Part shown: positions 1-47,152 of the stretch, piece after piece
Layout of the letters: every line of letters starts with the position of its first letter
How positions within the stretch are numbered: position 1 is the first letter of the stretch
Origin: a bacterium
GTDB taxonomy: Bacteria; Campylobacterota; Campylobacteria; Campylobacterales; Sulfurimonadaceae
Assembly (NCBI GenBank): GCA_018825665.1
Contig: JAHJEG010000006.1
Location: 1 to 47,152, forward strand
Direction of reading: 5' to 3'
DNA length: 47,152 nucleotides
Translations under genes and position numbers: made by a program
Notes under the pieces: model-generated
Seen by the model: the letters and a program-made list of their open reading frames with translations, nothing else
Databases searched by the model: none
Told to the model about the DNA's origin: nothing

Positions 1-5
1 TGACT

Positions 6-79
6 GGTGCCATCGCCAAGTGGTAAGGCCGCAGCCTGCAAAGCTGCTATCCCCAGTTCAAATCTGGGTGGCACCTCCA
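6..79 (+). tRNA. tRNA-Cys (GCA anticodon)
   Basis: The acceptor strands GGTGCCA (6-12) and TGGCACC (69-75) pair fully. The discriminator is T, as is standard for cysteine tRNA, and CCA is encoded (77-79). The anticodon loop carries GCA. It is followed 30 bases later by tRNA-Ser in the same direction, so the two are probably co-transcribed from a promoter left of the window. Confidence 0.95.
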
Positions 80-109
80 ATTTTATAATATTTTTTTTAC
101 TACAAACGT

Positions 110-198
110 GGATCTTTGGCAGAGTTGGTCGAACGCACCGGTCTTGAAAACCGGCGAGGGTCATACCTCCCAGGGTTCGAATCCCTGAGGGTCCACCA
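110..198 (+). tRNA. tRNA-Ser (TGA anticodon)
   Basis: The acceptor GGATCTT (110-116) pairs with AGGGTCC (188-194), including G-T wobbles. The anticodon loop is CTTGAAA and reads TGA. A long variable arm with a GAGG/CCTC stem marks the class II tRNA, and the T-arm is GGGTTCGAATCCC. CCA is encoded (196-198). The discriminator is A, where I would more often expect G in bacterial serine tRNAs. Confidence 0.95.
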
Positions 199-656
199 TT
201 CTTAAACTCCTAAAACAATTACTTTCAAAACTTTATTATACTCTTAGCAAAATTTGTACCTTTTCGGCCTTATTTGCTTATTGCGCAAGGATCAGCCTCC
301 TCCATCATTTTGCATTATATTTATTCTCACCATTTTTAGAAATCTCTTGTTGTAATCAACTCTTTGATTTTTTACTAGAACGGGGGTAAGACGAATTGAA
401 GCATTTTTCATACTATATCCTTTACTTGTAAAGTATCGAAATACTTAGGCATATAAACAAAGAAAACTGTGTGAATCCTATGGATAAAAGCAAAAAGCGT
501 TCACAAAATAACTCTCAGCGATGCCGCAAGAGGAAGATTATTTCCAAAGACTCCCTAAACAGGGTTATAACATCCATAGTCATATATTCTTTTTTTTTAG
601 TAAAACTATGGGACAATGTCCGCTTGCTAAGAAATACAAAACAATGAAGGTTAGAG
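199..656. other. gene-poor intergenic stretch
   Basis: About 460 AT-rich bases without a convincing coding region. It holds small dyads: two overlapping hairpins at 420-446, and a CCATAGT/ACTATGG pair flanking a T-run around 570-612. A minus-strand frame crossing 515-724 is open only over part of the gap and runs antisense into the next gene, so I do not call it. Confidence 0.5.
420..446. promoter_or_regulatory. two overlapping, mutually exclusive small dyads
   Basis: CTTTAC-TT-GTAAAG (420-433) and AAGTAT-CGAA-ATACTT (431-446) share bases 431-433, so only one can form at a time. They could be an operator or an attenuator-like leader for the gene at 657. The stems are only 6 bp, so chance is possible. 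Confidence 0.25.
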
Positions 657-965
657 ATGAAATCACCCGCAAAAAATGAGACAAGAAGAAAATCACCGCC
701 AAAAAGAAAGACTATCGATCCCAATCCGAAAAATGAAGTAAAAGAGATGTTTTTTAAATGGTTTAAAAAGAATAATCATGCAGGTCAGATTATGAGCAAA
801 CAGGATATTGTCACAAATATTTTGACCAAACTCGATGCGAAGCAGGATGATGCCCTCGAAGAAGCTATGAACGATCTCAAAAGTTATGGTTTTGTCGAGA
901 CAAAAGAGGATGGGCTTACACTCGTACTTACCCAAAAAGGCGCCGAGTACATTGCTCAGAGATAA
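657..965 (+). CDS. small hypothetical protein, winged-helix-like
   Basis: I do not recognise a named family for this 102-residue protein. The first 25 or so residues are rich in Lys, Arg and Pro and look disordered and nucleic-acid friendly. The rest has the rhythm of a winged helix-turn-helix: a helix pair (IVTNILTKLDA, DALEEAMNDLKSYGFV), a short beta hairpin (KEDGLTLVLT) and a closing QKGAEYI. The phrase 'LTQKGAEYI' resembles the end of the wing in MarR- or PadR-like modules. A weak Shine-Dalgarno AAGG lies shortly before the ATG. It sits alone before the hemerythrin gene. DNA binding is an inference from pattern only. Confidence 0.6.
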   Translation: MKSPAKNETRRKSPPKRKTIDPNPKNEVKEMFFKWFKKNNHAGQIMSKQDIVTNILTKLDAKQDDALEEAMNDLKSYGFVETKEDGLTLVLTQKGAEYIAQR

Positions 966-1022
966 GACTCTATTATTTTTCTTACTGTACTATAATAAAT
1001 CAATTTTTATATGAGGAAAAAG

Positions 1023-1865
1023 ATGCCTAATATATCATGGAAACCTGAGTATATGCTCAACCATCCTGTAGTGGATCGTGAACACAAAAAACTTTTTGAG
1101 ATAGCTGCAGAGGCTTTTAGACCTGTCGCTCCCGAATTAAGAAAGAAAAAGATCAGAGACACTATTATCAATCTCAATGAATATATGACAATGCATTTTG
1201 AACACGAAGAGAGTTTTATGCGCATCATAGAGTATCCTCTCATACATGAACATCAGATGATTCACCAGATCATCATTCAAAATATGAAAACGATGCTCAA
1301 CAGCCTTGCGGGTATTTCCATCAAAGAGTTTGAAAAAGACCTTGCCTTTTTTATAGAGTCTTCTCTTGTCAATCATATTTTATTTGAAGACAAAAAGATT
1401 CATAAATGGTTTGAGACAAAAGAGGGACCGCGCCATGTTATAAAATGGAGTCCTAAATACCTCACAGGACAAAAAGATATCGATGAAGAGCATCAATTTT
1501 TATTTACAATTGCCAATGAAGCTTTTTCCACTGCCGATACTCCAAATAAAAAACAAAAACTAAAAGAAACGGTGGCAAAACTTCACCATTATCTCAGGCT
1601 CAATTTTGAGCATGAGGAGTCTTTTATGCAAGAGATCGCTTATCCCGATTTTCAAACCCACAGACAAAAACATGAAAAGACTTTGGCAGAGATGGATACC
1701 TTTATCAGCAAACTCCCCTCAATGGATGCTGCAACTGCCGAGCTTGAGCTAGCAATATTCATAGAAAAATGGCTTATTTTGCACATTATCTACGAAGATA
1801 TCAAAATTCAGAAGTTTGTTGATTCCGCAGCTTCCGTGGATTTCATAAATCTGGAAGAGTTGTAG
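1023..1865 (+). CDS. tandem two-domain bacteriohemerythrin
   Basis: A 280-residue cytosolic protein made of two hemerythrin four-helix bundles, of the family that binds O2 or senses oxygen or iron at a non-heme di-iron site. Domain 1 (about 1-135) has the full ligand set: H21, H58 with E62 (HFEHE), H77 and H81 (HQMIH), H118 and D123 (HILFED). Domain 2 (about 140-280) has H157, E198, H213, H217, H254 and D259, but N194 replaces the ligand corresponding to H58. I chose the ATG at 1023 over the in-frame ATG at 1011 because GAGGA at 1013-1017 makes a well-placed ribosome site for it, and the mature protein then starts MPNISW, as family members do. Single-domain forms are about 130 residues, so this is a duplication. 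Confidence 0.9.
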   Translation: MPNISWKPEYMLNHPVVDREHKKLFEIAAEAFRPVAPELRKKKIRDTIINLNEYMTMHFEHEESFMRIIEYPLIHEHQMIHQIIIQNMKTMLNSLAGISIKEFEKDLAFFIESSLVNHILFEDKKIHKWFETKEGPRHVIKWSPKYLTGQKDIDEEHQFLFTIANEAFSTADTPNKKQKLKETVAKLHHYLRLNFEHEESFMQEIAYPDFQTHRQKHEKTLAEMDTFISKLPSMDAATAELELAIFIEKWLILHIIYEDIKIQKFVDSAASVDFINLEEL

Positions 1866-1976
1866 AAAAAGCATCCTCTCCTCTCTTGGATTTTAAGTCC
1901 TTCGGCTTTTCAAAATTATAAAAAAAAGAAACTTTACACTATAATTGAAAACTTAAAATTTTGTGTCAGGAAAGAA

Positions 1977-2633
1977 ATGATGAACTCTATAACAATGCTA
2001 TTGGCTGCTTCTATGCTGAGCGTAGGCGTATACGCCTCGGATGTGCTTCAAAAAACTGCTGTTGAAAGTGAATTCCCCTATATACAGCCTGTTGCCGTCG
2101 AAGAAGCACCTGCGGCCGCCAATGCAGAAGCAGGCAGAGCCAATAAAGATTCAGCTCCCCAGACGAACGAAAAGGCCAAGAGCATCGAATATACCCCTCC
2201 CATAGAAAAAGACGAGGATGGAGACGGGGTCGTCGATTCAATGGACCTGTGCCCAAATACGCAAGCGGAATTCACGGTAGACGGCTATGGCTGCCCGCAA
2301 ACCGTAACACTCAAGGTCCACTTTGCCTCGGGGGAGTACGCTGTCAATGACACCCTGATAGGGCATCTCAAATCCTTTGCCCTCTTTCTCAAAGAAAATA
2401 AAGAGTACCAGATCGTCATATACGGCCATACCGATACTCTCGGTGACTCCTACCAAAACAAAATACTTTCACAAAATCGCGCGAATTCCGTAAAAGAAGC
2501 CTTGATTCGATACGGGATAAAAGATACCAGAATAACTTCTGTAGGCAGAGGCGATGCGGACCCTATAGCCGACAACTCCACACAAGAGGGGCGTATGAAA
2601 AACCGCCGTATTGAAGTGGAGCTCATCAAATAG
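1977..2633 (+). CDS. OmpA-family outer-membrane/peptidoglycan-anchor protein
   Basis: The 218-residue protein starts with a signal peptide (MNSITMLLAASMLSVGVYAS). An Ala/Glu-rich low-complexity linker (about 25-75) follows, then one thrombospondin type-3 calcium repeat (DEDGDGVVDSMDLCPNT, about 78-95) and a C-terminal OmpA domain with the peptidoglycan-binding signature (HTDTLGD, NRANSVKEAL, GRGDADPI, NRRIEV). It has no N-terminal beta barrel, so it is a periplasmic or surface wall-anchoring protein rather than a porin. AGGAAAG at 1968-1974 serves ATG 1977 or 1980. It is convergent with panE, with 26 bases between. Confidence 0.88.
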   Translation: MMNSITMLLAASMLSVGVYASDVLQKTAVESEFPYIQPVAVEEAPAAANAEAGRANKDSAPQTNEKAKSIEYTPPIEKDEDGDGVVDSMDLCPNTQAEFTVDGYGCPQTVTLKVHFASGEYAVNDTLIGHLKSFALFLKENKEYQIVIYGHTDTLGDSYQNKILSQNRANSVKEALIRYGIKDTRITSVGRGDADPIADNSTQEGRMKNRRIEVELIK

Positions 2634-2659
2634 CAGGCACTCAAAATATAGACGCTTTG

Positions 2660-3547
2660 CTAGTATCTGTGCTTTTTTAAAAGTTCTCCGTACATTTTTT
2701 GCATGAGAGGAACTTGCACATTTTCTTTTTTTGCTTCTTTGAGGATATATCCGCTGAGTGTTTCAAGCTCGTCACGCTTTTTGTTTGTAAAGTCAAGATG
2801 CATAGAAGTGGAAGAATCATAAGGCACTTTAGCAGCTGTCTCAAGTGACTTTTGCACCTCATCAAAAAGCTCTATTGCCTTTGTTTTTGCGACTTCTGCT
2901 ATCTCGTTTAAAACACCCTCGGCCTCGGCAAAATGATGTTCATACACATACCCTATACTTTTGTCATAATAGGTAGTAAGTGTCGCAAAAGCGGAAATAA
3001 ATATATACTTTTTCCAAAGGGCAGTTTTGATATCCTCAGGTGTTTTACTGCGAAGGTCCGCTTTCTCAAACACCTCTTTTAAAATCCTAGCAGCTTTTGT
3101 TTCCCCGCCAAAGACGGCCGCAAACACCCTCCCTTTTTTTCTGATGACACCGGGTTCTTGAAGGTGTGAAAGTATATAGATACACCCGTCTAAAACGCTT
3201 GCATTGCTGAGTGATCTTAGTGTATCCCCGTGATTGACCCCGTTTGAAAAACTCACAAGGATGCTGTTTGAGTTTATATTTTCTGATATCGCCTCATAGG
3301 AGTCTTTTAAATCATAGCTTTTGACACAAAACAATACTATGTCAAAATGCCCCTCTGCCTCATTAAGCTCTTTGACTCTCAGGTCTGCATTCCATGATGT
3401 ATCATCCTCTACAATACGCAGCCCATCCTCTTTTATTTTTGCCAGATGCCGCCCTCTTGCAAACCCGATCACTTCCTCTGGTGTTTTCGTCAAACACGCG
3501 GCCAAATATCCGCCCACACCGCCAAGACCCACTACTGCTATTCTCAT
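2660..3547 (-). CDS. panE: 2-dehydropantoate 2-reductase (ketopantoate reductase)
   Basis: NADPH-dependent reduction of ketopantoate to pantoate in the pantothenate/CoA pathway; cytosolic. The 295-residue protein opens with the Rossmann motif VVGLGGVGGYLAA. It then has 'LFCVKSYDL' and 'FSNGVNHGD', typical of ApbA/PanE. The C-terminal helical domain carries the catalytic-lysine region ('ALWKKYIFISAFATLTT') and ends with the 'DSSTSMHLDF..KKRDELETLSGYI' segment that binds substrate in the family. AAGGAT precedes the ATG. It is transcribed divergently from the methyltransferase at 3602 from a shared palindromic promoter. Paralogues acting on other 2-keto acids exist, so the exact substrate is inferred. 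Confidence 0.85.
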   Translation of the reverse strand: MRIAVVGLGGVGGYLAACLTKTPEEVIGFARGRHLAKIKEDGLRIVEDDTSWNADLRVKELNEAEGHFDIVLFCVKSYDLKDSYEAISENINSNSILVSFSNGVNHGDTLRSLSNASVLDGCIYILSHLQEPGVIRKKGRVFAAVFGGETKAARILKEVFEKADLRSKTPEDIKTALWKKYIFISAFATLTTYYDKSIGYVYEHHFAEAEGVLNEIAEVAKTKAIELFDEVQKSLETAAKVPYDSSTSMHLDFTNKKRDELETLSGYILKEAKKENVQVPLMQKMYGELLKKHRY

Positions 3548-3568
3548 TTTAAATCCTTAAGCAAAGAA

Positions 3569-3582
3569 GTATTATATAATAC
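3569..3582. promoter_or_regulatory. palindromic bidirectional -10 element (panE / methyltransferase)
   Basis: GTATTATATAATAC is a perfect 14-base palindrome. It contains TATAAT on the plus strand (3575-3580) and on the minus strand (3571-3576). Predicted starts near 3587 (+) and 3564 (-) give leaders of about 15-17 bases for both flanking genes, each with its own Shine-Dalgarno. Confidence 0.55.
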
Positions 3583-3601
3583 GCTTTTATAAAGGACGCT
3601 C

Positions 3602-4192
3602 ATGCCGCGTATTGACAGCGAAAAATTTTATACCTCAGCAATAAAAGTACACGGTACCACCGCAAAAGGGGTCAACTGGTACTCCAAAGAATCCCAGGAA
3701 CTTAGATTTGATATTATTTTAGAGATGCTTCCCCATGATTTGAGCGCTCTTAGCATAGCAGACGCGGGATGCGGTTTTGGAGATTTTTATACCTATATGT
3801 GTAAAAAAAAGAAAAAACCAAAAAAATATATCGGGCTGGATTCCCTTGCAGATATGTATTGCATAGCTTCAGAACAAACCGGCTGCGAGATCATCCTGGC
3901 CGATATCTGCAAAGAGCAGCTTCCACATGCCGACTTTTATGTCTGCAGCGGAGCTATGAATGTATTAAACGAATTTGAGACGCATCTTTTTATACGCAAC
4001 TGTTTTGCGGCATGTGGAATCGGCTTTGTGTTTAACATACTTCACGGGGACAAGGATTCTGAGACTTATAATTATATTTCCACATGCCGGATTGAAGAGA
4101 TGGCAAAAGAGTTAAACGTCTCTCATGTACAGCTGAGAAAAGATTATCTCGAAGATGATATTACGGTTGCATTTTTAAAAAAGGATATCTGA
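3602..4192 (+). CDS. class I SAM-dependent methyltransferase
   Basis: A 196-residue cytosolic methyltransferase of unknown substrate. Motif I is IADAGCGFGDFYTY (about 57-70), the acidic ribose-binding residue is in YIGLDSL, and the motif II/III area is ADICKEQLPHADFYVCSG. The protein is short, with no extra substrate domain. AAAGGA lies just before the ATG. Its stop overlaps the start of asnB (TGATG), so the two are translationally coupled, which suggests a joint role that I cannot name. Three exact copies of the GGCATGTGGAA word fall inside this small gene. Confidence 0.8.
   Translation: MPRIDSEKFYTSAIKVHGTTAKGVNWYSKESQELRFDIILEMLPHDLSALSIADAGCGFGDFYTYMCKKKKKPKKYIGLDSLADMYCIASEQTGCEIILADICKEQLPHADFYVCSGAMNVLNEFETHLFIRNCFAACGIGFVFNILHGDKDSETYNYISTCRIEEMAKELNVSHVQLRKDYLEDDITVAFLKKDI
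3921..3931 (-). repeat. GGCATGTGGAA word, copy 1
   Basis: Exact match on the minus strand within the methyltransferase gene; read there as Leu-Pro-His-Ala. Confidence 0.8.
4009..4019 (+). repeat. GGCATGTGGAA word, copy 2
   Basis: Exact match on the plus strand in the same gene, encoding Ala-Ala-Cys-Gly, a different peptide from copy 1. Confidence 0.8.
4078..4088 (-). repeat. GGCATGTGGAA word, copy 3
   Basis: Exact match on the minus strand, in a third reading context (Ser-Thr-Cys-Arg). It lies 58 bases after copy 2, in inverted orientation to it. Confidence 0.8.
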
Positions 4193-5994
4193 TGTGCGCA
4201 GTTTTTGGAATTTTAGGGGAATACGATGAAGCCAGAGCCAAGCATGCTCTCTCGCTTCTCACACACAGAGGGCCCGATTACTGCGGTATCACACAAAGAA
4301 CAAAGCTTTTTTTTGCCCATCAGAGACTGAGCATACTCGACACGCACGAACGCGCACACCAGCCTCTGCGACATAAAGATATCCTTCTTTCTTTCAACGG
4401 AGAGATATACAATTTTAAAGAGCTAAAAGATGCGCTCGATTTTGATTTCAAAACACAAAGCGACAGCGAGGTCATCATCGCCGCCTATCTAAAGTGGGGT
4501 GTGGATTTTGTTCATCACCTCAGAGGGATGTTTGCCATTGCCCTCCTTGACAAAGAGACGCTCTATCTCTTTCGCGACAGGCTTGGGAAAAAACCTCTTT
4601 TTTATATGCACACTCAAAACACTTTGTATTTCAGTTCCGAGATAAAAGGGCTTACCCCCTTTTTAGACAAACATACCCTTAATGATGACGCGCTTATGAG
4701 TTATCTCTCTTTTTTGGCCCCTACTCCGCCTCATACCTTTTTCAAGGGGATACACAAGCTGGCATGTGGAGAATTTCTGGTTTATAAGAATAATCAGACC
4801 GAGGTAAAAAAATATTTTGACCTGCTCGATACCCCACCAAACATCATCACCTCCAGAGATGAGGCGGTATCCATGCTTGAAGGGCTGCTTGAAGAGTCTA
4901 TAAATCTGCGCCTTAACTCCGATGTGCCTATGGCTTCTTTACTCTCGGGAGGGATAGACAGCGCTTCTTTGAACTACTATGCTAAAAAACAGGGGATAGA
5001 CCTGCACACGTATACTCTGGGCTACAAAGAGTTTGCAAAATACGATGAAAGGGCAAATGCAAAGGAGAGTGCGGAATTTTTGGGAGTTAAGAATACGGAA
5101 GTTGAGATTTCACAGGATGATTTTATCGCGGCATGTGGAAATGTTCTGGAAACTCTTGATGAGCCCCTTAACGATCCGGCAGCCATCCCTTTGTATCTGC
5201 TTTTTGAGAGAATAAAACAAGACGGTTATAAAGTGGTGCTAAGCGGAGAGGGAAGCGATGAGCTGTTTTTGGGCTACAGACAGTACTTTGAATATCTCGA
5301 CATTGAAAAAGCATCCTCACTGGCGCACAAAAACTGGCTGAAAAAATATTTCCGTTCCAACTTTTCCATGAACAGGGAGTGGGAATGGTATAAACGAATC
5401 TTTGATGAAACACTGCTTTTTAGAACATCGGGCGACAAATTTACCGACCTTCAAAAAAACAATCTTATGAGAAGAAATGTAAAAGACAATGAATCCCTGA
5501 AGTACCTAAAACCCTACAGAGACGCTTTTGAGGCTTCTGCGCACAGGGATGAGAGTATCTGGTACAGCTATATTGACCTGAACATCTTTCAGGCAGAGCA
5601 TTTTCTCACAAAACTCGACCGTGTCAGCATGGCGCACTCCATCGAATCGCGCACCCCTTTTTTAGACCATAAGCTGGCATGTGGAATCTTCAGCATCTCT
5701 CCAAAACTCCGTTACGAAGATGGGACTACAAAGTCGCTCTTAAAAGAGATAATGAAGCCAAAACTTGATGAGAGGATTTTAAAGCGCAAGAAAAAAGGTT
5801 TTTCCAATCCCTATATGGAATACCTTATAAAAAGCGGAAAAATCAGCCTTATAAAAGAGGTGAATGAGCAAACGGGGATGTTTAAACAAAAAGAACTTGA
5901 TGCGTACATAAATACCGCTTCCAAGGGAAGTTTCAAGCAACATCTCTGGGGTCTGTATGTTTTATCCGTCTGGATCAAGAAGCATATGCTCTAA
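4192..5994 (+). CDS. asnB: asparagine synthase (glutamine-hydrolysing)
   Basis: ATP-dependent conversion of aspartate to asparagine using glutamine ammonia; cytosolic. The 600-residue protein has the family's full length. The N-terminal glutaminase domain starts MCAVFGILG, so Cys2 becomes the nucleophile after Met removal, followed by the LLTHRGPD segment. The C-terminal synthetase domain has the pyrophosphate loop SGGIDSAS (about residue 253) and the conserved SGEGSDELFLGY and LDRVSMAHSIESRTPFLD. The start overlaps the methyltransferase stop by one base, with AAGGAT six bases upstream. In other genomes some AsnB homologues amidate cell-wall or natural-product carboxylates, and the methyltransferase partner leaves that possible here. 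Confidence 0.9.
   Translation: MCAVFGILGEYDEARAKHALSLLTHRGPDYCGITQRTKLFFAHQRLSILDTHERAHQPLRHKDILLSFNGEIYNFKELKDALDFDFKTQSDSEVIIAAYLKWGVDFVHHLRGMFAIALLDKETLYLFRDRLGKKPLFYMHTQNTLYFSSEIKGLTPFLDKHTLNDDALMSYLSFLAPTPPHTFFKGIHKLACGEFLVYKNNQTEVKKYFDLLDTPPNIITSRDEAVSMLEGLLEESINLRLNSDVPMASLLSGGIDSASLNYYAKKQGIDLHTYTLGYKEFAKYDERANAKESAEFLGVKNTEVEISQDDFIAACGNVLETLDEPLNDPAAIPLYLLFERIKQDGYKVVLSGEGSDELFLGYRQYFEYLDIEKASSLAHKNWLKKYFRSNFSMNREWEWYKRIFDETLLFRTSGDKFTDLQKNNLMRRNVKDNESLKYLKPYRDAFEASAHRDESIWYSYIDLNIFQAEHFLTKLDRVSMAHSIESRTPFLDHKLACGIFSISPKLRYEDGTTKSLLKEIMKPKLDERILKRKKKGFSNPYMEYLIKSGKISLIKEVNEQTGMFKQKELDAYINTASKGSFKQHLWGLYVLSVWIKKHML
4761..4770 (+). repeat. near-copy of the GGCATGTGGAA word
   Basis: Ten of eleven bases match; the last A is G. 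It lies in asnB, encoding Leu-Ala-Cys-Gly. Confidence 0.5.
5130..5140 (+). repeat. GGCATGTGGAA word, copy 4
   Basis: Exact plus-strand match in asnB (Ala-Ala-Cys-Gly-Asn). Confidence 0.8.
5676..5686 (+). repeat. GGCATGTGGAA word, copy 5
   Basis: Exact plus-strand match in asnB (Leu-Ala-Cys-Gly-Ile), the last of a dense group beginning at 3921. Confidence 0.8.
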
Positions 5995-6041
5995 GCTAAA
6001 ATTTTATACAATATTTTAAAATAAATAGGTATTTATGATGG

Positions 6042-6047
6042 TATAAT
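6042..6047 (+). promoter_or_regulatory. candidate -10 box of the plus-strand ATP-grasp operon
   Basis: TATAAT with an AT-rich upstream tract typical of Campylobacterota sigma-70 promoters, which often lack a clear -35. The predicted start near 6054 gives a leader of about 36 bases before the TTG start at 6090. Confidence 0.55.
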
Positions 6048-6089
6048 GGGCACATAGACTAATTTTATATAATAAAGCGGAGGTGTTAA

Positions 6090-7451
6090 TTGTTAGAAAA
6101 ACTTACTGGTCCTCATGAGAAATTTTGGGAAATTTTCTCTAAACAAGACATAAAAAAAATTGATGAATTTCAGACATATATGGATAAATTTGCCGTTAAC
6201 TTCAACCTTTATAAAGACGGTAACTTTATAGAGAGGTCTCTGCCTTTTGACGTAGTGCCCCGTATCATCTCAAAAAAAGAGTTTGCAAAAATAGACAAAG
6301 GTCTTCAGCAGAGGGTAACTGCCTTGAATATGTTTTTGGAAGACTTGTATACCGATGCGAAGATTATAAAAGAGGGGATTGTCCCTGAAGAGTTTGTGCA
6401 TCAGGCAAAGGGCTACCTTGAAGAGTTCAAGGGGTTTTCACCTTCTAAAAAGATCAGAACCCATATAAACGGCATCGACCTCGTTAAAGATACCGTAAAT
6501 GATGAATGGGTTATTCTAGAAGACAATCTAAGAGTTCCTAGCGGTTCGAGTTATCCCTTGTCCATCAGAGACACATACAGAAAAATTTACCCTGATTTTT
6601 TTGAAAGTATGAAAATAGAGCCTATCAAGCAGTATCCTAAGTATATTTCAGATGCAATGAACTATGTAAACTGCGGAGGGATAAACGTAGTGCTTACTCC
6701 GGGCCGATTTAACTCTGCATACTACGAGCACAGCTACCTTGCCGAAAAAATCGGTGCGGAGCTTGTTCGTGCAAACGAACTGACTGTTGTTGATAAAAAA
6801 CTCTATTTTAAAAACTATAACGGAAAACTTATACGCGTTGGTGCTGTTTACAGAAGACTTGATGATGATTTCTTGGATCCCGCTTTTTTCAATCCTGAGA
6901 GTCTTATCGGTGTTCCGGGAATCGTCGAAGCCTATCTGAGCGGAAACGTAGCAATTATGAACGGCATCGGTAACGGTGTGGCGGATGATAAAGGTATCTA
7001 CTACTTTGTTCCTAAAATGATACAGTACTATCTTGGCGAAGATCCGATTCTGCAAAATGCTCCTACCTATCTGCCGTATTTCAAAGAAGATATGGAGTAT
7101 GTCTTTAACAACATGGAAAAACTGGTTATCAAAGACGTTGCAGAAGCAGGCGGCTACGGAGTTTTATTCGGTCACACTATGACAGCTCTGCAGATAGAAG
7201 ACTTAAAACTGATTATCAAAGCAGATCCAAGAAGATTTATTGCTCAGGAGCTGATAGAGTTTTATGATGAAAAATGCTATATCAACGGGGAACTGGTAGA
7301 CAGAAAGGCTGACTTTAGAGCCTACGTTGTTATGGGCGAAGATGTAAAAGTGTGGAATTGCGGACTCACAAGATACGCACTCGAAGCTGGAAACTATTTG
7401 GTCAACTCCTCCCAGGGCGGCGGATTTAAAGATACTTGGATTACGGAGTAA
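6090..7451 (+). CDS. stand-alone circularly permuted ATP-grasp protein (DUF404/DUF407)
   Basis: Predicted ATP-dependent carboxylate-amine ligase of the circularly permuted ATP-grasp type, thought to join an amino acid or peptide to a carboxylate; product unknown. 453 residues, cytosolic. Visible signatures are SLPFDVVPRIISKKEF (about 50-65), GLQQRVTALNMFLEDLY (about 71-87), ILEDNLRVPSGSSYP (about 145-160), the glycine-rich loop DVAEAGGYGVLFGH (about 349-362), FRAYVV and the closing SSQGGGFKDTWI. The start is TTG 6090, with GGAGG at 6079-6083 six bases before it; no competing ATG is placed as well. It is first in a four-gene operon, three bases before the alpha-E gene. The glycine loop is intact, unlike in the fused paralogue at 11001. 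Confidence 0.88.
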   Translation: MLEKLTGPHEKFWEIFSKQDIKKIDEFQTYMDKFAVNFNLYKDGNFIERSLPFDVVPRIISKKEFAKIDKGLQQRVTALNMFLEDLYTDAKIIKEGIVPEEFVHQAKGYLEEFKGFSPSKKIRTHINGIDLVKDTVNDEWVILEDNLRVPSGSSYPLSIRDTYRKIYPDFFESMKIEPIKQYPKYISDAMNYVNCGGINVVLTPGRFNSAYYEHSYLAEKIGAELVRANELTVVDKKLYFKNYNGKLIRVGAVYRRLDDDFLDPAFFNPESLIGVPGIVEAYLSGNVAIMNGIGNGVADDKGIYYFVPKMIQYYLGEDPILQNAPTYLPYFKEDMEYVFNNMEKLVIKDVAEAGGYGVLFGHTMTALQIEDLKLIIKADPRRFIAQELIEFYDEKCYINGELVDRKADFRAYVVMGEDVKVWNCGLTRYALEAGNYLVNSSQGGGFKDTWITE

Positions 7452-7454
7452 ACT

Positions 7455-8126
7455 ATGGAGCAACTATTAACGGCTAATGTAGCCACAAATTTATACTGGC
7501 TTGGAAGACACCTTGAGAGAGTCGAGACAACACTTATGAAGGTCATTGAGGCCTATGACAAGATAATCGATGTGGATAAGGATGCGGGTGTACTTCTTTA
7601 TAAAAATTTCAATATAGATCTCAAATACGGAAACTCTCTTGACTTCTTAAAAGAAGCGATTTTGGGTGAACACTCTGCCAACCTGCTCAATATCATGATA
7701 AACGCACGAGAAAATGCAATCATTTGCCGCTCTCAGATCGATACAGATGCTTTTGGAGAGATTATAGAGCTTCATGCTCTTTTTGACAATGCGTCAAAAA
7801 AATCAGCCCCTGTTGATTACAGGCTTGTAGATACTGCCCTTTCATTAATACGTGAGATTTGGGGTTCCCTCTCCAAAAGTGAACACAGAAAAAACAGTGA
7901 TAATTTTTCCAGACTGGGAAAACTTGTGGAAGAGGTCGATTTTCACCTAAGATTTGAAAACGACAAAGATATCATCGCAATGGTAGTGCATGATATAAAT
8001 GAGATTTTTGATGTTTTGTCAAAAAAAGATGAATCAAAGGGCGCGCAGTCTCAAAAACAAAACTATGAGACACATGATGTTATGGAAACAATAAACAAAA
8101 AAATATCAGAAATCATTGTAGGGTAA
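7455..8126 (+). CDS. alpha-E domain protein (DUF403)
   Basis: A 223-residue, almost all-helical protein opening with the alpha-E hallmark VATNLYWLGRHLERVETTL (about 10-28). In known genomes alpha-E always accompanies the permuted ATP-grasp, as a neighbour or fused to it, and its role is unknown; a partner or scaffold of the ligase is the usual suggestion. Here it is free and lies 3 bases after the ATP-grasp stop and 2 before the peptidase start, so it is surely co-translated with both. The last 30 or so residues are polar and likely flexible. A second alpha-E is fused to the ATP-grasp in the opposing operon. Confidence 0.87.
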   Translation: MEQLLTANVATNLYWLGRHLERVETTLMKVIEAYDKIIDVDKDAGVLLYKNFNIDLKYGNSLDFLKEAILGEHSANLLNIMINARENAIICRSQIDTDAFGEIIELHALFDNASKKSAPVDYRLVDTALSLIREIWGSLSKSEHRKNSDNFSRLGKLVEEVDFHLRFENDKDIIAMVVHDINEIFDVLSKKDESKGAQSQKQNYETHDVMETINKKISEIIVG

Positions 8127-8128
8127 GA

Positions 8129-9079
8129 ATGCAGATAACAGAAATTTTTTCTTCGCAACTCCCTGTCGGAGAGACTCTAAGCATCAAAAGAAGCAGATTT
8201 GAACCGACAAAAAAATATGACAGTTTAAAAAGAATAAGTATAGTAAGCGGAATCCACGGAGATGAACTCGAGGGTCAGTATGCCATCTATCTTTTAAGCT
8301 CGTGGCTCAATAAAAACAAGGATGCCATCCGCGGTATCATCGATATCTATCCCGCAGTCAATTCCCTTGGGATTGATTCCATTACAAGAGGGTTTCCTCT
8401 TTATGAAGTGGACTTAAACAGAGCCTTTCCCGGAGCTGAGCATGAATATCTGCCCGGTCAGGTCGTACATGCACTTGCGCAGGATGTTAAGGGAAGCGAC
8501 ATCGCGATAGATATCCACTCCTCAAATATCTTCTTAAGAGAGATACCGCAAATCAGGATAAACAAAGAGTATTCAAACTTCACGCTTCCGCTTGCAAAAG
8601 AGCTCAACTGTGACTTTATTTGGATCCATGATGCCGTCACCGTCTTAGAAGCCACTTTTTCACACACTATGAACTCGATGGGCACAAGAACGCTTGTTGT
8701 TGAGATGGGTGTGGGGATGCGCCTCACAAAAGAATACGGTGTACAGCTTTTAAGCGGCATGCTCAATCTTATGCAAAAAGAGGGAATCATCCAAAGCCGG
8801 GAACATTTTGAAGCAAGAGAACCGTTTTTGTCTGAAGTGGGAGAGGTCTTTTATCTCAACTCTCCGACAAGCGGTCTTTTTGTCCCGGCACTGGACCATT
8901 GTGCCGTTATCAAAAAGAATGATGTCATAGGAACGATCGTCGAACCTTTGACAGGTGAAGTACTGGATACCCTTTATGCACCTAACGGCGGCATATTATT
9001 CACCCTTCGTGAGTATCCTATCGTTTATGAAGGTTCGCTGCTTGCTAGAATTTTTGGAGAGACTGATGAAAAAAATTGA
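8129..9079 (+). CDS. zinc amidohydrolase/peptidase of the succinylglutamate desuccinylase-aspartoacylase family
   Basis: M14-like metallo-hydrolase, 316 residues, probably cytosolic (no signal peptide). Zinc ligands can be placed at H43 and E46 (SGIHGDELEG) and H130 (DIAIDIHSSN). DLNRAFPG at 96-103 supplies the conserved substrate-binding Arg. A C-terminal beta domain (about 225-310) follows, as in AstE and AspA. The usual substrate class is an N-acyl amino acid or a terminal amide bond. Inside a ligase operon it would trim or reverse the conjugate. Its stop lies 14 bases inside the next gene. Confidence 0.87.
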   Translation: MQITEIFSSQLPVGETLSIKRSRFEPTKKYDSLKRISIVSGIHGDELEGQYAIYLLSSWLNKNKDAIRGIIDIYPAVNSLGIDSITRGFPLYEVDLNRAFPGAEHEYLPGQVVHALAQDVKGSDIAIDIHSSNIFLREIPQIRINKEYSNFTLPLAKELNCDFIWIHDAVTVLEATFSHTMNSMGTRTLVVEMGVGMRLTKEYGVQLLSGMLNLMQKEGIIQSREHFEAREPFLSEVGEVFYLNSPTSGLFVPALDHCAVIKKNDVIGTIVEPLTGEVLDTLYAPNGGILFTLREYPIVYEGSLLARIFGETDEKN

Positions 9080-10004
9080 AATTGCAAAAATCACCTCTTT
9101 AAATCGTGCTCCGCTGATTATAGAGGGCTACCTCTTTGAGGGGTGTGACCCGGAAGCTCCAAGCATTGCAGTTGTAGGCGCGATGGAGGGGAAAAATATA
9201 CTCCCTTTGTATACAGCTTCAAAGCTGGTTGATTTTTTAAAAAACAATATCTCCGGCAAGGAGAGCATAAAAGGAGATATCCTCGTTATCCCCTCAATCA
9301 ACCATTACGCCTTAAATATAAACGAACGATTCTGGCCTCTGGACAAGACCGATATAAACATGATGTTTCCAGGTTATGCACTGGGTGAAACGACACAAAG
9401 AATCGCAAAAAAAGTTTTTGATGTTCTCCAAAACTACACGCATGGAATAATCCTGGAAAACAGGGAAGATCTTTCAAGCTGCATCCCCTATGTCAAACTT
9501 TTTCAATCAGGGTTTGAAGACCTTCAGGGTGCCAAACTCTTTGGTTTTAAACTGATTCATCATAAAGAACTGACCCCTATAAATACGGTTTCACTGCAAT
9601 ATAACTGGCAGCTCTGGGGGACAAAGGCATATTCTATCGTTTGTCCCAATGAGAATCAAATCGATATAAACTCTTCCCATGAAATATTTGAAGGAATCAT
9701 ACAGTACCTTAACAAAAACAGGATAATCGATTATAAAGTACTCAACGGCTTTGAATCGACCATTACCACAAAAGAGGATGTAGAGATAATCAAAACTCCA
9801 AAAAGCGGAATTTTTATCGCCACCAAGCAAATCGGTTCTTACGTGATAAAAGATGAGATGATAGGGAAAATCGTACATTCTCTCAACGGTGAGGTAATTC
9901 ACAGATTTTTCGCGCCATCCAACGGAATGATTGTCTGCGGCTACAAAAATGCTTTGATATTTGAAGATGCCGTAGCTTTTAGAATTGTAAAGAGTGGAAG
10001 CTGA
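9066..10004 (+). CDS. catalytically degenerate paralogue of the desuccinylase-like peptidase
   Basis: 312 residues with the same fold pattern as its upstream neighbour, recognisable from TDINMMFPG (like VDLNRAFPG), the C-terminal 'SGIFIATKQIGSYVIKDEMIGKIV' domain and similar length. The metal site is gone: the HGDE segment is replaced by M40-E-G-K43, and the H130 position reads Glu (LENRED). The conserved Arg of DLNR is Met. It is therefore probably a pseudoenzyme that pairs with or regulates the active copy. I place the start at ATG 9066, with GGAGAG at 9056-9061, rather than the longer open frame from 8955, which would lie inside the upstream gene. Last gene of the plus operon; its stop sits in the loop of the terminator hairpin. 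Confidence 0.8.
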   Translation: MKKIEIAKITSLNRAPLIIEGYLFEGCDPEAPSIAVVGAMEGKNILPLYTASKLVDFLKNNISGKESIKGDILVIPSINHYALNINERFWPLDKTDINMMFPGYALGETTQRIAKKVFDVLQNYTHGIILENREDLSSCIPYVKLFQSGFEDLQGAKLFGFKLIHHKELTPINTVSLQYNWQLWGTKAYSIVCPNENQIDINSSHEIFEGIIQYLNKNRIIDYKVLNGFESTITTKEDVEIIKTPKSGIFIATKQIGSYVIKDEMIGKIVHSLNGEVIHRFFAPSNGMIVCGYKNALIFEDAVAFRIVKSGS

Positions 10005-10014
10005 TCCACTCTTT
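9989..10014. terminator. shared terminator of the two convergent operons
   Basis: AAAGAGTGGA (9989-9998) pairs with TCCACTCTTT (10005-10014) across a six-base loop, followed by T-rich sequence on the plus strand. It overlaps the stop of the pseudo-peptidase and lies 15 bases past the stop of the minus-strand transglutaminase, so it can end transcripts from both sides. Confidence 0.75.
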
Positions 10015-10029
10015 TGTCAGGGCACTTTT

Positions 10030-10998
10030 TTACTGTTGTGACTGATTTTGCATTTGCGACTGCATCTGCATTTGTGTTTGCCCCGAAGCAGACTCTTTTA
10101 TAAGGTCTTTTTTCTCCCGTCGCACGTCCACCATAACACTCAACCGGCTGTTTCCGCTGCTTTGAACAACGCCTTTGAGAGGTGAGATATCATGGTAGTC
10201 TCTTCCCGAACCCAAAAGTATGTGCTGCTCTTTTGGAATGATATTGTTCGTCGGGTCAAACTCTGCCCACCCCGCATTTGGAATATATACTGCAAACCAC
10301 GCATGGGAAGCATCCACACCGAAAAGTTTTTCCTCCCCCTCAGGAGGCAGAGTCTCTATATAGCCGCTCATATATTTAGCAGGCAAGCCTATAGTTCTGA
10401 GTGCAGATATAGCAAACTGTGCAAAATCCTGGCATACACCTTTTTTTGCCTCGAAAATAGTCTCAACGGGAGTGGTGATATCACTAAAACCGCTTAGAAA
10501 TTTAAAGTCGTTAAATATTCTGTTCATAAATTCATGCGCTGCTTCAAAAAGATCCCTCTCTTTATGAAAGGACTCCAGCACATATTCTTTTATCGCGTCC
10601 GAGCCTTTAGGAATCAATTCCGATTCAAAGAGAAACTGTTTTGCGGACAAGTCACTGGCATGGAACTTAGAGAGCCTTTCTACGGCTGCACCATAGGTGA
10701 TACTGTTGGATTTTAAAAATTCTATATGCTGCTCAATCAGGTTCGGAAATATCTCTACCCTTGACTTGCCGGTCACGGACAAGAGCTGATGCGGCTCCCT
10801 TATAAGCATATGGGTATTTGTATTGCCGAACATATCCACAAACTCATGCGATTCCGAGACCTTGGGCTCTATCTCCATTGTAAATTCCAATAGTTTTTGA
10901 TACGCCGTATCCTTGGGCTTAAGCCTTGCTATATTGTGACTGAAATTGACAATGCTCTGGTAATGAAATGATGTTTTATGATAAATAGTATAAATCAT
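10030..10998 (-). CDS. bacterial transglutaminase-like cysteine protein with Gln-x repeat tail
   Basis: 322 residues. The N-terminal beta domain typical of bacterial transglutaminase-like proteins (about 1-90) is followed by a papain/transglutaminase core with the triad C189 (GVCQDFA), H232 (DASHAWFAVY) and D248 (EFDPTN). Such enzymes hydrolyse or transfer amide bonds. The last 16 residues alternate Gln with Met, Ser, Thr or Asn from Q307 (QTQMQMQSQMQNQSQQ), giving nine glutamines in a likely unstructured tail. No signal peptide, so cytosolic. The start lies 2 bases after the stop of the ATP-grasp/alpha-E gene; last in the three-gene minus operon. Confidence 0.87.
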   Translation of the reverse strand: MIYTIYHKTSFHYQSIVNFSHNIARLKPKDTAYQKLLEFTMEIEPKVSESHEFVDMFGNTNTHMLIREPHQLLSVTGKSRVEIFPNLIEQHIEFLKSNSITYGAAVERLSKFHASDLSAKQFLFESELIPKGSDAIKEYVLESFHKERDLFEAAHEFMNRIFNDFKFLSGFSDITTPVETIFEAKKGVCQDFAQFAISALRTIGLPAKYMSGYIETLPPEGEEKLFGVDASHAWFAVYIPNAGWAEFDPTNNIIPKEQHILLGSGRDYHDISPLKGVVQSSGNSRLSVMVDVRREKKDLIKESASGQTQMQMQSQMQNQSQQ

Positions 10999-11000
10999 GT

Positions 11001-13484
11001 CTACTCATCATAATGTGAAAAATAAGTTTTTGAAAACTCATCGGAACACTCTATAAAATACTCGGATAGTTTTGATAATATCTTGTCAAACTTCAAATAC
11101 ACAACCTCTTCATCTTTAATCTCCATAATCGTTTCCACATCCAACTTCGACAAAAATGACTGTGCCTGAAAAATAGGTTTTTCATAGCTTGTCAAATAGT
11201 CTTTTGATTTTGGCAGAAGTTTAAAATCATTTGCCAGTTTGTCCGTCATATGGGCAAGCGATTTTGGAAACTGGGTATTTAAGATTAAAAACTCAATCAC
11301 ATTCTCCAAGACCAGAGAACTTTTATACTGTGCCCTGTAGGCGTTCATACTCTCCATTGAGTTGAGCATGGCTTCAAGGACATCATAGCTCTCAGCCTTT
11401 TTCAGTCTTACACACAACATCGATCTAGCTTTTGAGATCAAAATCAAAGCACTCTCAATCCTGTGACCGATATCAAAGAGAATAAGTCCCTGCTCTTTAA
11501 ATATACTCTCATTTACAAGCTGTTTATACGCCATGAGATAGGTAAACAAACTGTCGAGTTCATTTGAGATAAGAATACTTGAGTTTGTGGACCTGTTTAT
11601 AAATTCATTCCATTCTTTTTGCATTTTGTCAAACAGTTTTGAGGATTCAAAGGCAAGAAGATCCTTGAGGTTTATATTTGCATTTGAAAGCATGGAGATG
11701 ACACTAGCCAGAGAACCGCTTCTTGATATATCTTTTATAACAGAAATTATCTCCGAAGTGGGTCTAACAGGTACTGCTCCATCACTTAAAAATCCAGGAT
11801 ACGTCATTGTCAGGTGCGTTAGGGCATCTTGCAAGATTTTTTGTGAATCCTTTGATGTCCGGACCTCATAGCGGTAGAGGTTCGTCAATCTTTTTACGAT
11901 AAGAGAGATAAACCTTGTTGTATCGATGGCTCTTGTCAAATATCTCCCAAGCCAAAACAGATTTTCTGCTCTGAGTGTCGAGATATTATTTATTGCAGTG
12001 TCTGTATAATGGTCACGCTTGAGTATATTGCTGTAGTTTACATCCTCTTCCTCGCTACTGAGTATCCACAGGTCCTTACTTGTCCCCCCTTTTTGCGAAG
12101 AGATCAGCAAGCTGTCTTTAATTTTCGAGACCCTTACAAGACCGCCGTTCATTACGGTGTAGTCATCATTTTTTTTGAGGCAGAAAGTTCTGATTACGGC
12201 ATTTCTAGGCTCAAGTTTTCCGTTGCCGTAATAAGGCGCGGTTGAAAAACTTATCTCTTCTTGGGCAATATATTTATTTGGATTTTTTCTAAGCAATACA
12301 GAAAGATTTTTCAGTTCATCTTCAGAGAGAAGCTTTCCGAAGTATGTTTTGATGATCTCCGTATTATCTATTTTTTTGATTACCAGTTTATTCAGATTTG
12401 CCAGTACGAAATCAAGCTCTTTCTTTTGACCGCACCACCACGTAGCTATCTGGGGAAGAATCAGTTCCTCTTTCAAAAAATACTCGGCTATCTTATTCAT
12501 AAAGGGGTTTAAGCCTTTGTTTTCCAAAATAGCGCTTCCTATGGGATTTATCATATTTATGTTGTTTTGTCTCATTGCATCCGTAAGACCCGCTATACCG
12601 AGCCTCGATTCACTTTTGAGCTCCAGAGGATCACAAAATCTGTCATCCACTCTTCTGAGTATTGTATTTATCTTTTTTAATCCGCTTAGACTTTTGAGCC
12701 AAAGAGCACCGTCTTTGCTGAGTAAGTCATGCCCCTGAAGCAGGTTTATCTCCAAAAACGAACTCAGGTAAGAGTGCTCAAAGTAAGTTTCATTGTATGC
12801 ACCCGGTGTTAGAAGAGCTGCACTTGAGATATCGCCGCCTGTGAGTTCGCTCAGAAGTTCTTTAAACTCCTCAATGAAAAAAGAGAGTTTTTTCGTATTG
12901 ATATTGGGATAAAGGTTTTTGGATACGCTGTTCATGGTCAGTCTGTTTTCTATGGCATAACCGAGTCCCGATGGGGCTTGCGTCTTATCGTTGATAACCC
13001 ACATCTTTCCATCAGGTCCTCGTGCCATATCCGTTGCATAAAAGTAGAGGTTGAAATTTTCTTTTTTCCCAAAATCAAAGACCTCTGTCGCAAAACCTTT
13101 GTGTCCGAAAACAACTTCGGCAGGGATGATGTTGTCTTTTATAAGTTTTTGTTCGGAATATATATCTTTTAAAATCATGTTCAAAAGCTTTGCCCTTTGT
13201 TGCAAACCCTTTGTGATAGTGCTCCATTCCTGCTCGCTGATTACAAAAGGGATAGGGTCCAAACTCCAAGAACGGCTCGGATTTGAATCATCATTATAAA
13301 TATTATACGTAACACCGTTATCTTCAAGATACCAGTCGATGTCAGCCTGTTTCTTTTTGAGCTTTTCTATTCCGGCTGCTTCGATATCAGCCAGAACATC
13401 TTTCCAGTAGTCTCTTATATTTTGTTCACTATCAAACACCTCATCAAAAGATGATTCGCTATGATAATCATCAAATATCCCCAT
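11001..13484 (-). CDS. circularly permuted ATP-grasp fused to alpha-E domain
   Basis: 827 residues. Residues about 1-500 are a permuted ATP-grasp (DPIPFVISEQEW, GLQQRAKLLNMILKDIY, VINDKTQAPSGLGYAIENR, YIAQEEIS, SSQKGGTSKDLWIL). From about 515 comes alpha-E, opening with LRAENLFWLGRYLTRAIDT, the canonical motif. This is the fused counterpart of the separate genes at 6090 and 7455. The glycine-rich loop GGYG of the stand-alone enzyme is replaced here by a polar segment (IDNTEIIKTYFG). I believe related fused members elsewhere also lack it, so it may mark the subfamily rather than decay. The start abuts the stop of the DUF2126 gene with no spacer, so the two are coupled. Confidence 0.88.
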   Translation of the reverse strand: MGIFDDYHSESSFDEVFDSEQNIRDYWKDVLADIEAAGIEKLKKKQADIDWYLEDNGVTYNIYNDDSNPSRSWSLDPIPFVISEQEWSTITKGLQQRAKLLNMILKDIYSEQKLIKDNIIPAEVVFGHKGFATEVFDFGKKENFNLYFYATDMARGPDGKMWVINDKTQAPSGLGYAIENRLTMNSVSKNLYPNINTKKLSFFIEEFKELLSELTGGDISSAALLTPGAYNETYFEHSYLSSFLEINLLQGHDLLSKDGALWLKSLSGLKKINTILRRVDDRFCDPLELKSESRLGIAGLTDAMRQNNINMINPIGSAILENKGLNPFMNKIAEYFLKEELILPQIATWWCGQKKELDFVLANLNKLVIKKIDNTEIIKTYFGKLLSEDELKNLSVLLRKNPNKYIAQEEISFSTAPYYGNGKLEPRNAVIRTFCLKKNDDYTVMNGGLVRVSKIKDSLLISSQKGGTSKDLWILSSEEEDVNYSNILKRDHYTDTAINNISTLRAENLFWLGRYLTRAIDTTRFISLIVKRLTNLYRYEVRTSKDSQKILQDALTHLTMTYPGFLSDGAVPVRPTSEIISVIKDISRSGSLASVISMLSNANINLKDLLAFESSKLFDKMQKEWNEFINRSTNSSILISNELDSLFTYLMAYKQLVNESIFKEQGLILFDIGHRIESALILISKARSMLCVRLKKAESYDVLEAMLNSMESMNAYRAQYKSSLVLENVIEFLILNTQFPKSLAHMTDKLANDFKLLPKSKDYLTSYEKPIFQAQSFLSKLDVETIMEIKDEEVVYLKFDKILSKLSEYFIECSDEFSKTYFSHYDE

Positions 13485-16400
13485 CTACTGCTTTGCCCAC
13501 TTTCTTCTCAAATCCAGCGTGTTCGGATATTCCAAACTTGCAGGGACATTTTGATAAAGAAATACTTTTTTGGCACCCGTATCTTTTTCTTTTGTAAGTA
13601 CCGCTCTTTTGGCGCCGTTTACATCTATCAGGCTCTGTTTTACAACAGCCGCGGAAATATACTCAAGTTCGCCCTGAGTATGGTTAAAATCCCAAAATCT
13701 GTTGATACGTCTTGATTCCGCCTCGTTTGAGTTTACAGGGAATGTATCATAGGTTCTTCCGCCGGGATGAGATACAAAATAGCTCATACCGCCGATTGAA
13801 CGCTGGTTCCATTTATCCACAACATCAAAGACAAGCGGAGTATCTACGCCGATAGTCGGGTGAAGGGCAGACCAAGGCTGCCAAGCCTTGTATTTGACAC
13901 CTGCGACAAACTCCCCTTCAACTCCGGTAGGGCTCAGAGGGATGACAACGGAGTTACATGTAAGCACATATCTCTCCGGTGTAAAATTACTTACCTTGAC
14001 CTGCACTCTCTCAAGCGAAGAATCCACATATCTTGACGTTCCCTGAGAACCGCTCTCTTCACCTAGGACATTCCAAGGCTCGATCGCCGCGCGCAGTTCA
14101 AGATGAAAGTTTTCAACTGTCGCCATTCCGTAAAGCGGAAATCTGAATTCAAAGAACGGGTCAAACCAGTCAACTTCAAAGGCATAGCCTTCATTATTTA
14201 AAAAATCGACAATATCCGCAATATCCTCTTTTACATAATGCTCCAACAAAAATTTGTCATGAAGCTGTGTTCCCCAACGTACCAGTTTATGCTTATAAGG
14301 CTTTTTCCAAAATAAGGAGACCAGGGCTCTTACTAAGAGCATCTGCAAAAGCGCCATCTGCGAGTGAGGCGGCATATCAAAGGCACGAAGCTCCAAAATA
14401 CCGAGTCTCCCAGTGCTTGAATCAGGCGAATACAGCTTATCTATACAGAACTCTGAACGGTGCGTGTTTCCGGTGATGTCTGTAAGCATATGACGGAACA
14501 GTCTGTCTGTCAGCCAAAAAGGCACCTCCCCATCCTGCGGAATCTGTGAAAAAGCTATCTCAAGCTCATAAAGATTTTCTGCACGCCCCTCATCTACACG
14601 CGGTGCCTGAGAAGTGGGTCCTATAAATGAGCCTGAAAAGAGGTAAGAAAGTCCCGGGTGGTGCTGCCAGAAAGTGATAAGACTTCTTAAAAGCTCAGGA
14701 CGGCGGAGCAATGGAGAATCCGAAGGTTCCATTGCACCGATAGTCACATGGTTTCCGCCCCCTGTTCCCGTGTGTTTTCCATCAAGCATAAACTTTTCCG
14801 TACCCAGACGGGACTGTCTTGCATCTTCATACAGAGTAAAAAGATTATCACTTAACTCTTTCCATGATGTCGCAGGCTGAATATTTACCTCGATTACACC
14901 GGGATCCGGAGTTACCTTGATTCTGTCTGTTCTTAAATCATGAGGAGGCTCGTACCCCTCCAAAACGATTTTGATATCAAGATTTTTTGCAACAACCTCA
15001 ATGGAAGCGATAAGGTCTAAAAATGCTTCCGTATGATTGAGAGGTGGCAGGAAAATATAAAGCTTTCCGTCTCTGATTTCTACATTAAGAGCCGTTCGCA
15101 CAAAGACATCATCTTTCATATCGTTGATTTTCAAGGTTTCGATTTTTTTGAATCTGTTTTTTGCATCTCTTCTGAATTTTCCAAGCTGAGGCACTTCTGC
15201 AAACAGATCCGGCTCAAAATGCATAGGCAGTTCCTCTTTTGGTTTTTCCACCAAAGAATCCATTGGAAGCCTGAGCCCTACAGGTGAGTTACCCGGAACG
15301 AGAAAAAGATCTCCCCGTCTAAAAGCCCAACCGGAACTTATCCATTTTGTCTCACCGTAGTTCAACGGGAGTACAAATCCTGCAGGTTTGTCCAAGCCCG
15401 CTGAAAGCACTTTTGCTATATTTTGACGTTCAAGAGGATCTTTTAAGTCCACCTTTGAAAGATCTACGTCTATCGGCAGTTCCGCCTCTTTCATGATGTA
15501 GTATACCGGGTCTTCATAGGCATTGATAACATTTTTATCGCTCACACCCAAAGTAAGAGCAAGTTTGCTTAGGAAATTTTTTGCATCTTCATTGGTATAG
15601 CTGTGTTCTTCATTCATATCTGCAAAAAGGGAAGGATCCTTCCAGACAGGTTTTTTATCCTTTCTCCAGAAAATAGAAGTCTGCCATCGTGGAATCGGCT
15701 CACCCGGATACCATTTCCCCTGCGCATAGTGAAGAAGTCCCCCCTCTGTAAAAGAGCCTAAGAGTCTATGGGACAGCTTCTCTGCAAGCTCACGTTTATG
15801 CTCACCGTCTGCGTCCGTGTTCCACTGGGGAGATTCCATATCATCGATAGAGACAAAAGTCGGCTCACCGCCCATGGAAAGACGCACGTCATTTTCTTCA
15901 AGTTCTTTATCCACTTCAAATCCAAGTTTGTATATGGCGTCCCACTGATCATCACGGTAAGGCTTCGTGATACGTGGAGACTCAAAAACTCTCGTAACCG
16001 TATTGGAATACTCAAACTCCACTTCACATTTGTCACTCAAACCCTCTATGGCATGTGCACTCTCAAACGACGGAGTACACGCAAGAGGGATATGCCCCTC
16101 CCCTGCAAAAAGTCCGCTCGTAGCATCAAGCCCCAGCCAACCCGCACCCGGGATATATACCTCAGTCCATGCATGCAGATCGGTGAAATCGTCCTGCGGA
16201 CCGCTTGGTCCGTCAAGAGATTCGACATCTGCTTTTAACTGCACCAGGTACCCCGATACAAATCTTGCAGCAAGCCCCAGATGGCGAAGTACCTGCACAA
16301 AAAGCCATGCGTAATCTCTACAGCTTCCAAGCTTGTTTCCCAAGGTAATCTCACAACTCTGCACACCGCTCTCAAGGCGGATAGTGTAATTGAGATATTT

Positions 16401-16859
16401 GTAAATCTCCATATTGAGATATACCAGAAAGTCATTAATAGGTCTCGGCGTCAAATCAAGCGATTTTATAAACTTCTTGAGCTTTTTGCCGTCTTCTGTT
16501 ATTTCCAGATAAGGGATAAGCTCTTTTTTGAGTTCCTCTTTATATTTAAACGGAAACTTTTCGGCATATTCTTCGACAAAGAAATCAAAAGGATTAATCG
16601 TAATCAGGTCTGCAAGAATCTCTACATCAATTCCAAACTCTTTCACTTTTTCAGGGAATACGATACGTGCGAGATAGTTTCCAAACGGATCCTGCTGCCA
16701 ATTTATAAAATGATTCTCAGGCGTTATTTTCAGAGAATATGCTTCAATAGGAGTCCTGCTGTGGGGAGCGGGGCGCAGCCTGATTACATGAGGCGACAAA
16801 TTTATATATTTATCATATGAATAGTGTGTTTTGTGGGATAATACAACTTTTAGTGACAT
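13485..16859 (-). CDS. transglutaminase fused to DUF2126 putative amidoligase
   Basis: 1124 residues, cytosolic. The N-terminal transglutaminase-like unit (about 1-290) has C180 (LGSCRDYAW), H229 (DLHAWTEVY) and D245 (GLDATSG). From about 330 comes the large DUF2126 module, known as a putative amidoligase related to the glutamine synthetase fold. Its landmarks are MGGEPTFVSIDDMESPQWNT, YPGEPIPRW, DGKHTGTGGGNHVTIG and LELRAFDMPPH. A C-terminal beta region (about 960-1124) ends the protein. Length and order match the usual DUF2126-type transglutaminases that neighbour ATP-grasp/alpha-E genes. It is the first gene of the minus operon. One polypeptide thus combines bond making and bond cleaving or transfer; the substrate is unknown. 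Confidence 0.9.
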   Translation of the reverse strand: MSLKVVLSHKTHYSYDKYINLSPHVIRLRPAPHSRTPIEAYSLKITPENHFINWQQDPFGNYLARIVFPEKVKEFGIDVEILADLITINPFDFFVEEYAEKFPFKYKEELKKELIPYLEITEDGKKLKKFIKSLDLTPRPINDFLVYLNMEIYKYLNYTIRLESGVQSCEITLGNKLGSCRDYAWLFVQVLRHLGLAARFVSGYLVQLKADVESLDGPSGPQDDFTDLHAWTEVYIPGAGWLGLDATSGLFAGEGHIPLACTPSFESAHAIEGLSDKCEVEFEYSNTVTRVFESPRITKPYRDDQWDAIYKLGFEVDKELEENDVRLSMGGEPTFVSIDDMESPQWNTDADGEHKRELAEKLSHRLLGSFTEGGLLHYAQGKWYPGEPIPRWQTSIFWRKDKKPVWKDPSLFADMNEEHSYTNEDAKNFLSKLALTLGVSDKNVINAYEDPVYYIMKEAELPIDVDLSKVDLKDPLERQNIAKVLSAGLDKPAGFVLPLNYGETKWISSGWAFRRGDLFLVPGNSPVGLRLPMDSLVEKPKEELPMHFEPDLFAEVPQLGKFRRDAKNRFKKIETLKINDMKDDVFVRTALNVEIRDGKLYIFLPPLNHTEAFLDLIASIEVVAKNLDIKIVLEGYEPPHDLRTDRIKVTPDPGVIEVNIQPATSWKELSDNLFTLYEDARQSRLGTEKFMLDGKHTGTGGGNHVTIGAMEPSDSPLLRRPELLRSLITFWQHHPGLSYLFSGSFIGPTSQAPRVDEGRAENLYELEIAFSQIPQDGEVPFWLTDRLFRHMLTDITGNTHRSEFCIDKLYSPDSSTGRLGILELRAFDMPPHSQMALLQMLLVRALVSLFWKKPYKHKLVRWGTQLHDKFLLEHYVKEDIADIVDFLNNEGYAFEVDWFDPFFEFRFPLYGMATVENFHLELRAAIEPWNVLGEESGSQGTSRYVDSSLERVQVKVSNFTPERYVLTCNSVVIPLSPTGVEGEFVAGVKYKAWQPWSALHPTIGVDTPLVFDVVDKWNQRSIGGMSYFVSHPGGRTYDTFPVNSNEAESRRINRFWDFNHTQGELEYISAAVVKQSLIDVNGAKRAVLTKEKDTGAKKVFLYQNVPASLEYPNTLDLRRKWAKQ

Positions 16860-16920
16860 GGTATTCCTTTGAAAAAGTTTTCGAGCGTACGTCCGGTCTA
16901 TGTAATACTTTAGAATTTAT

Positions 16921-16926
16921 ATTATA
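16921..16926 (-). promoter_or_regulatory. candidate -10 box of the minus-strand transglutaminase operon
   Basis: TATAAT on the minus strand (CTATAATATAAA context). The predicted start near 16913 leaves a leader of about 54 bases before the ATG at 16859. It lies upstream of, and points away from, the J-domain gene promoter. Confidence 0.5.
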
Positions 16927-17034
16927 GCACCTAATACTCTGTTTTGCCTGATGCCGCTGAAGAAATAGCAAGTTTTTTGAAAATTCAAACGAGCAAGAAT
17001 AAGGGACAAAAGTATGTCAGTCATCTAAAAAAGA

Positions 17035-17040
17035 TATAAT
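17035..17040 (+). promoter_or_regulatory. candidate -10 box of the J-domain gene
   Basis: TATAAT preceded by an A/T-rich tract. The predicted start near 17047 gives a leader of about 31 bases to the TTG at 17078, containing its AAAGGA ribosome site. Confidence 0.5.
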
Positions 17041-17077
17041 TTTAAACACAAAGATTTTGCAAACAAAGGAATACGAT

Positions 17078-17542
17078 TTGATACGAACCATTTTAGGTCT
17101 GGCCATCATAGCTTTTGGCATTTTTTTAGAGGTGATGTGGCTGGGAGTTTGTTTTGGAACCGTTGTCATAGGGATACTGCTTCTGCTCTTTGCGCCCGCA
17201 ATTTTATTTTTCCCTTTTAACTTTTTTCTCATTCTGGGGCTGAGCGTCATGAGAGGAATCTCCTATACACAGTCTTCACAGTTTAAGTACCGACACTCCT
17301 CCGGCCAAAACGACACCTATGCAAAACCCCAAAGCAGTTTGGACAAATATTATGAAATCCTCGAATCAAGCAAAACGGACAGTTTTGAGGTTATAAAAGC
17401 CAATTACAGAAGACTCGTAAAGGAGTATCACTACGACTCAATCGCCAGTAAAAACCTCCCCCCTGATATGCTGAAGTTCGCCCAGGAAAAGACACAAAGC
17501 CTCAACGAAGCCTACGCCGCGATAAAAGAGGCCAGAGGATAA
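17078..17542 (+). CDS. membrane-anchored J-domain-like protein
   Basis: About 154 residues. Two hydrophobic segments fill the first 60 or so residues (IRTILGLAIIAFGIFLEVMWLG; TVVIGILLLLFAPAILFFPFNFFLILGL). A polar linker and a C-terminal DnaJ-like domain follow (DKYYEILES..TDSFEVIKANYRRLVKEYHYDSIA..LNEAYAAIKEA). The Hsp70-stimulating HPD tripeptide reads HYD, so DnaK stimulation is doubtful. I chose TTG 17078 because AAAGGA at 17065-17070 lies seven bases upstream; an in-frame TTG at 17057 has no such site. Cytoplasmic J domain at the inner membrane; partner unknown. It stands alone between the transglutaminase operon and a chemoreceptor. Confidence 0.75.
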   Translation: MIRTILGLAIIAFGIFLEVMWLGVCFGTVVIGILLLLFAPAILFFPFNFFLILGLSVMRGISYTQSSQFKYRHSSGQNDTYAKPQSSLDKYYEILESSKTDSFEVIKANYRRLVKEYHYDSIASKNLPPDMLKFAQEKTQSLNEAYAAIKEARG

Positions 17543-17667
17543 GCGCTACATACTCCTTACACTATTTAGCCTCATAAATTCTTGACATAAGACAAAATTA
17601 TCAATTCTGTTTTATGCTAAATTCATTTCTTGTTATTTATTTATACCAAAAAACAACAGGAATGCCT

Positions 17668-19830
17668 ATGTTACAAAATATGCCGATAAGACTAAAAATG
17701 GCCATGATGGTTACGCTGCCCGTTGCTATCATCTTTATTTTACTCAGTACAAATGCCTATGATAATTATAAACAAGCCCAGGAGCTCAGCACAATAGAAG
17801 AAGCAACAATTTTAACTACAAAGATTGGTTTCATGGTACACAACACGCAAAAAGAGCGTGGTGCATCAGCGGGTTTCATCGGTTCAAAAGGGAAAAATTT
17901 TGCTACGGATATCGTGGATATCAGAAAAGATACCGACCTCACCCGAGCAGAGATGGAAGAGTTCTACAAAAGTATGGATTTTTCCAAATATCCCAACGAA
18001 ATGCAATCCAAAATGGATGACGCGATGAATCGCTTATCCATGCTCAACGAAAAAAGATCGAAGATAAGCTCTCTGGATATCAATGTTCCTAAGGCCGTTG
18101 CCTATTACACAGATATGAATGCAGCCTTTTTGGATACTGTCGCCTATATAGCTAAGATCAGTACAAACCATAAGATGAGCACATCTTTAAGTGCCTTTAC
18201 AAACTATCTCTACTCCAAAGAAAGAGCCGGCATTGAAAGAGCCGTTATGACGGGTACTTTTGCAAAAGACTCTTTTCCTGATGGTTTTTACGCCAAGTTT
18301 ATAAAACTTATGAGTGAGCAGGATGTGTATATGAAAAGTTTTCTGTTTTTAGCTTCAAAAGAAAATGCCGCGTTTTACAAAAGCACTCTTGTAGGGGAAG
18401 CCGTTAACGAAGTAAATCGAATGAGAGCCATAGCATCTTCACATATAAACGGAGGATTTGGCGTAGATGCTCTCTACTGGTTCAAAACAATTACGGCAAA
18501 AATAAATTTGCTTAAAAAAGTTGAGAACCACCTCTCGGACGGTATTTTGCAAGAGGTCGACAGCTTAAGAGAAGAAGCGAATCTCAAACTGCTCTTGAGT
18601 ATTGTGATAAACATACTTGTGCTTGTTCTGGTTTTGGGATTAAGCTTTTTAATTTCAACAGCTTTGACGAAAAAAATCTCGCGATTAAAAAATGAACTCG
18701 ATGAGATCATATCTTCAAAAGATTTTTCAAAAGAGATTACCCAAAACGGAAGCGATGAGATGGCATCTATTCAAAATGCCGTAAATCATCTGCTTTTTAC
18801 CGCCAATGAAGCGATACTAAATGCAGAAAAAAGTTTGGAAGAATCAAAAAAACATGCCGAGGAAAGCGAGGAGCAACTTGAAAAGAACACCTTAACCTTA
18901 TCCTTGACCAAATTACTCACCCAAGGTGCAAACTACGGAGTAGCCGATGTGCAAAAAGGGATTGCGAACAATATGCAGTCACTGCAAAAGATAAATGAAA
19001 AAAACGCCACGACAGAAGAGATTGTATCGACGGTTCAAGAGTCAACACATGAAATGGGAACCTCTCTTGAGACTATTTCAGAGAAAATGAATGAAAGCAA
19101 AACAAATTCAGATCAGTTAAATAACAGTGTAAATGAAATTACAAATGTAATATCATTGATTAAAGATATCTCAGACCAGACAAACCTTTTGGCCCTTAAT
19201 GCAGCCATTGAAGCTGCCCGCGCAGGGGAACATGGCCGCGGATTTGCGGTTGTGGCGGATGAAGTGAGAAAATTAGCCGAAAGAACCCAGAAGGCTACAA
19301 GTGAAGTGGAGGTCAACATCAATCTTTTAAAACAAAATAGTGCTGCAATGCATGAGTTTTCAGAACAGATGGATACTGAAATAGCGATATCCTTAGAAAA
19401 ACTGACTGCATTTAACAGCAGTCTCTACTCACTTTTGGCCAGTTCAAGCGAAATACAGGGGGACACCATAGTTATTTCTCATGAGCTTTTTGTAAATCTT
19501 GCAAAATTAGACCATATCGCCTTTAAGTTCTCAGGCTACGATTCAGTCTTTAAGGATGATAAAAATTATACCTTTTCGGCTCATACGGAATGTAGATTTG
19601 GAAAATGGTATCACGAGGAGGGTAAAAAAGCTTTTCATAACACCTCTTCTTATTCAAAGGTTGAAGCTCCTCATAAAGCTGTTCATGAAAACACAAAAAA
19701 AATCCCGCAGCTTGTAAGTGAGGGAGCCGTTAAAAATGCAGAGAAAATCATACAGGCATTTGAAAATACAGAGAAAAACTCCAAAGAACTTTTCTCTGTT
19801 TTAGACACTATGCTCCGTGAGTACAAATGA
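17668..19830 (+). CDS. methyl-accepting chemotaxis protein with NIT sensor and C-terminal CZB domain
   Basis: About 720 residues, inner membrane. TM1 ([17 protein letters not shown]) is followed by a periplasmic helical sensor containing [11 protein letters not shown], the signature of NIT (nitrate/nitrite-sensing type) domains. TM2 ([22 protein letters not shown]) comes next, then a HAMP-like stretch and the signalling hairpin with the canonical tip [35 protein letters not shown]. The last 110 or so residues form a chemoreceptor zinc-binding (CZB) domain with ligand pattern H (LDHIAFK), C ([12 protein letters not shown]) and two His (HKAVH). CZB domains are linked to zinc and hypochlorous acid sensing. 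ACAGGA at 17656-17661 favours ATG 17668 over upstream ATGs at 17614 and 17662. No CheB/CheR-binding pentapeptide is seen. Confidence 0.88.
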
Positions 19831-19850
19831 TTTTTTGCAAATATTTTCAC

Positions 19851-20732
19851 TCAGAGAGAGATTTTTCTGGCAGTTAAGAACAGGTAGTCTTTACCCGTAA
19901 CCGTCACTCTGTACTTCTTTTGCTGCAGGTATTTTTTGCAAAAATGGATATCTTTTAGCACAAGACTCATCTCTGAGAAACTGTAGTTTGGCGCTTTGGC
20001 GCCGTATATCATCTCGCCGTCTATCCATCTGCAGTTTGGAAAACCCAAGATTACGGCTCCCCCCTCCGCCAGATACTTTTGGTACAGATACATAAATGTG
20101 GCATTGAAGTTTATATTTGAACTTTGCAGAGTCCCTATGGAGATGATAAGATCAAATTCACCAAGATCCAGCGCATCAAGAGTGTTGATATCATGCGATA
20201 TAAAACTGCAGTTGGCATGTGGAAGTTCTTTTGAGGCATAGCGAATTACAGAATCCGAATAGTCAATCCCTATAAACTCTTTGGCATCAAAATTTTCATC
20301 GTCCAACATCTCTTTTATAACCTTAAACTCATCTCCTTTGTTGATCCCGAGGTTTAGAATCCTCTTTTTTTCTTTGATATTTATAAATCTGAGTGCCTGT
20401 TGATAGTAATACAAAAAACTAAACTGTGCCGTTTTATCAATGGAGAAAAACTCACTCTCGACCCCATATTTTTCATCCCCTCTGTCGGTTTTATGAAAAG
20501 ATGAGTCTTGATTGAGTTTCTCAAATCTCAAAATGACGCTTTGTCCCGACACATGCGGAGTCAGCATCTTCATAAAAAAGATTTGAGACAAATCCGTAAA
20601 TGCCTTATACCCTATGCGCTCTATGTCCGATTCCAAGACCTCCGCTTCGATTCTCTCCTGTTTTTCCGAAGCGTTCTTTTCAAACCACTCCATAATCTCT
20701 GCGGAACTTTTTTGTCTTAAATCAATTCTCAT
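19851..20732 (-). CDS. SAM-dependent methyltransferase, substrate unknown
   Basis: 293 residues. About 110 N-terminal residues of unassigned helical sequence precede a class I methyltransferase core. Motif I is unusual (RILNLGINKGDEFKVI; family norm LDxGxGxG), the acidic residue is in FIGIDYSD, and post-I motifs are SFISHDINTLD and FDLIISIGTLQ. YLAEGGAVILGFPNCRW is the usual strand 6-7 region. Its start overlaps the upp stop (TGATG), so both are translated from one message. A link to uracil or nucleotide metabolism would be only guilt by association. It is convergent with the chemoreceptor, 20 bases away, with no obvious hairpin between. Confidence 0.75.
   Translation of the reverse strand: MRIDLRQKSSAEIMEWFEKNASEKQERIEAEVLESDIERIGYKAFTDLSQIFFMKMLTPHVSGQSVILRFEKLNQDSSFHKTDRGDEKYGVESEFFSIDKTAQFSFLYYYQQALRFINIKEKKRILNLGINKGDEFKVIKEMLDDENFDAKEFIGIDYSDSVIRYASKELPHANCSFISHDINTLDALDLGEFDLIISIGTLQSSNINFNATFMYLYQKYLAEGGAVILGFPNCRWIDGEMIYGAKAPNYSFSEMSLVLKDIHFCKKYLQQKKYRVTVTGKDYLFLTARKISL
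20214..20224 (+). repeat. GGCATGTGGAA word, copy 6
   Basis: Exact plus-strand match, antisense within the minus-strand methyltransferase, where it codes Leu-Pro-His-Ala-Asn. Confidence 0.8.
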
Positions 20733-21349
20733 CAGCAGTTGTATGCACGGTCGCCCGCGTCTCCAAGACCAGGGATTATAAACTTGTCCTCATTGAGTTT
20801 TTCATCGATTTGCGCAATATATATGTCAATCTCTTTATGGGCGGCTTCAATAGCACCAAGCCCTTCCGGCGAGCCGATAATATTGAGCGCTATGATCTTC
20901 AGGGGTTTTCTGCCCTTTAGAAGTTCAATCGCATCGTTCAAAGAACCCCCGGTTGCCACCATTGGGTCAACCAAAAGGACTGTCTTGGCAAAGATATCGG
21001 GAACCCTGTCATAGTAAAGTTTACTCTCATGCGTAAGCTCATTCCTTTTCATGGCTAAAAATCCGGCTTTTGCATTGGGCAAAAGTTCCATGACACTCTC
21101 AAGCATGGGCATTCCGGCTCTTAAGACCGTTACAACCACTATATTCTCTTCATCCACCGAGTCAAAGCTGTTTATCCCCTGCCATGTTGTGATTTTTTTT
21201 TGGATGAGAGGCGAAGTTTTCAGAGCTTCATAGACAAGCTGTTTTGTAAGCTCTGAGATTGTATGCCTGAAATGAATTGCATCGGTCTTTATATCTCTTA
21301 GGTGTGTGATTAGATTTTTTGTAACAGGATTTGATAACTCGAAAATCAT
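20732..21349 (-). CDS. upp: uracil phosphoribosyltransferase
   Basis: Pyrimidine salvage: uracil plus PRPP gives UMP; cytosolic. 205 residues, the normal size. The PRPP-binding loop is VLLVDPMVATGGS, 'VLRAGMPMLESVMELLP' is the family's central block, and the uracil-binding C-terminus reads IPGLGDAGDRAYN, as in E. coli Upp. AAAGG lies seven bases before the ATG. A minus-strand TATAAT at 21412-21417 is the likely promoter. It is followed without gap by the methyltransferase and is divergent from the Lon-like gene. Confidence 0.95.
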   Translation of the reverse strand: MIFELSNPVTKNLITHLRDIKTDAIHFRHTISELTKQLVYEALKTSPLIQKKITTWQGINSFDSVDEENIVVVTVLRAGMPMLESVMELLPNAKAGFLAMKRNELTHESKLYYDRVPDIFAKTVLLVDPMVATGGSLNDAIELLKGRKPLKIIALNIIGSPEGLGAIEAAHKEIDIYIAQIDEKLNEDKFIIPGLGDAGDRAYNC

Positions 21350-21411
21350 TCTTCGGCCTTTATGGATTATTTAAAATTAATTACTATTAATTCTCAATAT
21401 GCTTTTCTCAG

Positions 21412-21417
21412 ATTATA
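21412..21417 (-). promoter_or_regulatory. candidate -10 box of upp
   Basis: TATAAT on the minus strand, giving a leader of about 55 bases to the upp start. Confidence 0.4.
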
Positions 21418-21458
21418 GTACAAAATTTGCTTTTAAGCTATATTTTTAAAAGTACGGA

Positions 21459-21464
21459 TATAAT
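21459..21464 (+). promoter_or_regulatory. candidate -10 box of the Lon-like gene
   Basis: TATAAT in GGATATAATTTTTT. The predicted start near 21471 gives a leader of about 76 bases to ATG 21547. Confidence 0.45.
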
Positions 21465-21546
21465 TTTTTCCAAGCGCAAATTCTTATCGGCTTCTTATGA
21501 AAGGGTTTGCATGAACTTTAGTCAAATATATCTCAAAGGCGGTTTG

Positions 21547-23943
21547 ATGGCATATTCACTAGAACCTTCACAGCTGTATCATAGCTGTGATTCTGCACTT
21601 TTTACATTCAAAACTACAGACGAACTGGAACTTCTGCAACACCCCATAGGTCAGGAAAACGCGCTAAAGGCGGTTGACTTTGGAACAAGCATCGAGCAGG
21701 ACGGTTACAACCTTTTTGCCATGGGACCTTCTGGAAGCGGCAAGCATTCTACCGTTATGAGCTTCTTGGAGGCAAAGGCAAAAAACAGAGAGCTCCCAAG
21801 TGACTGGTGCTATGTCAATAATTTTAAAAATGCCCAAAAACCTATCGCGATACAATTAAAACCTGCAACGGCAATACTCTTTAAAGATGATATCGATGAA
21901 CTTATAGAGCTGTTAAAATCGATTCTTCCCGCCGTTTTTGAGGGCAACAACTACCATAATGAGCGCGAGATTATAAACAAAAGATTTATGGATGCCCAGG
22001 CGGATATCTTTGAGTATCTTCAGGAAGAGGCAAAAAAACACAATGTTGCCATGAACGCATCATCAAGAACCTATGTGACTTTCGTCCCTATCGTGGATGG
22101 AAAAATACTTTCTGCCCAAGAATTCAAAGCGATTGAGGGGAAAGAAAAAGAAGAGATCAATAAAAATATGAGTGCTTTTGAGCTCATAGTAAAAGAAAAA
22201 CTGCGAAAAGTCAGCGAACTCAGCAAGAACCTGCAAAAAGAGTTCAAGGCACTCGATACAAAAGTCACACAGGAGGCCGTTGAGCCTCTTATGGATGATA
22301 TCCGAAAAAAATATGCCGATTCACAAAAGATCACAGAGTACCTCAATGACCTGCAAGAGGACCTTATCCATCACGCACAGGATTTTTTAGTCAAACCCGA
22401 TGATGCTTCCGTCCCGCCTTTTATGCGTGAGTTTTATGCCCCCTCTTTTGCCAGATACAAGATAAACCTTTTTATTTCCCATGACAAACAAACTGCTGCA
22501 CCCGTGATTTATGAGGATAATCCGATTCATCAAAACCTCATCGGCAAGATTGAGCATCTCTCACACATGGGAACACTGATTACGGATTTCAGCATGATAA
22601 AGCCCGGTGCCCTGCACAGGGCAAACGGGGGTTATCTGGTTCTGGATGCAAGAAAACTGCTGATGCAGCCTTTTGCCTATGAGGAGCTCAAGCGTGTTTT
22701 ACGCTCAAAAGAGATACGCATAGAATCTATCGCTCAGCAGTATTCGCTTATCAGCACCAGCTCTTTGGAACCCGAACCCATACCCGTAGATATAAAAGTC
22801 GTACTCATCGGCGAGAGGATGTTTTATTATCTTTTATACCATTACGATCCTGATTTCAAGGAGCTTTTTAAGGTAAATGCGGACTTTGAAGACGAGATGC
22901 CGCGTAACGAAGAAAACATCCAGCTGTATGCCAAAATGATCGGCACCATTGCCAAAAACCATTCCCTGCTTCCTTTGACCCCGGAGGCGGTGGCAAGAGT
23001 CATAGAGCAAAGCTCGCGAATTATTTCGCATACATCCAAATTTTCCGCACATCTGGGCACCCTGGCAGACCTTCTCAAAGAAGCAGATTTTTACTCAAAA
23101 AAAAGCGCACATACGTCTATAGACAAAAAAGACGTTGAAGAAGCGCTTCACAGCCAGGAACAGCGTATAAACCGTATACAGATGAAGCTCTACGAACAGA
23201 TCGACGAGGGTACGATTATGATAAACCTCGAAGGGGACATAGTAGGACAGATAAATGCTCTAAGCTATATCTCCATTGGCAGCCACCATTTTGGGATACC
23301 CTCGCGCATAACGGCAAGAAGCAGAGTCGGAAAAGGCGAGATAATCGATATTGAACGCGAAGCAGAACTCGGCGGGCCTCTTCACTCCAAGGGGGTGATG
23401 ATCTTAAGCTCCTATCTAGGTTCAAGATATGCTTCGGATATGCCTTTGAGTCTATCGGCTTCGCTTGTCTTTGAGCAGTCTTACGGCAAGATTGACGGAG
23501 ACAGCGCTTCATCCACGGAGCTTTACGCCATACTCTCCTCCCTCTCAGAGCTTCCTATAAAACAAAATATCGCCGTAACGGGTTCCGTAAACCAATACGG
23601 AGAGGTTCAGCCCATAGGCGGTGTCAATGAAAAGATAGAGGGATTTTTCGACATATGCATGCGCCATGATGCACAAGCTTCCTACGGGGTGATTATTCCA
23701 CATGCCAACATCAAACATCTTATGCTCAAACAAGAGGTGCTTGAGGCTTCCAAAAAAAGGCAGTTTCACATCTATGCAATCCACTCCGTCGATGAGGGTA
23801 TCTCTATACTCACCGGCGTGGATGCAGGCAAAGAGGACAAAAAAGGAAACTTCCCTCCGGACTCGGTAAATGCCAAAGTAGTCGCAAGACTCAAAGCACT
23901 CTCAAAATCAAGCAAAAAATTCCAGAGTTCCAAAAAAGCATAA
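21547..23943 (+). CDS. Lon-like ATP-dependent serine protease (AAA_32/LonC-type)
   Basis: 798 residues, cytosolic. The N-terminal SLEPSQLYHSCDSALFTFKTTDEL and IGQENALKAVDFG are typical of this Lon subfamily, which differs from LonA by lacking its long N domain. Walker A is MGPSGSGKHS, an inserted coiled-coil region spans about 150-260, the arginine/Walker B area follows 'HRANGGYLVLDARKLL', and the C-terminal Lon peptidase has the S653 (GDSASSTE) / K696 (GGVNEKIEGF) dyad, 43 residues apart as in LonA. It should degrade misfolded or regulatory proteins. I start at ATG 21547 with AAAGG at 21535-21539; the frame is open upstream to 21427 but lacks family similarity there. Monocistronic. Confidence 0.88.
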   Translation: MAYSLEPSQLYHSCDSALFTFKTTDELELLQHPIGQENALKAVDFGTSIEQDGYNLFAMGPSGSGKHSTVMSFLEAKAKNRELPSDWCYVNNFKNAQKPIAIQLKPATAILFKDDIDELIELLKSILPAVFEGNNYHNEREIINKRFMDAQADIFEYLQEEAKKHNVAMNASSRTYVTFVPIVDGKILSAQEFKAIEGKEKEEINKNMSAFELIVKEKLRKVSELSKNLQKEFKALDTKVTQEAVEPLMDDIRKKYADSQKITEYLNDLQEDLIHHAQDFLVKPDDASVPPFMREFYAPSFARYKINLFISHDKQTAAPVIYEDNPIHQNLIGKIEHLSHMGTLITDFSMIKPGALHRANGGYLVLDARKLLMQPFAYEELKRVLRSKEIRIESIAQQYSLISTSSLEPEPIPVDIKVVLIGERMFYYLLYHYDPDFKELFKVNADFEDEMPRNEENIQLYAKMIGTIAKNHSLLPLTPEAVARVIEQSSRIISHTSKFSAHLGTLADLLKEADFYSKKSAHTSIDKKDVEEALHSQEQRINRIQMKLYEQIDEGTIMINLEGDIVGQINALSYISIGSHHFGIPSRITARSRVGKGEIIDIEREAELGGPLHSKGVMILSSYLGSRYASDMPLSLSASLVFEQSYGKIDGDSASSTELYAILSSLSELPIKQNIAVTGSVNQYGEVQPIGGVNEKIEGFFDICMRHDAQASYGVIIPHANIKHLMLKQEVLEASKKRQFHIYAIHSVDEGISILTGVDAGKEDKKGNFPPDSVNAKVVARLKALSKSSKKFQSSKKA
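23696..23706 (-). repeat. GGCATGTGGAA word, copy 7
   Basis: Exact minus-strand match within the Lon-like gene, coding Ile-Pro-His-Ala-Asn. Confidence 0.8.
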
Positions 23944-23944
23944 A

Positions 23945-23969
23945 AGCAAAAGCCGCTCAAGGCTTTGCT
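23945..23969. terminator. hairpin between convergent Lon-like and slipin genes
   Basis: AGCAAA(a)GCC pairs with GGCTTTGCT, with a one-base bulge and a six-base loop. On the minus strand it is followed by TTTTATGCTTTTTT, giving a U-rich tail for the slipin message. Confidence 0.6.
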
Positions 23970-24729
23970 ACTCCTTTGAAGAGGGTTTTAAAAAGTTGCC
24001 AAGCTCTGTGGGAAAAGGGAAGACCAGAGTGTTCGTCTTATCGCCGGAGATATCACTCATAGTCTGAAGATAGCGCAGCTGTATCGCCAGATCGTTTTGA
24101 CTCAGTTTTTTTGCAGCTTCCAAAATATTTTCACTCGCTTCAAGCTCCCCTTTTGCATTGATTACCTTGGCGCGGCGTTCACGCTCTGCCTCCGCCTGTT
24201 TTGCAATGGCACGGATCATACTCTCATCAAGGTCTATGTGCTTAATCTCTACATTGGATATCTTTATGCCCCAGGCATCAGTCTGCTTGTCAAGAATCTC
24301 CTGGATATCGTAATTGAGCCGTTCTCTCTCGGCGAGCATCTCGTCAAGTTCATGACCGCCCAAAACCGAGCGGAGCGTTGTCTGTGCAAGCTGGCTTGTG
24401 GCATTGTAGAAGTCTTCCACTTGAATAATGGCTTTTTCCGGATCGATAACGCGAAAATACACAACAGCATTGACATGGACCGATACATTATCGTGGGAAA
24501 TAACATCCTGAGTCGGAACATCCAGGACAATAGTGCGAAGATCTACTCGAACCATCTGTTGAATAACCGGAATCAGAATAATCAATCCCGGCCCTTTGAC
24601 ACCGCTAAAACGCCCCAGCGTAAAAACAACTCCGCGCTCATACTCCCGCAAGATGCGGATAGCCATCGCCAAAAAAGCGATTACGAAAAAAGCTATATAT
24701 ATCCCCGTAACAGGTAAATCTAAAAACAT
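23968..24729 (-). CDS. slipin (SPFH/band-7, stomatin-like membrane protein)
   Basis: 253 residues. An N-terminal membrane segment ([19 protein letters not shown]) is followed by the band-7 domain starting [30 protein letters not shown], a classic slipin sequence, then a helical heptad-rich region ([27 protein letters not shown]). Slipins oligomerise in membrane microdomains and are usually encoded next to an NfeD-type protease that cleaves near their C-terminus. Here that protease gene lies three bases upstream. GGAGTAAAAA precedes the ATG. Confidence 0.9.
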
Positions 24730-24732
24730 TTT

Positions 24733-26022
24733 TTACTCCTTTATTGGTTTAACTCTCAATACAAGACCCAAAAGTTCGCTCACCTGAACCCTCTCGCCGA
24801 CCTGCAGTTTCTCCCGGCATGTGCAATTCCATATCTCGCCGTGGCACAAAACACGGCACCCTTTTTCATTATACTCCACAACCTCGGCGATTGCGCCTAT
24901 CATCTCTTCTGCGCCGCTGACAACCTTGGCGGAACGTGAGCGCAAAAACACCCGCACAAGTATGATAAAAAAAGCAAGACTCACAAGAGTAAAAGCTACT
25001 ATTAGCGGTATGGACACACTGCTGCCAAGCGTATTTGCGTCAAAAAGCAAAACGGAGCCAAAAGCAAAGGAGAGGACTCCCCCGATACCCAGGATACCAA
25101 ACCCGCTTACAAAAACTTCAGCAATCATAAAACTGATACCCAGAATAATCAACAGCAGACCCGCATAATTAAACGGAATCATATTTAACGCATAGAGCGA
25201 GACAACTCCCGAGATGATACCTATCACACCCGGAATTACCCCACCTGGATTCATCAGTTCAAAAAATATGCCGTATACGGCTATGAGTAAAAATATATAT
25301 GCGATATTCGGATTGGTGATTGTAGATAAAAACTTTGTTTTCCAGTCGGCTTCATATCTGTGTACTACCGCATCTTTGCTTTTAAGGACTCTTTTTTTGC
25401 CCAAGACATTGAGCGTTTTTCCGTCTATCTTGCTTAAAAGCTCCCCGGTATCCTCCGCTATAAAATCGATAACTCCGTATTTTAAAGCATCTTCGGCGGA
25501 GAGACTTTTAGCTTCCGCGACCGCTTCTTGTGCCCATGATACATTGCGCTCATTCATCTGTGCCAGACTTTTTATATATGCCACCGCATCGTTGAGGGCT
25601 TTTTTCTCAAGAGTGGAAGCAGCACTGCCGTTTAAATCTTTTTGCATCGGCATCAGGTTGACCGGAGTAGCCGCACCGAGGTTTGTCCCCGGCGCCATTG
25701 CAGCCACATGCGCGGCATAAAGCAGATATGTCCCGGCACTGGCCGCATGCGCGCCTTTTGGAAAGACATAGACAACTACGGGGATGGGGCTGTTCGTAAT
25801 CTCCTGAATCATCTCGCGCATAGAGGTGGATAATCCCCCCGGGGTATCGAGCTTTATCAGTATCATCTTTGAGTCAAGACGCAAGGCTTCTTGTATCCCC
25901 TCTTTGAGATAACTGCTGCTTGCCGGGCCTATGACACCGTTTATCTGTAGCTGGGTAATGGAGAGAGGTTCAGAAAAAAGAGGTAAAAAAGTAAGCAATA
26001 ATAATAAAAGTAAGCGTTTCAT
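24733..26022 (-). CDS. NfeD-type membrane serine protease (STOPP partner of slipin)
   Basis: About 429 residues. Signal peptide (MKRLLLLLLLTFLPLFS), then a ClpP-like serine protease domain in the periplasm with TPGGLSTSMREMIQ, the nucleophile region GAHAASAGTYLL and the lysine expected near DAVAYIKSLA. Several transmembrane helices follow (about 235-370), and a C-terminal OB-fold NfeD domain (GAEEMIGAIAEVVEYNEKGCRVLCHGEIW). Long-form NfeD1b architecture. ATG 26022 is preferred to GTG 26031 because AAGGTG is then correctly spaced. Operon with the slipin; together they are thought to control membrane-microdomain protein quality. Confidence 0.9.
   Translation of the reverse strand: MKRLLLLLLLTFLPLFSEPLSITQLQINGVIGPASSSYLKEGIQEALRLDSKMILIKLDTPGGLSTSMREMIQEITNSPIPVVVYVFPKGAHAASAGTYLLYAAHVAAMAPGTNLGAATPVNLMPMQKDLNGSAASTLEKKALNDAVAYIKSLAQMNERNVSWAQEAVAEAKSLSAEDALKYGVIDFIAEDTGELLSKIDGKTLNVLGKKRVLKSKDAVVHRYEADWKTKFLSTITNPNIAYIFLLIAVYGIFFELMNPGGVIPGVIGIISGVVSLYALNMIPFNYAGLLLIILGISFMIAEVFVSGFGILGIGGVLSFAFGSVLLFDANTLGSSVSIPLIVAFTLVSLAFFIILVRVFLRSRSAKVVSGAEEMIGAIAEVVEYNEKGCRVLCHGEIWNCTCREKLQVGERVQVSELLGLVLRVKPIKE
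24816..24826 (+). repeat. GGCATGTGCAA variant word, copy A
   Basis: Exact match to the C-variant of the repeated word, within the nfeD gene on the strand opposite to its transcription. Confidence 0.7.
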
Positions 26023-26101
26023 CCTTCCCACCTTGCAAGCTGATATCCAAAAGCACTTTAAAATAATTATAACTTATAGTATCCAAGAAATATGAACGAA
26101 G

Positions 26102-26737
26102 TCAAGTTTCTTCGTATCGTGTAATCAAAGGGACAAAGGTAAAACCGTAATGCTCTACTCCCTCAAGCGCACCGTTCTCATTTTTCGTTACTTCATAAAT
26201 TGAGTTTCCCACGGGTATCACAAGTTTTCCTCCGATTTTGAGCTGTTTTGCAAGGGCATGTGGAAATTTCTCAGCGGCAGCGGAGACAAGGATACGCTCA
26301 AAGCTTTCACCAGGCAGACCCAATGCATCACCCGCTTGCAGAATCCTGGCATGTGCAAAATTATACTTTTTCAGATTCTCACGTCCAAATTCTACAAGTG
26401 AGCGAACTCTCTCAAGGCCGGTGACAGACCCATTCTCTCCCACCATAAAAGCCAAAAGAGCTGTTGTCCATCCGGAGCCGCTTCCTATATCCAAAATTTT
26501 CTGAGCCTTATGCACATCCAGCATCTCCATCATCATAGCCACGACACTCGGCTGCGAAATTGTCTGCCCCTCTCCTATGTGCAGAGGATAATCCTCGTAT
26601 ACCTCCGGGGCAAAACCCTCAGGCACGAAATCCGCCCTGTCGACATTTTGAAACGCTTCTATCACCAAAGGGCTGCTTAAAGCCCCTGAACTTTGTAAGT
26701 AATGGATTAAATCCTCGTGTGAAGAAGTTCCGAACAT
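26102..26737 (-). CDS. pcm: protein-L-isoaspartate O-methyltransferase
   Basis: Repairs isoaspartyl residues in aged proteins by SAM-dependent methylation; cytosolic. 211 residues, normal size. Signatures are RADFVPEGFAPEVYEDYPLHIGEGQTISQPSVVAMM, motif I ILDIGSGSGWTTALLA (Trp where Tyr is common), VTGLERV, and the family-specific FERILVSAAAEKFPHALAKQLKIGGKLVIPVG. GAGGAAAAAG precedes the ATG. It is divergent from the histidine kinase at 26868, and the gap between them holds a 12-bp dyad. It contains one copy each of the G- and C-forms of the repeated word. Confidence 0.92.
   Translation of the reverse strand: MFGTSSHEDLIHYLQSSGALSSPLVIEAFQNVDRADFVPEGFAPEVYEDYPLHIGEGQTISQPSVVAMMMEMLDVHKAQKILDIGSGSGWTTALLAFMVGENGSVTGLERVRSLVEFGRENLKKYNFAHARILQAGDALGLPGESFERILVSAAAEKFPHALAKQLKIGGKLVIPVGNSIYEVTKNENGALEGVEHYGFTFVPLITRYEET
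26255..26265 (+). repeat. GGCATGTGGAA word, copy 8
   Basis: Exact match in pcm, antisense; the coding strand reads Phe-Pro-His-Ala-Leu. Confidence 0.8.
26348..26358 (+). repeat. GGCATGTGCAA variant word, copy B
   Basis: Exact C-variant in pcm, 93 bases from copy 8 and in the same orientation; the coding strand reads Phe-Ala-His-Ala. Confidence 0.7.
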
Positions 26738-26751
26738 CTCTTTTTCCTCAT

Positions 26752-26796
26752 AACAAATTCTCTATTTATTGTATCTTAAACAGAGAGAATCTTGTT
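26752..26796. promoter_or_regulatory. dyad in the pcm / kinase divergent region
   Basis: AACAAATTCTCT (26752-26763) pairs with AGAGAAT-c-TTGTT (26784-26796), with one bulged base and a 20-base spacer. It lies about 45-85 bases upstream of the predicted kinase transcript start, a position suited to an operator. Confidence 0.4.
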
Positions 26797-26826
26797 ATAT
26801 TAATCTATATTTTTGCAAAAGGCGCT

Positions 26827-26832
26827 TATAAT
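26827..26832 (+). promoter_or_regulatory. candidate -10 box of the histidine kinase operon
   Basis: TATAAT in CTTATAATTG. The predicted start near 26839 gives a leader of about 29 bases with AAAAGGG before ATG 26868. Confidence 0.5.
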
Positions 26833-26867
26833 TGTCGGCAGACGTATTCGTGTCAAAAGGGTCTTGT

Positions 26868-28556
26868 ATGCTTTTTAAGAAGTTTGTTGTGCTGTTTCTT
26901 CTCCTACTTGCATTTGGTTCAACCGCTTGTTTGGGCGGTGAATACAAACTTACTCCGATGCAAAAAGAGTGGCTTGAAAAACATCCCGTCATTCGCATAA
27001 GCTTTGATACTGCCTATGCTCCTTACAGTTTTATAGATGCCGATGGAGAGCTAAAAGGGGTAGCTCTTGAGTTTATCCGCGAAATCGAAAGCTTTCTTGG
27101 GATCCGTTTTGAAATTGTTTCCGACCTGAACTGGTCCCGGCAGATAGAGGCTGTAAAAAAACACGAGATAGACGTAATCGCGACAGTTGTAAAGCTGCCC
27201 AACAGAGAGTCCTTTCTCGAATTTACGAAGATATATTTACCTACCCCTCTTGTTGTTATGACCAGAAAAGAAACGCCTCCCCTACAATCTCTTGATAAGC
27301 TCAAACAACTGCAGCTTACACTCGTAGAGGGTTACTCCTCCTCACAGCAGTTCATGCTTGCCTATCCGAGCCTAAAACCCAGATATGCCAAAACTTCCCT
27401 TGAAGGGCTGCGTGCCGTATCCTCGGGAATGACAGACGCTTATATAGGGGTTTTGGCAACCAGCACTTTTCAGGCTGCACAAAACGGAATCACAAATCTA
27501 AAAGTCAATTCGGCTTTTGATATGACGACTAACGGGCAGCGTTTTGGTGTAAGAAAAGACTGGGCGCAATTGGCAGAAATACTTGATACTGCCTTGCTGA
27601 ACATACCCCAAAAACGAAAGAATGCCATTTTTGGGGCTTGGCTTCCCTTTGATATAAAAGATATAACGCAATTGAGCAAAACAAACTATGCAGCCCTGTT
27701 TTTTCCCTGGCTGCTTGGAGCTACTCTCCTTATTCTTTTGGGCTATGTTCTGGCACTGGTTTGGAACCGCAGACTCCAGGCAGAGATTCTCCGCCGCACG
27801 GCAGAACGTGAAGAGATAATGACCGCCCTGCTTGAAAAAGAGGAGCTTATGATTACACAATCCCGCCATGCCGCCATGGGTGAGATGATCGGGATGATTG
27901 CGCATCAATGGAGACAGCCCATTACGGTTATCGCCATGGGAGCAAACAATATTCTCGTAGATATAGAGTTGGGGGAGACAGACGAGGAAAGCTTCAAGAC
28001 TCAGGCAAAGAATATACTAGAGCAAACAGAGTATCTCTCAAAAACCATAGACGACTTCAGAAACTTTTTTCGTCCAAACAAAGAAAAAGAGCAGATAAGA
28101 CTTGAGGATGTTATGAAAGAAGCTGAGAATATCATCTCTAAGAGTTTGGAACATGCGGACATAGAGCTCCGTATTGAACATAAAAACGGTTATATGGTAC
28201 GAACCTATTCCCGGGAGCTTTTACAGGTCTATATCAATCTTCTTAAAAATGCCAAAGAAGCACTTGTAGAAAAAAGAAAAAAAGAAAGATGGATACATGT
28301 CCTCATCAGCGATGATGCCGACTATGTCATTTCCACGGTCTGTGATAACGGCGGTGGCGTAGACAAGGCTATAATAAAAAAGATATTTGACCCCTATTTC
28401 TCGACGAAGGATGAAATAACAGGCACGGGGCTCGGACTGTATATGTCAAAAACGATAGTGGAAAAACATCTTCACGGGATACTGCAGGTGAAAAATACCC
28501 AAGACGGAGCATGCTTTATCGTAAAAATTCCAAAAGAGCAAAAGGAGCAAAGATGA
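26868..28556 (+). CDS. sensor histidine kinase with periplasmic solute-binding-type sensor
   Basis: About 562 residues, inner membrane. Signal peptide (MLFKKFVVLFLLLLAFGSTAC), then a family-3 solute-binding domain (about 30-255; IRISFDTAYAPYSFIDADGELKGVALEFI, EIDVIATVVKLPNRE, SGMTDAYIGV), one TM helix (LFFPWLLGATLLILLGYVLALVW), a short coiled coil and the kinase core. H346 lies in MIAHQWRQPITV, the H-box form common in Campylobacterota. N box (YINLLKNAKEAL) and G boxes (DNGGGVDKA, GTGLGLYMSK) are present. The sensor probably detects an amino acid or small polar solute, but I cannot name it. ATG 26868 is chosen for its AAAAGGG site. It overlaps the receiver gene by four bases. Confidence 0.88.
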   Translation: MLFKKFVVLFLLLLAFGSTACLGGEYKLTPMQKEWLEKHPVIRISFDTAYAPYSFIDADGELKGVALEFIREIESFLGIRFEIVSDLNWSRQIEAVKKHEIDVIATVVKLPNRESFLEFTKIYLPTPLVVMTRKETPPLQSLDKLKQLQLTLVEGYSSSQQFMLAYPSLKPRYAKTSLEGLRAVSSGMTDAYIGVLATSTFQAAQNGITNLKVNSAFDMTTNGQRFGVRKDWAQLAEILDTALLNIPQKRKNAIFGAWLPFDIKDITQLSKTNYAALFFPWLLGATLLILLGYVLALVWNRRLQAEILRRTAEREEIMTALLEKEELMITQSRHAAMGEMIGMIAHQWRQPITVIAMGANNILVDIELGETDEESFKTQAKNILEQTEYLSKTIDDFRNFFRPNKEKEQIRLEDVMKEAENIISKSLEHADIELRIEHKNGYMVRTYSRELLQVYINLLKNAKEALVEKRKKERWIHVLISDDADYVISTVCDNGGGVDKAIIKKIFDPYFSTKDEITGTGLGLYMSKTIVEKHLHGILQVKNTQDGACFIVKIPKEQKEQR

Positions 28557-28948
28557 GTGACCTAAAACAGATGCGGGCTAAAACCGGTACGCTAAGTATT
28601 TTAATCGTGGACGATGAAGAAAAAATCCAAGAAGCGATAGTCTTGTTCATGGAAAAGTTTTTTGGAAACACTCAAAGTGCGTGCAACGGGGAGGAGGCGC
28701 TGGAACTTTTTAGGCAAAACAAGTATGATGTCCTCCTCACAGACATAAGTATGCCCAAAATGTCGGGATGGGAGCTTATAGATGCTGTGAAAAAAAGCGA
28801 CCAAGAAATTTTTATCGCCGCTATGACAGGATCTCCGGATGAGAAGGAGAACCTTATCGGCATGTGTGATATCTATCTCAACAAGCCCATTACTATCGAA
28901 AGACTCGCCCTTATGCTGGAAAAAATAATTGAGATAAAAGCTCTGTGA
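28553..28948 (+). CDS. single-domain response regulator (CheY-like receiver)
   Basis: 131 residues; a receiver domain only, with no DNA-binding output. Acidic pocket D20-D21, phosphorylation site D64 (VLLTDISMPKMSG), the conserved Thr in AAMTGSPDE and Lys in LNKPITI. ATG 28553 has AAAGGAG five bases upstream and overlaps the kinase stop as ATGA, so it is coupled to and most likely phosphorylated by that kinase. The longer frame from 28511 lies inside the kinase gene. The target is unknown; such stand-alone receivers act by protein-protein contact or as phosphate relays. Confidence 0.9.
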   Translation: MSDLKQMRAKTGTLSILIVDDEEKIQEAIVLFMEKFFGNTQSACNGEEALELFRQNKYDVLLTDISMPKMSGWELIDAVKKSDQEIFIAAMTGSPDEKENLIGMCDIYLNKPITIERLALMLEKIIEIKAL

Positions 28949-28951
28949 AGC

Positions 28952-29440
28952 CTACAGTTTTTCATTCATGAGCACAAGCTCTAGACTTCCGCTCACATAA
29001 TTTGCAAAAAAGGTCAACGCTTCAAGGTCTTTATCGTCAAAATCGTATCTGAATTTATTTAAGAGCTGTATTACCCCTATCACTTCCCTTTTTGAATCAA
29101 AAATCGGTACCGTTATGATGTTTTTTGTCACGTATCCGCTTTTTTTATCTATGGTCCTTAAAAATCTCGGATCATCATAGGGGGTGTTTACCACCTGGGG
29201 TTTTGAAGTTTTATACGTGTCTCCAACGATGCCCGAATCGATCGATGTCACTATCCGTCCTATCCCGTCGCTTAGTTTCGTCCAAAGCAGATTTTCCTCT
29301 TTGTCCACGATAAAAATAGAACATCTGTCTGCATTGAGCAGTTTTTTTGCTTCTGAGGAGATAAGCTCCAAAGCGTTGTCCATCTGCCCGAGTGCCATCA
29401 ATTTTTTGCCAAAGTCCGCTATCTGGTTGCGTTTATTCAT
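28952..29440 (-). CDS. stand-alone GAF domain protein (second of pair)
   Basis: 162 residues; a short N-terminal helix plus one GAF domain (ALELISSEAKKLLNADRCSIFIVDKEENLLWTKLSDG; DSGIVGDTYKTSKPQVVNTPYDDPRF; NIITVPIFDSKREVIGVIQLLNK). No output domain, so it would act by association. It is closely similar to its upstream neighbour (shared ADRCSIFI, GYxTxNIxTxPxFxSKREVIGVxQLLNK), the trace of a tandem duplication. The start overlaps the neighbour's stop. It ends three bases from the convergent receiver gene, so a role in the same signalling circuit is possible but unproven. Confidence 0.82.
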   Translation of the reverse strand: MNKRNQIADFGKKLMALGQMDNALELISSEAKKLLNADRCSIFIVDKEENLLWTKLSDGIGRIVTSIDSGIVGDTYKTSKPQVVNTPYDDPRFLRTIDKKSGYVTKNIITVPIFDSKREVIGVIQLLNKFRYDFDDKDLEALTFFANYVSGSLELVLMNEKL

Positions 29441-29961
29441 CAGTTTTTACTCTTTGTATGTTTTTCATCTTCTATCGTATACAGATTTACGAGTTCTATA
29501 AATCCGCTTATATAATGTGCAAAAAAGATCATAAATTTCACATCATCATTATCAAATCCTTCCTCTTTGTTGAGGAGCTGTAAAACACCTATGATCTCTC
29601 TCTTGGAGTTAAAGACAGGAGCTGTTACAATATTTTGTGTCCTGTATCCCGTTTCCTTGTCGATATCAGATAAGAAATGCGGATTTGAATATGCGTCATT
29701 CTCGATGACAGGTTTTTTTACTTTTAAGGTGTGTCCGACGATTCCGCGGTCTGATGGGACCACAATTTTTTCAACTCCGTCAGCCAGGGTCGTCCAAAGC
29801 TCGTTTTTATTCACATCGTAAATAAAGATGGAACACCTGTCGGCTCCAATGACATCTTTTGCATATCTGGCTATATGAGGGAGCCCGTCGGCTAATGAAG
29901 TCTTACTAAGCAGCTCTCTGCCAAAGTCGGCTAATTTAGCATAATTATCGGCGTATTTCAT
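29440..29961 (-). CDS. stand-alone GAF domain protein (first of pair)
   Basis: About 173 residues, one GAF domain (VIGADRCSIFIYDVNKNELWTTLADGVEKIVV; GIVGHTLKVKKPVIENDAYSNPHF; NIVTAPVFNSKREIIGVLQLLNK) and a charged C-terminal tail. The conserved Cys of ADRCSIF in both copies could bind a ligand or react with an oxidant; this is inference. I start at ATG 29961, served by the upstream AGGGGGA. An in-frame ATG at 29988 lacks a ribosome site. It forms a two-gene unit with its paralogue downstream. Confidence 0.8.
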   Translation of the reverse strand: MKYADNYAKLADFGRELLSKTSLADGLPHIARYAKDVIGADRCSIFIYDVNKNELWTTLADGVEKIVVPSDRGIVGHTLKVKKPVIENDAYSNPHFLSDIDKETGYRTQNIVTAPVFNSKREIIGVLQLLNKEEGFDNDDVKFMIFFAHYISGFIELVNLYTIEDEKHTKSKN

Positions 29962-30034
29962 CCTGCAAATCCCCCTCTCTTTTTTCATTTGAAATAATTA
30001 TAGTGTAAAATAGCGATAAAAAAAAGGAAGAAGT

Positions 30035-30388
30035 ATGAACCAAATAACAATCTGGCATAATCCAAGATGTTCCAAATCTCGTGAAGCACTTAGCATCCTC
30101 GAAGAAAACGATTGCGAAAAAGAGGTTGTTCAGTATCTGCAGACCAATCCTTCAAAAGAGCAAATAAAAAATATTTTAAAGATGTTAGGTCTCAAACCCC
30201 GTGAACTGATGAGGATCAAGGAAGATATCTATAAAGAACTGCATTTAAAAGATGAAACCGATGATGAAAAACTGATAGAAGCGATGGCCAAGAACCCTAA
30301 ACTTATTGAAAGACCCGTAATCATCAAAGGGGACAAGGCCATCATAGGCAGACCAACCTCTATAGTGGCAGAATTTATAAAAGACTAA
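30035..30388 (+). CDS. arsC: arsenate reductase-like protein (ArsC/thioredoxin fold)
   Basis: 117 residues, cytosolic. The glutaredoxin-type ArsC family is recognised by the N-terminal IWHNPRCSKSREALSILEE, with catalytic Cys in NPRCSKSR, and by IERPVIIKGDKAIIGRP, which supplies the phosphate/arsenate-binding Arg. The length equals that of E. coli-type ArsC. No arsenic efflux or regulator gene lies nearby, so the cellular substrate may not be arsenate; YffB/Spx-like members share the fold. AAGGAAG precedes the ATG. It is divergent from the GAF pair. Confidence 0.82.
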   Translation: MNQITIWHNPRCSKSREALSILEENDCEKEVVQYLQTNPSKEQIKNILKMLGLKPRELMRIKEDIYKELHLKDETDDEKLIEAMAKNPKLIERPVIIKGDKAIIGRPTSIVAEFIKD

Positions 30389-30464
30389 CACTCTCTTAGA
30401 AATATTATCTTTAAGAATCTATGTGTTACCATAAGTGTAAATATAAGTTCCACGGAGGTTTATT

Positions 30465-31862
30465 ATGGCAACAGTCACATCCTATGGCGCGGCAAAAACC
30501 GTAACCGGTTCCTGCCATCTGCTAAAAATCGGTCCTATAAAGATACTTGTAGACTGTGGTATGTTTCAGGGTGATGGAGGCGGTAAAAAAAACTATCTGC
30601 CTTTTGAGTTCGACCCCTCTGATATAGACTTTTTGATTATAACCCATGCACACCTCGACCATATAGGACGGGTGCCAAAGCTTATAAAAGAGGGGTTTGA
30701 GGGGAAGATAATCGCCACGAGACCAACGCACGACATAGCAAAAATCATGCTCCTCGACAGTGCAAAAATACTTAAAGAAGAGTATAAGACCCTCAGGAAA
30801 AAAGCTCGCCGGCGTGGGGACGAAGCCAATGTCTATGAGCCGCTTTACACAGAAGACCATGTTAAAGAAGTTTTCTCAAAAAGATGGCATATTCTGGAAT
30901 ATTTTCAAACATACAAACTGCCAAAAAAAATCAAAGTCACACTTGGGAATGCAGGTCACATCATGGGAAGCGCTTTTGCGATGATAGACTACGCAGAGGG
31001 CAAAACCAGCAAACGGGTTGTCTTTTCCGGAGATATAGGCAGTCCGCACCGCCTGATTATAGACGGTTTGGATACAAGCGAAGAGGGGGATACTCTTTTT
31101 ATCGAGTCCACCTATGGAGACAGAGTACATAAACCCCTAAAAGAGAGTATCGCAGAGTTTAAACAGAGTGTGATAGAAACCCTCCAAAGAGACGGAAATG
31201 TTTTGATTCCCTCATTTGCTCTGGAGCGAACGCAGGAGGTATTATGGCTGCTCCACGAGATGTACGAGGATAATGAACTGCCCCAATGCAGAGTCTTTCT
31301 AGACAGCCCTTTGGCGATAAAAGCCACAAAACTGTATACGAAATATCCAATCCATCTCAGTGAAGAAGTTGAATACAAGACGAGCGACGAGGAGAGTCCT
31401 TTTTCTTTTCCCGCACTTGAGACAACGCCGACACGAGACCAGTCACTAATGATAAACAAGGTCAAACAAAGAGCCATCATCATAGCCGGAAGCGGCATGT
31501 GCAACGGCGGACGTATTATGCACCACCTCAAACATCGTCTCTGGAATCCGAACAACACTGTCGTCTTTGTCGGTTTTCAAGTAAACGGAACACTGGGCAG
31601 ACGTATCGTAGACGGAGATAATTTTGTAAAGATCTACGGTGAAGATATCATAGTAAAAGCACAGGTGAAAACCATCAACGGCTTTTCCGCCCACGGCGAT
31701 CAGAATGATTTGATGGAATGGATGCGAAGTTTCAAGAACATGAAAAAAATCTACCTCATTCACGGTGAAGCCGAAAAAATGGAACTCTTTGCAAATGCGA
31801 TTAAAACGAGCCTGAAGCATGATGTTTCTATAGTGGAACATGGCATAAAGATAGAACTCTAA
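30465..31862 (+). CDS. beta-CASP metallo-beta-lactamase-fold hydrolase (probable RNase)
   Basis: 465 residues, cytosolic. The zinc motif is HAHLDHIGRVPKL; further metal ligands lie in GNAGHIMGSA and FSGDIGSPH. The beta-CASP insert carries SGMCNGGRIMHHLKHRLW and NTVVFVGFQVNGTLGRRIVDG, and the closing histidine lies in INGFSAHGDQNDLMEW. Such proteins (YSH1/CPSF73-related) cleave RNA endo- or exonucleolytically. It is distinct from RNase J by its shorter length and missing C-terminal domain. GGAGG lies upstream of the ATG. The LOG-family gene starts 16 bases downstream, probably in the same operon. Confidence 0.88.
   Translation: MATVTSYGAAKTVTGSCHLLKIGPIKILVDCGMFQGDGGGKKNYLPFEFDPSDIDFLIITHAHLDHIGRVPKLIKEGFEGKIIATRPTHDIAKIMLLDSAKILKEEYKTLRKKARRRGDEANVYEPLYTEDHVKEVFSKRWHILEYFQTYKLPKKIKVTLGNAGHIMGSAFAMIDYAEGKTSKRVVFSGDIGSPHRLIIDGLDTSEEGDTLFIESTYGDRVHKPLKESIAEFKQSVIETLQRDGNVLIPSFALERTQEVLWLLHEMYEDNELPQCRVFLDSPLAIKATKLYTKYPIHLSEEVEYKTSDEESPFSFPALETTPTRDQSLMINKVKQRAIIIAGSGMCNGGRIMHHLKHRLWNPNNTVVFVGFQVNGTLGRRIVDGDNFVKIYGEDIIVKAQVKTINGFSAHGDQNDLMEWMRSFKNMKKIYLIHGEAEKMELFANAIKTSLKHDVSIVEHGIKIEL
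31494..31504 (+). repeat. GGCATGTGCAA variant word, copy C
   Basis: Exact C-variant in the beta-CASP gene, coding Gly-Met-Cys-Asn of the conserved SGMCNGG motif. This copy may therefore be explained by protein conservation. Confidence 0.5.
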
Positions 31863-31877
31863 ACCAAAAGGTTAGCT

Positions 31878-32849
31878 ATGAAAAAAACACAGGCAAAAAA
31901 CGAAAAACATTTTAAGTCTTTAAATATTCCAAAACCTCCCGAACCTACGCAAAGGGAGGAGAAGCTCCCTTGCGAATTGCCAAAATCTACAAAAGATGAT
32001 CCGCAGGCCGCAAAAAGATTAGAAGAGATTATGAAGAGTCCCAGCTACATCAGTGCTGATAACGACTATGATTTTCTCAGAGATGATTCTGTCAGAGGGG
32101 TGCGTCTTCAGATAGACTATCTAAAAACAGAGCTGCTGTTGCAAAAGTATGGGATTGAAAAAACCGTAGCGGTTTTTGGAGGGACCCGTATAGTTGAAAA
32201 AGCTGAAGCGGAGCGTCATCTTGAAAAGGCCAGGAATGCCTATGAAAAAGATCCGACGAGCAAAATCCTGGCACAAAAACTGAAAATAGCGCAGAGTGTA
32301 CTTCAAAAGAGTGAGTATTATAATATCGCCAGGGAGTTTGGACGTCTTGTGGGAAATTCCGGAGAGGGACCTTGCGATTGCAGGCTGACCCTGATGACCG
32401 GCGGTGGGCCTGGTGCCATGGAAGCAGCAAATCGTGGAGCTTTTGATGTAGGCGCGAAATCAATTGGTCTAAATATCAGCCTCCCAAAAGAGCAGTATCC
32501 AAACCCTTATATCACTCCCGAATTGTGCTTTCAATTCCACTATTTCAGTATGAGAAAAGTCCATTTCTTTAAAAGGTCTATCGCCTTGGTGGCATTTCCC
32601 GGAGGCTATGGAACCATGGATGAACTCGTAGAAGCGCTTACGCTTGTGCAAACACGAAAAATCCTCCCTTTTCCCATTATCCTTGTCGGAAAAGAGTTTT
32701 GGAAAAATGTTATCAATTTTGATTTTCTTTTAAATGAAGGGGTTATCGATTTTGAAGATACGGAACTCTTCTGGTATGCAGAAAGTGCCCAGGAGATTTG
32801 GAACGGGATTTTGGAGTGGCATGTGGAAAACGGAACGCCGCTTCATTGA
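31878..32849 (+). CDS. LOG-family nucleotide phosphoribohydrolase-like protein
   Basis: 323 residues, cytosolic. The Rossmann-type LOG ('lysine decarboxylase-like') family is shown by VAVFGGTRIVEKAEA, LMTGGGPGAMEAANRGAFDVGAKSIGLNISLP and the signature FPGGYGTMDELVEALTLVQT. Family enzymes hydrolyse nucleoside 5'-monophosphates to base and ribose phosphate; the old lysine decarboxylase label is not supported. An extra 75 or so N-terminal residues (Lys/Pro-rich, then FLRDDSVRGVRLQIDYLKTELLL) distinguish the long form from the roughly 190-residue one. Followed 24 bases later by marC. Confidence 0.87.
   Translation: MKKTQAKNEKHFKSLNIPKPPEPTQREEKLPCELPKSTKDDPQAAKRLEEIMKSPSYISADNDYDFLRDDSVRGVRLQIDYLKTELLLQKYGIEKTVAVFGGTRIVEKAEAERHLEKARNAYEKDPTSKILAQKLKIAQSVLQKSEYYNIAREFGRLVGNSGEGPCDCRLTLMTGGGPGAMEAANRGAFDVGAKSIGLNISLPKEQYPNPYITPELCFQFHYFSMRKVHFFKRSIALVAFPGGYGTMDELVEALTLVQTRKILPFPIILVGKEFWKNVINFDFLLNEGVIDFEDTELFWYAESAQEIWNGILEWHVENGTPLH
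32818..32828 (+). repeat. GGCATGTGGAA word, copy 9
   Basis: Exact match near the end of the LOG-family gene, in another reading frame (Trp-His-Val-Glu-Asn). Confidence 0.8.
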
Positions 32850-32873
32850 GAAGAGCTGTAAAAAGGATATAAA

Positions 32874-33497
32874 ATGGGGCATGATATTACATTTTATCTG
32901 CAGATTACGATTGCGATATTCACCATTTTGGATCCTTTGGCGGTGATACCGATATTTTTAAGCCTTACAAGTTCCCAAAATGATGAAGAAAAAAGAAAAA
33001 CAATCCGCCAGACCGTAAAGGCTGTCGCTATCATTCTCATTGTAGCAGCTCTTGCGGGGAACATGATACTTGAATTTTTTGGCATCAATGTGGACTACTT
33101 TAAGATTGCGGGGGGAATCCTGCTTTTGCTTATCGCCCTCAATATGCTTCAGGCAAAAGCTCCCCTTATTTATACGACTCCAAAAGAGCAGATTGAAGCA
33201 GAAGCAAAAAACGATATCTCGATTGTTCCGCTTGCCATACCCCTGCTGGCGGGTCCGGGGACAATAAGCACTGTGATCGTTTTTTCCTCATCTATGCAGA
33301 CGGTAGGCTCCCAAATAACTTTTGTAGCGATAATACTGGCTATCTCTGCTACAATCTGGCCGATTCTTCTGCTCTCGAAATGGATAGGTGAAAAAATTGG
33401 AAGTACGGGTATAAACATTGCCATAAGGATTATGGGGCTTATCCTGGCTTCTATCTCCGTAAAATTTATAATGGAAGGGGTAAAAGCCTCTCTATAG
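32874..33497 (+). CDS. MarC-family integral membrane protein
   Basis: 207 residues with six hydrophobic helices (ITIAIFTILDPLAVIPIFLSL; VAIILIVAALAGNMILEFF; ILLLLIALNML; VPLAIPLLAGPGTISTVIVF; ITFVAIILAISATIWPILLL; IAIRIMGLILASISVKFIMEGV). The NPxG-like LDPLAVIP and PLLAGPGTI are MarC/UPF0056 hallmarks. The function is unsettled; the old link to multiple antibiotic resistance has been withdrawn. AAAGGAT precedes the ATG. It probably shares a message with the LOG-family gene and with the deacetylase that starts 20 bases later. Confidence 0.9.
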   Translation: MGHDITFYLQITIAIFTILDPLAVIPIFLSLTSSQNDEEKRKTIRQTVKAVAIILIVAALAGNMILEFFGINVDYFKIAGGILLLLIALNMLQAKAPLIYTTPKEQIEAEAKNDISIVPLAIPLLAGPGTISTVIVFSSSMQTVGSQITFVAIILAISATIWPILLLSKWIGEKIGSTGINIAIRIMGLILASISVKFIMEGVKASL

Positions 33498-33517
33498 CTT
33501 TACACAAAGGAAACTCT

Positions 33518-34561
33518 ATGTTTTTAAAAAAAACACTCATGCTGTTTTTACTCTTGACACAACTCTATGCATACGACAAGGAAGCCGCAGATACGCAAAG
33601 TGCCGTGGTATTTATGTATCATCGTTTTGGTGAATCTGCCTACCCTTCAACAAACATAAAAGTGGAGCAGTTTGCCTTTCATCTGGAGTACCTTCAAAAA
33701 AACGACTATAATGTCTGGCCTCTCTCAAAGGTGATTCGATATATCATCGAAAAAAAGCCCTTGCCGAAAAAAACGGTCTCTCTTACCATAGACGATGCGT
33801 ATAAAAGCACCTACACGCATGCCTATCCGATGCTAAAAAAGAAAAACTTTCCCTTTAGCGTTTTTGTAAATACGGCTCCTGTGGACCAAAAATCAAAATC
33901 TTTCATGTCATGGGACCAAATCAGGGAGATGCGCCAAAACGGAGCCGAATTTTTAAACCATTCTTTTAGTCATGACTATCTGATTCCAAAAAAAGGGGAG
34001 TCTGAGGATGGATGGAAAAAAAGGATCGGGGATGAAGTCCAAAAAGCACAGAAGAGACTTCAGGAGGAACTCGGAAGCGATACAAATGAAAATCCAAAAA
34101 TTTTATCCTACCCTTTTGGGGAATACAGCGAACAAAGCGCTGAGCTGATTGCATCTTTGGGCTATATCGGCGTAACCCAGGCATCAGGAGTGATGGGACA
34201 CGAGAGCGATTTAAAAGCACTTTGCAGATTTCCGATGGCTGAAGATTTTGCACATGCCGAGAGTTTCATCACAAAACTAAACACCCTCCCTCTGCCCGTG
34301 GAATCAGTACACCCCTTTGACCCCTTGCTCAAAGCAGAAAATCCGCCGACACTCAGAATAAAACTCAAACGTCCCCTGTCACAATTGGGGTGCTATATAG
34401 CCTCGGGCGAAGCGATAAAAGTCCATTGGATTTCTCAGACGGAGTTTGAGGTAAGAGCAAACCGCCCCCTAGAAGCACCAAGAAACAGATATGCCTGTAC
34501 GGCTCCCGCCGGCGAGGGCAAATGGTACTGGTTTAGTCATTTGTGGATAATCAATGAGTAG
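33518..34561 (+). CDS. exported polysaccharide deacetylase (NodB domain)
   Basis: 347 residues with a signal peptide (MFLKKTLMLFLLLTQLYA). The NodB carbohydrate-esterase-4 domain shows VVFMYHRFG, the catalytic/metal TIDDAYKSTYTHAYPML, FLNHSFSHDYL for the two histidines, and ILSYPFGEYSEQS. About 100 C-terminal residues (SVHPFDPLLKAENPPTLRIKL..) form an unassigned beta-rich region with Cys residues. It would remove acetyl groups from an envelope or biofilm glycan in the periplasm; the glycan is unknown. It ends exactly next to the convergent protease gene, with no intergenic base. Confidence 0.88.
   Translation: MFLKKTLMLFLLLTQLYAYDKEAADTQSAVVFMYHRFGESAYPSTNIKVEQFAFHLEYLQKNDYNVWPLSKVIRYIIEKKPLPKKTVSLTIDDAYKSTYTHAYPMLKKKNFPFSVFVNTAPVDQKSKSFMSWDQIREMRQNGAEFLNHSFSHDYLIPKKGESEDGWKKRIGDEVQKAQKRLQEELGSDTNENPKILSYPFGEYSEQSAELIASLGYIGVTQASGVMGHESDLKALCRFPMAEDFAHAESFITKLNTLPLPVESVHPFDPLLKAENPPTLRIKLKRPLSQLGCYIASGEAIKVHWISQTEFEVRANRPLEAPRNRYACTAPAGEGKWYWFSHLWIINE
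34248..34258 (-). repeat. GGCATGTGCAA variant word, copy D
   Basis: Exact C-variant on the minus strand within the deacetylase gene, coding Phe-Ala-His-Ala-Glu. Confidence 0.7.
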
Positions 34562-35074
34562 CTATTTCCCTTTTTTACTTACATCCACTACATAATTGTT
34601 ACGTAAAAAAGAACGTCCCAGGAGTATCGGGTATTTCATACTGATACGGTTGGAGAGGGAGAATTCACTTGTGTGCTGCTTGCCCGCATATCTGATATTT
34701 ATCAGTACAAAGACTCTGTTTTCAACCTCACCGTTTGAGCTCCTTACCTTTGCGATACGCTCTACTGCAAGCGTGAATTTTTTGCCGCTGTATTGGCTAT
34801 GCTCTTTGTCAAAAAGATAAAACTCCACAAACTTCGCGTTATGTGACAACACGATATCGCTGCAGTAGATGGCGGATGTTTTTGCTCCTGTATCCACTTT
34901 TGCCTTTATATCTTTAAGATTAAAATCAGGAAGCGATACAAGAGCTGTTCTGCCTATGCTTTGTAGTTTTTTCTCCGCGACATCAGCATGGGATTGGACA
35001 AATAAAACACCTGAAAAAAGTACAAGTATGCAGACTCGCAGAAATTGTATTTTAAGATTCTGCACTATCTTCAC
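34562..35074 (-). CDS. RimB-like retropepsin-fold protease (ATP-dependent zinc protease family)
   Basis: About 170 residues. An N-terminal hydrophobic segment (FLRVCILVLFSGVLFVQSHA) suggests export. The single domain has IGRTALVSLPDFNLKDIKAKVDTGAKTSAIYC, where DTGA resembles the retropepsin active site, and the closing RISMKYPILLGRSFLRNNYVVDVSKK. The family name (ATP-dependent zinc protease) is historical; members often sit near RimK ATP-grasp ligases, though none lies beside it here. The start is GTG 35074, 23 bases inside the end of the MscS gene, so it is coupled. An internal GTG is an alternative. Confidence 0.8.
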   Translation of the reverse strand: MKIVQNLKIQFLRVCILVLFSGVLFVQSHADVAEKKLQSIGRTALVSLPDFNLKDIKAKVDTGAKTSAIYCSDIVLSHNAKFVEFYLFDKEHSQYSGKKFTLAVERIAKVRSSNGEVENRVFVLINIRYAGKQHTSEFSLSNRISMKYPILLGRSFLRNNYVVDVSKKGK

Positions 35075-36626
35075 TGCCTGCTTTTTCGCTTTTACTCTTG
35101 GTTGAGAGATGGATACTCTTCTCTGTGCTAAAACGTTTTAAAAGTGCATCCAGCAAAGAGTTTTTAACGCTTGTCGTCTGTATGCTCGGGGCTGCGTACC
35201 ACACCGTCATCTTTACGGCCGTTGCAAGAGGATTAATAACAAACTGCACCTCAGGGTCAAGCATCCTCTGCTTCACGTCATAGCGTTTTTTGAGCTTGCC
35301 AAACTGCTCTCTGGCATCATCTAGATACACCTGCGTCTCCTCTGCCAGAACTTCACGCACAACCTCCTCCGCTCTTTTTAAATCGGAATCGAAGCTAAGT
35401 CTAAACGATATATGGTCGAAAATGGTTTTTTGCGCCTGATGGGAGTAGCTGATTACGGCATGTGAAAAAATATAGTTATTGGGAATAAAAATAATCCGCC
35501 CTGCACTCACCGCCTCTCTGGTGGAGCTGAAATCATAGGCCTCATAAAGCGTGATCTTTACCGGGGATATCTCTATAACATCTCCGTAATAGTATTTTGT
35601 CTCATGAGGCACTAAAATACGGTCGCCTATTTTTATAAAATTGCTCACTGCTATATATACCCATGCGACGATATTGATAAGAAATTCTCTCGAAGCAATG
35701 ATAATAGCCGCTCCCACGAAGGTAAAGACAGTCAGTGAATACAGAACATTTTCCGCATAGACAATCACGACAAACACTATCCCAATCAGCACGACACTTG
35801 TATTTATCACACGACGGTACACAAACTGCTGGTCCTCATTTTCTATATAAACGCTGTTGATTTTTTTAAGCAAATAGGCAAAAAAGACCAGGGCGAATAA
35901 AAATACAACCGAGAATATATGTTTCATAAGCACCGTATCACGATATTCGTAGTAGTTTTGCTCTGCAGCATTGCGTGTTTCTAAGAGAAAGTCATGCTGC
36001 TTGCTTAAGAGGTCCTTGTACGTATTGAGATAACGCTGATCCGCATCAAGCATATTGGAGAGCTTTCTTATATCCTGTTTGATAAGCGCATCTTTATTCT
36101 TCTTGAGTGCGAGCTTAAGCTCTTTTGCATGGGAAGATATATGCTGCATAGCCCTGTTGAGCTGTTCTTGAAGAGGAAGAAGTTTATGTATGGATTCATC
36201 CGCCTCCTTCATCGGCTTCTGTGAAAAAAAGTTTATCAGATTAAAAGGCTGGGCAACAGGCACAATATTTGTAATAGTCAGATAAACATTGTCTTTTTGC
36301 TTTTTAAGCAGCTGCAGTTTCGTATCTATAATTTTCTTTTCATTTTCCAGGAGCTCTATGGATTGTGCGTCATTGGATTTTGTAGCTTTTTTAAGTTTCT
36401 TCTCCACCTGCTTCAGCTCAAGCAGAAGATGTTCGTATTCACGCAGGTATCTTATGGATTTTATAAATGTGTTGCCGCCGCTGCTTAGATAACGATGCGT
36501 GAACTCCTCTTTGCTAAAACTGTCTGTATGCACAGTTGTATTGACATCCGCACCAACGGCTAAGGAAGAAAATATAAAAAAACTTATAAGGGCAAAAAGA
36601 TATAGATTTTTTGATTTGGCTCTCAT
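35052..36626 (-). CDS. MscS-family mechanosensitive channel with periplasmic coiled coil
   Basis: 524 residues. Signal peptide (LYLFALISFFIFSSLAVGA), then about 170 residues of periplasmic helical coiled coil (KQVEKKLKKATKSNDAQSIELLENEKKII..), membrane helices (about 230-320), the pore-lining and beta domain of MscS (IIASREFLINIVAWVYIAVSNFIKIGDRILVPH; GDVIEISPVKITLYE; IFIPNNYIFS) and a soluble C-terminal cage. The tail (TKSKSEKAGSEDSAES) is charged. This resembles the larger MscS homologues (YbdG/MscK-like) rather than the 286-residue MscS. AGGAG precedes the ATG. Operon with the RimB-like gene, 31 bases after the DUF389 gene. Confidence 0.87.
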   Translation of the reverse strand: MRAKSKNLYLFALISFFIFSSLAVGADVNTTVHTDSFSKEEFTHRYLSSGGNTFIKSIRYLREYEHLLLELKQVEKKLKKATKSNDAQSIELLENEKKIIDTKLQLLKKQKDNVYLTITNIVPVAQPFNLINFFSQKPMKEADESIHKLLPLQEQLNRAMQHISSHAKELKLALKKNKDALIKQDIRKLSNMLDADQRYLNTYKDLLSKQHDFLLETRNAAEQNYYEYRDTVLMKHIFSVVFLFALVFFAYLLKKINSVYIENEDQQFVYRRVINTSVVLIGIVFVVIVYAENVLYSLTVFTFVGAAIIIASREFLINIVAWVYIAVSNFIKIGDRILVPHETKYYYGDVIEISPVKITLYEAYDFSSTREAVSAGRIIFIPNNYIFSHAVISYSHQAQKTIFDHISFRLSFDSDLKRAEEVVREVLAEETQVYLDDAREQFGKLKKRYDVKQRMLDPEVQFVINPLATAVKMTVWYAAPSIQTTSVKNSLLDALLKRFSTEKSIHLSTKSKSEKAGSEDSAES

Positions 36627-36657
36627 CGCAAAAACTCCTGGTAAATAGTTTATTTTT

Positions 36658-38565
36658 TCAGTACATAATGATTTTCGGATTGATACGAAGAATGACTTTC
36701 GTCTTCATTACAGACTCTATCTTTGACTGGATCTCTTTGAGCTGTTCGTGTTCCAAGGCTTTGTCCGAATACACTTCCAGTGTAATGTTTGGTTTTTTCT
36801 TGCTCAAGTCCACTGCAAGAACATTTAACATGATTTCTTGATTCTTAACCGTGATGTTTTTCAGTGTTTTTAATTTGTCCATAAAATTATTTTGCTCTAT
36901 AAGCATCATAAATGAAAAGATCAGAGGAATACTGACAAGTGCTAAAAATACACTGGTATATACAATCCCTTTCTTTGCCCTGCTGATGGGCGCATAGCCA
37001 AGAACAAGAAATGTCATGGAAGCAGCCAAGGTAATGCCCACGAGATTTGTAACAAAAAGCAAGAATGAGCCTGCTATCACTTCTACATTGCCAAATCCTA
37101 TACCTATGCCAGTAACACTCAAAGGCGGCACAAGGGCTACAGCGATGGCAACACCCGCAAGACTTTTGGCAATCTCGGATTTGGCATTCGCATACGCACC
37201 CGCAATACCCGATATAACAGCGACCATTAAGTCCAATATGTTGGGATTGAGTCTTGCATTCATCTCCTGGGTCAATTCATGCAGAGGCATAAAGAAGGTA
37301 TACACAGAAGAAAAAAGCAGTGCCGTCACAATCCCTGCTACCAAGGAAAAACCGCTCTCTTTCATCAAAAACTGCTCGCCTCTTACAACACCCATGGACA
37401 AAGAGATTATCGGAGCCATCAAAGGCGCTAAAATCATCGCACCGATTATCACAGGGGCAGAGTTCTGAAAAAGTCCCGTAGTCGCCAAAAGTGTGCTCAG
37501 AACCATTAAAACAATAAAGGGGATAGATAAAACGGCACTTTCCTTGAGTGCCGTGAACAACTCCCTAAAATCTTCTTCATCTGCTTTTTTGAATATAGGG
37601 ACCGTAGCGCTTACGAGCAGTTTTCTCATCTCCCCTTTTGGCAGACCGCCGATTTTGATCGTTTCTTTGTCGTTTTGGCTTATATCTCTTATCTCTTCAA
37701 GATTATGGACATTTCTTCCAAGTTGAATGCGTAGAGCATCCCGTACAACCTCAAGGTCAATACTCTTAGAACTCAAACCCACTCCGTCAATGACAAAGTC
37801 CATCGGTTTATGACTGCTGATATCAAGTTTTGATGTTGAAACAATCCCTATGCTTTTTGGCAGCTTGTTTATTGAGAAGTGCTGATAAAAAAATGCCATA
37901 AGAAGATAATAAAGATACGAGATGACGCTTGAGGGGGATAGTATCAAAGCATTGAGTCTTCCATCATGCAAGGAGAGGTCTTCATCGATTATATTGCGAT
38001 TGACACCCCTGGTGCTGTGTTCCAAAATCATAATCCCGGTTGCAGCCGTCTGAATCGTCTGCTCCTTTGCAGTCACAAGCGTGTAATCAACAAAAGAGAG
38101 ATGAAAAAGGTTCGAAAAAAAGTTTTTTATTCTGCTGTACGCCGTATTGCTCTCTGAAGAAGATGCATTCAAGCCGTGTACGTCACCTATGATTATATTG
38201 TTAAATACGATATCTCCGTTACAAAACAAGACATCTACATGTTGGGTTTTCCTCTTGTCGAATGCATCCTCTATTGCTTCGAAGATATCCGAAGATATTC
38301 CGTAGCTCCGCATCACTTTGGGACATAGTTTATTTGGAATGATCCCTATCAGGTGGTCCGTTTGAATGTATTCTTTTAAAAATGCCTTAATCTCTTCATC
38401 GCTTAAGTACAGGAGTAACAGATTTTTTGTGCCTGTTTCTGTAAACTCTTTTTTTTCAAGTATCTGCGGGGTTATTTTATAGTGGGCCTGTAGATGTTGT
38501 CCAATGGCTTCCAAAGTCTTTTCTTCTGCATGGACACTCTTTATGATAGCGACATCTGCTTCCAT
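36658..38565 (-). CDS. DUF389 membrane protein with N-terminal lipid-kinase-like domain
   Basis: About 635 residues. The C-terminal half has several TM helices and the DUF389 signature (SAPVIIGAMILAPLMAPIISLSMG; GIAGAYANAKSEIAKSLAGVAIAVALVPPLSVTGIGI). The N-terminal 300 or so residues look like a diacylglycerol-kinase/NAD-kinase-type fold: LIGIIPNKLCPKVMRSYGI, then VDVLFCNGDIVFNNIIIGDVHG, then KPMDFVIDGVGL, in the order of the YegS/DgkB pattern. The catalytic GGDGT motif is missing (LLLLYLSDEEIK instead), so it may only bind a nucleotide or lipid. ATG 38565 has AAGGA well placed; TTG 38574 does not. The function of DUF389 is unknown. Confidence 0.8.
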   Translation of the reverse strand: MEADVAIIKSVHAEEKTLEAIGQHLQAHYKITPQILEKKEFTETGTKNLLLLYLSDEEIKAFLKEYIQTDHLIGIIPNKLCPKVMRSYGISSDIFEAIEDAFDKRKTQHVDVLFCNGDIVFNNIIIGDVHGLNASSSESNTAYSRIKNFFSNLFHLSFVDYTLVTAKEQTIQTAATGIMILEHSTRGVNRNIIDEDLSLHDGRLNALILSPSSVISYLYYLLMAFFYQHFSINKLPKSIGIVSTSKLDISSHKPMDFVIDGVGLSSKSIDLEVVRDALRIQLGRNVHNLEEIRDISQNDKETIKIGGLPKGEMRKLLVSATVPIFKKADEEDFRELFTALKESAVLSIPFIVLMVLSTLLATTGLFQNSAPVIIGAMILAPLMAPIISLSMGVVRGEQFLMKESGFSLVAGIVTALLFSSVYTFFMPLHELTQEMNARLNPNILDLMVAVISGIAGAYANAKSEIAKSLAGVAIAVALVPPLSVTGIGIGFGNVEVIAGSFLLFVTNLVGITLAASMTFLVLGYAPISRAKKGIVYTSVFLALVSIPLIFSFMMLIEQNNFMDKLKTLKNITVKNQEIMLNVLAVDLSKKKPNITLEVYSDKALEHEQLKEIQSKIESVMKTKVILRINPKIIMY

Positions 38566-38586
38566 GACTTTCAATCCTTGAATTAT

Positions 38587-39024
38587 TTATAAAGTGAGTT
38601 TTTCAATACTCACGCCATTGTCTTTAATGAATTTTGAAATAGTTTCAGAATGGGTATGTTCATACGGTTTTGCATAAACTATCCTTTTGATTCCGCTCGC
38701 TATCAAATTTTTACTGCACTCGCTGCAGGGTTCCAAGGTCACATAGATAGTAGCACCCTCAACGCAGATACCCTTTCTCGCCGCCCAGATGATTGCGTTC
38801 ATCTCGGCATGTATCTCATACGTTTTTGACCACTCGTGATGCTCCTTCGTATATTCGCCCTCCCAATGGTCACAGCAGTTCTTGTAGCCTGCGGGTGTAC
38901 CGTTGTATCCCGTACTGAGTATCCTTCCGTCTTTGACGATAACGGCACCCACCTGCTTGGATACGCATTTTGAGGCGGTAGCTAATTCCAGAGCGATATT
39001 TATAAAATTTTCATCGCTCAGCAC
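38587..39024 (-). CDS. deoxycytidylate (dCMP) deaminase family protein
   Basis: 145 residues, cytosolic. Zinc-dependent deamination of dCMP to dUMP for dTTP synthesis is expected. Active-site motif IHAEMNAI with its catalytic Glu, then TLEPCSECSKNLI with the two zinc cysteines. CVSKQVGAVIVKDGRILSTGYNGTPAGYKNC is the dCMP deaminase/ComEB N-terminus. The HHEWSKTYE insert is also usual for dCMP deaminases. The start is GTG 39024; an ATG seven bases upstream is out of frame. It ends 21 bases before the DUF389 gene and is divergent from accB. Confidence 0.87.
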   Translation of the reverse strand: MLSDENFINIALELATASKCVSKQVGAVIVKDGRILSTGYNGTPAGYKNCCDHWEGEYTKEHHEWSKTYEIHAEMNAIIWAARKGICVEGATIYVTLEPCSECSKNLIASGIKRIVYAKPYEHTHSETISKFIKDNGVSIEKLTL

Positions 39025-39143
39025 AGAGCATCTTCTCTTGCAAAATTATCAGCTTTTAAGCCCATTAACTACTCCAAATTCTTTATAATAATTTTAATTA
39101 TGGTATTATAACGCAAAATTTTATATATTTTGGAGTCTCACCT

Positions 39144-39587
39144 ATGGATACAAAACAGATTAAATCATTGATGCGCGATTTCGACGAAAGCGGTCTCTCA
39201 AAAGTGAAAATAACAAAAGAGGGCTTTTCTATCGAATTAGAAAAAGCTGCCGCTCCAGTAGCAGCTCCCGTAGCAGCAGTGGCTGCTCCCGTGGCAGCAG
39301 CTCCAGTGGCAGCAGTGGCTGCTCCGGCTGCTCCGGCAGAAATCACGGGCGATGCTATCCTTTCTCCAATGGTAGGAACATACTATGCGTCTCCGTCTCC
39401 AGACTCTCCGGCATTCGTAAAAGTTGGCGATACAGTTAAAAAAGGTCAGGTTGTGGCTATCTTGGAAGCTATGAAAATCATGAATGAACTTGAAGCCGAA
39501 TTCGACTGTAAAATTCTTGATATACTTGCTACGAACGGGCAGGCAGTTGAATATGACATGCCTATATACTTAGTAGAAAAGATATAA
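39144..39587 (+). CDS. accB: acetyl-CoA carboxylase biotin carboxyl carrier protein
   Basis: Carries the carboxybiotin of acetyl-CoA carboxylase at the first step of fatty-acid synthesis. 147 residues. A short N-terminal dimerisation helix (MDTKQIKSLMRDFDESGLSKVKITKEGFSIELE) is followed by an Ala/Pro/Val linker built from repeats (about 37-70) and the biotinyl domain with K111 in EAMKIMNE. GGAG lies well before the ATG; the -10 is probably TATTAT near 39102. accC starts four bases after the stop, the normal accBC pair. Confidence 0.96.
   Translation: MDTKQIKSLMRDFDESGLSKVKITKEGFSIELEKAAAPVAAPVAAVAAPVAAAPVAAVAAPAAPAEITGDAILSPMVGTYYASPSPDSPAFVKVGDTVKKGQVVAILEAMKIMNELEAEFDCKILDILATNGQAVEYDMPIYLVEKI
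39256..39339 (+). repeat. in-frame tandem repeat encoding the AccB Ala-Pro-Val linker
   Basis: GCAGCAGTGGCTGCTCC occurs at 39273-39289 and again at 39309-39325, a 36-base (12-codon) period within a GC-rich tract. Such repeats can vary in number by slippage without breaking the frame. Confidence 0.7.
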
Positions 39588-39591
39588 GCTT

Positions 39592-40932
<1,341 letters not shown>

Positions 40933-40938
40933 CACTAC

Positions 40939-40968
40939 TTTGCACATGCCGAGCTCGGCATGTGCAAA
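40939..40968. terminator. bidirectional terminator made of an inverted pair of the repeated word
   Basis: A perfect 30-base palindrome: each arm is TTTGCACATGCCGAG or its complement, and each contains an exact GGCATGTGCAA (40940-40950 minus, 40957-40967 plus). It lies between the converging accC and SurA-like genes. It is the only strong hairpin in the gap, so it is the terminator for both. Uptake-sequence pairs in Neisseria are used in the same way. Confidence 0.8.
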
Positions 40969-40983
40969 CTTCACTTCTTAAAC

Positions 40984-41820
40984 CTACTCGGGCATTCTCA
41001 CAATCTTTATCTCGGCATTATGTCGAAGCCTGTCAAAATAATCACCCAGAACCTGTTCTCTTTTTTCCGCCATAATGGAATTCACTATCTGATTCCTTAC
41101 ACTGTCCACTCCGCTCTCTTTGGCAGATGTAATCTCTCTTATATAGAAACTCATAAAAGCGCCCTTGCCATCAGGAATAATAGCCGTAAACTTGTTCAGG
41201 GGTGTTTGCTCCAGCAAAGATGCCAGTTCCGGTGAAATTCTGTCATAAGGAAGCACCTGCTCGTTTGTCTGTATATCAGGAGAATAAAACATTGGGTTTT
41301 CTATCTTTTCCTGAAGTCTCTGACTTTGCGCCGAACTATATATAATCACGCTAAAAGCGCTTGGATGGGAGAATGTCTCCTTGTGCAATTCGAAATACTC
41401 CTGAATCTCAGTCTCGTCGGGTTCTGAAACAGAAGAGTATGCTATGGCGGCATAAAGTTTCTGGGCAAGCAGTTTTTCTTTGATTTTTTCTTTTAATTCA
41501 GAGGAGCTCAAACCGTTTGCTTCCCTGACTGCATCATAAAATTCATTGATGCTCAGCTTGTTTCTCTGCGCGGTATTTTTGATATCTTCATATACCTCGC
41601 TTGAGCTGACGCTGAGCTTTCTCTCTTTGATTTCGAGTTCCTCAAGCTTTTTACGGATAAGCACGTCCGAAGCTTTTGCGGCATCGAGATTAGAGACTTG
41701 CATCTCCTTTTTAATATCATAAAGCGTTATGGCATTGCCTTTTACGACCACGGCTACACCGTCTATTATCTCAGCATTTAAAGATCCGGCAAGGAGAAAG
41801 GTTAAAAATATTTTATACAT
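40984..41820 (-). CDS. SurA-like periplasmic chaperone / peptidyl-prolyl isomerase
   Basis: 278 residues with a signal peptide (MYKIFLTFLLAGSLNA). The N-terminal SurA-type chaperone helices (VVVKGNAITLYDIKKEMQ; VLIRKKLEELEIKERKLSVSSSEVYEDI; LSINEFYDAVREANGLSSSELKEKIKEKLLAQKL) are followed by one short parvulin-like region (about 160-250) that looks degenerate and a closing helix. It should escort outer-membrane proteins through the periplasm, comparable to Helicobacter/Campylobacter members such as PEB4 relatives. The family call is firm; isomerase activity is doubtful. Confidence 0.8.
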   Translation of the reverse strand: MYKIFLTFLLAGSLNAEIIDGVAVVVKGNAITLYDIKKEMQVSNLDAAKASDVLIRKKLEELEIKERKLSVSSSEVYEDIKNTAQRNKLSINEFYDAVREANGLSSSELKEKIKEKLLAQKLYAAIAYSSVSEPDETEIQEYFELHKETFSHPSAFSVIIYSSAQSQRLQEKIENPMFYSPDIQTNEQVLPYDRISPELASLLEQTPLNKFTAIIPDGKGAFMSFYIREITSAKESGVDSVRNQIVNSIMAEKREQVLGDYFDRLRHNAEIKIVRMPE

Positions 41821-41913
41821 ATATATCCACTTCTAAAAAAATAAGTGTTTATTTTACCCGTTTTTAACCAATGTTTGCCTAAAATTCGGCAACTATTTAT
41901 ACAAAGGTTTTTC

Positions 41914-43302
41914 ATGGTCGTTACTCGCTTTGCACCTAGTCCTACCGGCTATCTTCATATTGGCGGTCTCAGGACTGCTCTGTTTTCTTATCTTTGGGCT
42001 AAAAAGAATAACGGGAAGTTTTTTCTCCGTATCGAAGACACGGATAAAGCCAGAAACTCCGTAGAAGCCGCAGAGGCTATCTTAAAAGCTTTTGAGTGGC
42101 TGGGTCTGGAACATCACGGTGAGATTGTCTATCAATCAAGCAGAGATTCCATCTATGCACAATACATCAAACAGCTGCTTGATGAGGGGAAAGCGTATTA
42201 CTGCTATATGAGCAAAGAGGAGCTCACAGAACTCCGCGAAACACAAATGGCAAACAAACAAAGAACTATGTACAACGGAAAGTATCGTGATTTCAGCGGA
42301 GAAACACCTGAGGGGGTGGAACCGGTTGTACGTATCAAAGCACCTCAAACCGGAGCAATTACGGTAAAAGACGGGGTAAAGGGCGATGTTGTTTTTCAGG
42401 CAAAAGATATTCTGGATGACTTTGTAATTGCAAGAGCCGACGGAAGTCCGACCTACAACTTTGTTGTGGCCGTAGACGATGCACTCATGGGAGTGAATGA
42501 AGTTATCCGCGGAGATGACCACTTGTCAAACACTCCAAAACAGATAGTCGTCTACGAAGCGCTTGGTTTTGAGATACCAAAATTTTACCATGTTCCTATG
42601 ATTCACAATCAAGAAGGTAAAAAGCTCAGCAAAAGAGACGGGGCGACAGACGTTATGGCATACAAAGAGATGGGGTATACGCCCGAAGCTCTTTTAAACT
42701 TTTTGGTTCGTCTTGGCTGGAGTTACGGAGATCAGGAGATATTTTCAATGGCGGAGATGGTAGAGCTCTTTAATCCAAAAGATATCAACAAATCCGCATC
42801 TATTTACAGCACGGATAAGCTTGACTGGCTCAACGCGCACTATATTAAAAATACTCCGAACTCTAAACTGGCTGAACTTTTATCGGCCTACGGTCTCATC
42901 TTAACCTCCCATGATAAAAAAGAGATTTTGCTTGATGCCCTAAAAGACAGAGCAAAAACGCTCAAAGAGATGGCATATCTTGTCAACGAGATCATACAGA
43001 CTCCTGCGAGTTATGATGAAAAAGCGGTGAAAAAAGCTTTTAAATCTGATTCTATCGAGATCTTAAATACCTTTGGCGCAAAAATATCGGCATGTGAAGA
43101 GCTGCATCTGCCTACCGATTACCACGCTGTTATGGAAGCTGTTGTGAATGAGATGGAGATAGGCTTTGGAAAAATCGGTCAGCCTCTTCGTATAGCACTT
43201 CTTGGAAAATTAAGCGGTCCGGGTCTTGATACGGTCATGGCCATTATCGGCAAGAATGAAACCATGCTCAGAATAGCAAACGCGATTACGGCACACCGCT
43301 AA
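41914..43302 (+). CDS. gltX: glutamyl-tRNA synthetase
   Basis: Charges tRNA-Glu, and in some Campylobacterota tRNA-Gln, with glutamate. About 462 residues. Class I motifs are PSPTGYLHIGGLRTALF (HIGH) and KKLSKRDG (KMSKS variant). The C-terminal helical anticodon-binding domain is complete. ATG 41914 begins MVVTRFAPSPTG with AAAGG at 41902-41906; the longer frame from 41845 adds an unlikely leader. Campylobacterota commonly carry two GltX paralogues, one of them specific for tRNA-Gln, and I cannot tell by eye which this is. Confidence 0.93.
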   Translation: MVVTRFAPSPTGYLHIGGLRTALFSYLWAKKNNGKFFLRIEDTDKARNSVEAAEAILKAFEWLGLEHHGEIVYQSSRDSIYAQYIKQLLDEGKAYYCYMSKEELTELRETQMANKQRTMYNGKYRDFSGETPEGVEPVVRIKAPQTGAITVKDGVKGDVVFQAKDILDDFVIARADGSPTYNFVVAVDDALMGVNEVIRGDDHLSNTPKQIVVYEALGFEIPKFYHVPMIHNQEGKKLSKRDGATDVMAYKEMGYTPEALLNFLVRLGWSYGDQEIFSMAEMVELFNPKDINKSASIYSTDKLDWLNAHYIKNTPNSKLAELLSAYGLILTSHDKKEILLDALKDRAKTLKEMAYLVNEIIQTPASYDEKAVKKAFKSDSIEILNTFGAKISACEELHLPTDYHAVMEAVVNEMEIGFGKIGQPLRIALLGKLSGPGLDTVMAIIGKNETMLRIANAITAHR

Positions 43303-43316
43303 TCGCCGCGTGCGGA

Positions 43317-45152
43317 CTATCCCTCAAGTTCTGCCAGCTTTTGCTCGTATGTTTCCAAAAGGGCATCCAGCTGCGTTTGCACCACTTCTAGACGTTCAAA
43401 CTTCTTTTCAACTTCATTTTCTGTCTTTGAGACAAGCTGTGAGAGTTCCATAACCTTGGAGCTGTCTGAATTGTTCGACGCTACTATCAGCTCTTCATGG
43501 TAAATCTCAAGCATCTCTTCGCTCTCGAGAATAAACTTTTCAAGATTTTCAACCTCTTTTTTCAGGTGTGCGGTTTGTTTGCTTCTCTCCTGTACAAGTG
43601 CGGCCCGAAGTTTTTTTATTTCATGCTTATTCAATTTTCGGGCTGCTTTGACCTTTACCTCAGGCTCCTCCTCTTCCCAGCCTATTTTTTCCAAGAACAG
43701 ATCGTATCCGCCGTCAAAATACTCGGCTCCCTCTTTTGCAAAGATTATCAGTCTGTCACATACCCGGCGAAGCATCTCTTCTGAGTGGGTAACGATAATT
43801 ACCGAACCTTTAAAATTGTTGATAGCCACGGTCAAAGCTTCTATGGAATCCATATCCAGGTGGTTGGTCGGTTCATCGAGAAAAAGTACATTGACCTCGC
43901 GCGCCAAAATCTTTCCAAGCATAACCCGGCTTTTTTCACCCCCGGAGAGGAGCGAGATTTTTTTCTCGGCGTTATCTTTGCTAAACATCATCGAGCCGCA
44001 GATGGAGCGGATAGCTCCCGCGCCAAGCTTGGGATTTGCAGAATAGACCTCATCCAAGACTGTGCTCTCAAGGTTGAGATGATTGATATTTGTCTGCCCA
44101 AAATGTGCAAAAGAGGAGGATGAATGCAGATGCACCTCTCCGCTTAATTGCTTAAGCTCCCCTGCTATGGTGTTTAAAAGGGTCGACTTACCCTTTCCGT
44201 TTTTACCGATAATCCCTATGCACTCCCCTTTTTCAAGAGCAAAGGAGATATTTTTAAAGAGTATGTTCTGGGGCGTATAGCCAAAACTCAAATCCTTTAC
44301 GTCCAGCAAAACTTTTGCGGGCGTGTCTTTGAAATTAAAATCAAATTTCAGGCTCGAATCAAAGCCAAGGTCATCCAAACGATCCATCTTCTCAAGCTGT
44401 TTTACCTTGGACTGTGCGAGTGCCGCCGTGGAAGCTCTCGCCTTATTTCTGGCGATAAAATCCTCAAGCTCTTTTACCTTTTTGTCCTGAGCGATTTTTT
44501 GTTTTTCATGAAGCTCGTCATTTGCATTCAACTGCTCGTAAAACTTATGGGTGTCTCCCTCTATGATATGGAGATTTTTACGCACTATCCCCATGGTATG
44601 CGTCACGACACTGTCCATAAAATCCCTGTTATGGGTGATAAGGATAAGCTCCCCCTCAAAATTTCTCAAAAACTTCTTCAGCCATCGCAGGGAGACGATA
44701 TCAAGGTAGTTGGTGGGCTCATCCAAAAGGAGCAGATTCGGCTCAGTCACCAAAAGCTTGGCAAGATTGATACGGATCTGATATCCCCCTGAAAAAGAGA
44801 GAGGATCTTTTTCCAAATCCTCCTGGGTAAATCCCAAACCGAACAAAATTTTCTCCACTCTGTACAGGTCATACTGCATCTCTTCGCTAAGAGCCAGTGC
44901 CGCTTCTTCTCTGAGCGTTTTTTCGCTAAAAGTGAGGTGCTGTTTGAGCGAACCTATTTTGTAGCCTTTTGGGATGGAAACATCTCCGCCATCGGCACTC
45001 TCTTCCCCGAGGATAAGTTTGAACAGTGTCGACTTGCCGCTTCCGTTTCGCCCGACAAGACCGATATGGTTTCCGGGATTCAGTTTAAAATTCAAGTTGG
45101 AAAAAAGCTCCTGTGAAGAGAAGCTTTTTGAGATGTTTGTGAGTTGTATCAT
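43317..45152 (-). CDS. ABC-F family ATPase with C-terminal coiled coil
   Basis: 611 residues, soluble, no membrane domain. Two nucleotide-binding domains: Walker A GRNGSGKST and GKNGKGKST, signatures FSGGYQIRINLAKLL and LSGGEKSRVMLGKIL, Walker B LLLLDEPTNYLD and VLFLDEPTNHLD. The inter-domain P-site-tRNA-interacting arm lies in ELEDFIARNKARASTAALAQSKVKQLE. About 90 C-terminal residues form a charged coiled coil, as in Uup/YheS. ABC-F proteins act on the ribosome. Its start is divergent from the ABC exporter 61 bases away; convergent with gltX, 14 bases away. Confidence 0.9.
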   Translation of the reverse strand: MIQLTNISKSFSSQELFSNLNFKLNPGNHIGLVGRNGSGKSTLFKLILGEESADGGDVSIPKGYKIGSLKQHLTFSEKTLREEAALALSEEMQYDLYRVEKILFGLGFTQEDLEKDPLSFSGGYQIRINLAKLLVTEPNLLLLDEPTNYLDIVSLRWLKKFLRNFEGELILITHNRDFMDSVVTHTMGIVRKNLHIIEGDTHKFYEQLNANDELHEKQKIAQDKKVKELEDFIARNKARASTAALAQSKVKQLEKMDRLDDLGFDSSLKFDFNFKDTPAKVLLDVKDLSFGYTPQNILFKNISFALEKGECIGIIGKNGKGKSTLLNTIAGELKQLSGEVHLHSSSSFAHFGQTNINHLNLESTVLDEVYSANPKLGAGAIRSICGSMMFSKDNAEKKISLLSGGEKSRVMLGKILAREVNVLFLDEPTNHLDMDSIEALTVAINNFKGSVIIVTHSEEMLRRVCDRLIIFAKEGAEYFDGGYDLFLEKIGWEEEEPEVKVKAARKLNKHEIKKLRAALVQERSKQTAHLKKEVENLEKFILESEEMLEIYHEELIVASNNSDSSKVMELSQLVSKTENEVEKKFERLEVVQTQLDALLETYEQKLAELEG

Positions 45153-45201
45153 AAGGCTCTTTTATCTGTTTAAATTTGCGTATTATAACAAGATAAATAG
45201 C

Positions 45202-45207
45202 TATAAT
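45202..45207 (+). promoter_or_regulatory. candidate -10 box placed for a leaderless transcript
   Basis: TATAAT ends seven bases before the ATG at 45214, so the transcript would begin at or next to the start codon. No Shine-Dalgarno with usable spacing is seen. A weaker TATTAT at 45181-45186 is the alternative and would leave about 20 leader bases. Confidence 0.4.
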
Positions 45208-45213
45208 ACAGGC

Positions 45214-46998
45214 ATGATAAACGAACAAATCACATTAAAATCAATTCTAAAACTTATTTTGGATAAAAGACCGGCTCTTGTTTACGGACAGATCCTGACT
45301 TTTATAGCTATCATCATCAGTATTCCCATACCTCTTATGCTTCCCGTCCTTGTGGATGAAGTGCTTTTGGACAAGCCTGCGTATTTTGTCCGAAGTATCG
45401 ATTATCTTTTTGGCAGCGGAGACGCCTTTTATTATATAGCCATGGTGACTCTTGCGGTCGTACTTCTGCGCTTTATGTATTACGCCTTTGGTGTGCTCAT
45501 CACAAAGATCTTTACAAAAATCTCCAAATACGTAACATTTATGATTAGAAAACAGCTCCTTGAACATCTGAAAATATCCTCCATGAATGAGTATGAGGTG
45601 CTTGGAAGCGGCGCTATCACATCAAACCTCGTAACAGATGTCAACACCCTTGACAACTTTATTATTACAAGTGTCAGCAAGTTCGTATCTTCTGTTTTGA
45701 CATTGGCTGCGGTGGGTGTTGTTATGGTGATGATAGATCCTGTTTTGGGACTGCTCATCCTTATCATTCAGCCTCTTATCATGCTAGTGAGCAAAAAAAT
45801 GTCCAAAAGCGTAGGCAGACTCAAAAAAGATGAGAATGCCTCTATAGAAAAATTTCAGGAGAGCGTGGGAGAGACTCTTGAACTCTACGGCCAGATAAAA
45901 GCTTCAAACAAAGAAAACTATTTTTTCCAAAATGCCGTACATCATGCACAAGAGATTCAAAACACCTCCAACGAATACGGCTTCAAGAGCGTGGCCTATG
46001 AGAGACTCTCCTACACCATCTTTTTGGTCGTGTTTGAGCTTTTACGAGCATCAGGTCTTTTACTTGTGGCGTACAGTGATTTGAGCATCGGGATGATGTT
46101 TGCAATGTTTGGCTATATCTGGTTCATCATGACACCCGTTCAGGATATTCTCTCCATGCAGTACTCCTACTCTTCGGCGAAGGCGGCGATAGAGAGGCTG
46201 AACAAGATACTTTTGCTAAGAACCGAAAAGAGTTCGGATAAAAAGATACATATCTCCCCTCAAGCCTCTGCGGGTGTTGATATCTCCCTGCATAAACTCA
46301 ATTTCTCCTATACAAAAGAGAAGCCGATTCTAAGAGATATCTCTTTTGATATAAAAGCAGGTTCCAAGATAGCGCTCATAGGAGCAAGCGGAAGCGGAAA
46401 AACAACTCTGGCCCAGATTATCGCCGGCTTTTACGAGAAGGACAGCGGCGAGTTGAGATATAACCAAACAGCCATAGAAGAGCTTGACAAACACTCCCTG
46501 AGAGAAAATATATTTCTGGTACTGCAGATGCCGATTTTATTTAACTCTACTCTTCGTTTTAACATCACCATGGGGGATGAAGATATCAATGATGCGCAAA
46601 TATACAAGGCTCTTAAAATTGCCCAGCTTAGCCAAATGATAGAGGGCATGCCTGATAGACTCGACACGATAGTAGGTCGTCACGGCATCCGTATATCCGG
46701 CGGGCAAAGACAACGCCTAAGTATAGCGAGGATGATTATCGCAAACCCGAGCGTGGTTATCTTCGATGAATCAACCTCGGCTCTTGATGTGCACACCGAG
46801 GTGAAGCTTCAGGCGAATCTGATACCGCTTTTAAAAGATAAGACGGTGATAACAATTGCGCACAGACTCAGCACGGTCAAAAATGCAGATGTCATCTATG
46901 TGCTGGATGAGGGGCAAATCGTACAGCAGGGAACACACGAAGAGCTGGAAGATGAAGTCGGCCATTATATGGAGTTTGTTAAAAATCAGCTGATTTGA
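45214..46998 (+). CDS. ABC exporter, fused membrane and ATPase domains (MsbA/lipid-A-like class)
   Basis: 594 residues, inner membrane half-transporter acting as a dimer. The N-terminal exporter domain has six TM helices (FIAIIISIPIPLMLPVLVDEVLL; FYYIAMVTLAVVLLRFMYYAF; VLTLAAVGVVMVMIDPVLGLLILIIQPLIML; MFAMFGYIWFIMTP). The C-terminal ATPase has Walker A GASGSGKTT, signature ISGGQRQRLSIAR, Walker B VVIFDESTSALD and switch His IAHRLSTV. There is no peptidase (C39) domain. Substrate unknown; lipid, peptide or drug export are all compatible. I start at ATG 45214 because the frame upstream lies inside the opposite-strand ABC-F gene. Confidence 0.88.
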   Translation: MINEQITLKSILKLILDKRPALVYGQILTFIAIIISIPIPLMLPVLVDEVLLDKPAYFVRSIDYLFGSGDAFYYIAMVTLAVVLLRFMYYAFGVLITKIFTKISKYVTFMIRKQLLEHLKISSMNEYEVLGSGAITSNLVTDVNTLDNFIITSVSKFVSSVLTLAAVGVVMVMIDPVLGLLILIIQPLIMLVSKKMSKSVGRLKKDENASIEKFQESVGETLELYGQIKASNKENYFFQNAVHHAQEIQNTSNEYGFKSVAYERLSYTIFLVVFELLRASGLLLVAYSDLSIGMMFAMFGYIWFIMTPVQDILSMQYSYSSAKAAIERLNKILLLRTEKSSDKKIHISPQASAGVDISLHKLNFSYTKEKPILRDISFDIKAGSKIALIGASGSGKTTLAQIIAGFYEKDSGELRYNQTAIEELDKHSLRENIFLVLQMPILFNSTLRFNITMGDEDINDAQIYKALKIAQLSQMIEGMPDRLDTIVGRHGIRISGGQRQRLSIARMIIANPSVVIFDESTSALDVHTEVKLQANLIPLLKDKTVITIAHRLSTVKNADVIYVLDEGQIVQQGTHEELEDEVGHYMEFVKNQLI

Positions 46999-47012
46999 AC
47001 ACACTTCAAAGT

Positions 47013-47023
47013 TTCCACATGCC
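47013..47023 (-). repeat. GGCATGTGGAA word, copy 10 (intergenic)
   Basis: Exact minus-strand match in the 35-base gap between the converging ABC exporter and the RND pump gene. It is the only exact G-form copy I find outside a coding region. Confidence 0.8.
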
Positions 47024-47033
47024 GGCTTTTCTG

Positions 47034-47152
47034 CTACCCAATTTTATATTTGAACTTCACGTACATCTCATACAAAACAGGGATAACGAGCAAGCTTAAG
47101 ACGGCAGAGCTTACCACGCCTCCTATCATCGGTGCGGCTATCCTCTGCATCA
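47034..47152 (-). CDS. C-terminal end of a heavy-metal RND efflux pump (CusA/CzcA type), partial
   Basis: Only the last 39 or so codons are in the window, reading MQRIAAPMIGGVVSSAVLSL and ending YEMYVKFKYKIG before a TAG at 47034-47036. The phrase RIAAPMIGGVVSS and the following LLVIPVLY match the last transmembrane helix of CusA/CzcA-type inner-membrane proton antiporters for Cu, Ag, Co, Zn or Cd. The gene begins beyond the right edge, where adaptor and outer-membrane genes would be expected. Confidence 0.8.
   Translation of the reverse strand, partial: MQRIAAPMIGGVVSSAVLSLLVIPVLYEMYVKFKYKIG

Follow-up and report, generated by a model that had tools for sequence, protein, structure and literature searches.

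The window, by which we mean the whole analysed stretch of 47,152 nucleotides, belongs to a contig (JAHJEG010000006.1) from a Sulfurimonadaceae genome (GCA_018825665.1). It contains the genes accB and accC and, convergent to them, a gene encoding a SurA-like protein (Table 1). Of the 51 nucleotides between the accC stop codon (40932) and the end of the SurA-like gene (40984), 30 form a perfect palindrome, TTTGCACATGCCGAGCTCGGCATGTGCAAA. Its layout is TTTGCACATGCC-GAGCTC-GGCATGTGCAAA, with an exact copy of the word GGCATGTGCAA on each strand. The palindrome RNA has a predicted folding energy of -23.3 kcal/mol (z = -5.8), equalled by none of 200 shuffled sequences. Among the RNA families of Rfam, the palindrome had only a match below threshold (17.3 bits, cut-off 40), which was taken as chance. 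A preliminary description had reported a perfect 30-base palindrome with a full word in each arm, located 3' of accC. It was right in every detail, except that the form of the word present here, with C at the variable position, is a minor variant.

Table 1. Features of the accC junction and copies of the word in the window
Feature	Coordinates	Strand	Evidence
Gene-3'-end hairpin, head-to-head word pair, palindrome TTTGCACATGCCGAGCTCGGCATGTGCAAA	40939..40968	.	sequence and RNA fold
Left arm, word copy GGCATGTGCAA	40940..40950	-	exact match
Spacer GAGCTC, itself palindromic, prolongs the stem inward	40951..40956	.	sequence and RNA fold
Right arm, word copy GGCATGTGCAA	40957..40967	+	exact match
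accC, biotin carboxylase; stop codon 6 nt ahead of the palindrome	39592..40932	+	
accB, biotin/lipoyl domain protein; codirectional with accC	39144..39587	+	
SurA-like periplasmic chaperone/rotamase, convergent; stop 15 nt from the palindrome	40984..41820	-	SurA_N_3 at cut-off, Rotamase_2 just below
C-form word copy	24816..24826	+	exact match
C-form word copy	26348..26358	+	exact match
C-form word copy	31494..31504	+	exact match
C-form word copy	34248..34258	-	exact match
G-form word copy GGCATGTGGAA	3921..3931	-	exact match
G-form word copy	4009..4019	+	exact match
G-form word copy	4078..4088	-	exact match
G-form word copy	5130..5140	+	exact match
G-form word copy	5676..5686	+	exact match
G-form word copy	20214..20224	+	exact match
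G-form word copy	23696..23706	-	exact match
G-form word copy	26255..26265	+	exact match
G-form word copy	32818..32828	+	exact match
G-form word copy	47013..47023	-	exact match

The fuller consensus of the word is GGCATGTGSAA. The genome of origin (2.34 Mb, 59 contigs) contains 631 exact copies, divided 305/326 between the strands, and no copy of the reversed control. The C form accounts for 96 of the 631; the window contains six exact copies of it, compared with 0.06 expected. For the core GGCATGTG, extrapolation gives about 1,100 occurrences per genome. There is a weak preference for C/T upstream of the word and for A downstream, and conservation is flat beyond approximately 3 nt outside the 11-mer (133 sites). 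The coefficient of variation of the spacing between copies is 0.91 on 40 gaps, a value uninformative on evenness. The region 5687-20213 of the window, 14.5 kb, has no GGCATGTGSAA at all, whereas the mean spacing is about 3.7 kb. The coding copies in the window and in stretches L126-L145 of the same genome are frame-biased: 33 of 75 are in antisense phase 1, and phase 0 is nearly absent. Such a bias is expected if frames that force rare residues are avoided.

Inverted pairs of the core are frequent. There are 33 head-to-head (-+) pairs within 30 nt and 20 tail-to-tail (+-) pairs, whereas random placement would produce about four in either orientation, as estimated from the core count of about 1,100. 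Direct pairs of the word are rare. Convergent gaps hold 14 of the -+ pairs and tandem gaps another 14, one pair is at a contig end and four are inside genes. None of the 33 is found between divergent genes, yet divergent gaps hold 9.7 of the approximately 31 kb of internal intergenic sequence. All 29 -+ pairs outside genes adjoin gene ends, and nearly all start 4-36 nt past a stop codon. In a 393-kb sample of stretches chosen to cover pairs, 22 of 27 pairs follow a stop codon by no more than 60 nt, compared with 4 of 135 unpaired copies; 118 of the latter 135 are coding. The genes were predicted by a simple home-made codon-usage caller, and thus individual assignments may be wrong. Two related genomes, G083 and G142, place their pairs alike, although divergent gaps contain a few of them (three +- pairs in G083 and one -+ pair in G142). 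The preliminary description, which held that the word is functional rather than a product of chance and proposed a search for further inverted pairs downstream of stop codons, is borne out in this respect: the pairs are far above chance, the -+ pairs mostly lie right after stops, their stems covary (see below), and the word looks functional. An absence of other inverted pairs from the genome, which by that description would have refuted it, is not observed. A chance origin of the word and its pairs is ruled out by the copy numbers, the zero reversed controls and the excess of pairs.

A mobile repeat of the REP/MITE type ending in the word could also produce many copies, hairpins and intergenic pairs. 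It is refuted by the flat flanks, as conservation ends about three bases outside the 11-mer. Moreover, the loops vary in length and sequence, and most copies are single and lie within genes, so that this origin has a negligible probability.

The preliminary description called the palindrome the accC terminator. Indeed, a stable hairpin close behind the stop codon, which is one criterion for Rho-independent terminators, is present, and hairpin energies at the paired gene ends are about -20 kcal/mol, compared with -7 to -9 for shuffled sequences. One possibility is that two uptake sequences form a canonical Rho-independent terminator, as in Neisseria and Haemophilus. The location after stop codons, the strong GC-containing stem and the enrichment at convergent ends, as in Table 4 of Kingsford 2007 (PMC1852404), speak for it. 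However, T-tails are absent wherever a -+ pair lies at a gene end (29 ends), as no U-rich tract there reaches the tail score of 4, and a scan for terminator-like sites does not call the palindrome. The 3' side of its stem ends in AAA, and thus the first bases after the stem are A-rich. The orientation of the pairs is mixed as well: the -+ to +- ratio is 33:20 in the genome of origin, 19:45 in G083, 59:57 in G107 and 60:44 in G142, with no consistent preference over seven species. In Neisseria, terminator pairs are +- in 226 cases and -+ in five, and the +- arrangement places the A/T tails outside (Kingsford 2007, PMC1852404). The pair in the window is of the -+ type, opposite to the prevailing one in Neisseria. 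On this evidence a terminator of the Neisseria and Haemophilus kind is unlikely.

Gene ends lacking the word are also rich in strong hairpins (31% of convergent ends, compared with 8% of shuffled sequences), hardly any of them T-tailed, and the genome encodes Rho. This genome thus seems to favour tail-less 3' hairpins in general, and pairing the word is one of the means by which they are made. There is good support for the pair acting as a hairpin at gene 3' ends, whereas it does not fit the canonical type of intrinsic terminator. Of the dual use known in Neisseria, to which the preliminary description had likened this site, the reuse of a word pair at gene ends holds here, but neither the classical terminator nor the Neisseria orientation does.

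The two arms of the pairs vary together. At the variable position, the 29 intergenic -+ pairs of the genome of origin have G/G in 22 cases, C/C in five and a mixed combination in two. Thus the arms agree in 27 of 29 pairs (Fisher p = 0.00018; p = 0.00008 when pooled over three species). Inner complementarity beside the word is slightly above the permutation level (p = 0.03), and no outward extension of the stem past the word was observed (p = 0.99, permutation). The accC end itself has inverted arms in two other species, TTTCCACATGCC-TC-GGCATGTGGAA in G105 (locus L047) and TTTCCACATGCC-AT-GGCATGTGGA in G151. Both have GG arms and other loops, so that arms and loop are altered and the pairing is retained. 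A single arm is retained in G083, and no arm was found at the accC end in G107, G142, G143, G144, G148 and G125, several of which have a different downstream sequence.

The matching of arms supports selection on the RNA. It falls short of proof, as quasi-palindrome correction during replication could also match the arms. Such correction is part of an explanation that assigns the pairs no RNA function and treats them as a by-product of an abundant word in intergenic DNA, which is permissive for it. The outer flanks, with no complementarity past the word, are consistent with that explanation. However, unpaired copies are mainly coding and do not crowd at stop codons, the -+ pairs of this genome avoid divergent gaps, direct pairs are rare, and the accC site is retained in three species with altered arms and loop. 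A mere by-product therefore seems improbable to us, even more so than a canonical terminator.

Among 200 members of the family, the word is abundant only in a part of one genus. The highest copy numbers of GGCATGTGSAA are 1032 (G107), 986 (G142), 749 (G083), 722 (G105), 670 (G144) and 666 (G151). Most other genomes of the family have 0-8 copies, and a few are intermediate. The named close relatives are Sulfurimonas and Campylobacterales MAGs; the group that bears the word consists of sulfur-oxidising bacteria of seas and lakes. Among the named Campylobacterota loci, the full word occurs only in L046 and L047, whose accC genes are identical in the accC tree to those of G107 and G105, respectively.

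The hundreds of copies on both strands, the conservation confined to the word and the presence of ComEC in the host are as in the known DNA uptake sequences (DUS) and uptake signal sequences (USS). ComEC, by which alone the transformation machinery was judged, is encoded in the genome of origin and in 33 of 34 members of the genus. The exception is G143, which has 123 copies of the word; its sister G148 has 96. In the single-gene accC tree these two branch within a group of species having 670-1032 copies (support 0.999). In G148 the comEC gene is split: residues 1-172 are encoded at C15:14716-15231 and residues 164-416 at C15:23346-24104. The insert of approximately 8.1 kb (L262:1225-9346, contig C15) contains a gene for a TnsA-like endonuclease (PF08722) and, as judged by eye, has ends that match (TGACAATAGTC/TGTCAATAATC) and are accompanied by a duplication of 5 bp, GTCTC. 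A Tn7-like element here interrupts a gene for natural transformation, in a lineage losing its word. The insert also carries a 178-aa pilin-like ORF (start FTLLELVFVTVAIGILAAII), a radical-SAM-like ORF and a uracil-DNA-glycosylase-like ORF.

Decay of the word where comEC is not intact is what an uptake word predicts, although G143 and G148 in effect represent one evolutionary event. On the other side, G093 (63 copies) and G125 (22 copies) have few copies despite an intact comEC, G125 having some of another dialect, and comEC is equally present in species lacking GGCATGTGSAA. As for a receptor pilin, the GspH/FimT family had no match in the 34 genomes of the genus with a model that may miss Campylobacterota pilins. 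At the level of the genome GGCATGTGSAA bears the marks of a DNA uptake sequence, and a role in uptake is the likeliest reading of the word.

Related words occur elsewhere in the genus: AGCATGTGGAA in G168, GGCATGTGGG in G169, and the palindromic TTACATGTAA (G053, G117) and CTACATGTAG (G139). The palindromic forms are covered by the consensus YTACATGTAR, with 551 copies in G137, 300-550 in at least nine further members of the genus and four in the genome of origin. The genomes with high copy numbers of YTACATGTAR include G137, G152, G117, G139, G141, G064 and G095, and do not overlap with those rich in GGCATGTGSAA. In G053, 36 of 38 sampled copies of the palindromic word are within genes. Possible further dialects, all over-represented, are CTTCCGGAAG in Sulfurimonas M17 (L048), CTTACATGTAA in the MJ4 MAG (L052) and CTACATGTAG in Campylobacteraceae S142 (L090).

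To our knowledge, no established uptake word is palindromic. The palindromic dialects depart from this and keep alive another explanation, namely that the word is highly iterated in the manner of HIP1 and linked to a DNA methyltransferase or some other protein that binds DNA, with the hairpin use secondary. HIP1 is palindromic, as are TTACATGTAA and CTACATGTAG, and comEC is found in species with either word or with neither. However, GGCATGTGSAA is asymmetric, and its copy number dropped in the lineage that lost comEC. The clade-specific dialects also resemble the neisserial pattern, in which dialects of individual clades share a core (PMC3630211). We regard the HIP1-like explanation as doubtful, if somewhat less so than the other alternatives.

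Two uses of one sequence, an uptake-type genome watermark and, where copies are paired, a gene-3'-end hairpin, are the probable explanation of the whole. GGCATGTGSAA would be a clade-specific watermark, such that cells favour incoming DNA with the word in uptake and recombination, and this preference would retain the word at hundreds of copies on both strands. Where two head-to-head copies lie just past a stop codon, the transcript is predicted to fold into a strong hairpin of 12-16 bp. This hairpin would be retained as a structure at the 3' end of the upstream gene's mRNA or, at convergent junctions such as accC and the SurA-like gene, of the mRNAs of both genes. From the observed position, stem and covariation we infer an effect on the RNA, possibly including termination. 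Most likely, Rho or trimming generates a 3' end that the hairpin marks and protects, or the hairpin slows the polymerase at convergent ends; the polymerase may stop there, or the hairpin may block the exonucleases that trim. These roles are preferred over classical intrinsic termination, as there is no U-tract and Rho is encoded.

Pasteurellaceae and Neisseriaceae are known to mark their genomes with uptake sequences. A search of the open-licence literature yielded nothing on uptake sequences in Epsilonproteobacteria/Campylobacterota, on this word or on TTACATGTAA, and the word system as a whole seems to be new to the phylum Campylobacterota. Sulfurimonas may well have its own uptake sequences, in clade-specific dialects with a CATGT core (GGCATGTGSAA, AGCATGTGGAA, GGCATGTGGG and the palindromic TTACATGTAA/CTACATGTAG). 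Self-DNA watermarking would then have arisen a third time, independently of Pasteurellaceae and Neisseriaceae, and have been reused once more in gene-end hairpins, here tail-less ones; we hold this broader claim less firmly than the dual use itself. If true, the Campylobacterota watermark would allow the origin and spread of words of this kind to be tested independently, and the pairs test the co-option of uptake words for gene ends. Co-option here proceeds with neither a T-tail nor a consistent orientation bias, and thus the common driver would be the hairpin as such, not intrinsic termination.

The neisserial DUS (GCCGTCTGAA) is the most similar in organisation: a word of 10-12 nt, present on both strands in numbers from hundreds to about 2,000, with clade-specific dialects and with inverted pairs far above chance after genes and at convergent ends. 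It differs in sequence and phylum, and the pairs described here lack T-tails and a consistent orientation bias. They number 33 -+ and 20 +- rather than hundreds, the pair in the window is of the type rare in Neisseria, and uptake of the word described here is putative. As about 33 -+ pairs compare with more than half of the terminators in Neisseria, the dual use in this genome is minor. The Pasteurellaceae USS (AAGTGCGGT) is likewise an abundant asymmetric word with some pairs at gene ends in both orientations (50:25 in H. influenzae, PMC1852404). Its sequence is unrelated, and the word described here has neither the AT-rich extended 3' motif nor T-tails. Cyanobacterial HIP1 (GCGATCGC) is also a highly iterated short word located mostly in genes, and it shares palindromy with the sister Sulfurimonas dialects. 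In contrast, GGCATGTGSAA is asymmetric and makes gene-end hairpins. The REP/PU palindromes of E. coli stabilise mRNA 3' ends and, like the hairpins considered here, are intergenic, lack a tail and follow stop codons. They offer the likely model of the RNA role of these hairpins. However, REP elements are longer and form transposase-linked families, whereas the arms of the hairpin behind accC are copies of a free-standing genome word.
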